This document shows, piece by piece, positions 1-64,000 of a stretch of 64,000 nt of DNA. The translations under genes and the position numbers were made by a program. The stretch comes from Zingiber officinale (Eukaryota > Streptophyta > Magnoliopsida > Zingiberales > Zingiberaceae). Every line of letters begins with the position of its first letter. Within the stretch, counting starts at the first letter, position 1. The notes under the pieces are model-generated. The model ran no database searches. It saw only the letters and a program-made list of their open reading frames with translations, and was not told where the DNA came from. The DNA lies in assembly GCF_018446385.1 (NCBI RefSeq), contig NC_055998.1, positions 19,151,173-19,215,172 on the forward strand. Reading direction: 5' to 3'.

Positions 1-3000
1 TAGTCCTGAAGGTTTTTCTGCAGCAAAGGGAACTGAATGAGGTTCTGTCATGTTCAATGAATTCTCCTACTTATGTTCTACTAATCATTTATTGAACTGA
101 ACTACAATTGAACAAGTAGATAGAGTAACCAACCTTGTGCGGCTTGCTCATTCATAATGCTGCAAGTCTTCCTCATCAATTAAAGCTAGCCAGCAATAAA
201 CTTTTTATGTTCTACCAAACCAAGGGATTTTATTTCATATCATAGGGGATGCACCGTCTTGATACTGTTTTTGGACTTTTCACAGGTTTATTCAGGTGGT
301 ATTGGTTCTTATGCACTTCTTGTGATGTTAATAGTGTACTTACAGGTAAATAATGCATTATTCTTGTGGATTCATTATTGAACTCATCCAATTCTTGATA
401 GTCACTTTTGTAGATGCATTGGAGTGGATTAGATTCACACAGTTCCCGCTGTCATATGGAAGATAATTTGGGCATTCTTTTGGTATGACTTACACTAATA
501 TGTTTCCTGTTGTCTCATTCACTTTTTTCATTTATTTATGTTTATATGATCAACGTTGAGTTCATTAATATGGCAGTAAAGTATTCGATCTTTATGAAAA
601 TACTACTTTTTTTTAGAATGAGTCACAATATCTATTATAGTACTATCTTGTATGAGTGGGATTATTAACTGCTTGAACTCCTCCATCTAAGAAAGTATAT
701 ATTCATGCTGCCTTTGTCAACAACACAATCATGACATGGTGATGATAATAAGCTACATGCTATAATGACCTCTAAACTTAGATGCTGCCATTGCCATGTA
801 AGCACTTAGTTGTATAGTTGTCAGTGTAGTCTCACATGATGTATTTAGTTATTAGGTGTGTGTTTGAGTCATATCTTTAGGGAAAAGTTCATGGTCACTC
901 GGACCATGAGCTTCTCTATTTGGGAGAAAAACAGTTCCATGTGTTGTGCAAACAAGAGAATAATCGCAAGGAAGGAGAATGACAAGAGGGAATAATGCAT
1001 GACAAGAAAGGGAGACAATAGATTCATGTGGTTCAATAAGAGTACCTATATCTACAGTCACATAGATGTTTGTGTTTCCTCAAGAGTACCTATGTCTACA
1101 ATCGCAATCAAGAGAATTTTGTTACCATCTATGCCATAACAGAAAAACCTGACACAATATGGTTTTTCTGCTCCTTGTTCCACACAACTTCTCCCTCTAC
1201 ATAACACGTGGCTATTCTTGAATGGTCTTGATTCATAACATGTTATAGTGATGGCCTCAACCGTGTGATTCCTTCGCCTCCTTGTTCCACCTCTGTTATT
1301 GCCGCATGGGTCTCCTCAGGCCTGCACAGATCACATCTCCAAACACAGAAGTGATTCAGGCTATCAAGTTGTAATCCTTTAAGGAGGAGGGCACTATCTA
1401 TGGCTCTCCACTTCTAGAGTCGATGCTTATTACTCATTGATCTGTTGTTAAGAACAGGGCAGTTGAGCTCATTGCCAAAGTGATCCAAATAAGTGTATCC
1501 ATACTTGCTCTCATATGAGGCAGTAACAATGAATGCATATATTATGATAACTTATAACCTAAGGTAACATAACGTGTATATTAGATATGAGATAATGATC
1601 ATGTGCTGGAGTTGATTATGTGCTCCTGTTTCTTCATAATGGATCAAAGCATTCATGATTTTGGGAAAGTTGATGCAACACTGTTATGTCTGTTTATTCT
1701 TGTAATCTCTGATGGAAATGTTCAAGTTCCTGCATGAATGAGGAACTCCACAAAAGGACCATGAAGACCAATATATGACTAGCCTCTACCACTGATACTT
1801 TTGGTTTTCTGCTCATCTTTTTCTTTGATACAGGCTTCCATATGAAAGGATTTTCAAGTTGCTTTACTCTATTTCATACAGAGCCCTTTGCTCTAAATCT
1901 TTGTATAGACGAAGAAATCACTTCTACTTTTTAAAGACATTCTGGAACTATCAAATATCTTTCCACATAGGCTAACATTGTACCGAACGCATGCTCTTTA
2001 AGATTTAATGTGCAGGTTTCTAAAGAGAATTGCAGATGTGTAACATGGGGCTTTGTTGTATATTTGCCATGGTTCTCTGTTTAGTTCCAAAAGTTAAGAT
2101 TAAATCCATCTTCATGATGAAATATTCACTTTTGAAAATTCATATAGTCCCATTTACCAAACTTTGGAGTTCTAGATAGTCAATTAAACACAATGTTTCA
2201 ATTCTCATGATTTTCCACCTCTTTCCTTGAATAGGTTGGCTTCTTTGAGTTTTTTGGAAGAAAATTGAACACTAGCAATGTTGGTATATCTTGCAACTCC
2301 AAAAGGGTGTTTTTCTCCAAGACTGATAAAGGGTACCATTGCCTTGTGCAAAACGATGTTAATATAGACTTCATTGTTTTTTTGCCAATGTGCTTTCCAA
2401 GACTGATATGTGTTCCCGTAGGTTTTTCAACTCGGAGAGATCATATTTGCTATCCATCGAGGATCCCCAGGTGTTTTTTCAGCTGCACTCTTGTTATTTG
2501 TTAGTCGTGGTTATTGTACTAATGGATGTTCTATCTGTTTGAATTAAACTGAATTAGGCACCAGACAATGACCTTGCGAAGAATTCCTACAACTACTTTA
2601 TGGTAAGCTCTGTTTTTGATCGAGATGCTTTTCTCCAATTTCAGTGGTAATAAATGAACTACATATTATACATCTCAAATATATAGAGAATTATTTTTGT
2701 ATGCTCATAACCTTGCATTTCTTTCTTCTCAGTAGTGACTTGTGGGCAAAACATTTTTGATTATTCAAAGCTGCCAACTCTGGCTAAATGTTCTATCTTG
2801 CTGCAGGTTAGATCTGCATTTGCAGCGGCTTACTCTACATTAACAGATGTGAAAGCCATCATGCGGTTGGGTCCAGAAAGTGGCATTTTGGGGAACATCA
2901 TACGTCCAGATCCAGTCCTTTTTGATCGCAAAGGGGCAGGTGATGGACAACTGACTTTTAACAACCTTCTCTCAGGAGCTGATAAATCAATGATGGAAGC

Positions 3001-3340
3001 GCATTGTTTTGAGAATGGAGGTGATGTGTATAACTGGCAATTGGTCGACGATGAGCCACTGCCACGAGAGAAGCTGAACAACAACAACGACAGCATACCA
3101 TCCTGGAAGAGATTTTCAAAATCAAAACATTGGCAAAACAGAAGAGAAAAGCCAGAAATCATTGACGGTGATAATAAAGAAAAGAGTAGCCGAAGTGCAA
3201 GCGCATCCAAGCGAAGGAAAAGATTTGAAAAGTCAGAACACTTCGACAATGACCATAAAGAAAAGAGCCCGCTAAGTGCAAGTGCATCGAAACAAAGGGG
3301 AAAGATTCTAGGCAAAAAACTCTATAGAGAAAATATCTGA
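1..3340 (+). CDS. TRF4/PAPD5-like non-canonical poly(A) polymerase, 3' exons (partial)
   Basis: Nuclear TRF4/PAPD5-type nucleotidyltransferases add short oligo(A) tails that mark RNAs for exosome decay or processing. I read exons at 1-41, 286-345, 414-482, 2235-2332, 2422-2470, 2558-2602 and 2807-3340; all junctions are GT-AG and phases agree. Signature pieces are VYSGGIGSYALL (end of the catalytic core), NLGILL joined to VGFFEFFGRKLN (PAP-associated domain), SIEDPQ, APDNDLAKNSYNYF, and VRSAFAAAYSTLTD followed by IIRPDP. The N-terminal catalytic half lies outside the window. The C-terminal tail of about 100 residues is basic and holds two imperfect copies of a KEK-S-SASASK motif. The 1752-bp intron 483-2234 shows no gene. 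The stop is TGA at 3338-3340. Family assignment is firm; the exact paralogue is not. Confidence 0.88.
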
Positions 3341-3705
3341 TGGCTGGTTGAGAAGAACCATCACAGGAATGTAGAGGTATCAAAAGTCACTCTTTGGCAC
3401 CAACGTCTAGCTGCTGCTACCAATGATTGATTAAAGTTTATTAATATGAACACACTTTGCTGGAACCATTCTTTTTCCCTATCGCAATCAATTGAAGCAG
3501 TGAGAGAGCATGTATGAGTTCTTCCTCCGACAGAACTACCAGCTTCAAGATCATTGTTTATTGGTTTGTATTTTATAGGTGCTCCTTCCCGAATTGAGTT
3601 TGTTCAGCTGATAAAATGTATATTATTCATCGGACAATATAAAACTTGTTGGCACTATATTTATTGTAAGCATTGTGGTCAAGGTATAGTTCCATTATAT
3701 ATGAC
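3341..3705. other. Convergent intergenic spacer / 3' UTRs
   Basis: This 365-bp gap separates the stop codons of the poly(A) polymerase gene (+) and the cysteine protease gene (-). It is AT-rich and probably holds both 3' UTRs. I see no open frame or repeat in it. Confidence 0.6.
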
Positions 3706-4799
3706 TCATGCTGTTGGATAAGAGGCGTAGGAGGCAATGCCACAGAGCCCTTCAGTGGCGCCAACATCTCTCTGCAACCTCAGGTACCCTTTCTCACCCC
3801 ATGACACTCCCCACGAGTTCTTAATTATCCAGTACTTGTTTCCTCCCTTCGTCCTTCCGTAGCCCACTACTATCACTCCGTGGTTCAATTCCGTCCCGCA
3901 CTCTCCGGTGAAGATGCCGCTCGAGTAGAACTGAAAGTCCAGCCCTCCCGCGTCGACTGCGACCGCCACTGACTGCCTGGCCACCGCTGCTGTGAGCGAT
4001 GACTCGCCGATGTTTGGCACTCTCATGTAGGCCCTAATTCCGGCCGTTGGCTTCTCCGCTAGTGACGGGTTGCAGTTGCCGTTTGACGCTGTGTAAGGGT
4101 AGTTTGCTTCTGTGGTCAGCCCGCCGCGGCGGACGATGAAGTCAAAGGCGCCGTCGATGGTGCCACCGTCACAGCCGTTGTTCTCGCCGGTGACGTCGCA
4201 GTCTACTAGTTCTTGGACCGACAAAGAGATGAGTTTGCCGGTTCGGAGCTGGATGATGGCCTCTGTTGCTGCCGCTGCTGCGAAGGCCCAGCAGCATGCT
4301 GACAAAATGACATTAACTATAGCAGCCTTTTTTTTTCGGGACATTTAATCTGTCTTTTAATATAATTTTTAATTAATTATTTCGTTTTACCACATTCTCC
4401 TTGATCTTTGATCGGAGTCACTGCTCCCTTGCTCCGCCAGTCCACGGCGGCAGGCACGGACGCCGACGCATTGCCGTCGGATCCAAAGCTTCTAGACGCC
4501 GCTGCCGTGTTCGCTCCATTCGGCCTCGATCCAGCACGCAGAGCCATGAACTCATCATTTGTTAAGTCAGCAAACTGGTTGAGCCCGAGCTTGTACATGC
4601 GGCTCGCGTTGTTGTTGGCGGCGGCGACGTAATCGACGTTGCGTTTAAAGACATGGTATCGCCGATCCTTCTCCGCCGCGTCCTTGTAAATGCGCCGGTG
4701 CTGCGCCATCCACCGCTCGTGCATGGCAACATCTGCAAAGGAGGACATGAAACCTGAGAGTAATAAGGAGAACAAGACGAGACCTGTCATCGATGACAT
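3706..4799 (-). CDS. SAG12-like papain-family cysteine protease
   Basis: Secreted or vacuolar C1A cysteine protease of the senescence-associated SAG12 group, 333 residues, close to the usual length of about 345. Exon 1 is 4391-4799 and exon 2 is 3706-4298; the 92-bp intron is GT-AG with a phase-1 junction. It opens with a hydrophobic signal segment of about 22 residues. An I29 inhibitor prodomain follows ([13 protein letters not shown] to [14 protein letters not shown]), and the mature enzyme starts near [20 protein letters not shown]. The oxyanion Gln (DQGEC), catalytic Cys (CCWAF), His ([11 protein letters not shown]) and Asn (KNSWG) are all present. The residue after the first Cys, nearly always Gly, is Ala here and is formed across the splice junction. 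The coding sequence is GC-rich. It converges with the upstream gene. Function is inferred from family; expression in senescence cannot be read from sequence. Confidence 0.92.
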
Positions 4800-4848
4800 T
4801 ATCAGTACCGCAGCGAAGTGATAATCAACAAGGGCATCTTGCAGTGCA

Positions 4849-4857
4849 ATATATAGA
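4849..4857 (-). promoter_or_regulatory. Putative TATA box of the cysteine protease gene
   Basis: Read on the minus strand the site is CTATATATT, about 50 bp upstream of the ATG at 4799. That would place transcription start near 4820 with a very short 5' UTR. Assigned by position and sequence only. Confidence 0.5.
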
Positions 4858-4859
4858 GT

Positions 4860-5535
4860 AGAGAAGTTGAAGTTTTATTTATCAGCAATATTTGATTAGA
4901 TAATGGAGTCATAGGGATAGGCTAATGGATCAGGAGTATGGGTCATGGAGATTATAGCAGGAAATTAATAATCTTTATTTTGGTGATTTTAGGGTTTAGG
5001 GAGTTTGAATTTTTAATTGCACGAGTCGTGGATGATCTAATAATAATGGGGATAGACTTGTGTGATGGTCTCTTTCACCCAAGATCCAGGGAAAGGGATA
5101 TTGTTATTAAATTAAGGATTGTACTTAGTACAACTAATAGATAGGATCGACCATAACTTAGCGTAACTAAAAGGTAGCATTTTGTTTATGTTTGCCCCAT
5201 GCTACACCGTAGATTTCAACGTGCTCAAATCCATATATCTTAAATATACTCACGCACGCGGTTTCAATTGGATTTTTAGTTTGATGAGCTGTAGCAATAT
5301 GTTCGTTGTCATGCATGTCCTTGTCCATTTCTTCCTATTAGGTTAGGGTTGGAAAATGCAGTTTGATAGGTGGCAATAAACTCTTTGGGCACGCAAGCTC
5401 AAGACTTTGTGATTAGTAAATGTAACACGTGTTTTTTCATCTCTCCGAAGACTGCTGACGAGGACGAACGACTCTATAATGGATCCGGGACTACTTCGAA
5501 TGGGTAAGTTAGCATTTATTGTAGGTGATATGTGG
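4860..5535. other. Upstream intergenic region, nothing recognised
   Basis: AT-rich sequence upstream of the cysteine protease. Short open frames here have no recognisable motifs. It may include protease promoter elements, but none can be assigned. Confidence 0.5.
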
Positions 5536-5539
5536 AAGA

Positions 5540-5880
5540 TGGAGAGTAACAGACTCTGATCCAAGGTTTCGAAAGAGAAATTTAATTTTTATGTAGTTGT
5601 TAGGAGGACACCTCTCTGCATATTTTCTTATCGTAGTCCTCATATGAGCCAACGTGCCTGCTAATATTCGCTGAGAAATGATCCTAATTAATGATGAGGG
5701 GGTTGCATTACTCTTCACATGCTTTAAGCAAACTATGTGTGAATATACAATCTAGATAGAATCGGAAGATGAGTAGATGAAGTTATTTTAGAGTGGCCTT
5801 GAAAGCATATGAAGTTGAAAATCGAGGTTGAGCTAGCGGCGACGTAGGCGACTAAGGCTGTCATATCCTGAAGGAGTCTC
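5540..5880. repeat. Diverged fragment of a gypsy LTR, shared with 58710-59180
   Basis: Blocks such as GGGGGTTGCATT, CTTTAAGCAAACTA, GTGGCCTTGAAAGCA and TAGGCGACTAAGGCT recur in the same order at 58710-59180. That region lies in the 5' LTR of the Tat-like gypsy element. The two are clearly related but diverged, so this is an old LTR remnant. Confidence 0.7.
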
Positions 5881-6976
5881 TGTTCGACAAACGAACAATA
5901 TCTCCCTCCTTATGATAACATAGAGAACCTGGATACAATGGCATAAGGCAGTACAATTATAGTACCTACAACCCACACGACTGGAACAAAAACACAACCA
6001 CGTAAGATAATATGCAGCCACACGGCTAGAATCATGCAAACACAACGGAAGACATAAGGTAAAACATATAAACCAAAACAACTGATTGCGAGCTGACTCA
6101 TCTTGATACAACAACATCAAAGCAAATACAAGAAGCCTTGACATCTCATTTTACCACCTGATCTTAGGCATAACTAAACACTAGTGATCTACGTAGGGAG
6201 TCATCCTCATCAATAGTATAATAACCCTCAAGTGGAACTCCATTTTCACATATATTTTTAGAGCTAGAGATGAAATACTACCTTGTGAGGTTATTTTTAT
6301 GCTTAAGTGTACTCAAGTTTTAATATCATCATGCTTATTGACTAGTGTAATGTTTGGATTCATGAATATTTTGATCCTTGTAAATTTGACAGTTCTAGGT
6401 AAATATCTTTTACTATCTTCAAAGTATTGCTAGAAAATTATGTAGGAGATGATTTTTAGTTTGCTTCATAGATTTATTTGCTCGGGACGTGCAAGAATAA
6501 ATATGGAGGAATTGATAACCATCTTTTTGTTATATTCTTTAGGCTTTTATTTTCATACTTTTTGTTTTTTTTGTATGCTAAATATGTAATTATATCATAT
6601 TTCACGAGTTGTAGATATTTTTACCTTTTGATGAAAATTATATTATATTTGTGGTATTTAATGCTAATATTTGAATGTATTTTTTATAGGCATCAAATGA
6701 TCATGGATTCGAGTAAAATCAGACCAAATCGAGCTCAAATCCGGATTTAAACGAGGAGATCAAGTTCGGGAGTAATCTGAATCGTCCATCCAATATCTGA
6801 GAAGATCTGAGTCATTCATCATGATCCTATCGATCCAAGTCAAAGAGGGAGTAGATCTTAGCGATTGATAAAGATCTGGAGCCTTGGATTCAAATCTGGA
6901 GTGGTCATAGTCGTTGGATCAGTACTAGCTTCATTCACACCGTTGATGCAAATCTGAGGTCATCCATTCAGATTTA
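5881..6976. other. Left flank of the Harbinger element, unassigned
   Basis: AT-rich DNA without a supported gene. The last 250 bp or so, rich in GATC-containing words, may belong to the same LTR-like sequence that resumes at 13273, because the Harbinger element inserted between them. TSD copy TTA is at 6974-6976. Confidence 0.4.
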
Positions 6977-7338
6977 GGGGGTGTTTGGCTAAACTTATTA
7001 AAAACATCTTATAAGATCTAATAGCTTATAAGTTGTTTTAGGAGCTTATAAGCTGTTAGATCTTATTTTAAAAATAAGTTGTTAAAGTGTTTGGGCGAAC
7101 TTATTATAATCAACTTAAAGATATTGATGTATTTGGTATTATAAGATCTTTTTATTAACAAAATTACCAAAAAGGGCATACATCATTATTGCATGTAATA
7201 AAGTTACAATAACTTAAATTAAACATACGTTAAGGATCGATTTTTTTTTAATAAAGTTAACATAAATTTCAAGCAATTAAAAAGTTAAATAACAACTAAT
7301 TAGCAATAATTAAAAGAAAATTTACACCAAACATTATT

Positions 7339-7686
7339 GTGGATCGGTCAGCAGACCGATCCACATCCTTTTTCACCGATCAGGCCATAGCCTGATTGGT
7401 CTGTAAATGCTCTGATCGGTCTGTGGACCGATCAGGCTATAGGTGGATCGGTCCACAGACCGATCCCCCTATCCTTTCTCCCTAACTCCGTTGCCTCCTG
7501 ATCGGTCTACAGACCGATCAGTAATTTCACAGAGGGTTACTGATTGGTTACTGATCGGTCTGGTGACCGATCAGTATCACTAGATCGGTCAACAGACCGA
7601 TCAGTAATTCTCGGTGAGTTCACTGATCGGTCTGGTGACCGATCAGATAACCATAGTATCACTGGATCGGTCTGTTGACCGATCCA
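7339..7686. repeat. Hairpin cluster of GATCGGTC-N4-GACCGATC units inside the Harbinger element
   Basis: At least eight palindromes lie in 350 bp, near 7339, 7412, 7444, 7498, 7551, 7582, 7623 and 7663, with a further variant at 7375. Each has 8-bp arms GATCGGTC / GACCGATC around exactly four bases. The loops include AGCA, TGTG, CACA, TACA, TGGT, AACA and TGTT. Outer base pairs come in two matched classes, CT..AG or TG..CA. The cluster lies between the terminal repeat and the transposase stop codon. Confidence 0.92.
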
Positions 7687-7833
7687 ATGAAGAACTTCCC
7701 AGCCCTAAACCCTAAAGTCTCATTTCAATATAAAGCAAAGTGATATTAATGAAAGCAACAAAGTGAAATATGATCCGGAACAATTTAAGCAATTGAATAG
7801 CAAATACGTGACTAAAAAAATCTAACACTAAAA

Positions 7834-9216
7834 TTATCGTCCACTTCTTGTAATTTCCATAGCAATTGAATCACGCACTGCCATCCAATATATATTGCCA
7901 GGATTATCTTCATTCTCCACCGTAGAGTTTGCTGTAAATATATTGCGTTCGGTAGATGGTTGATAACTTTCATACTCAGCTATTCGGAATGCCTCATCTG
8001 AAACATTTTTCTTTCTTATATAGTTGTGAACGGCCATTGTTGCAAGCACAATTTCTCTTTGTGTATCAATATGATAATAAGGCATATCAGCCAAAATATT
8101 CCATCTTGCTTTCCAAACTCCAAATGTTCGTTCAACACAATTCCTACATGACGAGTGGTAAAAGTTGAATTTTTCTTTCAAATTTCTTGGTGCACGTAGT
8201 TGCAAGGTCCTAGCTCGGCGAAAGTCTTCAAGATGATACCTTATATTTTCACCTTTATAAGGACCCATATATCCTGGCATATGTGAATATCCAGCATCAA
8301 CCAAGTAATATTTTTTTCCTTTTGGATGAGGAAAATTAAGTTCTGGCCTACGAATAGGTTCTCCAAATATTCTATTATCATGAGCAACTCCTTCCCATCC
8401 AGCCCAAACAAATGTAAAACACATATTAAAGTCTACAACTGCTAGAATATTTTGCGTGGGAAAACCTTTGCGTCCAATATATGGGATTGCTTTGCCTTGT
8501 GGTAATCGCGCCTTAACATGTGTGCCATCAATTGCCCCGATGCAATCCTATTAATCATTAAAAACAAATAATTTAATAGATTACAAACGATAAATAAGTT
8601 TCATACATGAACATGTGGTGTTGTTTATTATCTTCAAAATAATATGACATACATCAAAAAATGGCTTGTATCGTTGATGTTGAGGCACATGGTATCCTTT
8701 TCCCTCATTATACTCAGGATGAGGTTTAATTATATCTTCAGCCAACTTTCCAACAACTTTCAGAACTCTATGAAAATGTCTTGAAATAGTTTCACCTGAA
8801 TGATTAAATATCTCTTGCAATAGCCTATTATCTGTACCATGAGCACAAGTCATCAAAAAAATCCCTACTTCCTCATAGATAGACATTCCCCTAGTAGGGA
8901 TCAAATCATAGTTTTGGGTTAACTCATGACATAAATCCAAGAATACAGGTTTTGTCAAACGAAAAGCTTGATAGCACCTTATACTATGGCCATTTAATAC
9001 TTCTTCTATGAATTTATTACCAGTTCGCTCAGATGTACGACATGGAACTTTATGAATATAAGTCTCAAAATATGTTAAAATGCTAAGTGCTATGATTTTG
9101 CATACAATCAGCCATTCTGGATCGTCTTGGAATCCATCTTCATCTTCAATTGGTTCATCCTCACAAAATATATTTGCATCAGTTAAAGCATAGTGTCGAA
9201 CATCCCAAGGCTCCAT
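7834..9216 (-). CDS. PIF/Harbinger transposase (HARBI1-like DDE nuclease)
   Basis: Catalyses excision and integration of the element. Exon 1 is 8653-9216 (ATG chosen at MEPWDVRHY; an in-frame ATG lies ten codons upstream) and exon 2 is 7834-8547. The intron is 105 bp, phase 0, GTATGT to AATAG. The product is about 425 residues, within the family range. An N-terminal HTH-like region (GTDNRLLQEIFNHSGETIS) precedes the catalytic domain. Acidic residues are present in GAIDGTHV, in the VVDF to GWEGVAHDNRIF region, and as Glu in CVERTFGVWKARW. The C-terminal motif AVHNYIRKK is also typical. No stop or frameshift interrupts it. It lies downstream of ORF1 on the same strand. Confidence 0.9.
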
Positions 9217-9434
9217 TAAACTATAGAAGTAATGAACAAAAAACAAGTATGAGATACCAGAACAAAAAACATTGATTAACTTCGATAAATATTACATCAT
9301 GTGTTACCAGTCGAATAAGATTAAATATTAAAGACATAACAAAACTACTAATAAAGTCACAAAATTAGAAAACAATTCATCAACTTCAACTACTGAATTC
9401 CTAGTATCACGGCTACAAACCACTATCAACGACA

Positions 9435-10550
9435 TTAATTTTTTTTGCTCATGTCATGATTATACTTTAACCACGCCAAACGACAATCATTATCAGGTTG
9501 ATTGAGAAAAATTGCTCGCATTTCTTTTTTGCTCAACAAGTTACAAGCGTAACACCAAAGCTCAGTTTTATGCTCTATTCCGGGAATATTCTTTAGTATC
9601 ACCATTGCAGATTCAATATCTTTCTCTGTCGAAGGTGTGGAAGTTACGGTGCTCTTATTTTCTAAATACTTTAAAAGAGAGTGAATATCTTCCTTTAGTG
9701 AGGCTGCTCCAGAAATTTTCTTCTTTTCTTTACCATCTTCTCCATTAAATTTTCTCTTCAACGATGACAAAGATGGAAACACAATGTCATTACCCATATT
9801 ACTTTTTTCTTTGATTCCAAAGCTGGCATCATGCTCGATTCCCCTATCCTCGTTATATTCACTATCATCGATGCCAATATGCCCTTCAAAATCAGGAAAA
9901 TCATCATTTTCTTTCATAAACTCTTCATTGTCATCAATGCAATGCACAGTTTGTCGACTTGGTGCCCTTGCCCTTTCTCCCGTGGCAGCAACATCAGAAA
10001 ATAATTTATCATACCGAAACCACACGAGTGATAAATCTTTATTTCTAAATTTGGCATACTCTCCATTTTCCTGCAATAATAAAGTATATTATTATCAATG
10101 AACGAATAAAAAATTTTATGCAAATAAAATTAGAAAGATTACCCTAAGTTTTGTCTCCCACCATTCATCGGATGCATCAAGTGAATTATTTGTAGGATTC
10201 CAACCAACTCCAGTTTCCATGTGCATCAACTTCTTGAATAATAACCACTCCTTTTTCATGGAATCCCAATGGTTCCGAAGCTGCTTGTACACATAATTTT
10301 GTCCAGTTGCATCATTAAATTTTCTCACTAAGTTTTTCCATCCATTCGTATTAAAGTGACTATTTGGTCGATTTCCTAGTAAAATTTCTTCTTCGCACAA
10401 ATCAACAAATTTCAGGGATAGAAATGTAGTCCATCTTGCATTTGAACGTCCTTCACTTTGTTGATTTGTTTTAGTTGAAATTTTACTTGTATTCTTACTC
10501 AAAGTTGGATTTGACGTGACTCCTTTGTTTCTATTGTCTTGATTTTCCAT
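9435..10550 (-). CDS. Harbinger ORF1, Myb/SANT-like DNA-binding protein
   Basis: In PIF/Pong elements this partner binds the terminal region and helps bring the transposase to DNA. Exon 1 is 10143-10550 and exon 2 is 9435-10070, joined by a 72-bp GT-AG intron in phase 0; the product is 347 residues. The trihelix/Myb-like domain covers about residues 35-135, with RWTTFLSLKFVDLCEEEI, GWKNLVRKFND, QLRNHWDSMKKEW and DEWWETKLR. After the junction ENGEYAKFRNK completes the domain. An acidic stretch follows, then a C-terminal region with MRAIFLNQPD. An alternative upstream ATG at 10607 would add a hydrophobic segment and is less likely. The frame is intact. Confidence 0.88.
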
Positions 10551-11117
10551 TTCCAAACTAACAAAATAAAACAACAACCAAAAAAATAAATGAGGAAGTA
10601 CAATCAATAATGGAGCTTCGATAGGGGAATGATAAAACTAAAAAGATGATATTGATAATTTTTGCTAATTTACGATTCATGTTTCTATGCCACAATATAG
10701 TGTACAAGTGGTTCCTGTTGGTCCAAATTAAGCATATTCAATGAAATTCTTGAAACTGAGATAAATCTACAATTGGTGATCATGTAAATATTTTCCTCAT
10801 CCCAATGATAAATCCTCTCAACACACTGGTATGTTTTGGATACCAAAGACTATGGAAAAAAATTTAACAGATTTGAAGAGACCTTCATATTTTTATCCAT
10901 ACATAAAGACACTTTGACCACAAACTATAAGAGACCTTCAAAGCATGAGTACTGATAAACAGATTTGAAGACAAAAACATGACAAGTGCTGGAAGAGAAG
11001 AATATTATTCGATGTTAAAAGTCACTAATCTTGCAACAACCATTGAAAGATAAGCATATAGAAAGAAATTTGATAGAAAAAATAAATTCTAACGATACAT
11101 TGTTGAATTTCTGCACA

Positions 11118-11317
11118 GACGAAGAAGATATAACGCTGGAAGAGATGTCGACGAAGAAGATGACAAGCGCTAGAAGAGATGTCGACGTAGAAGATGACAA
11201 GCACTGGAAGAGACGCCGAAGAAGATGACAAGTGCTGGAAGAGAAGTCGGCGAAGAAGATGAGAAACGCTGGAAGAGAAGTCGGCGGAGAAGATGAGAAA
11301 CGCTGGAAGAGAAGTCG
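11118..11317. repeat. 34-bp minisatellite, about six copies
   Basis: Six head-to-tail copies of a 31-34 bp unit containing GAAGAAGATGACAAG and GCTGGAAGAGA. It lies upstream of ORF1 inside the Harbinger element, where its promoter or 5' leader would be. The last two copies are nearly identical, so the array is recent. Confidence 0.85.
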
Positions 11318-11536
11318 ACGGCGCTAGGTTTATAAAAATTAATTGAGGATAAGATAGAGATTTATGAAATTATATAAGGATATTTTAGAGAAAAAAATTA
11401 TTAAATAAGATCTTTTTTAGAAAAGTAGGGTCTTCCATACTTTTTTAAAAATAGCTTATAAGCTTTAAAACAGCTTATTTTGACAACTTATAAGCTGTTT
11501 GAAAAAAAAGTTACCAAACAAATTTGAAGAGCTTAT

Positions 11537-13207
11537 TGTTGGGATCTTAGATGGCTAGAGGGGGGGGGGGGGGGGGAATAGCCTCTTTGAAAACTTAAAC
11601 ACAATCTTTCTTAAAGAAAAACTTGTTAGCACAGCGGAAGTAGAAAACTAAAACGGAGGAAGAAAGACACACACAGCAGACACATGGATATACAAGGTTC
11701 GGGGATAACTTGCCCCTACTCCTTGGCGTGTCCGTAAGGAGGACGACTCCTTGATCTTTCGGTAGATCACACCCCGGACAAAATCCGGCTAAAAATGTCT
11801 CCTTCTCGGTGGAGCAACCTCTCAACAGAGTCTCAGTTGATTATAGAATTAAGCACAAGACTTACAGTGGCTGAGAAGAATAATCAGATGAGCTTACAGC
11901 CACGCGGAGAAGAAACAGAGCAGAGAGCACACAACAACCTTCTTAGCAAGGAGCTCACAGCTTCACCAACTTGCTTTCTCAAAGGATTGATCGATTGGAA
12001 AACAGAGAATTCAGTTTTTTTTCTTTCTGAACCTCTCTTCTTCCTTCTTATGTCTCTCTGCTCGAAGCACCGCCGCCTGCAGAATCGCTGCTGCCAACAA
12101 GGCGTAGCCAATCACCTCTCCTCCTCATCTGGTTCTCTGAACCCATGCCAATAGAAATCACTGGCGTCTCTGGATACGAACCAATAAGTAGAGGTCAAAC
12201 TGAGCGCAGCCCAATCGCAATCAGATTCGTCAGTGAACGTTAATGCCTCAAATGCATCTGTTGCAGCAAATCACAGTGTAAAGAGCACTTGTCTTCTTCT
12301 CTTAATGAAGCTTAATTTGAATTCAACCATGAGAGTGTGACCTGCAACCTGCAAGCTAAAAAGACTCACAGTAGATGGTTAAAAACAGATGGGTGAAAAC
12401 AAATACGGCAATCAGAAAAAGTACATGCAAAACAAACAATACCGTGGGTCGGTCTGCAGATGCTTCTGAATCATCGCTGATCGGTTTGGCGGCATCGATC
12501 GGGAACTATCGATCGGTCTCGGGCCGATCGGATGTCGATCGATGCGGCCGATCGGGCGTATCTGATCGATGCGAGACCGATCAGATGTCGCTCTTCCTAA
12601 GCGCTCACGGCCTCGATCGGTCTCGGCCGATCGGTAAAATCACGATAGCTGCGATCGATTTACGATCGGCCGATCGATGTCGATCGGTAGCCATCGATCG
12701 ATTCCTGATCGGTCGCCAGACCGATCAGGTGTCCAAGGTTTCACTGGATCGGTCTGCCGACCGATCCAGCTTCTTGACTCAGTTCGGGTCGAGCCCTCTC
12801 TGACCTAGTCCGGAGAAACGAGCTCCCTAGCCCTCTCCGACTTCATCTGGTCCTAGAGAACGAACTACCGAGCCCTCTCTGACTTCGCATGCCAAGTTTC
12901 CTTCTTGGACTTTTCAACACCAGATGTCCGATCACCCTTGATCCATCTGGATTTTCCCTTGCCTAGCTTCACTCACCAGGACTTGCACCTAGCTTCACTC
13001 ACTAGGGTTTTCACCTGGCTTCACTCACCAAGATTTCCAATCTGCCTGGCTTCACTCACTTTCCAACTGCCTAACATCCCAGTTAGGACTTTCTCAATCA
13101 GGTCAACGAAGTCAACCTAGATTAGTAATCAATCTGAGTTAAATATCTGATACAAACTTAAATCAGTGTCAACAGCAAAACAACATCCAGGTCAGACTGT
13201 ATCAACA
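11537..13207 (-). mobile_element. Solo LTR of the SIRE-like copia element
   Basis: The LTR runs from TGTTGGGATC to GTATCAACA (TG...CA) and is flanked by the 5-bp duplication CTTAT at 11532-11536 and 13208-13212. No internal region accompanies it. It inserted in the right subterminal region of the Harbinger element. Its left part matches the truncated LTR at 18663-20174, while its right part matches the LTR at 28177-29859. It therefore looks like the product of recombination between the two LTRs of one element. A run of 17 G at 11560-11576 replaces 7 G in the other copy. Confidence 0.92.
12446..12769. repeat. Hairpin cluster, rearranged form, in the solo LTR
   Basis: Complete 8-4-8 palindromes remain near 12705 (loop GCCA) and 12744 (loop TGCC). 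The stretch between contains many GATCGATC-like and half-palindrome fragments, as if units had been deleted into one another. The same disordered state occurs at 29084-29420, but not in the ordered copy at 19445-19710. Confidence 0.8.
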
Positions 13208-13272
13208 CTTATAAGCTCCAAAACAGCTTATAAGCTGTTTTAGAGAGCTAATAAGCTCAGCCAAACACCCTC

Positions 13273-14285
13273 TTAAAGGAGGAAGCTATAGTGTTCATGG
13301 CATCGCGATTTGAGAGAAGGAACAGAGGAGCGCGATGGAGGAGAGCATCACACGAGAGGGAGGAGCTTCGTCCCATCCTCTATTGATCGAGGGTTTCCAT
13401 TTCCACCATCACCACCGCCAGCCACATCGCAAGCCACTACCGACCACCGATTGGGGATTTCCAGAGGTTCTCACACTATCATCTTCACCACCTGATCGGC
13501 GCGCCAAGCAAAGGATCTTCTTCCACCTTCCATCACCGATCACCAGAGATCCATCCTCCACCAGGATTAATGGGTTTACCTTTATTTGCCACTCCATTCC
13601 AGCTCCGGTGATCCATCTCCATTTTCATCTGCAGCCGCCATCATCAGACGCCACCATCCGATTGCCGCCAAGCGTCTTCACTGCTGATCCGATCTGGCAC
13701 GAGCTTAGGATGCCCTCGGGTTGTAAGCACGATTTAGATCCATATATTCCTCCATGTTTGACCTTCATGTTTTGGATGAACTGTAATAGATTAAACTTCC
13801 CAGATTCTAGATTTGGTTCAGATTTGAATGTTTAGTTTCGATTCATGATTCATTTTCATTTTCTTCTTTACATAATTGAGGAATTAGGGTTACATTGATT
13901 ACTGTTATTGGTCATTTCTTTTAGTGCATTAGTTAAGCTTAGCTTAGATATCTATTTCTCTAATAATTTCCTATTCGATGCAAGTATGGTAGGGTAGACT
14001 AGGTTTCATTAAATGCCTTAGGTTTTATTAATTACTTCTTGCTTCTTAAATTTCCTTACAATTTTATATGATAATAGCTTAGGTCTATTTCAATTGTTAT
14101 TAGTTTAGGGATCTCAAACCAATCCCCGAATCAATAACAATTCAATCCTAAGCTTTATCATGCATTGACTACATTCGTTGGGAGACGACCCGGGTCATTC
14201 CCTATGCTATATTAGTGTAGAGAAGTGTTTCAATACTTTATTATTTGATACTCATTTCATGATAGAAATTGGGGTTTATCAAATT
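13273..14285 (+). mobile_element. Ty3/gypsy (Athila/Tat-type) LTR-like sequence, copy A
   Basis: The 3' part has the phrase GGGAGACGACCCGGGTCATT and a long AT-rich tract. At 14280-14300 follows TTGGCATCCTTGTCGGGGA, a degenerate form of the tRNA-Asp-type primer site known in Athila-like elements. The Harbinger element interrupts the 5' side. An open frame of 166 codons at 13335-13835 also exists in copy B, but it is His/Pro-rich with no known domain and is probably non-coding LTR. Confidence 0.5.
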
Positions 14286-14623
14286 TGGCATCCTTGTCGG
14301 GGAAGGAAGACACGCGTGAAGCAAAGGCTCAGTGATCCTGATCATCTTCACCATCATCGGCCGTCGGATCTCCATCCACCATTGGAGGGTTAAAAGATTT
14401 TCCTTCCCTATCCACTGCATCTAGCTCTGGTGATCCATCTCCTATACCATCCGTAGACATCATCATCCATCAGTCCTTCTCCGTTAAGGTCCGATCATCT
14501 TCCAATCAACCACCGTACATTCCACCCCAAGAAGCCAGAGTAGAAAGGGATTTTCCTACTCGTCGGGGATCTCCAATTGAGGCATCCATCTCAGTCGACT
14601 TCAACTCCTCCAATCATCCCCAT

Positions 14624-15089
14624 TAGGGCTGCAAACGAATCGAACCGGCTCGCGAGTTTTTAGACCCGGCTCACGAGCTTTTCAAGCCAGCTCAAAAAAT
14701 ATTCGACTCGTATTCGAATTTATCGAATTCGAGTCGAACTCGAACATGTTCGAACTTTTTTTCAAGCCGAACTTGAGCTCAAATTATATTGTTTGAGCCG
14801 CTCGTGAGCCTTAATATTTATTAATAATATAAGTTAAATATATATTAAATAAATAAATTTCGAGCCTTTTGAACTTATTTTCGAGTAATAATTCGAATAG
14901 TTCGTGAACATGTTCAAATATTTCGAGCTGAACTTGAACCGGGTCTTAATTCGAACCGAACTCGAACTAAACATTTTGAATTTTTCAAGTTTTGAATCGA
15001 GCTCGAAATCGAATATACCTATTTCTAGCCGAATTTGAACCTTAAATTTTTCTATATATTCGGCTCAATTCAATTCGTTTACACCCTTA
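14624..15089. mobile_element. hAT-type MITE, copy A
   Basis: A 466-bp element with inverted ends TAGGGCTGCAAACGAATC and (reverse complement of the other end) TAAGGGTGTAAACGAATT. It is flanked by the 8-bp duplication ATCCCCAT at 14616-14623 and 15090-15097. The 8-bp duplication and TA-G ends indicate the hAT superfamily. The interior is rich in TTCGAA-like words and has no coding capacity. Confidence 0.9.
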
Positions 15090-15097
15090 ATCCCCAT

Positions 15098-15735
15098 CCA
15101 ATTTTTTATTTGCCGTTCTTCTTCCTCTCTACAATTTGATCTGGAACAAGCTTGGGAATGCCGTAGTTTGGTTAGTGAGCCCCTTTTTTATTCAGATATT
15201 CTCTTGTTATGATGTGTAGATCATTTTCTATGAGATTTAGTTGCTGAATATGCTTAGTTAAATTCCCTTACACACTTTTATTTGAATTCAAATTCAATTC
15301 TAGTTTAGTTAATAGCATTTGATAGTTGGTTGTGTTGTTGTTCTTGTTTGATTCTCATTAAACTGTAGGTTTACTTGCTCTTTAAGTTCATGAGTTGATT
15401 TGAATTGTTAGTATAGTTTATTTTGAATCTTTTGTCAATTGTATGAACTTTAGTTCTTTGATTAGTACTTTCATGAATTGTTTTTCAATGTAGTTTAGCA
15501 AGCCTCAGTTTTATTAGTTGCATCTTTTCATTCATGTTTGTGGGTTAGTGAAAGTCTAATTTTGTTAATTGCAATTGTTTCTCTTTCCTACCCTTAGATT
15601 TAGCAACTTACAAACAAACCCCTATTCTGAATAAACTTAATCATAGGATTATCATGCATCACCTATATTCCTTGTGAGATACGACTTGAGTCATACCCTA
15701 TGCTACATTAGTATAGTTAGGGGGTTCGGTATTTT
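15098..15735 (+). mobile_element. Second gypsy LTR-like sequence, copy A
   Basis: It resembles 13680-14285: GATCTGGAACAAGCTTGG against GATCTGGCACGAGCTTAGG, and CATACCCTATGCTACATTAG against CATTCCCTATGCTATATTAG near the ends. The two LTR-like stretches are old relatives lying head to tail, with hardly any internal sequence between them. Confidence 0.45.
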
Positions 15736-15739
15736 ATTT

Positions 15740-16698
15740 GTATCCATTACACTACATAGTAAGTGAGGTTAAAGGGGTCATCAACCTCCTAAGCAGTTAG
15801 CGAGTGAAGCTAAGAGGTCATTCAGTCTCTAAGCTTGCCAGAATGCTGAGCCATTATAGTAAGTGAGGCTAAGAGGATTATTTACATTCGAGCCATTAGT
15901 GAGTGGGGCTAAGAGGGCTATTCAATCTCTGAGTATGCTAGTATGTCGAGCTGTTAGAGAGTGAGGCTAAGAGGGTTATTTGCTTCCAAGCCATTCATAA
16001 GGCCGCTATGCAAGAAGAGATAGACAAGCAAGAGGCTGCAATTTCATTTGATAAATCATGACTGCTTACAAGAATGAATTACAGAAAAGGAAAAACACAT
16101 AACAGTAGTACTCGGGACTAGACCCTACAAGGCCTTAAATGGGTGGTGTGGCATGTCAAGGTCGTTTAAGTTCTTTTCCTTAGGGATCATTCAAGTAGTA
16201 GGGCCCATAGTTGAGTCGGTGAGTGACTCGGTGAGGTCAATCCCAACGCGTCTCTAGGTTGCTGACATCCCCTATGAGCTGTACTTTTTTCCAAATGAAG
16301 TCTCTGACATGCAAAGAGCGAAGGATAACATGTTTGTTGTATGCTTGACACATGCATTGTCGGTAGGCTATAATGTGTGTTTCCGCTTTCTCTTGGGTCT
16401 CTGCAACAAGGTCTAATTCGAGAAGTCTCTTATCTGAGTTCTCCTTGACATCTCCATATGCATTGATCCACACTAATTAGAGCCACTATAGATTGGGATC
16501 TCTGCTTCTTCATCATAAATTAAGTGGAAAGCAGTCATTCTGGTGTTGTCACGTGGGGTTGTTTGATAAGCTCAGAGGACATTGGGAATTTTTTTCTACC
16601 CATTTACTTTTGACATGATCAAGCTTGATGTTCAATCCTCAGATGAGTTCTCAATTGACTATTTCTGTTTGATCATTGCTTTGAGGGTAATAGACCAA
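15740..16698 (-). mobile_element. 3' end of a Tat-like Ty3/gypsy element, copy A
   Basis: On the minus strand 16237-16473 encodes an integrase C-terminal remnant (RLLELDLVAETQEKAETHI, then YNKHVILRSLHVRDFIWKK). A broken GPYYLNDP-like polyprotein tail follows. The region 15740-16000 holds degenerate repeats of GTGAGGCTAAGAGG, probably LTR. The element continues on the far side of the gag-only chain at 52413; 16699-16703 is the GGTAA target site. Confidence 0.7.
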
Positions 16699-16703
16699 GG
16701 TAA

Positions 16704-17987
16704 TGTTGGTGCAAGGAACATCAGACGATCGAACATGTATTTTGATAATGGCAAAGGGTTCAAAGTTAAGGTTACTTGTTATCTAACAAGTATGAATAAG
16801 CTTGTAGGAAAGTCCTAAGTGTTCTTAGGTAAAAAGTTCTAGTGAATTCTAGGCAAGTTGAAACCCCCTAGGGGGGAGGTAACCCTAGGTCCTAGGGGGT
16901 GGTAACCCTACGTTATGGAAAATCCTAACTGCGGTTAGATAATGAAAACTTGGCGGGTCAAGGACTTTGGGCGAAATTTTAGAATTGATGACTCTAGGTG
17001 AAAATCCTGAGGGTCGCCGATCAGGTGGAAGATTGAATGTGTCGTGGAGCAGATGTCCAGTATGAAGTCCTGAAGTCTCGGAGCTGAGTAAAAGTACAAA
17101 TAGTTTGGAGGACCGGTCTAGCAAAATGTAATTTCTCCTGAGAGAAGTAGGTGATGACGCGTTCCTCGAAGAGGGAACAATAGTAGGTGAGGACGCATTC
17201 CTCAAAGAGGGAACAGTAGGCGTCGATTTGACCTAGAGTTTCAGTGAAACTAAAAACCAGGATCGGGCAGTCCGAAGAATGTCAAAACTTATATTTCATT
17301 ACATATTATTGTCTGGACTAGCTTGTTTTGCAGAAAATTGAACGAAAACTGGTGGTTCGAGCGCCCGAACTCCCTTCGGGAGCCCGAGAAGCTTCTGCCC
17401 TCGTGAGGCACTTGGGCAGGCACCTTTGCGGTCCAGGCGCCTTCGCTGTCTGGGCGCCTTCGCGGTCTAGGCACCCGGAACGCCAAACTTTATCTCATTG
17501 CCAAGCTGGAGCATGCTAATTAGACGGGCCTACGTCACAGTCCAAGCACCCGGAAGGGATCCAAACGCCCGAAATAGCCTATAAAAGCAGCATTCGACCA
17601 ACACCTCAAAAATAAGATTCCAAGCAACTTTCACTTCTTCATGCTACTGTGAAAACGCTTCCTCGACGCTCAAAAGCTGCCCCGACGACCACTGCGCCGA
17701 GGATTTAAATTTCCGAATCGTTGGTATTCTTTAATTTTACTAATTACTTATAATCATTGTACTTGTATTCTCTATAATTAATTAGTGATTGCCCAACGAA
17801 AGCACTCTCACGTGCGACCCTTGGAGTAGGAGTCACCACATGTTCTGAACCAAGTAAATCTTGGTGTGTTTGCGATTGTTTGTTTTCGTCTTTATTCCGC
17901 TGCCTTTACTCTATTTGATTATTTTTAATCAAACGTGAAAGCCACGAGCACTATTTATCCCCTCTCCTCCAGCACAACGATCTTACA
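16704..17987 (+). mobile_element. LTR of the gag-only copia element, copy A
   Basis: TG...CA limits: TGTTGGTGCA to GATCTTACA. It is preceded by GGTAA and followed by TTAGTATCAGAG, a decayed initiator-Met primer site. It includes a promoter-like CTATAAAAGC near 17580. A GC-rich block with GGGCGCC and CGCCCG half-palindromes lies at 17350-17560. Confidence 0.9.
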
Positions 17988-18226
17988 ATTAGTATCAGAG
18001 TGGGGTTGCTTCGAATAGGTGAAACCACCATTCAAGCAAGTGTTTTGTGGTTTAGTCGTTAAATTTTTGGAGTCGATCGAGATCGGTATAATTGCCCCTT
18101 CTAATCATCTTTCTTGCAAGTTGGGAAACACCACTTGAGTTCGTTAGTTGTTTTTATCTCCCGCACTACTAATCCAAGACTAGGTCTTGGAACAAGTCTT
18201 ATTTTTCTATGTGCGAGATTTTTTCA

Positions 18227-18662
18227 ATAGCCCACCAAGAAGGTTACACCACCACACACCCTCCAGTGTTCTCCGACGAGGATTTCGGCTATTGGAAGAT
18301 CTGAATGGAGTACCACCTCAAGACCCAAGTGGAAATATGGATCATAATCCAAACCATATTCACATTTCCCACTGAAGAAGGAGTACTCGTCCCCTGCGAC
18401 AAATGGGACGCACGGACTTGTTAGAAGATCGAAGCTAATGCAAAGACAATCCAAACCCTCCAGTGTAGCTTAACCAAAGAAGAATTGAACCGGGTAGGTC
18501 CCTTCAACAATGCAAAGGAGTTGTGGGAAAAATTGATCGAGCTGCACGAGGGCACTTCCGACACTAAGGTAAGCAAACGAGACTTAATTTTGAATAAATT
18601 ATACAATATTAAAATGCAGAATAGTGAGTCGACGAGTCAACTCCACACTCGGATCCAAGACC
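18227..18662 (+). pseudogene. Truncated gag of the gag-only copia element, copy A
   Basis: Copia Gag reading frame with decay: the start codon is ATA rather than ATG, and an in-frame TGA follows the DFGYWK region. The later stretch encodes NRVGPFNNAKELWEKLIEL. The frame is cut at about 18660, where it runs into copia LTR sequence through a short microhomology (AAGAC). The intact continuation is seen in copy B at 35311 onward. Confidence 0.85.
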
Positions 18663-20174
18663 CACACAGCAGACACACGGATATACAAGGTTCGGGGATA
18701 ACTTGCCCCTACTCCTTGGCGTGTCCGTAAGGAGGACGACTCCTTGATCTTTCGGTAGATCACACCCCGGACAAAATCCGGCTAAAAATGTCTCCTTCTC
18801 GGTGGAGCAACCTCTCAACAGAGTCTCAGTTGATTATAGAATTAAGCACAAGACTTACAGTGGCTGAGAAGAATAATCAGATGAGCTTACAGCCACGCGG
18901 AGAAGAAATAGAGCAGAGAGCACACAACAACCTTCTTAGCAAGGAGCTCACAGCTTCACCAACTTGCTTTCTCTAATGATTGATCGATTGGAAAACAGAG
19001 AATTCAGTTTTTTTCTTTCTGAACCTCTCTTCTTCCTTCTTATGTCTCTCTGCTTTACTGGCTCAAATCACTGCCGCCTGCAGAATCGCTGCTGCCAACA
19101 AGGCGTAGCCAATCACCTCTCCTCCTCATCTGGTTCTCTGAACCCATGCCAATGGAAATCACTGGCGTCTCTGGATACGAACCAATAAGTAGAGGTCAAA
19201 CTGAGCGCAGCCCAATCGCAATCAGATTCGTTAGTGAACGTTGATGCCTCAAATGCATCTGTTGCAGCAAATCACAGTGTAAAGAGCACTTGTCTTCTTC
19301 TCTTAATGAAGCTTAATTTGAATTCAACCATGAGAGTGTGACCTGCAACCTGCAAGCTAAAAAGACTCACAGCAGATGATTAAAAATAGATGGGTGAAAA
19401 CAAATACGGCAATCAGAAAAAGTACATGCAAAACAAACAATACCGTGGATCGGTCTGCAGACTGATCCACGCTTTCTGGATCATCGCTGATCGGTCTGGG
19501 GACCGATCAGGAACTAATCTGATCGGTCCCCAGACCGATCAGATGTCGCTCATTCCAAATGCGCACAGCTTCTGATCGGTCTGCGGACCGATCAGGCACT
19601 AATCTGATCGGTCCCGAGACCGATCAAATGTCGCTCTTCCCAAGCGCTTACAACAGTAGCATACTGAGTATTCTACTGAGTTCTCACTGATCGGTCGCCG
19701 GACCGATCAGTATCAACACAGTATGCTACTGAGTGTTTACTGATCCGGGTCGAGCCCTCTCTGACCTAGTCCGGAGAAACGAGCTCCCTAGCCCTCTCTG
19801 ACTTCATCTGGTCCTAGAGAACGAGCTACCGAGCCCTCTCTGACTTCGCATGCCAAGTTTCCTTCTTGGACTTTTCAACACCAGATGTCCGATCACCCTT
19901 GATCCATCTGGATTTTCCCTTGCCTGGCTTCACTCACCAGGACTTGCACGTAGCTTCACTCACTAGGGTTTTCACCTGGCTTCACTCACTAAGATTTCCA
20001 ATCTGCCTGGCTTCACTCACCAGGACTTTCCAACTGCCTAACATCCCAATTAGGACTTTCTCAATCAGGTCAACCAAGTCAACCTAGATTAGTAATCAAT
20101 CTGAGTTAAATATCTGATACAAACTTAAATCAGTGTCAACAGCAAAACAACATCCAGGTTAGGCTGTATCAACA
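18663..20174 (-). repeat. Truncated 3' LTR of the SIRE-like element
   Basis: Matches 28302-29859 and the solo LTR but lacks their first 125 bp or so. The inner end is GTATCAACA followed by the polypurine tract. This copy holds the ordered hairpin cluster. Differences from the other LTR (for example TTCGGGG against TTCAGGG near 18690) are numerous enough to show an old insertion. Confidence 0.9.
19445..19710. repeat. Hairpin cluster, ordered form, in the 3' LTR
   Basis: Six 8-4-8 palindromes begin near 19445, 19487, 19519, 19572, 19603 and 19687. Loops are TGCA, TGGG, CCCA, TGCG, CCGA and GCCG. Arms are GATCGGTC / GACCGATC, with one arm substitution in the first unit. The outer pair is CT..AG in five units and TG..CA in the first. 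Confidence 0.92.
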
Positions 20175-20190
20175 ATCTCCCCCTTTTTGT
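20175..20190 (-). other. Polypurine tract of the SIRE-like element
   Basis: On the minus strand CAAAAAGGGGGAGAT abuts the 3' LTR start TGTTGATACAG. Its position and purine content match the plus-strand primer of copia elements. Confidence 0.85.
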
Positions 20191-20747
20191 TGTTTGACAA
20201 CACAATTTAAGTTTAGATCAGAAATGCTCATATACCCATAATTTTTAGGGAAATCAGGATCCTCCCCCTAAGACTGATATACCTTAGTTATCTTCTCCCC
20301 CTTTTTCATATCGACTCGATGAAGTCAATTTATCACTTAACTTAACTTAGTCGAATAGGTGCGAATTAGGTAAGAGGATTCAAAAAGACTCAAAGTCATC
20401 CTCTCCCCTAACATCAACCTTTCATTCATTTCTAAACTTAGTTATCTTCTCCCCCTTTGTCAAACACCGAAAAGGAGCGAACAAGGTAAGATAACTTAAA
20501 GAGCTCCCCCTTAATCCATACTGTCTTCTGCTTAATCCCCCTAGAATTCCTTCTAAGTGTATTTTAGGACAGTGAATGAATAAAGAAATAAAAGACATAT
20601 GAAGAGTATAGTAACAACCAAGAAAAGAACAGCAAATATATAAGGAAGAATGAGTAGCATAACAGTAAGTAGCATACAACCAGGTCAGGCATAAGTATCT
20701 AGCAACCATCATCCAAAACATACAATCAATATGATCATTAAAAAGTA

Positions 20748-22025
20748 TCAGTCATCTTCCTCAAGACGAGGAACATCTCCAGTGTCGGCTGGAGGAATAT
20801 CTTCCGGAGGCGGGATGCTGCTGCTCGAAAGTGTATGGTCCGGGTGGTGCTGCGGAGGTGGGTATCTGGCCATCCACCCTCGAAGCAGTTGCTGAGTCAC
20901 CAACTGCTGGCTGCGCAGATCGTCGTAGCGCTGGTCAATCCGTATGCGTAGTCCATCGAACTCAGCAGCCATCATCTCCTTGTGGCGATCAAAGCGACTC
21001 TCCATCTCGGCGATCTGTCAGCGCAGATCAGGATCGGCCTCTCCATCGTCAGCAGCAGGAGGAGCAGCAACAAGAGCAACCTGTCGTCGAGGTAACTCAC
21101 CTAATGGCCTCCCATCCTTCCACCTAACTGCCCCAGCCTGTCCTAAGATTCCAGACTTGGAAAATGCACGTTTCCCAAGTCGACAATCCTGCCTAACCAT
21201 CTTTACCATCCTCCCCCTAGAGACGTCAACACCCAGGGACTCAAGCCAATCAGTAATTACATGCCCATAAGGCATATAGATGGTGTAAACGCTTGGCTCG
21301 CTATGGGATATGATAGAAGTATAGACACTCGACATGATATCAAAGTCAAGACGCCTACGCAACCCATAAAGCATCAGACAATGATACGGTCGAATCTCTG
21401 CCAATGATTTAGAAGTAATAGGTAGTAGACAGTTTGTGACAATTTTGAAAAGAATGTAATCAGGAGCAGAAAGGCCAAGGGCTGAAAATGTAGGAAAGTC
21501 GACATCTAACTCATCTAATCCATCCGGTCTCGAATGTCTAAAGAAGTACTCATAAATCGAGTCAGATGAGACATCAAGAGGATGAGGCACGAGTTCAGGC
21601 AAAGCAGGATAGAATGAGAACACCGTCCCCGAACACAAACGACAGCTTAAATAATCAAAGAAGGCAATTAAGCTTAAATCAACGGTTTGCTTAGCCACTC
21701 TTGATCTATAACTACCATCAATAGTCTGATGAAGGTTGTTATAGAATTCAGAAACTAGGTCAAGGTTGATATCCCTCTCTAAATATACCAAGGAATCAAG
21801 TTTATAGTAGGCTATGGTCTCCGTAATCGTTGGACAAAACTCATTCATGTATTTTTTATCGACTGATCTACATGGGAGCAACTTGAAGGTCCTTTCCTTA
21901 AAGGATTGTTCAAACTGTTGGTTGGGAAATCTTCCCGAACTGGATGGTTGAGGTCGGGAGGTTTCTTTGGATTTGGATTTATCTTTGGACTTGGAAGTAC
22001 CCTCACCTACTGGTTTCTTCCTAAG
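20748..22025 (-). pseudogene. Third ORF of the SIRE-like element (envelope-like / plant transposon protein type)
   Basis: An open frame runs on the minus strand from about 22025 to 20748, interrupted by a single in-frame TGA at 21018-21020. Conceptual product is about 425 residues. An N-terminal Ser/Lys-rich region (KSKDKSKSKETS) leads to a globular region (KYMNEFCPTITE, SRVAKQTVDLSL, YGHVITDWLESLGV). After the stop come a probable coiled coil (ESRFDRHKEMMAAEFDGLR, DQRYDDLRSQQL) and a Pro-rich acidic tail. Extra ORFs after pol are known in SIRE/Maximus elements and are called envelope-like; a plant transposon-protein domain is another possible name. No membrane segment is evident, so an envelope role is doubtful. 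Confidence 0.6.
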
Positions 22026-23365
22026 GGGTTAGGAACATGACACTGAAGCAAAGGAGCACAACCCGAGCACCACCCCAAATCACTGAATCAGTGAGAAATG
22101 AAACAAATGAAGTACTAACGAGAAATAGAGCTGATGAAGTTACCTTGGAGCCATTTCTCTGGTTTTCGGAGAAAGAAAGAAATGCTGAGGCAGGAGGGAG
22201 GCGTCTAGGGTTCGGCGATCAAGGGGAAGAAGAAACGGGGGAAAAGAGAGCCGGTTAGGGCTTCGTAGGTAATGGGAAAGGAGGGAGTCGGGAGGAGTTA
22301 AAGCCAGGGATCGATCTATTCCCTGATCGGACGGCTGTTCGATCAGGAGAAATCCTGAACGATCAGATTCACCCGAGTGAATCGTCGACACCTGATCGGT
22401 GCCCGGACCGATCAGGGGGCTTTCTTCGTGCGCTGATCGGTCACTGGACCGATCAGATACCAAACAGAGAGTTTGGTTTCGTTCTGGATCGGTCAACAGA
22501 CCGATCCAGACTTTCCTGATCGGTCTGTGGACCGATCAGTGTCTGATAACCCGATTTCAGTAATTTCAGTAACTGAAATACTGAGCCATGAAGTCTGAAG
22601 AATCCGGAACTCAAGAATTCATAACTTCCCTAAGACATACCCTAGAACTTAGGAATCACCAAACACTAATATATTCGAAATATGATTTCTTATGGCCTGA
22701 ACTTGTTCATAATCCAAAAGTTTCAGATCTTATCAAACAAAACCTCACACTAACTCCAACCATATGGAGTTCTGTCTTCTTGGTCCTTAGAAGTTCAAAA
22801 CATATTTTTGCTAAACTCATCTCTATGATCAGGTTCAAATTTGTCAAAATATAAACAACTTGTCCTAATTTTTCAATCAAGGCATGAAAGCTGAAATTTT
22901 TTATCCTTGTTATGTTTAGTTTCAAGTTTGTCAAAATATATCCAAGTTGCTATTATTTCCTTTAACAACCTATCATTTTATCAATCAAAGTCATGAAATG
23001 AACCAAACAACAATACCAATCAACACATCAACCATCAACCATAATTAGATAATTTCTAGGCAAAAGTCCAACCAAGATTCCTTGGTTGGAATATATGAGT
23101 AAGATCTAGGAGCCAAATACACATGAATTATGTAATGACCTTCCCCATACTCAATTAATGTCTCTTCAACCTAATTATTCAAGGGATGCATGATACATTT
23201 TGAATAATTTGGTTGATCCTAGCATCTCACCCCATATTTAGCAAACAAAAACAATTTGTTAAACCTTATAGTTTGTGTGAGATGTCCCTAAGTTGCCCAA
23301 ATTAATTTCCTAATTTTTCTTGTCATTTTAATGGTCCTTATTGATCATGATGTGGTCAACATGAC
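22026..23365. other. SIRE-like internal spacer between RNase H and the third ORF
   Basis: No gene is supported here. The 22323-22539 hairpin cluster lies in it. Between 22590 and 22950 the sequence has a twice-repeated TTCAAGTTTGTCAAAATATA-like phrase. The rest is AT-rich. Confidence 0.6.
22323..22539. repeat. Hairpin cluster in the SIRE-like internal region
   Basis: Palindromes begin near 22323 (decayed), 22392 (loop CCCG, one arm mismatch), 22433 (ACTG), 22484 (AACA) and 22516 (TGTG). The same two outer-pair classes occur as elsewhere. It lies outside the LTR, so it is separate from the LTR clusters. Confidence 0.9.
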
Positions 23366-26300
23366 TTATTGAGCCAAACACATTCCCAATTCCCTCCTTA
23401 AATGACTAAATTCATTTTCCGGAAGGGGTTTTGTGAAAATGTCGGCTAAGTTTGACTTTGACTCAACATATGTGAGTGCAATGTCTCCCCTAGCTACGTG
23501 ATCTCTAATGAAGTGATGACGCACTTCAATGTGTTTGGTCCTTGAATGATGGACTGGATTTTTCGTTAGGTTTATTGTGCTAATGTTGTCACACAACACT
23601 TGCACTCCCTTATACGAAAGTCCATAATCTTCTAGAGTGTGAATCATCCATAACAATTGTGATACACTCTCTCCCATGGCAATGTATTCAGCCTCGGTCG
23701 TGGAGAGAGCAACACAATGTTGCTTCCGACTTGACCAACTAACTAATGATGAACCTAAGAATTGGCAACCCCCACTAGTGCTTTTCCGATCCAATTTGCA
23801 CCCAGCATAATCGGAATCGGTATAGCCTATCAAGTCAAAAGACTCTGTACGAGGGTACCATAGACCTACTCGAATTGTGCCCTTAAGGTATCTCAATATT
23901 CTCTTAACTGCAATTAAATGAGATTCCTTGGCACAGACTTGATATCGCACATGCCCACAGCAAAAGTATGTCTGGTCGACTAGCTGTGAGATATAGAAGA
24001 CTACCAATCATGCTTCTATATTGCGTTAGATCAATTGGTTTTCCACTCTCATCATTGTCAAGGCGAGTGTTTGTCGCCATTGGAGTGGACACTTCCTTAG
24101 AGTCACTCATATTGAATTTTCTAAGCATCTCTTGAGTGTATTTTGTCTGATGGACATAAATTCCATCTCGAGTTTGTTTGATTTCAAGTCCGAGGAAGAA
24201 TGTCAACTCTCCTACTAGACTCATCTCAAACTCACTTTCCATGTGAGAAATGAATTCATTCAAATAGCCCTTGTTATTTGAGCCACAAATTATGTCATCG
24301 ACATACACTTGGGCTACAAAAATATTTTCACCATCTCTACGCAGAAATAGTGTTGGGTCTATTTGGCCTCTTACAAAGCCCTTTTCTAATAGGTAAGTTG
24401 ACAACCTTTCGTACCATGCTCGAGGTGCTTGTTTAAGCCCATAAAGAGCTTTCTTGAGCTTGTACACGTGGTTTGGAACTTCGGTATTCACAAACCCCGG
24501 TGGTTGTTCAACATAGACCTCTTCTTTGATGAATCCGTTTAAGAAGGCTGATTTAACGTCCATTTGATAGAGCTTGAAACCTCTATGTGCAGCAAAAGCT
24601 AGCATCAAACGAATGGACTCTAATCGGGCCACGGGAGCATAAGTCTCATCATAATCGAGACCTTCGACTTGACTATAGCCCTTGGCTACAAGTCTTGCCT
24701 TGTTTCTTACAACTTCTCCCTTTTGATTTAACTTATTTTTGAAGACCCATTTAGTTCCAATAATGGTGGTCTTCTTAGGTCTAGGAACTAAGTCCCACAC
24801 TTGGCTCCTTTCAAATTGACCTAACTCATCTTGCATAGCTAAGATCCAATCAGGATCGTGCAATGCCTCATCAAATATTTTTGGTTCAATCTCTGAAATC
24901 AATGCGACTTCATTAGACTCATTTCTAAAGAATGACCTAGTCCTAACCCCTTGTTGGATGTCTCCCACAATTTGGTCTTGGGGATGACTAGTGGCTAACC
25001 TAGACTGCCTTGGTGTTGGCGGTGCCTCATGAGTGGTCTCACTCGGCACAGGCAAGGACTCAATATCAGGCAAAGGATCAGATTGAGTTCTTTGTTGCCT
25101 TTGCTCATCAACATCAGAGTCAACTTCGACTCGTTCTTCATTTTGATCATTCAAACTTAGATTTCTAAGTTCAAATTGAATTTCTCCTACATCCCTTGGT
25201 TGATCATTTAAGTTAGGGATTTCTTCAAAAGCTACATCAGAGGACTCTTCAATCAATTTAGTCCTATTGTTGTAAACTCGATAGGCTTTGCTGGTAAGAG
25301 AGTACCCGACCAGTATCCCTTGATCAGCCTTAGCCGTGAACTTCCCAAGATGATCCTTGGTGTTCAAGATAAACACCTTACAACCAAACACCCTAAGATG
25401 TTTAATTGTAGGCGGTTTCCCAAACCAAAGTTCATGGGGAGTCTTTCCTAAAAACCTATGTATTAAAACTCGATTTTGCATATAGCAAGCTGTATTCAGC
25501 CCATAAGTAGCTCGGTAGTGAGTACTCATTGAGCATGCTTCGTGCAGCCTCTTGTAGGACTCGGTTCTTTCTCTCCACAACCCCATTTTGCTGTGGGGTC
25601 CTTGGAGTAGAGAACTCATGCATATATCCCTTTTCTTGACAAAACTCTAAAAACCTATGATTTTGAAATTCCCTACCATGATCACTTCTAATGGTTTTAA
25701 TTGTTGTCGATTTTTCATTTTCAGTTCTTCTACAAAAGGAAATAAAAATATCTATAGTTTGGTCCTTATGTTTCAAAAAGAAAGTCCATGTGTATCTAGT
25801 AAAATCATCAACGATTACCAAGCAATATCTACTTCCATTCAATGATATTACACTACTGCAATCAAATAGGTCCATGTGCAATAAATCTAAAGTAGTAGAT
25901 GTACTTACAGTGCTTTTACCTTTATGAACAACTTTTGTTTGCTTACCCTTTTGACATGCATCACATAGTTTGGTCTTGTGGTACTTGATGCTGGGTAAGT
26001 CTCGCACTAATCCTTGGTTGGCCAACTTCCGGATGTTCTTCATGTTTACATGTGCCAACCTTCTATGCCATAGCCAAGACTCTTCTTCTTTCGACATGAA
26101 ACACTTAATCAAAGCATTAGTAGCACTTTTAAACGATACTTGATAAATATTATCAACCCTTGTGCCTACTAGTATTGTGTCAAGTGTGTCAATGTGTTTA
26201 ACCAAACATTGACTTGAATGAAATTCAATTGTGTAACCCGTATCACACAATTGACTGACACTTAGGAGATTAAAAGTCATCCCCTTGACTAGAAGGACAT

Positions 26301-26490
26301 TCTTGATATGGAAACATTCGGATATATGAATGTCTCCAACTCCTACAACCTTAAGGCTACCATTATTACCAAAAGACACATTACCTCTACTTTTGTTTTG
26401 AATGGTTGTAAACAGTGATTTGTCCCCGGTCATGTGCTTGGAGCATCCACTATCAACAAACCAAGTTGATAGATGCTCCCCCTCGACCAA
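23366..26490 (-). pseudogene. copia pol remnant: protease, integrase, reverse transcriptase, RNase H
   Basis: Three overlapping frames show a once continuous polyprotein. The protease has WFVDSGCSKHMTG. The integrase has a zinc finger (HRRLAHVN, then CDACQKGKQ) and core motifs DLLHMDLF, SDHGREF and [11 protein letters not shown]. Reverse transcriptase has [25 protein letters not shown] and the catalytic YVDDII. RNase H has YTDSDYAGC and STTEAEYIA, ending LADIFTKPLP. Frameshifts fall near 25500 (integrase/RT) and 23970 (RT/RNase H). All catalytic residues I could check are kept, so decay is by frameshift rather than by active-site loss. Confidence 0.93.
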
Positions 26491-26681
26491 TGCCTACAAG
26501 ACACGGAAGATAGAGGTTTTAGGTACCCAAATCTTGGGACCTAATGCTTCTACAACGAAAGACCTAGGAATCCATGCCTTGGTCATACCTTTCCTAGTTC
26601 CATGAGCCCTAGAAACATATGATCTACTATTTTGAGTTCTAGACATTAGAGAAATGAAACTCGACTCCTTGGGTTGATACC

Positions 26682-28117
26682 CTAACCCTTGTAGACTGCC
26701 CTTTGGCCATTTAGAATCATGTCTAGAGTCTTAGAGCTAGTTGAGAACTTCTCAAGCATTTTCTTGAGTTTCTCAACCTCACCCTTTAAAGTCTTGTTCT
26801 CATCCTCAAGGACTTCTAGATGTAGGTCATCGACCTCATCTTCCCTAATGGTCCTTAAGGTTTTTACTTCTTCTTTTAACAATTTATTTTCTGTTTTTAA
26901 CTTTTTAAGCAATGTAGATAAGTGAGTGATAATCTTATAACACTTTTCTATATGAGAAGAGGTTACCTCTTCATCATCCGACGATGATGAAGCCGCGGTT
27001 GAAGCGTCGCTCGAGTCTCCCTCACTTCCGGAGTCCGAAACCTCCCTTGCCATAAGTGCTAATTGTCGTGTGCTCTTTTCCATCTTCTCTTCTTCCTCCG
27101 ATGAGCTTGATGAGGACTCATCCCAAGTGGCCTTGAGAGCCTTCTTCTTCTTGACTCTTTCCTCCTTATTTTTGGCTCGTTCCTCCTTCCTCTTTAATTT
27201 TGGACACTCGCTCCGAATGTGTCCTTTCTTGCTACACTCATAACATATAACATTAGATTTATCAAAATTTTGATCATTAGTTTTACCTTTTCCTTTGTAT
27301 CTTCGGCTTCTTCTCATAATCCTTCTTACGAAGTTCGCCATCTCACTTGATGATGATCCACTTTCATCATCGGATTCGGAGGAAGAGGTGGATGAGGAAA
27401 TCTCCTTTTCCTTCTTCTTTTCCTTCTTCCTTCTTCCATCCTTGCTCTTTGGTCCTGCAAATAAAGCAATACCCTTCTCTTTTGACCTTTGTTAGCAAGC
27501 TCATGAAGTTCCATCTCACAGAAAAATTCATCTAGTTTAACAATGGAAAGATCCTTGGATACCTTGTAGGCATCTACCATAGATGACCACAAGGCATTCC
27601 TCGGAAAAGATTTAAGAGCGTACCTTACTAGATCGCGATTCTCCACTCGTTCGTCCACAGAGTGTAGACCGTTGATGATCTCCTTGAATCTCCCATGAAG
27701 TTCACTTACCGTTTCATTGTCCTTCATGGTTAGATTTTGGAGCTGATTCAAGAATAGGTCCCTCTTGGCAATCCGAGAATCTCGAGTTCCTTCTTGGAGC
27801 TCGATGAGTTTGTTCCATATGTCTCTTGCACTCGAGAACGGACCTACCTTGACGAGTTGGTCCTTGGCGATTCCACATTGCAAGGTGACCATAGCCTTGG
27901 CATCGGCTTGTGCTTTGCGGAGTTGTTCGGTAGACCACCTTGACGAATCGAGTTCCTTACCTTCTTCATCCTTTGGTGGTGTGTAACCTTCCTTGACTGA
28001 GAACCACATGACAATGTCGGTCTTGAGGTAATACTCCATGCGGCCCTTCCAATATTGAAAATCTGCTCCTTCGAAGTAGGGTGGTCGATTTGTGCTAAAG
28101 CCTTCCTTCATAGCCAT
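26682..28117 (-). pseudogene. copia gag remnant of the SIRE-like element
   Basis: Starts at an ATG 60 bp inside the 5' LTR, after the primer site. The N-terminal capsid-like region begins FSTNRPPYFEGADFQYWK and includes KVGPFSSARDIWNKLIEL and KSFPRNALWSSMVDAYK. A frameshift near 27480 is followed by a second frame with a CCHC zinc knuckle (CYECSKKGHIRSECPK), an acidic Ser-rich stretch and a Leu/Lys coiled coil. Gag is clearly homologous to that of the gag-only element at 34879-35809. Confidence 0.9.
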
Positions 28118-28162
28118 CCTTGTTTGCTCTTTTGGGTGTTAATCCGAATCAAAGAGCCCCTC

Positions 28163-28174
28163 GCTCTGATACCA
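28163..28174 (-). other. Primer-binding site of the SIRE-like element
   Basis: On the minus strand TGGTATCAGAGC lies 2 bp inside the 5' LTR. It is complementary to the 3' end of plant initiator tRNA-Met. Confidence 0.93.
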
Positions 28175-28176
28175 CT

Positions 28177-29859
28177 TGTTGGGATCTTAGATGGCTAGAG
28201 GGGGGGTGAATAGCCTCTTTGAAAACTTAAACACAATCTTTCTTAAAGAAAAACTTGTTAGCACAGCGGAAGTAGAAAACTAAAACGGAGGAAGAAAGAC
28301 ACACACAGCAGACACACGGATATACAAGGTTCAGGGATAACTTGAGCCTACTCCTTGGCGTGTCCGTAAGGAGGACGACTCCTTGATCTTTCGGTAGATC
28401 ACACCCCGGACAAAATTCGGCTAAAAATGTCTCCTTCTCGGTGGAGCAACCTCTCAACAGAGTCTCAGTTGATTATAGAATTAAGCACAAGACTTACAGT
28501 GGCTGAGAAGAATAATCAGATGAGCTTACAGCCACGCGGAGAAGAAACAGAGCAGAGAGTACACAACAACCTTCGTAGCAAGGAGCTCACAGCTTCACCA
28601 ACTTGCTTTCTGAAAGGATTGATCGATTGGAAAACAGAGAATTCAGTTTTTTTCTTTCTGAACCTCTCTTCTTCCTTCTTATGTCTCTCTGCTTTACTGG
28701 CTCGAATCACTGCCGCCTGCAGAATCGCTGCTGCCAACAAGGCGTAGCCAATCACCTCTCCTCCTCATCTGGTTCTCTGAACCCATGCCAATGGAAATCA
28801 CTGGCGTCTCTCGATACGAACCAATAAGTGGAGGTCAAACTGAGCGCAGCCCAATCGCAATCAGATTCGTCAGTCAACGTTGATGCCTCAAATGCATCTG
28901 TTGCAGCAAATCATAGTGTAAAGAGCACTTGTCTTCTTCTCTTAATGAAGCTTAATTTGAATTCAACCATGAGAGTGTGACCTGCAACCTGCAAGCTAAA
29001 AAGACTCACAGCAGATGGTTAAAAACAGATGGGTGAAAACAAATACGGCAATCAGAAAAAGTACATGCAAAACAAACAATATCGTGGGTCGGTCTGCAGA
29101 CCGATCCACGCTTTCTGAATCATCGCTGATAGGTCTGGCAGACCGATCAGGAACTAATCTGATCGGTCTCCAGACCGATCAGATGTCGCCGCGACTTCCG
29201 ATCGATGCGGACCGATCGGGCGTGATATCTGATCGGCGAGACCGATCGGATGTCGCTCTTCCTAAGCGCTCACGGCCTCGATCGGTCTCCGGCCGATCGG
29301 TAAAATCACGATAGCTGCGATCGATTTCGATCGGTCGATCGATGATCGATCGGTGGCCATCGATCGATTCTCGATCGGCCGACCGATCGGTGTCCAGTTT
29401 CCTGGATCGGCGCCGATCCGACTTCGACTCGCCCGGTCGAGCCCTCTCGACCTAGTCCGAGAAACGAGCTCCCTAGCCCTCTCCGACTTCATCTGGTCCT
29501 AGAGAACGAACTACCGAGCCCTCTCTGACTTCGCATGCCAAGTTTCCTTCTTGGACTTTTCAACACCAGATGTCCGATCACCCTTGATCCATCTGGATTT
29601 TCCCTTGCCTAGCTTCACTCACCAGGACTTGCACCTAGCTTCACTCACTAGGGTTTTCACCTGGCTTCACTCACCAAGATTTCCAATCTGCCTGGCTTCA
29701 CTCACCAGGACTTTCCAACTGCCTAACATCCCAGTTAGGACTTTCTCAATCAGGTCAACGAAGTCAACCTAGATTAGTAATCAATCTGAGTTAAATATCT
29801 GATACAAACTTAAATCAGTGTCAACAGCAAAACAACATCCAGGTCAGACTGTATCAACA
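28177..29859 (-). repeat. 5' LTR of the SIRE-like element
   Basis: Complete 1683-bp LTR from TGTTGGGATC to GTATCAACA, followed by the target duplication CTTAT at 29860-29864. It differs from the 3' LTR at many sites. Around 29180-29460 it shows small losses (for instance CTCTCGACC for CTCTCTGACC) that may be sequence or assembly errors. Confidence 0.93.
29084..29420. repeat. Hairpin cluster, rearranged form, in the 5' LTR
   Basis: Ordered units survive at 29084, 29126 and 29159. From about 29190 to 29420 the pattern collapses into overlapping CGATCGATC and partial arms, as in the solo LTR. It is the right-hand counterpart of 12446-12769. Confidence 0.8.
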
Positions 29860-29924
29860 CTTATAAGCTCCAAAACAGCTTATAAGCTGTTTTAGAGAGC
29901 TAATAAGCTCAGCCAAACACCCTC

Positions 29925-30937
29925 TTAAAGGAGGAAGCTATAGTGTTCATGGCATCGCGATTTGAGAGAAGGAACAAAGGAGCGCGATGGAGGAGAGCAT
30001 CACACGAGAGGGAGGAGCTTCGTCCCATCCTCTATTGATCGAGGGTTTCCATTTCCACCATCACCACCGCCAGCCACATCGCAAGCCACTACCGACCACC
30101 GATTGGGGATTTCCAGAGGTTCTCACACTATCATCTTCACCACCTGATCGGCGCGCCAAGCAAAGGATCTTCTTCCACCTTCCATCGTCGATCACCAGAG
30201 ATCCATCCTCCACCAGGATTAATGGGTTTACCTTTATTTGCCACTCCATTCCAGCTCCGGTGATCCATCTCCATTTTCATCTGCAGCCGCCATCATCAGA
30301 CGCCACCATCCGATTGCCGCCAAGCGTCTTCACTGCTGATCCGATCTGGCACGAGCTTAGGATGCCCTCGGGTTGTAAGCACGATTTAGATCCATATATT
30401 CCTCCATGTTTGATCTTCATGTTTTGGATGAACTGTAATAGATTAAACTTCCCAGATTCTAGATTTGGTTCAGATTTGAATGTTTAGTTTCGATTCATGA
30501 TTCATTTTCATTTTCTTCTTTACTTAATTGAGGAATTAGGGTTACATTGATTACTGTTATTGGTCATTTCTTTTAGTGCATTAGTTAAGCTTAGCTTAGA
30601 TATCTATTTCTCTAATAATTTCCTATTCGATGCAAGTATGGTAGGGTAGACTAGGTTTCATTAAATGCCTTAGGTTTTATTAATTACTTCTTGCTTCTTA
30701 AATTTCCTTACAATTTTATATGATAATAGCTTAGGTCTATTTCAATTGTTATTAGTTTAGGGTTCTCAAACCAATCCCCGAATCAATAACAATTCAATCC
30801 TAAGCTTTATCATGCATTGACTACATTTGTTGGGAGACGACCCGGGTCATTCCCTATGCTATATTAGTGTAGAGAAGTGTTTCAATACTTTATTATTTGA
30901 TACTCATTTCATGATAGAAATTGGGGTTTATCAAATT
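29925..30937 (+). mobile_element. Ty3/gypsy LTR-like sequence, copy B
   Basis: Duplicate of 13273-14285, with the same degenerate primer-site phrase after it. The 166-codon His/Pro-rich frame (29987-30487) is retained but unsupported as a gene. Confidence 0.5.
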
Positions 30938-31275
30938 TGGCATCCTTGTCGGGGAAGGAAGACACGCGTGAAGCAAAGGCTCAGTGATCCTGATCATCTT
31001 CACCATCATCGGCCGTCGGATCTCCATCCACCATTGGAGGTTTAAAAGATTTTCCTTCCCTATCCACTGCATCTAGCTCTGGTGATCCATCTTCTATACC
31101 ATCCGCAGACATCATCATCCATCAGTCCTTCTCCGCTAAGGTCCGATCATCTTCCAATCAACCACCGTACATTCCACCCCAAGAAGCCAGAGTAGAAAGG
31201 GATTTTCCTACTCGTCGGGGATCTCCAATTGAGGCATCCATCTCAGTCGACTTCAACTCCTCCAATCATCCCCAT

Positions 31276-31741
31276 TAGGGCTGCAAACGAATCGAACCGG
31301 CTCGCGAGTTTTTAGACCCGGCTCACGAGCTTTTCAAGCCAGCTCAAAAAATATTCGACTCGTATTCGAATTTATCGAATTCGAGTCGAACTCGAACATG
31401 TTCGAACTTTTTTTCAAGCCGAACTTGAGCTCAAATTATATTGTTTGAGCCGCTCGTGAGCCTTAATATTTATTAATAATATAAGTTAAATATATATTAA
31501 ATAAATAAATTTCGAGCCTTTTGAACTTATTTTCGAGTAATAATTCGAATAGTTCGTGAACATGTTCAAATATTTCGAGCTGAACTTGAACTGGGTCTTA
31601 ATTCGAACCGAACTCGAACTAAACATTTTGAATTTTTCAAGTTTTGAATCGAGCTCGAAATCGAATATACCTATTTCTAGCCGAATTTGAACCTTAAATT
31701 TTTCTGTATATTCGGCTCAATTCAATTCGTTTACACCCTTA
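31276..31741. mobile_element. hAT-type MITE, copy B
   Basis: Duplicate of 14624-15089, also 466 bp. The 8-bp duplication ATCCCCAT is at 31268-31275 and 31742-31749. It was present before the segmental duplication. Confidence 0.9.
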
Positions 31742-31749
31742 ATCCCCAT

Positions 31750-32387
31750 CCAATTTTTTATTTGCCGTTCTTCTTCCTCTCTACAATTTGATCTGGAACA
31801 AGCTTGGGAATGCCGTAGTTTGGTTAGTGAGCCCCTTTTTTATTCAGATATTCTCTTGTTATGATGTGTAGATCATTTTCTATGAGATTTAGTTGCTGAA
31901 TATGCTTAGTTAATTTCCCTTACACACTTTTATTTGAATTCAAATTCAATTCTAGTTTAGTTAATTGCATTTGATAGTTGGTTGTGTTGTTGTTCTTGTT
32001 TGATTCTCATTAAACTGTAGGTTTACTTGCTCTTTAAGTTCATGAGTTGATTTGAATTGTTAGTATAGTTTATTTTGAATCTTTTGTCAATTGTATGAAC
32101 TTTAGTTCTTTGATTAGTACTTTCATGAATTGTTTTTCAATGTAGTTTAGCAAGCCTCAGTTTTATTAGTTGCATCTTTTCATTCATGTTTGTGGGTTAG
32201 TGAAAGTCTAATTTTGTTAATTGCAATTGTTTCTCTTTCCTACCCTTAGATTTAGCAACTTACAAACAAACCCCTATTCTGAATAAACTTAATCATAGGA
32301 TTATCATGCATCGCCTATATTCCTTGTGAGATACGACTTGAGTCATACCCTATGCTACATTAGTATAGTTAGGGGGTTCGGTATTTT
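31750..32387 (+). mobile_element. Second gypsy LTR-like sequence, copy B
   Basis: Duplicate of 15098-15735 with only a few substitutions. Confidence 0.45.
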
Positions 32388-32391
32388 ATTT

Positions 32392-33350
32392 GTATCCATT
32401 ACACTACATAGTAAGTGAGGTTAAAGGGGTCATCAACCTCCTAAGCAGTTAGCGAATGAAGCTAAGAGGTCATTCAGTCTCTAAGCTTGCCAGAATGCTG
32501 AGCCGTTATAGTAAGTGAGGCTAAGAGGATTATTTACATTCGAGCCATTAGTGAGTGGGGCTAAGAGGGCTATTCAATCTCTGAGTATGCTAGTATGTCG
32601 AGCTGTTAGAGAGTGAGGCTAAGAGGGTTATTTGCTTCCAAGCCATTCATAAGGCCGCTATGCAAGAAGAGATAGACAAGCAAGAGGCTGCAATTTCATT
32701 TGATAAATCATGACTGCTTACAAGAATGAATTACAGAAAAGGAAAAACACATAACAGTAGTACTCGGGACTAGACCCTACAAGGCCTTAAATGGGTGGTG
32801 TGGCATGTCAAGGTCGTTTAAGTTCTTTTCCTTAGGGACCATTCAAGTACTAGGGCCCATAGTTGAGTCGGTGAGTGACTCGGTGAGGTCAATCCCAACG
32901 CGTCTCTAGGTTGCTGACATCCCCTATGAGCTGTACTTTTTTCCAAATGAAGTCTCTGACATGCAAAGAGCGAAGGATAACATGTTTGTTGTATGCTTGA
33001 CACATGCATTGTCGGTAGGCTATAATGTGTGTTTCCGCTTTCTCTTGGGTCTCTGCAACAAGGTCTAATTCGAGAAGTCTCTTATCTGAGTTCTCCTTGA
33101 CATCTCCATATGCATTGATCCACACTAATTAGAGCCACTATAGATTGGGATCTCTGCTTCTTCATCATAAATTAAGTGGAAAGCAGTCATTCTGGTGTTG
33201 TCACGTGGGGTTGTTTGATAAGCTCAGAGGACATTGGGAAGTTTTTTCTACCCATTTACTTTTGACATGATCAAGCTTGATGTTCAATCCTCAGATGAGT
33301 TCTCAATTGACTATTTCTGTTTGATCATTGCTTTGAGGGTAATAGACCAA
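32392..33350 (-). mobile_element. 3' end of the Tat-like gypsy element, copy B
   Basis: Integrase C-terminal remnant at 32889-33125 and degenerate GTGAGGCTAAGAGG repeats, as in copy A. It directly joins the gag-only chain through the GGTAA target site at 33351-33355. The rest of the same gypsy element lies at 52413 onward. Confidence 0.75.
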
Positions 33351-33355
33351 GGTAA

Positions 33356-34639
33356 TGTTGGTGCAAGGAACATCAGACGATCGAACATGTATTTTGATAA
33401 TGGCAAAGGGTTCAAAGTTAAGGTTACTTGTTATCTAACAAGTATGAATAAGCTTGTAGGAAAGTCCTAAGTGTTCTTAGGTAAAAAGTTCTAGTGAATT
33501 CTAGGCAAGTTGAAACCCCCTAGGGGGGAGGTAACCCTAGGTCCTAGGGGGTGGTAACCCTACGTTATGGAAAATCCTAACTGCGGTTAGATAATGAAAA
33601 CTTGGCGGGTCAAGGACTTTGGGCGAAATTTTAGAATTGATGACTCTAGGTGAAAATCCTGAGGGTCACCGTTCAGGTGGAAGATTGAATGTGTCGTGGA
33701 GCAGATGTCCAGTATGAAGTCCTGAAGTCTCGGAGTTGAGCAAAAGTCCAAATAGTTTGGAGGACCGGTCTAGCAAAATGTAATTTCTCCTGAGAGAAGT
33801 AGGTGATGACGCGTTCCTCGAAGAGGGAACAATAGTAGGTGAGGACGCATTCCTCAAAGAGGGAACAGTAGGCGTCGATTTGACCTAGAGTTTCAGTGAA
33901 ACTAAAAACCAGGATCGGGCAGTCCGAAGAATGTCAAAACTTATATTTCATTACATATTATTGTCTAGACTAGCTTGTTTTGCAGAAAATTGAACGAAAA
34001 CTGGTGGTTCGAGCGCCCGAACTCCCTTCGGGAGCCCGAGAAGCTTCTGCCCTCGTGAGGCACTTGGGCAGGCACCTTTGCGGTCCAGGCGCCTTCGCTG
34101 TCTGGGCGCCTTCGCGGTCTAGGCACCCGGAACGCCAAACTTTATCTCATTGCCAAGCTGGAGCATGCTAATTAGACGGGCCTACGTCACAGTCCAAGCA
34201 CCCGGAAGGGATCCAAACGCCCGAAATAGCCTATAAAAGCAGCATTCGACCAACACCTCAAAAATAAGATTCCAAGCAACTTTCACTTCTTCATGCTACT
34301 GTGAAAACGCTTCCTCGACGCTCAAAAGCTGCCCCGACGACCACTGCGCCGAGGATTTAAATTTCCGAATCGTTGGTATTCTTTAATTTTACTAATTACT
34401 TATAATCATTGTACTTGTATTCTCTATAATTAATTAGTGATTGCCCAACGAAAGCACTCTCACGTGCGACCCTTGGAGTAGGAGTCACCACATGTTCTGA
34501 ACCAAGTAAATCTTGGTGTGTTTGCGATTGTTTGTTTTCGTCTTTATTCCGCTGCCTTTACTCTATCTGATTATTTTTAATCAAACGTGAAAGCCACGAG
34601 CACTATTTATCCCCTCTCCTCCAGCACAACGATCCTACA
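33356..34639 (+). repeat. LTR 1 of the gag-only chain
   Basis: TGTTGGTGCA to GATCCTACA, near-identical to copy A at 16704-17987. It contains CTATAAAAGC near 34230 and the GC-rich palindromic block at 34005-34215. Confidence 0.92.
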
Positions 34640-34640
34640 A

Positions 34641-34653
34641 TTAGTATCAGAGT
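34641..34653 (+). other. Primer-binding site, unit 1 of the gag-only chain
   Basis: TTAGTATCAGAGT is a decayed initiator-Met site; the better preserved form TTGGTATCAGAGC is in unit 2 at 40258-40270. Confidence 0.75.
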
Positions 34654-34878
34654 GGGGTTGCTTCGAATAGGTGAAACCACCATTCAAGCAAGTGTTTTGT
34701 GGTTTAGTCGTTAAATTTTTGGAGTCGATCGAGATCGGTATAATTGCCCCTTCTAATCATCTTTCTTGCAAGTTGGGAAACACCACTTGAGTTCGTTAGT
34801 TGTTTTTATCTCCCGCACTACTAATCCAAGACTAGGTCTTGGAACAAGTCTTATTTTTCTATGTGCGAGATTTTTTCA

Positions 34879-35809
34879 ATAGCCCACCAAGAAGGTTACA
34901 CCACCACACACCCTCCAGTGTTCTCCGACGAGGATTTCGGCTATTGGAAGATCTGAATGGAGTACCACCTCAAGACCCAAGTGAAAATATGGATCATAAT
35001 CCAAACCATATTCACATTTCCCACTGAAGAAGGAGTACTCGTCCCCTGCGACAAATGGGACGCACGGACTTGTTAGAAGATCGAAGCTAATGCAAAGACA
35101 ATCCAAACCCTCCAGTGTAGCTTAACCAAAGAAGAATTGAACCGGGTAGGTCCCTTCAACAATGCAAAGGAGTTGTGGGAAAAATTGATCGAGCTGCACG
35201 AGGGCACTTCCGACACTAAGGTAAGCAAACGAGACTTAATTTTGAATAAATTATACAATATTAAAATGCAGAATAGTGAGTCGACGAGTCAACTCCACAC
35301 TCGGATCCAAGACCTACTCAACGATCTTCACGCAATCGGTCAAAAAGGTAGAAAATCGTGATATTATAAGGTATGCCCTCAATGCTTTTTCAAGGAACAC
35401 TTTGTGGACATCTATGGTAGATGCTAACAAAGTTTCCAAGGATCTCTCTCAAATTATGTTAGATGAATTATTTTTAGAATTTGAATTACATGAACAAACT
35501 AATGCACTTTCGACTGAGAAAGATATTGTGTTGATTGCATGTACAAGCAAGACAAAGGAGACTAAAAAAAAGTATCTGATGAAACCCAAGTCCGAAGACG
35601 AATCGGACTCAGAAGAAGATGATGAAATTGCTATTGAACTCGTGAACATAGTCCAGAAGTTATGCAAGAAAAAGAAGGGGTTCACCAAAAGAGAGATCAA
35701 GAAGGTGATCCAGTCAAAGACGACACAAACAAGTCCAAAAGCCAAGTCTGAAGTCATCTGCTACGGCTGCAACAAAAAGGGGTATATTAAGGCAAACTGT
35801 CCAAACTAG
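34879..35809 (+). pseudogene. gag of unit 1, gag-only chain
   Basis: Copia Gag with capsid region (NRVGPFNNAKELWEKLIEL; SMVDANKVSKDLSQIMLDEL), an acidic stretch (SEDESDSEEDDE) and a CCHC-type knuckle (CYGCNKKGYIKANCP, with Tyr before Ile where Gly-His is usual). Defects: ATA start, an early TGA, a frameshift near 35345 and a TAG straight after the knuckle. It aligns with the Gag at 26682-28117. No protease, integrase or RT follows. Confidence 0.88.
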
Positions 35810-37599
35810 AAGGAAACAAAGAAGCAAAGGAAAAAGAAGACACTATAAGAAACGTGGGATGAGTCATCTTCAGAAGACTCTGACAAAGATCTCAGACAGA
35901 CAAGCCTCCTCGTACTTCCGACCCAGGAACAAGTCGTCGAGTCCGAATTCGAGATGGAATCGGAAGCTGAGTCCGAGCGAAGCCACGGATCCCCATCCAG
36001 TTTAGAAGGTTCTCAATACACTATTAGAATTTCCTTAATTAGATCTCATAACCTGATCTCCTACTTGTCTAGAAAACTGGCTAAGTCTAAACTCTGAATC
36101 AAGTCACTCCAAGAGGAGATCAAAGCCCTCAAGGAAGTGATTAACCCAAGCTCCTTGACCGAATCGGTTCAAGCTGGAACTTCAACTCAAGTGCAATAAC
36201 TTGAGGAAGAAAATTCTAATTTAAAAAGTCAAGTCAAGGAACTCAGGGACTCTTTGGAATGATTCACTTTGGGTTCCAAGAACCTCGACCTAATTCTTGG
36301 GAAACAAACGTATACAATCAATCCGGACTTGGATATAAGGCCAAATGTAAATTTAAATCCTACCTATCTCTTGTTAATCGAACAAATAGTAAAATGGTCC
36401 AAGCACGAGTCCTCAAGTCTAACTTGCTTAATCAAGTTGGACTTGATCAATGTTGGATCCCCAAAGATCAAATCCACTACCTTAATAGACCTTATTGAGG
36501 ATATGATCCAGGGGGAGCAAATAGAAAGACCATTTTTATTATTAAGTAAATTTATTTGATGAATGATTTACTGCTTATCTTATACATGCTTAGATTAGGA
36601 TAGATAAGGACTTAGGCTTGATCGACACTTGATTAGTTAGACCAAGGATTCTCAGAAAGAAAATTAAATATTTATTTTCTTTACGACTTTGTCTAGAAGT
36701 AGTTGTTGTTCCAATATCCAAGAAGGCTTAGTTAAAAGAGATAAAACAGAATTATCAAAATTGGCCGGATCAAATTGCCAAATCAAATCATATTAGTATT
36801 TGAATTATTCTATTGTATTGTCCTTAGGGCAAATATCAATGAACAATAGATTTTATTATTCTCATATTATTTCTTGCTCTCTCTCTATTCTTCTTCTTAC
36901 ACTAGTGTCTCACCATAGCATGTAAACCAATTATTAAAATGAATATTTAATTTACTAACTGTTAAACCTTAGTCTAACTTAAATATAAATCAATCCTTAG
37001 ATGAATCTAAATTGAAGATTAAAATTAACCATCTCACAAAACTTATAAGATTCTCATAATTTAGAAAAAGATGAGATGGATTTAGATTAACTAAAAAAAA
37101 CTAAATCAAAATTAAAACTAAACTAAATCTAACCAAAACTAACTTAAATCAAAATTAAAATTAAATTAAATCTAACCAAACTAACTTAAATCAAAATTCA
37201 AACATAAATATCTGTTCAAAATTTAAACTTAAACATTTTCAAAATTCAAACATAAATATTTGTTCAAAATTCAAACTTAAAATCAACTTAAAAATTAATT
37301 TAACTCAATCTCACACAAACTCATAAGCTGAATATGCTTGATAACATAGAATGAGTGAGATGGAAAATCAGGAAAATAGATAGTTACTTCCATGCATTTA
37401 TACTTAAGTTTTTCATGGTTGGACTCTGGGAGTCATAGTCATTAATCAAGACATTAATTGAATTATTTAAGATCACTATCCCTTAGTGATTACTTAAACT
37501 TTTTAAGAGAGAGAAATAGGGAGTTAATTTTTTTAGGGGTGATATTTCAAAAGATTTATAAGTTAAATTTTTTAAAAATCGAGCGTCAAGTGTTTTATG
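35810..37599 (+). other. Non-coding 3' internal part of unit 1
   Basis: After gag come broken traces of a longer frame (ESEFEMESEAESERS region; KNLDLILGKQ; NLLNQVGLDQCWIPK). AT-rich DNA follows. At 37080-37300 a unit close to AAATCAAAATTAAAACTAAA repeats several times. The same region in unit 2 is at 48658-50300. Confidence 0.7.
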
Positions 37600-38094
37600 T
37601 GATCGTAAAGTAGTTCTTAAACTTAAAGGTAAGTTCTATAAAATCATAGCTAGACCTGCTATGTTATATGGCGCTGAATGTTGGGCTATGACTCAAGCAC
37701 ATGAGCAGAAGATGAGAGTTGCAGAGATAAAGATATTATGGTGGATGTGTGGACATACGAGGATGGACAAAATAAGAAATGAGAGCATTAGAGAGAAAGT
37801 CAGAGTTGCATCTATTGAGAAAAATTCCGAGAGACACGTTTAAGATGGTATGAACATGTACTTAGACGACCAATAAATGCTTCAGTTAGGCGATGTGAAA
37901 CTATGATAAACATGTATATCAAACGAGGAAAAGTAAGACAAAAAAAGACTTGGTTAGCAATAATAAAACAAGATAAAATTTATTTAAATATAGATGATGA
38001 TATGTAGAACATAGAGCTCAATGGCGTAAAAAGATTCATATAGTCGACCCCACCTAGTGGAAAATGTTTGGTTGTTGTTGTTGTTGTTGTTGAA
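37600..38094 (+). mobile_element. 5'-truncated LINE (RTE-like) fragment
   Basis: Encodes the C-terminal reverse transcriptase tail typical of plant LINEs: LYGAECWAMTQAHEQKM followed by EIKILWWMCGHTRMDKIRNE. A broken frame continues and ends in a (GTT)n tail at about 38073-38094. Absent from the corresponding site in unit 2 (about 50310), so it inserted after the chain formed or into unit 1 only. Confidence 0.85.
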
Positions 38095-39011
38095 TTACTT
38101 CTTCAAAATTTTATAAAAATATTTTTAAACATATGTACTTAACTAAGTTTTCATAAAAAAAAATTAGGCTAAGTACTTAACCGAGTCTTTATCAAAATCT
38201 TTTTAAAGCTAAGTACTTAACTAAGTTTTTAACTAAGTCTCTTTTCAAAGATAAATAATTAATTCAGTCTTTATCAAAATATTTTTCTTCAACTAAGTAT
38301 TTAGCTAAGTATGTTTTAGAGAAATCATTTTCAAAAGCTAAGTATTTAGTTAAGTTTTTTTTTCTCAAAGCTAAGTATTAAGTTAAGTATTTTTCAAAGA
38401 AATCATCTTCAAAAGCTAATTAGTTAGCTAAGGTATTTTTTTTTAAAAAAAAAACTCTTTTTAAAACTAAGTATTTAGCTAAGTATTTTTCAAAGAAATT
38501 ATGTTCAAAGCTAATCATTTAGCTAAGTTTTTTAAAAAAGAAAATCTTTCCAAAGCTAAATATTTTTCAAAGACATCCTTTTCAAAGCTAAGTAAGCTAA
38601 GTATTTTTCAAAGACATTCTTTTCAAAGCTAAATATCTAGTAAGTTTTTCTAACAAACTCGTTAAAAGCTAAATATATTTTGTTGAAAAGAAAAGTAAAG
38701 TGCTACTTTTAGGGGAGCTTAAAGGAAAAGATTAAAAAGCTAACTTCTCAAATTTAAAATTTTTTCAACTTTTCTCTCTGCTTAATAGATTTTTATATAT
38801 GTCAAAGGGGGAGAAAGTTGTTAAAAGTAAAGTAAAAATCCTTATTTTGAGAAAAAGTAATACTTAAGGAGGAGTGAGTAACATTTTATTTTTTTTGCCT
38901 TGAAAAATGCTACTTGAAATTTATTTGGTATTTATTCTACTTTATCTATACAAATGTTGTTTGTTTTTATTTAACTTTGAACTATATTGGCATAATAAAA
39001 AAGAGTGAGAC
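38095..39011 (+). repeat. AAGCTAAGTATTTAGCTAAG repeats and 3' end of unit 1
   Basis: About a dozen irregular copies of a 30-45 bp unit built on TCAAAGCTAAGTATTTAGC lie at 38110-38680. They are followed by a purine block AAAGGGGGAGAAAG near 38800 and, next to LTR 2, AAAAAAGAGTGAGAC, the likely polypurine tract. Unit 2 has the same array at 50330-50860. Confidence 0.75.
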
Positions 39012-40256
39012 TGTTAGTGCAGAGAGCACCAGACGATCGAACTTGTGTTTTGATAATGGCAAAGGGTTCAAAGTTAAGGTTACTTGTTGTCTAACAAGTG
39101 TAAATGAGCATGTAGGAAAGTCCTAAGTGTTCTTAAGCAAAAAGTCTTAGTGGATTCTAGGCAGGTGGAAAACTTTAGGGTGAGGTAAGCCTAGGTCCTA
39201 GGGGGTGGTAACCCTAGGTTATGGAAAGTCCTAGCTACGGTTAGGCAATGAAGACTTAGCGAGTCAAGGACTTTGGGCGAATTCCTAGAGTCGAGAACTC
39301 TAGGTGAAAATCCTAAGGGTCGCGAACTAGGTGGAAAACTGGACGGGTCATGGAGTGGACGCCCAACATGAAGTCCTGAAGTCTCAGACGTTGAGAAAAA
39401 GTCCAGACGGTTTGGAGGACCGATCTAACAAAATGTAATTTCTCCTGAGAGGAGTAGGTGAGGATGTGTTTCCTTAAGAGGGAATAGTAGGAGTCTGTTT
39501 GACCTAGAATTTCAGCGAAACTCAAAATTAGGATCGAATAGTCCGAAAACTGTCAAAACTTATATTTCATTATATATTATTGCCTGAACTAACCTTGTTT
39601 TGCAGGAAATTGAACGGAAACTGGTGGTCTGGGCGCTCGGAGGGAGTCCAGGCGCCCGGACTCCAAATGCCCAGGAAGCTTCCGCCCAAGTGAGGCACCT
39701 GGGCAAGCGCCTTCGCGGTCCGAGCGCCCGAAGTTGGTCCGGGCGTTCGGAACACTAAACTTTATCTTGTTGCCAAGCTAGAGCACGTTAATTAGACGAG
39801 CCTACTCATGGTCCAAGCGCCCAGAAGGGATCCAGGTGCTCAGAAGAGCCTATAAAAGCAACATTCAGCCAACATCTCAAAATCAAGATTCCAAGCAACT
39901 ATCGCTTCTTCGTGCTAATGTGAAAATGCTTCCTCGACGCTCAAAAGCAACCCCGACGACCACTGCGCTAAAGATTTAAATTTATAAGTTGTTGGTATTC
40001 TTTAATTTTTCTAATTACTTGTAATCATTGTATTTGTACTCTTTACGATTGATTAGTGATTGCCCAATGAAAGTACTCTCACGTGCGAGCCTTAGAGTAG
40101 AAGTCGTCACAAGCTCCGAACCAAGTAAATCTTGGTGTGTTTGCGATTGTTTGATTTTTCTTTATTCTGCTGCCTTTACTCTCTCCAATTGTTTTTAATC
40201 GAACGTGAAAACCACGAGCGTTATTCACTTCTCCCCTCTAGCATAACGATCCTACA
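39012..40256 (+). repeat. LTR 2 (central) of the gag-only chain
   Basis: TGTTAGTGCA to GATCCTACA, 1245 bp. It serves as 3' LTR of unit 1 and 5' LTR of unit 2. It holds the GC-rich palindromic block (39620-39840) and CTATAAAAGC near 39850. A well kept primer site TTGGTATCAGAGC follows at 40258-40270. Confidence 0.92.
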
Positions 40257-41911
40257 ATTGGTATCAGAGCGGAGTTGCTTCAAATAGGTGAAACCACCAT
40301 TCAAGCAAGTTTTTCATAGTTTAGTCGTTAAATTTTCGAAGTCAATCGAAATTGGTATAATTGTCCATTCCAATCATCTTTCTCGCAATCAATTTTTTTT
40401 CCGAAGTAGGGCAACACCACTCGAGTTTGTTAGTTGTTTTTATCTCCCGCACTATTAATCCAAGACTAAGTCTTGGAACAAGTCTTATTTTTCTATGTGC
40501 GAGATTTTGTCAATGGCCTACAAAGAAGGTTACAGCACCACACACCCTCCACTGTTCTCCAGCGAGGATTTTGGCTACTGGAAGAGCTGATGGAGTACCA
40601 CCTCAAGACCCAAGTGAAAATGTGGATCATAATCCAAACCGGATTCACATTTCCTACCGAAGATGGAGTACTTGTCCCCTGCGACAAATGGGGCGCACGA
40701 ACCTGTAAGAAGAGCGAAGCTGATGCAAAGGCAAACCAGACCCTCACTACAACAAAAAAAGGCATACGACAACGGATATTATCCGTTGTCGTAGGGTCAA
40801 AAAACCGTTGTAACTGATAACATTGTAAAATCCATTGCCCTACGACAATAGTTTTGAATTCATTGTCTTTGTAGACATTTGACAACGATTTTTATCCGTT
40901 GTTGTTTATATGCTTAAAAATTGTTTACCCTATACGATAACGTTTTAAAACTGTTGTGGTAGATAATTTCGACAACAGATATAAACCGTTGTGGTAGACT
41001 CTTTTAACCGTTGTGGTAGATAATATTTACAACATATTTAAACCATTGTGGTTTTGAATTTTACAACAATTATAAACCATTGTAGTATATAATTTAAATA
41101 TGTTTTGGATAAAACCGTTATCTTTTCTCACTTTTCACGAAAAAAAAATCTATTGTGGTTACGTACTTCTTACAACATTTCTAATCGTTGTCTTTAATGT
41201 TCATGTTGTAACATGATAATAACAAACAACCAATCTTTATTTAATATAAATAAACCACCAATAAAAAACTAAATATTTACTACATTCAATTTATGAAAAT
41301 GTTATCTTCAAATTTCAAAAATTAACTACACACATTAAAATGAGAAAATAATAGTTGTGTAATCGAAATCCAAAATATGCCAACTAAAATATATAAAAAA
41401 GAGTTGTACTCATCAAACTTAGTAGCATCAAACCATAAATCGCATGTTTTCCATTATGATGTTTGCCATATGGCTTCTTCGCATTAGCAAGGCAATCTAG
41501 AAACTAAACAAAGCTCACACCTTCCATCAAAAATCCCAATCCTCATGAATTGCCCCTGAGTTACGTACCTACAAGAGAAAAGTCAATTAATCAATACTTA
41601 AAACTCAAATCATTGATTTAATGCAAACAAAGTCAGAATGAGAGAAAAATTAAACAAAATTTATCAAAGAAAAATATAAAATATAAGAGAAAAGATAATT
41701 GTAGTAACTGCATGAACTGTAACCAAAGAATAATATCGCACATCATTTTAAGGCATAATGTCTTAATCTGAAAGCCAGTCAAATAATTTGTATTATCAAA
41801 TCTAAAGTCATTACCATTAATATAGCTGGAAAGTTGTAATTAGAACCATCACTATGATAACAATTATTTTACCTTAATTGGATCATATCTGTGACAAATA
41901 TTAAAACTCAC

Positions 41912-42223
41912 CTCTAGATCCAAGGAAATCCTCCACAAAAAACCATTATCAATATCACATATAAGGTCAGGAACTAGGAAAATCCAATTGTCTCCATGTA
42001 TCATTGCACTATATGCACTACTGAGACTATCCTCAACTTGCACTCCTTGTCTACTAAAAACTAAATGGTGTCTCAACAGAAGTGGAAGTGGAGCAGCTAT
42101 TGGTGATAGAGAATCAAGAAATATATCATACATTATGACAACTGTTGCATCAACTTGATGAACCAAAAGTACATTGTCAATCACACTAACTGCAACTTTG
42201 CTTGAATAAATAGGTAAAGCACC
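41912..42223 (-). pseudogene. Captured exon of an RMC1/Mic1-like gene
   Basis: A 312-bp exon, exactly 104 codons, with its splice signals intact (TTTTTTCAG acceptor, GTGAGT donor). The product contains GALPIYSSKVAVSVIDNVLL, ATVVIMYDIF and WIFLVPDLICD. I recognise this as the plant regulator of MON1-CCZ1 (Mic1/C18orf8-like) family, which acts in vacuolar trafficking. Other exons of that gene are not seen. It was probably captured together with flanking intron sequence. Confidence 0.65.
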
Positions 42224-43323
42224 CTGAAAAAAGTATACAAGGTATGTCCTTAAAGATATTTAAAGCTAAACGTAATCTCAATGAGTGTTTCTTGTGTTGC
42301 AAAGTATGTGGTCCTTATACCAAGTTAACTTATATATTATTAACATATTAGTAAAGAAAGCTTAAATATTTTAGGAGTAAAGAAATTCAACAACCCAATT
42401 CCAAACAATAACACACTGATTCTTAGAAGATGTGACATGCAAGAAACTTGTATATATAAATAGAACTAATAGAAAAATAAAACAACAAATGAACAGTAGT
42501 ACCTGTGACAATTTATTGCCCAAAAGCACAACTGAAGATACATCACTAGCTACACCAACACCTTCACCCATTACAATATCAACATCTGCTGAAGCCAAGG
42601 CAGCGACATCATTAATACCATCACCAACCATAGCAACAATTTGTTTCTCTTTTTGAAGTTCAGAGATGAATCTGTTTTTCATCTCTGGTTTAACTTCATA
42701 AAGCACCTGCATACACATAACGCCAAATATATTTCAGTTTTAAGAGACAAATTGAGTTCCCTTCCTCATCAAAGATATTCACTAGCAACAATTCTTAAAC
42801 TTCCAGATATGATTATCTCAGTAAAGAATTTGTAATGGTCTGCTCACATGAAAGAACTAGCCTACAACTACCCAAATAACTTAAGCCTAATTTAGTAATG
42901 GTTCATTGATCTAAACCTATAAGACTCATTTATTAGCCCACAACTCTGCATGTAAGGTGCCATAATCTCATCTGCTTAAGGATTAGGCATCCCTATCGTG
43001 ACCTAAACTTATGCTACCAGAAATAATACCATAACATTAAGTAATTGCATCAAAAACTAATTTAAAAGTGTGTATATAATATTCAAATTAGTATGAGTGA
43101 AGTGAGCTGGTAAATATGCATCACGCTGATTTACTATGGTTGCAGGTGGCAAAGATGAATCACATGTAAATTTAGTCTAGGAGTTTTTCTTGCAGAGAAC
43201 ACTGAGACAGGTGAACAAGAATTCAGTACTTTTAACTCAGGGTTCACATAACATACCTTTCTTTTGTCAATGCCAATCATAGATGCTACGTATTCAGCAG
43301 CATTCTTCTTGTCTAGTATATAT

Positions 43324-43527
43324 ATATAAAAAAAAAAATGTGGAACCGCCACATCAGCGGCCCCCCTAGAGCCGGTCCCACGGATATGGAGGGAGGTAAA
43401 TGCAGGTACACAGGTGGAAAGTGCATAGCGGAGACGTTAACCCCAGGCAGTGACACCCCGGGGATCGACCCCTGGACCTTTTCAGCCACAGAACCATGCA
43501 CTCTCCATCTGTGCTAAGCCCTGGGGA
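43324..43527 (-). mobile_element. tRNA-derived SINE inserted in the captured ATPase exon
   Basis: About 204 bp, read on the minus strand. It starts near GGGCTTAGCACAGATGG (A-box-like) and has GGTCGATCCCCGG (B-box-like). It ends in GTTCCACA followed by an oligo-T tail. A perfect 19-bp target duplication CTTCTTGTCTAGTATATAT flanks it at 43305-43323 and 43528-43546. It has no coding capacity. Confidence 0.85.
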
Positions 43528-45275
43528 CTTCTTGTCTAGTATATATGTTTATTCCTTGCTTAGCTAAAGTCTCAACAACCAGTAGTGCGTCTTCCCTTAC
43601 TTTATCCTCAAAATAAATAACACCTGCTAATGCATATCAACTCCTACATATACAACAGACTGGTTCTGAGACTCTGCATCTGGAAATTGGTTCCCACCGT
43701 GCATGCAATAGCACAAAAACATATTAGATGATGGATACGGACGTTGTATCTAGATAGTGACAAGTATGAATTTTGTAGCATCTTATAGCTAGTGATATAG
43801 TCTTACAAAGATTTCAATGGAGGAAAAGGTTAATGTAACAGAACCTAAATAGTAGAAATTCACTTGATGATGATGAATAGCAATTATCTATTCTATAAGC
43901 ATCATTATCTTTCAGGTAATGAGGAACAGAAGAACATGCAGCATGCACACTAAGTTTACTTGGACATGGCTATCTAAGAAAAAATTGAGCAAAAATGTGT
44001 GTTTCAACACCCATTTAACAACAGAAAGGACCAGCTTTCCAAAAGAAAAAGAATGGCTCCATGCCCTTCCGCAAAAGGCATTGTACGAACAACATTTATA
44101 TCTAAGAGTGTCCTATAAATGCCATATACCTTCTGACCCAGCTTAAAGTCCCAATAGAAACCTTCATTTTTTTCAATTATAGCTACTACACCAGAGCCAG
44201 GTTCTTCAGTGAATGCCCCATCTTTAGCCTGTCATAGATATTGCTGATTAGGAAGCAAACTAGGATAAACCAACCAAGCATATTATAATGAACATAGGAA
44301 ATTGAATGGACAAATATAGATTGCTCTGTTTAATTATGCGCACACAATCATTTAAAGGCTACAACTACCAATCAAGAGCTGGGAAATTAGATTGGGCTGT
44401 TTCATAAGTTTAAATACCTGTTACAGTCTGCTTCTTGTAGACTGGTTTCAAAGAGAAAATTTGAGAAAACTTTTTGATTAGTGGACATAAATTGAACAAT
44501 GCTAAAAAAATTACAGAAGAAAGTTGGATTAAATAATAATTGTGTAATGTTAACCATGAACTGTTGAAAACTCGACAGAAAACAATAGATACTTCAAGAA
44601 ATACGGTTCTATTAGGAAATTAATTCATTGCACCAGCATAAGATCTATTGTTAGCTAATTTTCATTTATGAAACCAAGGTTTCAGTTTTAGTGGATGTAT
44701 CAGAAGTAGAATCCAAAGTGGGATCTATTAGATACATGCAAAAATAGCAAGAGGTCACATTGTAGGTACCAAATATTGTAAACTATAAGCAGAAGTCCTA
44801 AATCATTTCTAACACCAAAACTAGCATCTGCAACATGAGAATTAATAGCTTAACTATGTGATGGATGAACTCTGTATGTTATAGAAAGAAGTGTTGATTA
44901 CAATATAGATTGTAAACTTTACCACTTTTTAACAAATGGATCCCACCTTTCAGTTATAACAACTCCACCATGATTTATATCGCAAACAATTGTCATTCCA
45001 TTAAGTTTATCATCCTGTAATGGATAAATATTGGTATTGCATCATTCAACTCAATCAACTAAATTGCGATGAAGTCAATGACATTTTTCTTTTTTAATTG
45101 ATACATTTTTCAGAGAAATAAAATTGTTAGTATGTTAGGATGAATTTGTTAGAATTGAAAGGTGAGAATACATTTGTTAAGAGTGATAAATACTGGGATA
45201 TCTATAGCAATTAATCCAAGAAAAAAAAGTACCAAAGGCATTTTCAAAATAAAACGCCATTATGTTGAACTATGA

Positions 45276-45500
45276 GGGGGTGCTTGGTCCCTAGAGGGGA
45301 ATGGGAATGTGAAAGAGTATGATAGAAGTCAAGAATGGGAATGGAAAGGTTTCCATACCCCCCAAAATGCTATGTAATGGCTCATTCCCATGTTTGGAGG
45401 AATGAATCCATGGGACCCACCACTAATTACCCAAACCAAGCACCAATATTTCATTCCTTTCCCATTCCCCATTTCCCATACCATCCAACCAAGCACCCCC
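45276..45500. mobile_element. MITE in a captured intron of the ATPase
   Basis: A 225-bp element with inverted ends GGGGGTGCTTGGT / ACCAAGCACCCCC and flanking TGA on both sides (45273-45275 and 45501-45503). The interior has GGAATGGGAATG and CATTCCCATT words. The ends resemble Tourist/Harbinger-type MITEs, but TGA is not the usual target site. Confidence 0.8.
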
Positions 45501-46032
45501 TGAAGTGTGAAACTTAGGATTAATAGTAAAAATATAATAGTACCTAAAAAGTTTCCAATAGAAGCTTCAAGGTTGATGTGAAGTTACCTTGACATTTTCA
45601 CAACCAACGGAACAAGTCGCTTCAACAATAGTCTTTCCAATGGGATGATTAGTATCTGATTCCACCCTAGTAGCTAACCTCAAAATATCAGCTTCAGTCT
45701 ATTTGAACTCATGGCTTTCTCTGTGCATTATACAGATTTCATCAGTGAAATAACCTTTTTAGTAAGCATCGTAAGATATCACCTGCCATGTCACCTAGTT
45801 CCAGTGTTGTATGTTAGAGTAAAAGGCTAAAAGCAACTATTCCTTTTCTCGAATCAAATTGCATGCATTTTTCACAACATGTCATAGAGAAATCTGGAAC
45901 AATTCTATGTAAAGTTGTAACATAACATCAGATTACTGAGCAGTATCCTGAGAGTCAACTCTTGTCCTGCAGGGCTTGTTTTGTCTTTGAGCCTTGTAAT
46001 TTTAGGTGGAATACTTCTGATACTACATTACC

Positions 46033-46700
46033 TTGATTCTTTTACTTAAGTCAAGTCTTCATTGTCACACGGTCACACCATTGGTCTCCTTTGCCTCATG
46101 TTGTCCGTACCTATTTCTATGTTTAAATCCAAGCCAAGGAGACGCACACCAACCCCTTCAGCTTGTTCTCATCTCTAAATCGCCACAATCAAGAGGGAAA
46201 ATTACACCATCGTGGAGAAGAGAGCACACCGTCGTAGAGGAAGATCCAGCAGAGACGGCACCCCTTCCTGTCACGCGGTCGACAGGATGGTGTGAGTTTG
46301 TTGACATCCACTATTCGTCATTACTTGACTCCAGAAGTAGGAACAAGTCATGCTCTGTATGCCCTTCCAAGTTTTTGGGACTTTCTATTAAACACTTTAA
46401 GAATCTCACTAAAATATGGGAATTAAGAACTTAAGCAAGAATGTATGTTTCGATCTGAGTTCATTCAGTGATTTAAAGGTGAACTTCTCCCATCCAGAGC
46501 TCGAATTTGGTCTTCCAGCATTGGAAATTCAAAACATGAATAGGTTTAAAGGCATGGTGGAAATTCATGGCAGCAACAAAGAATCAAGAGGAAAGTGTTG
46601 GATAAAGGACGCTGATAATTTGCTGGAGAAGAGGAGAGAAGAATTTCTGAGAAGGAAATCATGAATAGCAACTGATTCATGGAAACCAATTTTCATCTTC
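46033..46700 (+). other. Unassigned CACTA interior with an 80-bp partial duplicate
   Basis: Two short open frames (46033-46434 and 46416-46664) have no recognised domain. The stretch 46184-46265 (AAAATTACACCATCGTGG ... GAGGAAGATCCA) is closely similar to 47417-47500, next to the L12 fragment. An internal duplication of captured 5' sequence is therefore likely. Confidence 0.5.
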
Positions 46701-46972
46701 GAGAGTGAACAAACTTCAGTGATCACACATAGCATCATCCTTCTCTATTTCTCTATCACAAATCATTAAGAAGTAGAGACGGATCCATGAGCCACAAATA
46801 AACATAAAACTGACAATATAGATTTATCGAGAATACAAAATGTTTCGATTGCAAATATAACTGCTGAGATTCTCGCCAATAACCAGATCAAATATGACAA
46901 AACTACTTTAGCGATTCGGCAAAATTAAGCGATTTAAAGCAAAATGATCATAAATGTAAAAATACCCTAGAA

Positions 46973-47497
46973 TTACTCAAGAGGAACCTCTACTTCACCA
47001 TCGGAGATATCCTGCTGAAGGTCCTTGGGGCCCTTGTCGTCGACGGTGCAGCCTATAGACACGCAAGTTCCGAGAATCTCCTTGACAGTGTCAGAGAGGT
47101 CCTTGGCCATAGACCTGGGGCGCATCACCCTGGCGATCTCGATAACATTGCCCAGTGAGATATTTCCGTTATGATTGATGTTCTTGGTCTTCTTGCGATC
47201 ACGCTCGTGCTCCTTGAGGGCCTTGATGATTAGGGTCACGGCAGAGGGGACGACGATGACTTTGGCCTGGCGATTCTGGACGGTGAGCTTGGCAGTGACT
47301 CGAATGCCCTTCCAGTCTTTGCCAGTCTCCTTGGCTATGTCCTCTCTGATCTTCTTCGAGGAGAGACCCAAAGGGCCAATCTTTGGTGCGAGAGAGCTAG
47401 TTGCCCTGACCTCACTGCAATCAAGAGTGAAAATTACAAGTCGTGGAGAGGAGAGTACACCGTCGTGTCGTGGAGGAAGATCCAAAGGAGGCGGCAT
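46973..47497 (-). pseudogene. RPL12: Captured ribosomal protein L12 (uL11) with a replaced N-terminus
   Basis: From residue 30 or so the frame is ordinary plant cytosolic L12: [65 protein letters not shown] and a C-terminal [13 protein letters not shown]. The first 30 residues ([17 protein letters not shown]) are foreign. They begin at the block shared with 46184-46265, and GATTGCAG sits just before the join, like a splice acceptor. The 174-codon frame is fully open. L12 helps form the GTPase stalk base of the 60S subunit. Substitutions at otherwise conserved positions (VMRPRS, STGK changes) suggest relaxed constraint. Confidence 0.85.
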
Positions 47498-48657
47498 CCA
47501 TGTGAAGAGATTGTACGAGGAGAGGGAAAGAAAAATGGCTTAGGGTTCGGGAATACTAAGGGGAAAATAAGACACCGAAAAGATTTGCGGAGAGGGGGGA
47601 AAAGCAAAATTGTGAGAGGGAAAATATGAAACGAATACAATAGAACGGTTTTATGAAAACTATTGTTGTATCCCCTAAAAAAGCACTTAAAGACAATAGT
47701 TTTAGATAACCGTTGTAAAATGCATTGTTGATTTTAAAAAAAGTTGCTCAACGACAACGATTTTCACAAAACTATTGTCTTTTGTATTTTATGGGAGCTC
47801 AAAGACAACAGTTTTATCTAAAATCATTGTCTTTTATCAAATTTACAACAGTTTCATCTAAAACCGTTGTCTTTGTGATATTGTCGTTTAACATTTTTGT
47901 TGTAGTGCCTCTAGTGTGGTTTAACCAAAGAAGAATTGAACCGGGTCGGTCCATTGAACAGCGCAAAGGAGTTGTAGGAAAAATTGATCAAGCTGCACGA
48001 GGGCACTTCCGACACTATGGTAAGCAAACGAGACTTAATTTTGAATAAACTTAACAATATTAAAATGTATGATAGTGAGTCAGTGAGTCCACTGCTCGGA
48101 TCCAAGACCTACTCAATGGTCTCCAAGCAATCGATCAGAAGGTAGAAAATCGTGATATTATAAGGTATGCCCTCAATATTTTTCCAAGGAATACTTTGTG
48201 GGCATCCATGGTAGATACTTACAAAGTTTCCAAGGATCTCTCTCAAATTATGTTAGATGAATTATTTTCAGAATTTGAATTACATGAACAAACTAACACA
48301 CTTATGGCCGAGAAAGGTATTGCTTTGTTTGCAGGTACAAGCAAAACAAAAGCGACTAAAAAAAAGTACCCAATCAAACTCAAGTCCAAAGACGAATCAG
48401 ACTCAGAAGAAGATGATGAAATTGCCACTAAACTCGTGAACCTAGTTCGGAAGTTATGCAAGAAAAAGAAGGGGTTCACTAAAAGAGAGATTAAGAAGGT
48501 GATCCAGTCAAAGACGACACAACCAAGTCCAAAAGCCAAGTTCGAAGTTATCTACTACGGGTGCAACAAAAAGGGGCATATCAAGGCAAACTGTTCAAAC
48601 CAGAAGGAAACAAAGAAGCAAAGCAAAAAAGAAAGCGCTATAAGCAATGTGGGATGA

Positions 48658-51206
48658 GTCGTCTTCATAAGACTCTGACGAAGATCTCCGACAGACAAGC
48701 CTCCTCTCACTTCCAGCCCGGGAACAAGTTGTCGAGTCTGAATCCAAGACAAAATTGGAAGTCGAGTCCGAGCGAAGCAATGGATCCGCATCCGGTTTAG
48801 AGGGTTCACAATCCACTATAAGAATTTCCTTAATTAGATCTCATAACCTGATCTCGTACTTGTCTAGAAAACTAGCTAAGTCCAACCTCTGGGTCGTCAC
48901 TCTAAGAGGATGTCAAAGCCCTTAAGGAAGTGATTAACCCAAGCTCTTTGATTGAATCGGTTCAAGTTGGAAGTTCAACTCAAGTCCAATAATTTGAGGA
49001 AGAAAATTCCAATTTAAAAAGTCAAGTCAAGGAACTCAGGGACTCTTTGGAATGATTCACTTTGAGTTCCAAGAACCTTGACCTAATTCTTGGGAAACAA
49101 AGGGTCGTATACAATCAATCCGGACTTGGATATAAGGCCAAATGTAAATTTAAATCCTACCTGTCTCTTGTTAATCGAACGAATAGTAAAATGGTCCAAG
49201 CATAGGTCCCCAAGTCTTAGTTAACCAAGTTGGACTTGATCAATGTTGGATCCCCAAAGATCAAATACATTGTCTTGATAGACCTTATCAAGGATATGAT
49301 CCAGGGGAGCCAACAGAAAGATCATCTTTATTATTAAGTAAATTTGTTTGATGAATGATATATTGCTTACCTTATACATGCTTAGATTAGGATAGATAAG
49401 GACTTAGTCTTGACCGACACTTGATTAGTTAGACCAAGGATTCTCAGAAAGAAAATTAAATATTTAATTTCTTTAAAAGATTTTATCTAGAAGTGGGTGT
49501 TGTTCCAATATCCAAGAAGGCCTAATGCCTCGCCATATCCTATAAGTCAATTATTGAAATGAATATTTAATTTACTAACTGTTAAACCTTAGTCTAACTC
49601 AAATATAAATCAATCCTTAGACGAATCTAAATTGAAGATTAAAATTAACCATCTCACAAAACTCATAAAATTCCCTAATTGGTAATTTAGAAAAAGGTGA
49701 AATGAATTAGATTAACTAAAAATAACTTAAATCAAAATTAAAACTAAATTAAATATAATCAAAATTAACTTAAATCAAAATTAAAACTAAATTAAATCTA
49801 ACCAAAACTAACTTAAATCAAAATTAAAATTAAACTAAATCTAACCAAAATCAAACTAAATCTAACCAAAATTAACTTAAATCAAAATTAAAACTAAATT
49901 AAATCTAACCAAAACTAGCTTAAATCAAAATTCAAACATAAATATCTGTTCAAAATTCAAATTTAAACATTTTCAAAATTGAAATATAAATAATTGTTCA
50001 AAATTCAAACTTAAAATTAATTTAAAAACTAACTTAACTTCATCTCACACAAACTCATAATCTGAATATGTTTGATAATATAAAATGAGTGAGATGAAAA
50101 ATCAAGAAAATAGATAATTACTTCTATGCATTTATACTTAAGTTTTTCATACTTGGACTCTAGGGTCATAGTCATTAATCAAGGCATTAATTGAATTATT
50201 TAAGCTCACTATCCCCTACAAATTACTTAAACTTTTTAAGAGAGAGAGAGAAATAGGGAGTTAATTTTTTTTGGGTGATATTCAAAAGATTTATAAGTTA
50301 AGCTTTTTAAAAATCAATTACTTTTTCAAAATTTTATAAAAATCTTTTTAAACGTAAGTACTTAACTAAGTTTTCATTAAAAAAAAAGCTAAGTACTTAA
50401 CTGAGTCTTTATCAAAATTTTTTTGAAGTTAAGTACTCAACTAAGTTTTTAACTAAGTCTCTTTTCAAAGTTAAGTATTTAACTCAGTTTTTATGAAAAT
50501 CTTTTTCTTCATCTAAGTATTTAGCTAAATATGTTTCAAAGAAATCATTTTCAAAAAGCTAAATATTTAGTAAGTTTTTTTTTCTCTCAAAGCTAAGTGT
50601 TTTTCAAAGAAATCATCTTCAAAAGCTAATTAGTTAGCTAAGGTTTTTTTTAAAAAAAAACACTTTTAAAACTAAGTATTTAGCTAAGTATTTTTTATAG
50701 AAATTATGTTCAAAGCTAAATTTTTTTTAAAAGAAAATCTTTCCAAAGCTAAGTATTTTTCAAAGATATCCTTTTTAAAGCTAGGTATTTAGCTAAGTAT
50801 TTTTCAAAGACATTCTTTTCAAAGTTAAATATCTAGTAAGTTTTTCTAAGAACCTCATTGAAAGCTAAATACATGTTTTTTTTGAAAAGAAAAGTAGAGT
50901 GCTACTTTTAGGGGAGCTTAAAAGAAAATATTAAAAAGTCAACTTCTCAAAAAAAATTATTTTCGACTTTTCTCTCTACTTAATAATTTTTTATATATGT
51001 CAAAAGGTAAAAAAGGTATTAAAAGTAAAGTAAAAAGTCTTATTTTGAGAAAAAGTAATACTTAAGGGAAGTGAATAACATTTATTTTTATCTTGAAAAA
51101 TGCTACTTGAAATTTACTTGGTATTTTTTTTCCATTTTCTCTTTTCGAATGTTGTTTGTTTTTACTTAACTTTGAACTATATTGTCATAATAAAAAAAAA
51201 TGAGAT
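48658..51206 (+). other. Non-coding 3' internal part of unit 2
   Basis: Diverged counterpart of 35810-39011. It has broken post-gag frames, AAATCAAAATTAAAACTAAA repeats at 49690-49970 and AAGCTAAGTATTTAGC repeats at 50330-50860. A degraded polypurine tract adjoins LTR 3. There is no gene and no LINE insertion here. Confidence 0.7.
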
Positions 51207-52412
51207 TATTGGTGCAGGGAGCATCAGACGATTGAACATATGTTTTGATAATGGCAAAAGGTTCAAAGTTAAGGTTATTTGTTATTTAACAAATATGAAT
51301 GAGCTTATAGGAAAGTCCTAAGTATTCTTAGACAAAAAGTTCTAGTGGATTCTAGGCAGGTGGAAAATCCTACGGGGAGGTAACCCTAGGTCCTAGGGGG
51401 TAGTAATCCTAGATTATGGAAAGTCCTAGCTGCGATTAGGCAACGAAGACTTGGCGGGTCAAGGACTTTGGGCAAAATCTTAGAATTGAGGACTCTAGGC
51501 GAAAATCCTGGGGTCGCAGACCAGGTGGAAGACTGGACGAGTCATGGAGTGGACGTTCAGCATGAAGTCTCGGACGCTAAGCAAAAGTCCAGACATTTTG
51601 GAGGACCGGTTTGACAAAAGGTAATTTCTCCTGAGAGGAGTTGGTGAGGACGCGTTCCCTTAAGAGGGAACAGTAGGAGTCTGTTCGACCTAGAATTTCA
51701 GCGAAACTCAAAATTAGGATCGGGCGGTCCAAAAACTATCAAAACTTATATTTCCTTATATATTATTACGTTGACTAACCTTGTTTTGTAGGAAATTGAA
51801 CGAAAACTGGTGGTCCGGGCGCCCGGAGTTGCTCCGGGTGCCCGGGAAGCTTTCGCTTGGGCGAGGCGCCTTCGCGGTTCGAATGCCCGGAGCTGGTCCC
51901 GACACCCAGAATTCCAAACTTTATATCATTGTCAAGCTAGAGCACGCTGATTGGATAGGCCTACGTCACGGTCCAGGCACCCGAAAGGGATCCAGACGCC
52001 CACGACAGCCTATAAAAGCAGCATTTGACCTGCCCATCAAAAACAAGATTCCAAGCAACTTTTGTTTTGTCGTGCTGCTGTGAAAACACTTCCGCGAAGC
52101 TCAAAAGTTGCCCCGCCGACTGCTGTGCTGAAGATTTAAATTTCTGAGTCATTGGCATTCTTTAATTTTTCTAATTACTTGTAATCATTGTACTTATATT
52201 CTTTACGATTGATTAGTAATTATCCAACAAAAGCACTCTCATGTATGGACCTTGGAGTAGGAGTCGTCACAGGATCTGAACCAAGTAAATCTTGGTGTGT
52301 TTGCAATTATTTGTTTTCATCTTTATTCCACTACCTTTACTCTCTCTAATTGTTTTTAATCGAACGTGAAAGCCACGAGCGTTATTTTCCCCTCTAGCGC
52401 AACAATCCTATA
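51207..52412 (+). repeat. LTR 3 (right) of the gag-only chain
   Basis: Starts TATTGGTGCA (first dinucleotide decayed from TG) and ends ATCCTATA (decayed CA), 1206 bp. It contains the GC-rich block with GGTCCGGGCGCCCGG near 51812. The GGTAA duplication follows immediately. Confidence 0.9.
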
Positions 52413-53550
52413 GGTAAAAGCCTACTGGATACCAAAGCCTTGACACTAGTCTTTGAGCTCACGACCTTATTGCAAACCATTATCCGATACTATTTTGTGA
52501 GGGATGTCAAATTGACACACTATATTTTGTCATACAAATTTGAGGATGACCTTCTTGTGATCCAAGCCAAGGCTCGACCATCACTCACTTAGAGAAATAC
52601 TCTACCGCAACTAAGAGAAACTTCTTCTAGTGAGGTCATGTTGGGGAGGAACCCACGATATACATTCTCCATTGGTTAAAAGAGTAAGATATGGAGGTCT
52701 TCAACAACTCAGTGGGTTGATGAGGCAGAGTTTGATGCTTCAGACAATTGTGGCAAGTACCGACTAGTCGAGTTGTGTCAGCTTATAACATAGGCCAAAA
52801 GTATCTAGCTAGTAAGACCTTTCATGTCAAAGTTTGACTCCCAATATGATTTTCGTAGCAACCTCGATAGATCTCTCCCATGACATAATCAATGTTTTCA
52901 AAGCTTAAATACATGATAAGGTGGCGAGAAAAAGCATGCTAGTATAAGACATCCTCCACTAAAGTGAATCGTGCAACACGTCTTTTGAGAGTCCTAACCT
53001 ATTTAGAGTTATCGGGCAGGGTCTCATGTCTCAGGAAGGAAATGAGAGGAGTTCTCCAATCAGTCTGGCCACCTGAGTGAGGTCTGTGATTAATGTGAGC
53101 AACCAACTGATCTTGTATTATAGGCTCTTCCACTTTCCAAGTAGTCAAGGCACTAGTCATTTTAGCTAACTCATCTGCCTTTTGATTTTTTGGTCAGGGC
53201 ACTTTTTGAAGGACGACTTCCTGAAAGTACTTCTTCAACTTCTCAAAGGCTTCAGTATAACATTGGAATCCATCATTACAAATCTTAAAAGTGCCTTCAA
53301 GCTATTGTGTTGCTAACTGCGAGTCCAAGTGAATGAGGACTAAGATGGCCCCCACATGCTTGGCTACTTATAGGTCAACAACAAAGGTATCATACTCGAC
53401 CTCATTGTTTAAGGCTTTGAAATGAAGCCTTACTGCCAATTATAGCGTGTCTCCTTGAGGCGAGCATAGCAAAACTCCAACTTCGCTTCCCTTCATGGTG
53501 GCTGACCCATCCACGATGATCTTCTAGGTCGCTTGCAATTCCTAGTCGGA
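52413..53550 (-). mobile_element. Tat-like Ty3/gypsy pol remnant: RNase H and integrase N-part
   Basis: On the minus strand 53440-53270 gives a broken RNase H (NNEVEYDTF, LIHLDSQLAT). Next, 52780-52640 gives an integrase zinc finger and start of the core (CLKHQTLPHQPTELLKTSI, NQWRMYIVG). It is split from its integrase C-terminus by the gag-only chain, and it carries many stops. Confidence 0.75.
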
Positions 53551-54020
53551 TTAGTTAAAATATGCTATATATTATTTATTTTAACTTCTAAAAGATGTTA
53601 AAATAATAAGAAATAATCAGCAAAACATTCCCCATACGTTTTAGGTTTTTCAAAACCTCTGGTCTACCACAAAGAATGTCGAAAATAATAATGAATAACA
53701 TATTTGGACTCCTTGCAATTTTAGAAATCCACAGGAACTAAAATGGGTGCAATCGAAGCTCTCTAGGTTCATCAGTGGGATTTGATCGAAATCTATTGAT
53801 GGACCTAGAGAGCTCCGATTGCACCTATTTCAGTTCTTGTGGATTTCTAAAATTATAAGGAGTCCAAATATGTTCTTTATTATTATTTTCGGCATTCCTA
53901 GTGGTGGACTAGAAGTTTTGAAAAACCTAAAACGTATGGGGAATGTTTTGCTAATTATTTTTTATTATATTTTAACATCTTTTAGAAGTTAAAATAAATA
54001 ATATATAGCATATTCTAACT
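53551..54020. repeat. 470-bp near-perfect palindrome
   Basis: Centred at about 53785.5. For example 53631-53650 is the exact reverse complement of 53921-53940, and similarity runs to both ends (TTAGTTAAAATATGCTAT against ATAGCATATTCTAACT). A transcript would fold into a long hairpin. Confidence 0.9.
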
Positions 54021-56060
54021 CCTTGCAACATTAGAATTCCACAGAAACTAAAATGGGTGCAATCCGAGCTCTCTAGGTCCATGAGTGGGTTTTGACCGAA
54101 ATCCACTAATGGACCTAAAGAGCTCCGATTGCATCCATTTCAGTTCCTGTGGATTTCTAAAATTACAAAGAGTCCAAATATGCTCTTCATTATTATTTTC
54201 GATATTCCTAGTGGTGGACCAGAGGTTTTGAAAAACCTAAATCTCTTTTTCTTTTTTTCCCATTTTTTTTCTTTTTTTTATTATTAGGCCTGATATCTCC
54301 CATATCTGGTCCATGTTAGGCCTAATACGGGGAGATATCAGGCCCACATTGGGCTTGATAAGATAAAAAAAGAAAGAAAGAGAAATTTAGACCTAGAGAG
54401 CTCCGATTGCACTCATTTCAGTTTCTGTTAATTTCTAATTTTGCAAGGAGTTCAAATATGCTCTCCATTATTATTTTTGGCATTCATAATGGTGGACCAG
54501 AGGTTTTGAAAAACCTAAAATGTATAGAGATTATTTTGTTGATTCTTTCTTATTATATTTTAACATCTTTTAGAAGTTGAAATAAATAATATATAGCATA
54601 TTTTAACTCCTTGCAATATTAGAAATTCACAGAAACTGAAATGGATGTAATCGGAGCTCTCTAGGTCCATCAATGAGTTTTGATCGAAACCCACTAATGG
54701 ACTTAGAGAGCTCCGATTACACCCATTTCAGTTCCTGTGAATTTCTAAAATTGCAAGGAGTCCAAATATGCTCTTCATTATTATTTTTTAGCATTCCTAG
54801 TGGTGAACCAGAGGTTTTGAAAAACCTGAATCTCTCTTTCTTTCTTTTTTTTTTTTAATTTTTTTTTCTTTTTTTTTTTTGTTATTAGGCTTGATATCTC
54901 CCATATCAGGTCCACGTTGGGCCTGATAAGGGAAGATATCAGGCCCACATTGGGCCTGATATGAAGAGATATCAGGCCCACGTTGGGCCTGATATCTCTT
55001 TATATCAGACCTAATAACAAACAAAAAAGAAAAAAAAAGAGAGATTTAGACCTAGAGAGCTCCGATTGCACCCATTTCAGTTTCTGTGGATTTCTAATTT
55101 TGCAAGGAGTTTAAATATACTCTCCATTGTTATTTTTGACATTCCTAGTGGTAGACCAGAGGTTTTGAAAAACCTAAAATGTATAGGGATTATTTTACTG
55201 ATTCTTTCTTATTATATTTTAACATCTTTTAGAAGTTGAAATAAATTATAGATAGCATATCTTAGCTCCTTGCAATATTAGAAATTCACAGAAACTGAAA
55301 TGAATGCAATCGGAGCTCTCTAGGTCATCAGTGAGTTTTGACCGAAACCCACTGATGGACCTAGAGAGCTCCGATTGCACCCAATTTAGTTCCTGTGGAT
55401 TTCTAAAATTGCAAGGAGTCCAAATATGCTCTTCATTATTATTTTTAACATTCCTAGTGGTGGACCAGAGGTTTTGAAAAGCCTAAATCTCTCTTTTTTT
55501 ATTTATCTTTCCTTTTTTTTGTTATTAGACCCGATATCTCCCATATCAAGCCCACGTTGGGCCTAATATGGGGAGATATCAGGCCTAATAACAACAAAAA
55601 AAAAAAGAACGATAGATTTAGATTTTTCAAAACCTCTGGTCCACTATTAGGAATGCCAAAAATAATAATGGAGAGCATATTTGGACTCCTTGTAATTTTA
55701 GAAATCCATAGAAACTGAAATGGGTGCAATCGAAGCTCTCTAGGTCCATCTGTGAGTTTCAGTCAAAACCCACTGATCGACTTAGAGACCTCAGATTACA
55801 ATCATTTCAGATCCTGTAAATTTCTAAAATTGCAATGAGTCTAAATATACTCTCCATTGTTATTTTCGACCTTTCTAGTAGTGGACTAGAGGTGTTGAAA
55901 AATTTAAATCTTTATTTTTTTTCCCTGTTGTTAGACTTGATATCTCTTCATATCAAGCCCATATTAGGCCTAATATGGAGAGATATTAGACCCAACATGA
56001 GTTTGATCTCTTATAACATGTTTGAAAAAAAAAAGAAAAATAAAGAAAAGATAAAAAAGA
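53551..56060. repeat. Tandem array of long palindromes (foldback-type)
   Basis: Four to five units of roughly 600 bp, each built as an inverted repeat. Arm words such as TCCTGTGGATTTCTAAAATT, GAGCTCTCTAGGTCCAT and CCAGAGGTTTTGAAAAACCT appear in both orientations. Symmetry centres are near 53786, 54100, 54690 and 55345, with a weaker one near 55765. Between units lie T-rich tracts and a GGCCTGATATCTCC / GGAGATATCAGGCC inverted repeat. No coding potential. It lies inside the gypsy element. Confidence 0.88.
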
Positions 56061-56270
56061 AGAAGGAAAGAGAAGATACGTTGCATGCATAGTAGGAAAG
56101 AGAAGAGAGAGAAATGACAAAGAAAAAAAAAAGGAAATCAATTAAATTTGTCAGGAGGGTAGAATAGGAAGACCACTGTAAAAAAGGTGCGTCATTTGGT
56201 AAATACTAAAGTAGTATACTTCTTTTGGTAAATTCAAAAACTTAAGTACGCCTTTTGATAAATTACCGTT

Positions 56271-56444
56271 GTCTTTATCTTTATCTTGACCTTGAGTGAC
56301 AAGTTAACATGACTCGTAATCCACGTGGCACGTGGAGGTTTTGTGGGGCGTCAGAAAATCACCATATCAATCTGAAGTGGAGAGCAAGTATAGTACTATG
56401 AGCCTCAAAGTCTGTTGGGCCTCGTAGCCTCGTAGGACAAGTCT
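56271..56444 (+). repeat. Direct repeat of the RING gene upstream region
   Basis: About 174 bp matching 59703-59871: GACCTTGAGTGACAAGTTAACATG, the CACGTGGCACGTG pair, GGCGTCAGAAAA, and CAAAGTCTGTTGGGCCTCGTA. The copy here has an extra GCCTCGTA. (The first phrase is quoted only to show the block.) It lies 3.4 kb upstream of the other copy, inside the gypsy/foldback complex. Confidence 0.85.
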
Positions 56445-57330
56445 CATTGATCATTCTAGATATCAAGGATAGAAGGATTGAGTCATACAAGATAATAGAT
56501 ACGGAAAGATTAGGTCAGATCTCGACATTCTCATCATTTGAGTAACAATGATGTTTTACTAGATGTCACTCAATGCTTATGTATCTAAAATATTTTTAGA
56601 GATGTTACCGATATTACGAGAACCTATTGGGTGACATACAAAGAACATGTTAATTTGGAGATGGGTTTATATGATGAATCATTGGATTAAGTCTAATCTA
56701 AATTAGACTCACTGAGTTAGACTCAATGGGATCCAGCTATTGGTTTGAGTCAAATTTGAATTATACTCATTGAGTCAATTCAGATTGATGAGAATCAGTA
56801 AGTTAGACTCATTGAGTGACTTGGTGAATTTGAATTCACCAAGGAAGAGGAATAGTCAATTTTGAATTGATTATGCATTGGATGAAGACTAAAAGACATA
56901 TTGGATTAATGGAGTATTAATATCAATTAAGACAATTGATTGAATGAATACAAAAGGCCTTTTGATTCATTTTTGTGGAAGAGATACTTGTGTTCTTGCT
57001 TGTCTTCTCCTTCTTCTTCCTCCTTAGCCGAGACCACTTAGTTGGTTGCTAGCACAACCTTAGGTGGTTCTTCTTCTCCAAGTTTGTGAGTTTATGAGGC
57101 ATATGGAACGTATTCGTGTGGATACCGGAAGACGCGTGAACACTTGATTGTGTTGAGATCCACCAAAGACAAAGTTACTGTCGGGAGTTTATATTTACAC
57201 AACAAAAGTAGAACCCTCAATTCAATTAGTATATGGTTTCCTTCTCATGGATCTTCTGGAAAGGATCTTGATAATTTTCCACTATGCTTGTGTTGCTTTG
57301 CACTCAATATCCTAACATAGACATAGGGGC
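56445..57330. other. Unassigned AT-rich insert in the gypsy element
   Basis: Contains repeated GAGTTAGACTCA(A/T)TG(A/G)G phrases at 56700-56830 and no gene. It may be a fragment of another LTR, but I cannot name one. Confidence 0.4.
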
Positions 57331-58564
57331 TCTCCCACCACCGACTTGGACAGAATGGGTAGGTTAGTCAAATAAGCCTTCAGTTCTGTGAAAGTTTGTT
57401 CACATTTCTCGTCCCATGTGAATCAGATGGCCTTGCACAACACCTTGAAAATGGAAGACTCTTCATGGCTTATTGGGAAATAAACCGCGACAATGACGTG
57501 ATTCACCCAACTAGTCATTGTACTTCCTTGATGTTCCTCGGGGAGGTCATGTTCTGCAAGGCTTGAACTTTTTTCAAGTTGGTCTTTATCCCTCGCTCAG
57601 TGACTACGTAGGTCAAGAAAAGTTTGCTTCTAACGCCGAATAAACACTTGGCAGGGTTCAACTTGAGTTTATACCTTCGCAAGGTGTTACATGTCCCTTT
57701 CATGTCATTGATCAAGTTCTTCACTCAGGCTGACTTGATTAGGTTCTCGTCAACATAGACTTCGACGTTATAGCCAATTTGGTGCTTGAAGACTCAGCCC
57801 ATAAGTTGTTGATAAGTGACTCCTACATTGTTTAATCCAAATGACATAACAATATAATAGAAGGTTCAGTTAGAAGTGATGAAACTAACATTTTCTTAAT
57901 CTTCCACAACTAAAGGGATCTGATGATACACTTAATATGTTTCTAACATGCAAATGAGCTCACACCTTGAAGTTGAGTTTACTAGTTGGTTGATCTAGGA
58001 GAGGGGATAGCAATCTTTAGGACAGGACTTATTGAGGTCATGGAAATCAAAGCAAACCATCATTTATCTCTTTGTTTGGGTACAAGGATCACATTTCCTA
58101 GCCAAGAGGGAAACTGGACCTCTCGGATGTGCTTTGCTTCTAGGAGATTGCTGATCTCTGTACAGATCACTTTGCCTTGCTCTGGTGATAAGGGTCGCTT
58201 CTTCTATTAAACCAGCCTAGACTCAAGAAGGATATTGAGTCGATGCTTTATCACAGTGGGTGCTACTCCCATGACTTCACGTGGCAACCAAGCGAAGATG
58301 TCCTTATTTCAAGCAAGATAGATGACTAGTTTCTCTTTAAGTTGAAGTACCAAATCAGCCACCACCTGAATAACAGGTCAGGTTGGCTAGGTACAATTTG
58401 AACTTCCTCTTTTTCATGGATTAGTTGAGGAATGGATGTGCTTTGTAAGGAGATGACCTCTCATCCTTTTGCCTTTCATGACTTCTTGTAGCTTCTCTCC
58501 TCAACGAAGTCGCGGCTGTCAGCGATTCTTTTAGTGTTAACTATCACATCGTCTTAATTCAGAG
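57331..58564 (-). mobile_element. Tat-like Ty3/gypsy reverse transcriptase remnant
   Basis: On the minus strand, starting near 58080, the frame shows CFDFHDLNKSCPKDCYPL (RT), then near 57700-57515 LNPAKCLFGVRSKLFLTYVV, ERGIKTN and SPRNIKEVQ. The connector follows (CEQTFTELKAYLTNLPILSK). Several stops and shifts disable it. The order with the fragments at 52413-53550 and 32392-33350 is that of one gypsy element. Confidence 0.82.
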
Positions 58565-58590
58565 TTCCCACAAATAGTGTCAATTTATTC
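58565..58590 (-). other. Putative gypsy primer-binding site
   Basis: On the minus strand AATTGACACTATTTGTGGGA resembles the TTGGCGCC-GTCTGTGGGA type seen in Tat-group elements, with several changes. It marks the border between the internal region and the 5' LTR. Confidence 0.5.
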
Positions 58591-59702
58591 TGACTAAACA
58601 AGTCTGAAACACACTCCAAAAGATGGTTAGACTGGCGGTGGGATGGATCTCAAGTTCACTTCAACGCTCAAGTTAGAGTTTGCTTGAGGTGATACGTGAG
58701 AAAAAGGAGAGAACCTGGTCCAGAGTTTCGAAAGATGGAATCCCCTTGTCATTACCTTTGTGAGTCTCTATATAGTTGTCAGGAGGGCACCTCCTCTCTG
58801 CATATTTCCTTGTCGTTGATCTCATATGAGTCGATGAGGGAACTAGATTTGATCGTTGTTAGCTGCCCTTCCTTTCACGAAACGACATGTATTCGTAAGA
58901 GAGCATCTAGGAGACTGATTTTGACAATCTAGCAACTGTCTTTCCAGTCAACCAGCGCTACACGCCTTGGAATATCGCTCTGGAATATCGTTGAGAAATG
59001 ACCCTAATGATATGGGGGTTGCATTGCTCTTCACATACTTTAAGCAAACTACATGTGGATGTACAATGTAGACTAGATCTGAAGATGAGGAGACAAAGAG
59101 ATTAAGCTATTTTAGAATGGCCTTGAAAGCAAACGAAGTTGGGACTCGAGGTTAGGCCAGGGAAGGTGTAGGCGACTAAGGCTGAGCCAACTAGATGATG
59201 TCAGAATCTAGGACTGATATAGAGTCATGGAAAATTTCAACAGCTAAGGTCAAGCTAGGATAACGGGATCTGAGATTGAGATAGAATCATGGAGTATGCT
59301 GGTAGTTGAGGCCTAGCCAGGATATAGAGTCATGGAAGATGTCGGCAGCTGAGGTCGTGTTAGGATGTCGAAATCTGAGATTGAGACAGAATCATAAAGA
59401 ATGTCAGTAGCTGAGATTGAGCTATGATGTCGAGATTTGAGATTAAGACAAAATCATGAAGGATGGACAGTTAAGGCCGAACTAGAATATCAGGATATGA
59501 TACTGAGATGTTAAAGAACCATGGAAGATGTTAACGTTTGAAGCTGAGCCCGGATGCATGATCTGAAATTGAGATATTAAAAAATTATAAAGAATATCAA
59601 CAACTGAGGTCGAGTCAGAATACTAAGATAGAGATGGCCACATGGTTCAGATGGATCAGATCCAAATTCCCCATAAGACGAGTCTGGCTGCTCATGTTTC
59701 CG
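58591..59702 (-). mobile_element. 5' LTR of the Tat-like gypsy element
   Basis: Assigned by position next to the primer site and by similarity of 58710-59180 to the LTR remnant at 5540-5880. It ends in the minisatellite and a short unique stretch. Exact TG/CA borders are not clear. Confidence 0.55.
59207..59640. repeat. Minisatellite of about 62 bp, seven copies
   Basis: Degenerate head-to-tail units containing GATCTGAGATTGAGA, AGAATCATGGA and CAGCTGAGGTCGAGC-like parts. Located in the U3-side of the gypsy LTR. Confidence 0.8.
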
Positions 59703-60395
59703 CTTTATCTTTATCTTTATCTTGACCTTGAGTGACAAGTTAACATGACTCGTAATCCACGTGGCACGTGCAGGTTTTGTAGGGCGTCAGAAAACCGCCA
59801 TATCAATCTGAAATGGAGAGCAAGCTAGTACTGTGAGCCTCAAAGTCTGTTGGGCCTCGTAGGACAAGTCTTGAGGTATTTGGCAACAGATCGCAAGAAC
59901 TATATATATATCTCGAGTTCTGATGAACTGCGTGCACGCCAAGCAGTTCGTTCGATCATGACCACTGTCGGGTCAAATGGGTTATATGTCTCAGTCTTCT
60001 CTCTTTAATAGTCGACTCATGGCCACGCCGAACCTAATCCACACGCTAAAGTTCCTCGATCAGAAGAGTCCACAGCATTTGCCCTATCGATAATTGACAC
60101 GATACTTTGCTCCAAAACAAAATTAAAAAAAAAAAAAAAAAAAGATACTCGGACAAACGTCAGTGGGTCGACTTTCTAAACAGTGCAGCCGAATTGACTG
60201 ACTTGTGAGTCAGGTCTTTAAAACGATGAATATAAGTGGAAGGATCTCACTATTCAGTTGGAATAAAGTAATATTTAATAGTAGCTCGTGATCGAGACGT
60301 ATTTTAATCGCGCAATTTAGTTGGCAAGAATAATCCAGCGGAGCAGAGAACAGAATAGGATCGGGGTAGGAGTAGGATCGATCTCGACGGCCGCC
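59703..60395 (+). promoter_or_regulatory. Upstream region of the RING-H2 gene, with paired G-box/ABRE
   Basis: CACGTGGCACGTG at 59758-59770 holds two overlapping-type CACGTG cores about 630 bp upstream of the ATG. Such ACGT-core elements bind bZIP and bHLH factors and, when paired, often give ABA or light response. A TATATATATA run lies at 59901-59910 and a TATTTAATA nearer the gene at 60272. Which one acts as TATA box is unknown. A poly-A run sits at 60125-60143. Confidence 0.5.
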
Positions 60396-61058
60396 ATGTC
60401 CAATCGCGATAGCTCCGGCGGTGGGTGGTTCGTCTACGACGAGAGCAGCGACAGCTACGATCTCAACACGCGGATCCTCGCCACCGCCGTCATCTTCCTC
60501 GCGGTCGTCGTCCTCCTCGTGATCGTCCTCCACCTCTACGTCCGCCACGTGTTCTTCCGCCGCCGCCGCAATAACCTCGAGGCCTCGGCGGCCTCCGGCC
60601 GCCGCTTCCTCCGCTTCTACGTCACCGACCCCGCGCACGACGACCACGTCGCTGCTCCCGGGCTCGATCCCTCCGCCATCGCCGCGCTCCTGGCGCGCCC
60701 TTACCGGTCGACGGCGGGCGGCGACGGCGAGTGCGCCATTTGCTTGAGCACGGTGGAGGACGAGGAGATGGTGCGGGTGCTCCCGGGCTGCGGCCACCTG
60801 TTCCACGTTGGGTGCATCGACATGTGGCTGGGCTCGCACTGCACTTGCCCGGTGTGCCGGGTATCGGTGGAGCCCCCGTCGGCGACTGCCGCGGCGGAGG
60901 ACGGCTGCGAGGCGACTACTCCGGCGTCTCAGGAGGAGGCGACGTTGGCAGCGAAAGAATCAGAGTCGGCGTCGTCGTTCACGAGAATTCTCAGCTGGGA
61001 GAGGTCAACTGCGAGGAGGCCGCAAGGGCAAGGCATAGAAGACTTGGAGAGACAGTAA
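60396..61058 (+). CDS. ATL-type RING-H2 E3 ubiquitin ligase
   Basis: Single-exon, membrane-anchored ubiquitin ligase of 220 residues, typical of the ATL family. The ATG at 60396 sits in GCCGCCATGT, a strong context; an upstream in-frame ATG at 60321 would only add a Gln/Arg-rich extension. One membrane segment covers about residues 26-48 ([17 protein letters not shown]) followed by basic RRRR. The GLD motif is [11 protein letters not shown]. The RING-H2 spacing is C-x2-C-x15-C-x-H-x2-H-x2-C-x10-C-x2-C (CAICL to CPVCR), with the Trp of DMWL and the Pro before the last-but-one Cys that E2 binding needs. The C-terminal tail is acidic, then basic. The gene is strongly GC-rich. Substrate is unknown; ATL genes often act in stress or defence responses. 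Confidence 0.93.
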
Positions 61059-62990
61059 AACAGAAAGCTACTCATATAAATCAGGATTTTCACTGATCAC
61101 AATTATATACATATATATTTTTTCACCCTATTAAGAAATCGTACAATCATTTGTTTTGACAGATATATAATTTTCTTTCGTCTATTCGCCGGAATCCCTT
61201 GCATACATAATTCTTAACGATGTATTTTCCAGACCTCGCCGGCGATTCAACTTGCCTGACATAAAAAGAGAGGCCGTGGCCGTGTTTCAACTATCAACTG
61301 CCTGATAATGAGAGTTTGGTGGGAATTAGCAGACGAAGCACGCCAGTGCCTTTACTTTTTTAGGTTCACGTGGTTTGAATAATATAATTCAATTGATTTC
61401 CCTAAACTTCCTCAATTCTTTTCGCCTTCAATTATCTTTATATTAAATGCGAACTAAACGATATGTTGGGGCCCAACTCCTATCGTTCAAAGACATGTTG
61501 GGAGGATTAGTTAAAACATTTGCAGCGGAATTCAGTTAGTTTCTTTGTTCACGAAGTACTGAACACTCGAACAGAACTCTGAGTCTGAGTCAATCAGATC
61601 AGAGAACTTGCATTTGGACTAGTCTTGTCACATTATGTAAGGGCGGAGTCAGGTATTGCCCAACCCGGGCTTTGGCACGGGCCGTTCTTGAGAAAGAGGA
61701 GAGAGGGAAAATGGAAGAGGAGGAAGAAAAAAAGTTAATCAGATAGATTGTCAGTCCAGAGTTTGCATTTTCGATCAGTCCGGGATAAATCTGGTAGATC
61801 ATCTGGATCCACCATTGCATTTTTTCCTGATCTTTGTTTGCCCTCTTTAATGTTTTATTTGTCCGGACAAATTAATTAATCCACTGGTTGTTCACTAACT
61901 ACGATCTCCTGCTCGACAATAATTCTTTTGGTATTCTGTGCGCGCCTCTTGCTTTTATATCTGATGTGGATTAGTGGGTTATATTAGAAGCCTGTATCAA
62001 GAAGATGGTTAAATTGAGGAGGAGGTTAAAGTTAAGATAGAGCAATGGGATCATCCTCACTTGCCTATTCAAAATGGGTGGTTCCACCATTTGGCTCAGT
62101 TGTCTCGAGACGCAGGCCATCTCAAAATTCGCCAAGGTCCTAGATAATAATAATAATAATAAAAGTTCTTTAATATATTTTTAAATTTTTTGTTCAAATT
62201 TTTTATTTGAATTTGGGATTAGGAATGACAGGTTTAAAAAAATTTTGATTTATTTTTTTAAAAAATAAAATATTATTTTTATATAAAATTTAGTTTTTTC
62301 GCTAATATTTAGATAATTTTTTAAAAAATTGTTAAATTATTTAATCTTTTTTGAGACATTGTTGAACGCAAATAAAACTTTATTAATTTTAATTTTAATT
62401 TTAATTTTTTTTCTCTGATTCATGTTATTATCGAGGAAGAAAAAGAAAAAACAAGAAAGAAATATCATCAACGAGAGAGGAGAAAAGCTTTCTCTGAGAG
62501 TATTATCGGCGAGAGAGCATAAACTTATAGAATTACTGGTGAGAAAAGAAAAAAGATATTGACAAAAGCATAAATGTACAAAATTAATGATCAGAAAAGA
62601 AATAGGCACGAAGGTGAGAGAATAATTAAGATTTTTTAGAAATATTGAGAAGGAAAGAGTTTATTAGTTTTATAAGATATATAATTAAATAGAATAAAAT
62701 CTTGGCTAAGTGCAATTATTAGGAAATAAGATTAAATAAAATAAAATCTTAGCTAATTGTAATGATGAGGAAATAAGGATACGTGTAAGGTATAAATAAG
62801 AATAATGAATTAATTGATAAAATGCAATTAATGAGTTAGCATGATATTTATTAATGTGTATCATTAATTAATATTAATGACCCAATTTAATTTTTTAATA
62901 TATACTTAATTATTTAATCAATGGGTCCCAGTAATTTTAGGGCCCTAGGCATAGGCCTTAATGGCTTATGCCTTGAGTCGGGCTTGTTGA
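61059..62990. other. Downstream region of the RING gene, no gene seen
   Basis: 3' UTR of the RING gene, then AT-rich DNA. It contains an (AAT)n run at 62143-62160 and a TTTTAATTTTAATT tract near 62390. A stretch 61480-61830 has LTR-like or leader-like composition but no diagnostic motif. Confidence 0.5.
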
Positions 62991-63021
62991 GACGAGAGGC
63001 TCTTCCATTCCTCTAGGCCCC

Positions 63022-63340
63022 ACTGATCATACTCTCCTCTCAGTCCTATCATTCAGACTTTTCTCTTAGCCCTTCAGATTCGACGCTCCTCTTAACCTCG
63101 TTAATTCGACATTTAGCCAATTCGCCACTCCTCTTGACCCTGCCGATTAGACTCTCCTCTCGGTCTCACTAATCTAACGCTCCTCTGAGCTCTTCCAATC
63201 CAACACTCCTTTCGACCCCGTTGATCAAACTCTCCTCAAGGTCTTGTCAATCCAACACTCCTCTCGGCCTCACCAATTTGACATTCCTTTCGTCCCTATG
63301 CTCAATCCTGCCAACCAAACGTCCTATTCATCTCCACTTA
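63022..63340. repeat. 26-bp minisatellite, about eleven copies
   Basis: Units such as ACACTCCTCTCGGCCTCACC plus AATTTG repeat with a 26-bp period. One short unit lies near 63108. Copies are diverged. Confidence 0.85.
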
Positions 63341-64000
63341 GTCTTGTTAATCCAGCACTCCACTTAATAGGCCCAATCCATTAGCCCAGCGTTCTCAACA
63401 TCACATGAACAGACATAGCACATGGGATAATATGTGAGCTCACATAGCACATGAAATAGCACATGGATTGTCAACGTAGAGGAGTATGGTCAACATAGTG
63501 TGGCCCCACATGGTCTTTTATAGTACATAATATGAGTGACATGATCTTCTAATATGATGATGTGGCACTTTCCCTACTGGAACAGGACATGCTATTAATT
63601 AGTAAAGAGGTACCATTCCTTCTAGGATTTATAAAAGGAGTCTGCTCCCATAGACATAGATATGTGTGCACATAGACACTTACAAATCATCATATTTCCC
63701 TATCTACTGCTATTCTTCTCCTCCTCTCTCGTCGGAGATTAACTTGAGTATCAGAGTGGTTGAGTTTAGATACTTCTTCTGACCTCCATTCTAACTCTCT
63801 CTCTCTCTCTCAAATTTCACAGACATTCTTGGTGATCTGATTCTTTCTCTCTTCCCCTTGACATTCGGCTACTCCGTCAACATAAAAGATTACATCAGGT
63901 GACTCATTCATCAACGATGTCATATAGGAATAATATCATTTAATGCTTCTGGAATTCTTCAACGAAGATAAAGCAGACAGTTATGATCATGCTAGTTACA
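63341..64000 (+). mobile_element. Probable gypsy LTR 3' part and leader
   Basis: Contains TATAAAAGG near 63630, a CT-rich transcript start region and CTCTCGTCGGAGATTAACTTGAGT-like LTR end words near 63725-63750. A TATCAGAGTGGT phrase that could be a decayed primer site follows. With the minisatellite in its U3 it looks like an LTR entering from the right edge. The element is cut off by the window. Confidence 0.4.

Follow-up and report, generated by a model that had tools for sequence, protein, structure and literature searches.

The 64,000-nucleotide stretch of Zingiber officinale DNA analysed here (the window) raises the question of why short palindromic boxes, each with two 8-bp arms around a 4-bp gap, cluster in unrelated transposons, and whether they are copied as hairpins or selected as protein sites. 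The 8-4-8 geometry described in the first-pass annotation is real. With ≤3 mismatches allowed, GATCGGTC-N4-GACCGATC has 24 matches in the window, against 0.09 expected (shuffle mean; maximum of 100 shuffles, 2). All 24 lie in the five clusters named in that annotation, and 19 are exact. The 3.09-Gb genome contains 156,429 exact copies, and the reversed-pattern control gave 0. A second arm class, AATCGATC-N4-GATCGATT, has 101,245 exact copies genome-wide, so that the genome holds >250,000 exact boxes of these two classes. An Rfam scan of the window at the gathering threshold gave no matches.

The loop had been described as always four bases long, which holds as a strong preference but not as a rule. 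With GATCGGTC/GACCGATC arms and gaps of N0–N30, 212,117 matches were found genome-wide (control, 4), of which 74% have gap 4; gaps N3 (11,803; control, 1) and N5 (19,089; control, 0) also occur. Other loop lengths are thus not equally common, and these genome-wide counts rule out a loop-length artefact. For AATCGATC/GATCGATT arms, gap 4 makes up 95% of gaps 0–30 genome-wide. The arm classes (GATCGGTC, GATCGATC and AATCGATC) differ in both arms at once, with the gap constant at 4. A general preference of palindromes for this gap was rejected, as 8-bp palindromes with other arms showed no excess in 200 kb (gap 4, 59, or 32 without the three arms; gap 3, 39; gap 5, 25).

The loop sequence is variable, but less freely than first described. 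Among the 100 loops listed, T is absent from position 2, A stands at position 3 in only three and C at position 4 in only one. Loops of neighbouring boxes 29–33 bp apart tend to be complementary (73 of 120 letters, vs 51.6 on average in shuffles; reached in 0 of 2000 shuffles), whereas those of boxes 57–130 bp apart tend to be identical (59 vs 43.4; reached in 1 of 2000 shuffles). Kissing loops were therefore rejected, since inverted duplication accounts equally well for the complementary doublets and the more distant pairs favour identity instead. The arrays contain inverted doublets as well as larger inverted repeats. Flanking pairs of GATCGGTC boxes covary, with 38/40 and 36/40 paired (shuffle maxima 33 and 34); the flanks of 21 GATCGATC and 14 AATCGATC boxes showed no clear pairing above shuffles. 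Helical phasing of the boxes is only suggestive: vector strengths in three sets were 0.53, 0.62 and 0.74 near 10.25–10.5 bp, and the distinct-spacing test failed (580/2000).

Most of the clusters belong to a Sirevirus (Copia) element on the minus strand (18657–29859), with a 3' LTR at 18657..20174 and a 5' LTR at 28296..29859; a third LTR copy (11664..13207, minus strand) lies within a 7-kb duplication. Its gag/pol ORF pieces (23366..28138, minus strand) encode Retrotran_gag_2, zf-CCHC, SH3_retrovirus and RVT_2 domains (Pfam, RVT_2 E 5.5e-81), as expected of Copia gag and reverse transcriptase; an NCBIfam scan of the RT ORF returned 0 families. The terminal polypurine tract AGGGGGAG (20177..20184, minus strand) is followed by AT/TG at the LTR start, and additional copies at 20269, 20302, 20456 and 20511 give the multiple tracts and AT/TG attachment site typical of Sireviruses. 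The 3' LTR array (19448..19708), about 465–725 bp from the LTR start, consists of five exact boxes at 19489–19708 and a one-mismatch box at 19448. The arrays of the third LTR (12446..12769; two exact boxes, at 12707–12766) and of the 5' LTR (29087..29388; one exact box, at 29161, and two imperfect ones) have few exact boxes, and are therefore mostly degraded. Between the LTRs, a linker array (22325..22537) with three exact boxes at 22435–22537 and two imperfect ones lies upstream of a 336-aa ORF (21018..22028, minus strand) named env by position only; its single Pfam match, Transposase_32, is below the cut-off of that family. No box was present at two (L022 and L023) of the seven sampled loci that have a Sirevirus PPT/att site.

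These arrays match the RM boxes, palindromic repeats described from the LTRs and linkers of Sireviruses (Bousios et al. 2010, PMC2829016). According to that description, RM boxes occur in at least 8 copies per element, have a CGG-CCG core and a CpG island, occupy the LTR's upper half, from 200–400 bp in and over 300–500 bp, are closely followed by a TATA box, and recur in the linker upstream of ENV. The element in the window has 6 matches (≤3 mismatches) in its 3' LTR, 5 in its linker and 3 in its 5' LTR. Its LTR arrays lie in the upper half and fall just outside the published ranges, with starts at ~440–465 bp and lengths of ~265–335 bp. CpG o/e is 1.10 in the LTR array and 1.19 in the linker array (GC 0.54, over stretches of only 217–266 bp), vs 0.69 in the window. 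The search for a TATA box after the array yielded only CTATTTTT, ~60 bp past the 3' LTR array, and none in the 5' LTR. The core is present in GATCGGTC-N4-GACCGATC and lacking in the GATCGATC and AATCGATC classes, as in Tnd-1 (PMC2829016). The internal cluster, which the first-pass annotation had treated as a separate case, sits in the linker ahead of env, where RM boxes have been described. With the positions, symmetry and nearly constant gap observed here, the boxes are a new form of the RM boxes of Sireviruses, sharing with the published ones the palindromic repeats, the many copies per element, the places in the upper LTR half and before env, and apparently the richness in CpG.

The fifth array lies in a DNA transposon on the minus strand (6982..11520), which has imperfect terminal inverted repeats at 6982–7015 and 11487–11520 (34-nt arms, 74% complementary). 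It contains a transposase ORF piece (7834..8547, minus strand; DDE_Tnp_4, E 2.8e-20) and a Myb/SANT-like ORF (10116..10637, minus strand; Myb_DNA-bind_3, E 3.5e-21), a domain pair that we take to mark the PIF/Harbinger family. Its array (7328..7720), with eight exact boxes (7342–7684) and their spacers, aligns, spacers included, with Sirevirus LTR arrays. Contrary to the earlier claim, the spacers of this cluster are thus not unrelated, and an origin independent of the LTRs is ruled out; by this alignment, the cluster traces to a Sirevirus LTR array, an outcome that the first-pass annotation had named as refuting its reading, here for this one cluster. Only 3 of 23 Harbinger copies with the same right flank bear the array, and the one empty-site comparison between Harbinger copies showed a difference of a block of ~390 bp rather than of a single box. 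The Harbinger array is therefore ~390 bp from a Sirevirus LTR subfamily that replaced native Harbinger DNA. Mobile organellar palindromes insert singly, at positions where relatives have an empty site. A separate mobile palindrome of this sort, to which the boxes were likened earlier, is not needed to explain these arrays, and the mobile-hairpin reading is not supported.

Arrays of GATCGATC and AATCGATC boxes are also present within the LTRs of one Ty3-Gypsy family. The earlier claim of arrays in unrelated transposons was borne out. RM boxes were described in 2010 as Sirevirus-specific and absent from other Ty1/copia elements (PMC2829016), and their hosts in that source are Sireviruses only; the RM-type arrays in Gypsy LTRs, contrary to that statement, are the new finding here, beside those in the Harbinger lineage. 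Our literature searches found no publication that places RM boxes in elements of the Gypsy or Harbinger type.

The best explanation, which we consider fairly likely, is that RM-type arrays are dimeric-protein sites that control transcription and have been gained as blocks by unrelated elements. The boxes would be palindromic cis-regulatory sites whose arms of 8–10 bp are in most cases separated by 4 bp. A dimeric protein would bind each box with one half-site per subunit, the gap fixing the distance between subunits. A dimeric-protein site had already been suggested and is the best available reading; we infer the protein, its dimeric nature and its effect on transcription. The 2010 description of RM boxes came without a binder (PMC2829016). 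Arrays in the LTR and before env could drive or tune element transcription, and would grow by local, partly inverted duplication. Whole arrays move between elements: one passed from a Sirevirus LTR to the Harbinger lineage, and Sireviruses and the Ty3-Gypsy family probably exchanged others, in one direction or the other, because an array would function in any element exposed to its factor. In favour of this reading are the joint change of both arms at a gap kept at 4, the covarying flanks of GATCGGTC boxes, the lack of a gap-4 excess among other palindromes, the RM-like positions together with the Sirevirus PPT and att site, the CpG o/e values, the published boxes with gaps of 0–1, and the arrays in Harbinger and Gypsy elements. 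Against it stand the gaps of 3 and 5, the flanks of the GATCGATC and AATCGATC boxes, the lack of a clear TATA box after the array, the merely suggestive phasing, the best single linker pair in the Gypsy comparison, and the two sampled loci with no box.

A live, though unlikely, alternative is that transcribed boxes fold to act in element RNA, or are diced to small RNAs that silence in cis or trans. A 4-nt loop fits a hairpin, the LTR array is predicted to fold with −161.6 kcal/mol (z −12.97; 0 of 100 shuffles as good), an inverted doublet forms a 24-bp stem (−50.9 kcal/mol), and maize has an excess of small RNAs on Sirevirus palindromes (reported in PMC10760457 and PMC5311732). Such folding, however, results from palindromy of any cause, and the array is also carried by a DNA transposon. 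The gaps, mostly N4 here, are 0, 1 and 3 in published RM boxes, and 4 in Osr9 and Citrus (our parsing; PMC2829016). The half-site CGGTC/GACCG recurs with a gap of 1 in Osr10 and Osr8 and a gap of 0 in Vitis (our parsing of the consensus sequences in Table 3, PMC2829016); gaps of 0–1 leave no space for a hairpin loop, and pairs would have to open to form one. Palindromy might also be a functionless by-product of inverted local duplication and template switching, with the Harbinger capture a chance gap repair. The inverted doublets and larger inverted repeats would suit this explanation, but it is very improbable given that gap 4 is retained across differing arms, that palindromes overall lack this preference in 200 kb, and that array positions recur as published.

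For the Gypsy arrays alone, convergence towards the same factor, without exchange with Sireviruses, has to be weighed, and seems doubtful. The spacers of these arrays resemble Sirevirus linker spacers (top-10 sum 275 vs a shuffle maximum of 217), and share the motif CTG[CT]..CGCG, found 9 times in 2297 Gypsy, 3 times in 1858 Sirevirus-LTR and twice in 890 linker spacer bases, vs 0 in 1546 GATCGGTC-array spacer bases and 17 in 239,600 background bases; this motif was picked post hoc from the data and is therefore weak evidence. Convergence would fit the modest size of the similarity: the best single linker pair (35) is not above the shuffle maximum (37), single loci gave small excesses in a first-pass comparison, and GATCGGTC-array spacers show no excess. 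Array exchange between Sireviruses and the Gypsy family is thus probable from the spacer sequences, and more weakly supported than the Harbinger capture.

The detection of these arrays documents the transfer of regulatory DNA between transposon classes. It suggests that all array-bearing kinds of element may use one control protein. More tentatively, Copia-Sirevirus, Ty3-Gypsy and Harbinger elements could form a guild that shares and trades one module under a single dimeric regulator, encoded by host or element, with the arm classes GATCGGTC, GATCGATC and AATCGATC recording changes in its specificity. With more than 250,000 exact boxes of two arm classes, a nearly constant gap, and a Harbinger lineage in which array gain is readable against array-free copies, the identity of the binder and whether the gain benefits an element become testable.

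Among other known systems, the maize palindrome CACCGGACNNNGTCCGGTG differs from the boxes here in arms and gap, and is reported from a Helitron rather than from Harbinger or Gypsy elements (PMC10760457). Heat-responsive elements in Brassicaceae COPIA LTRs are likewise sites, in that case for a host factor, gained repeatedly by duplication in several families, but are of the heat-shock-factor type, and the abstract describes neither fixed 4-bp-gap palindromes nor transfer between superfamilies (PMC5059998). The VANC targets of VANDAL elements are similar in being dense arrays of short protein-binding motifs in non-coding element DNA; unlike the boxes here, these motifs are described as non-palindromic, in one orientation and rare outside VANDAL21 (PMC5735166). 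Their binder is encoded by the VANDAL element itself, and the target arrays evolve by tandem duplication alongside it (PMC5735166).

With the pattern GATCGGTC-N4-GACCGATC, 24 boxes were found in the window at up to three mismatches, against 0.09 expected, and 19 of them are exact. The whole genome (3.09 Gb in 211 contigs, 18 of which measure 115–194 Mb each) contains 156,429 exact copies and none of the reversed control, and thus the fixed-gap palindrome described in the first-pass annotation stands. The gap is less strict than described there: with the same arms, a gap of 4 accounts for 156,429 of the 212,117 genome-wide matches at gaps 0–30, but gaps of 3 (11,803) and 5 (19,089) occur too. 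The other 24,796 matches are scattered across 28 gap lengths, and among the matches listed some span two boxes. Across the genome, boxes with a gap of 3 or 5 often cluster, for example at C1:1254610-1254739 and C1:614303-614501 on one genome contig, as if some arrays followed a different gap rule.

We conclude that the boxes are a new form of the RM boxes already known from Sirevirus retrotransposons. The minus-strand Copia element of the window, with LTRs at 28296–29859 and 18657–20174, encodes Copia gag and reverse transcriptase, and carries AGGGGGAG polypurine tracts in a row plus a AGGGGGAG-AT/TG junction. In the portion of Bousios et al. (2010, PMC2829016) consulted, such a row and junction are among the Sirevirus hallmarks, and RM boxes are palindromes, with a CGG-CCG core in 12 of 13 elements, that are repeated many times in the upper LTR half and occur again upstream of env. 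Three clusters (12446–12769, 19445–19710 and 29084–29420) fall within LTRs of this element type, and the one at 22323–22539 is upstream of an env-position ORF. The Copia and Harbinger proteins, assigned by domain scan, together with a papain-like protease and a RING-type ORF, both assigned by reading of ORFs, indicate a flowering plant. The window also contains a direct duplication of 7.1 kb (11536–18668 and 28176–35320; 97.9% identity), which takes in a Sirevirus LTR; K2P is 0.034 between the LTR copies of its halves versus 0.074 between the LTRs of the intervening element. A Harbinger- or MITE-like end (GGGTGTTTGGCTGAGCTTATTAGC...) adjoins two LTR starts (13207–13280 and 29859–29930), and this DNA outside the LTR starts suggests that Sirevirus may have inserted into a Harbinger/MITE-type element. 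Outside the box clusters, a palindrome-rich stretch (53553–55986) shows several self-inverted matches of 180–660 bp with 70–89% identity.

Shared LTR ancestry had been thought to leave the Harbinger cluster (7339–7686) unexplained, and a separate mobile hairpin had been proposed. A genome search with window positions 6977–8000, in which 40 of 4,066 candidates were scored, gave 130 matches. Among these, the left Harbinger flank runs into the array at six places including the window, both flanks enclose other DNA at 13 places (314–381 bp in 11, 531 and 802 bp in two), and the array alone is matched at 19 places with 81–92% identity. Three array-free Harbinger copies (L034–L036) have A+T-rich DNA at the array site, and L037 is a copy with the array, as in the window. 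At two of the places that match only the array (L038 and L039), the sequence is an LTR akin to that of the window Sirevirus, about 89–90% alike at the LTR start and 69–74% in mid-LTR, and the arrays of both align to the Harbinger array, spacers included. The right joint of the array occurs three times in the genome at up to three mismatches, among 23 right-flank copies. These alignments are most simply explained if a single Harbinger lineage acquired about 390 bp of Sirevirus array, which would have replaced the lineage's own DNA, and then multiplied slightly. The separate mobile hairpin is not upheld, since the clusters match Sirevirus RM boxes and the Harbinger array is most simply such a capture.

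Boxes were present in nine of 25 stretches of 10 kb placed without regard to content. One Ty3-Gypsy family, identified by a Pfam domain scan of ORFs (L017, L028) or by alignment and ORFs (L015, L026), accounts for four of the nine. The arrays of L015 and L028 lie within LTRs that start with TGTAACG and end with CGTTACA, followed in L028 by a primer binding site, TGGTATCAGAGC. The GATCGGTC boxes of L026 lie in a part not aligning to the Gypsy LTR, and only its AATCGATC box was counted as Gypsy. The other five stretches (L009, L012, L016, L019 and L027) have Sirevirus-type polypurine tract and attachment sites; four match gag or pol and L027 matches the env-position ORF, the host element being less certain for L016 and L027. 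Two sampled loci with such a site (L022, L023) had no box. L019:1-6541 is Sirevirus-like, with an LTR array, a linker array, gag (a 605 aa ORF) and no pol between primer binding site and polypurine tract, and is probably non-autonomous. Among eight loci from the AATCGATC list, L044 is Gypsy, Sirevirus LTR loci are matched by five (L040–L043, L047), and the L019 linker array by the remaining two (L045, L046), some matches being short. Box-masked spacers of four Gypsy arrays (L015, one of L017, L028, L044) were scored against other sequence sets, with 100 dinucleotide shuffles as the reference. The top-10 sum exceeded the shuffle maximum against Sirevirus linker spacers (275 versus 217) and LTR spacers (232 versus 220), and remained below it against GATCGGTC-array spacers (204 versus 210) and control DNA (218 versus 237); the best single Gypsy-linker pair, 35, was below its shuffle maximum of 37. 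Exchange of arrays between Sirevirus and Gypsy elements, in either direction, appears likely from these spacers, though not proven.

The 25-stretch sample also showed boxes with related arms but an unchanged gap, GATCGATC-N4-GATCGATC and AATCGATC-N4-GATCGATT; genome-wide, the latter has a gap of 4 in 101,245 of 106,690 matches at gaps 0–30, with 61 for the reversed control. Palindromes with other arms showed no gap-4 excess in the first 200 kb of the sample. Thus the two arms vary in concert, and the gap stays nearly the same. Just outside the arms, the first and second flanking positions are paired in 38 and 36 of 40 distinct GATCGGTC boxes, mostly as CT..AG or TG..CA; pairing was not clear in 21 GATCGATC and 14 AATCGATC boxes. 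The loop, previously described as almost freely variable, is constrained: among 100 listed loops, T never occurs at position 2 and C only once at position 4. Boxes spaced 29–33 bp apart tend toward mirror images of one another. The L042, L043 and L039 arrays also hold 8-4-8 palindromes with other arms (TTCTCGCG-ATCG-CGCGAGAA, CTCTCGCG-TATG-CGCGAGAG and GATCAGGC-CATA-GCCTGATC). Spacers of 31–33 bp in L040–L047 and Gypsy arrays share a motif like CTGTGCTCGCGAG, chosen post hoc, which is perhaps a second protein site.

The box is best read as a putative site for a dimeric protein, because the half-sites change together at a nearly constant gap within each arm class, because an array is present in a DNA transposon, and because the gaps of 0 or 1 that we parsed in published relatives are too small for a loop. 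RNA folding of an LTR array is extreme (z −12.97), and a box doublet folds into a 24-bp stem (−50.9 kcal/mol). Both readings may hold, in that the sites would serve the element and the folding would expose it to silencing. The portion consulted of a 2023 maize study (PMC10760457) reports a small-RNA excess on Sirevirus palindromes, and the same maize palindrome in Helitrons; Bousios et al. suggested, in the portion consulted, that RM boxes are sites for stress factors. The window boxes share the CGGTC half-site with the Osr10, Osr8 and Vitis RM consensus sequences shown there (PMC2829016), whose gaps, in our parsing, are 1, 1 and 0. A gap of 4 was parsed in Osr9 and Citrus, so the 4-bp gap itself has precedents. 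As far as our literature searches show, what is new is the scale, the retention of the 4-bp gap across arm classes, the occurrence of box arrays in both Gypsy and Harbinger elements, and one capture that can be read against array-free copies.
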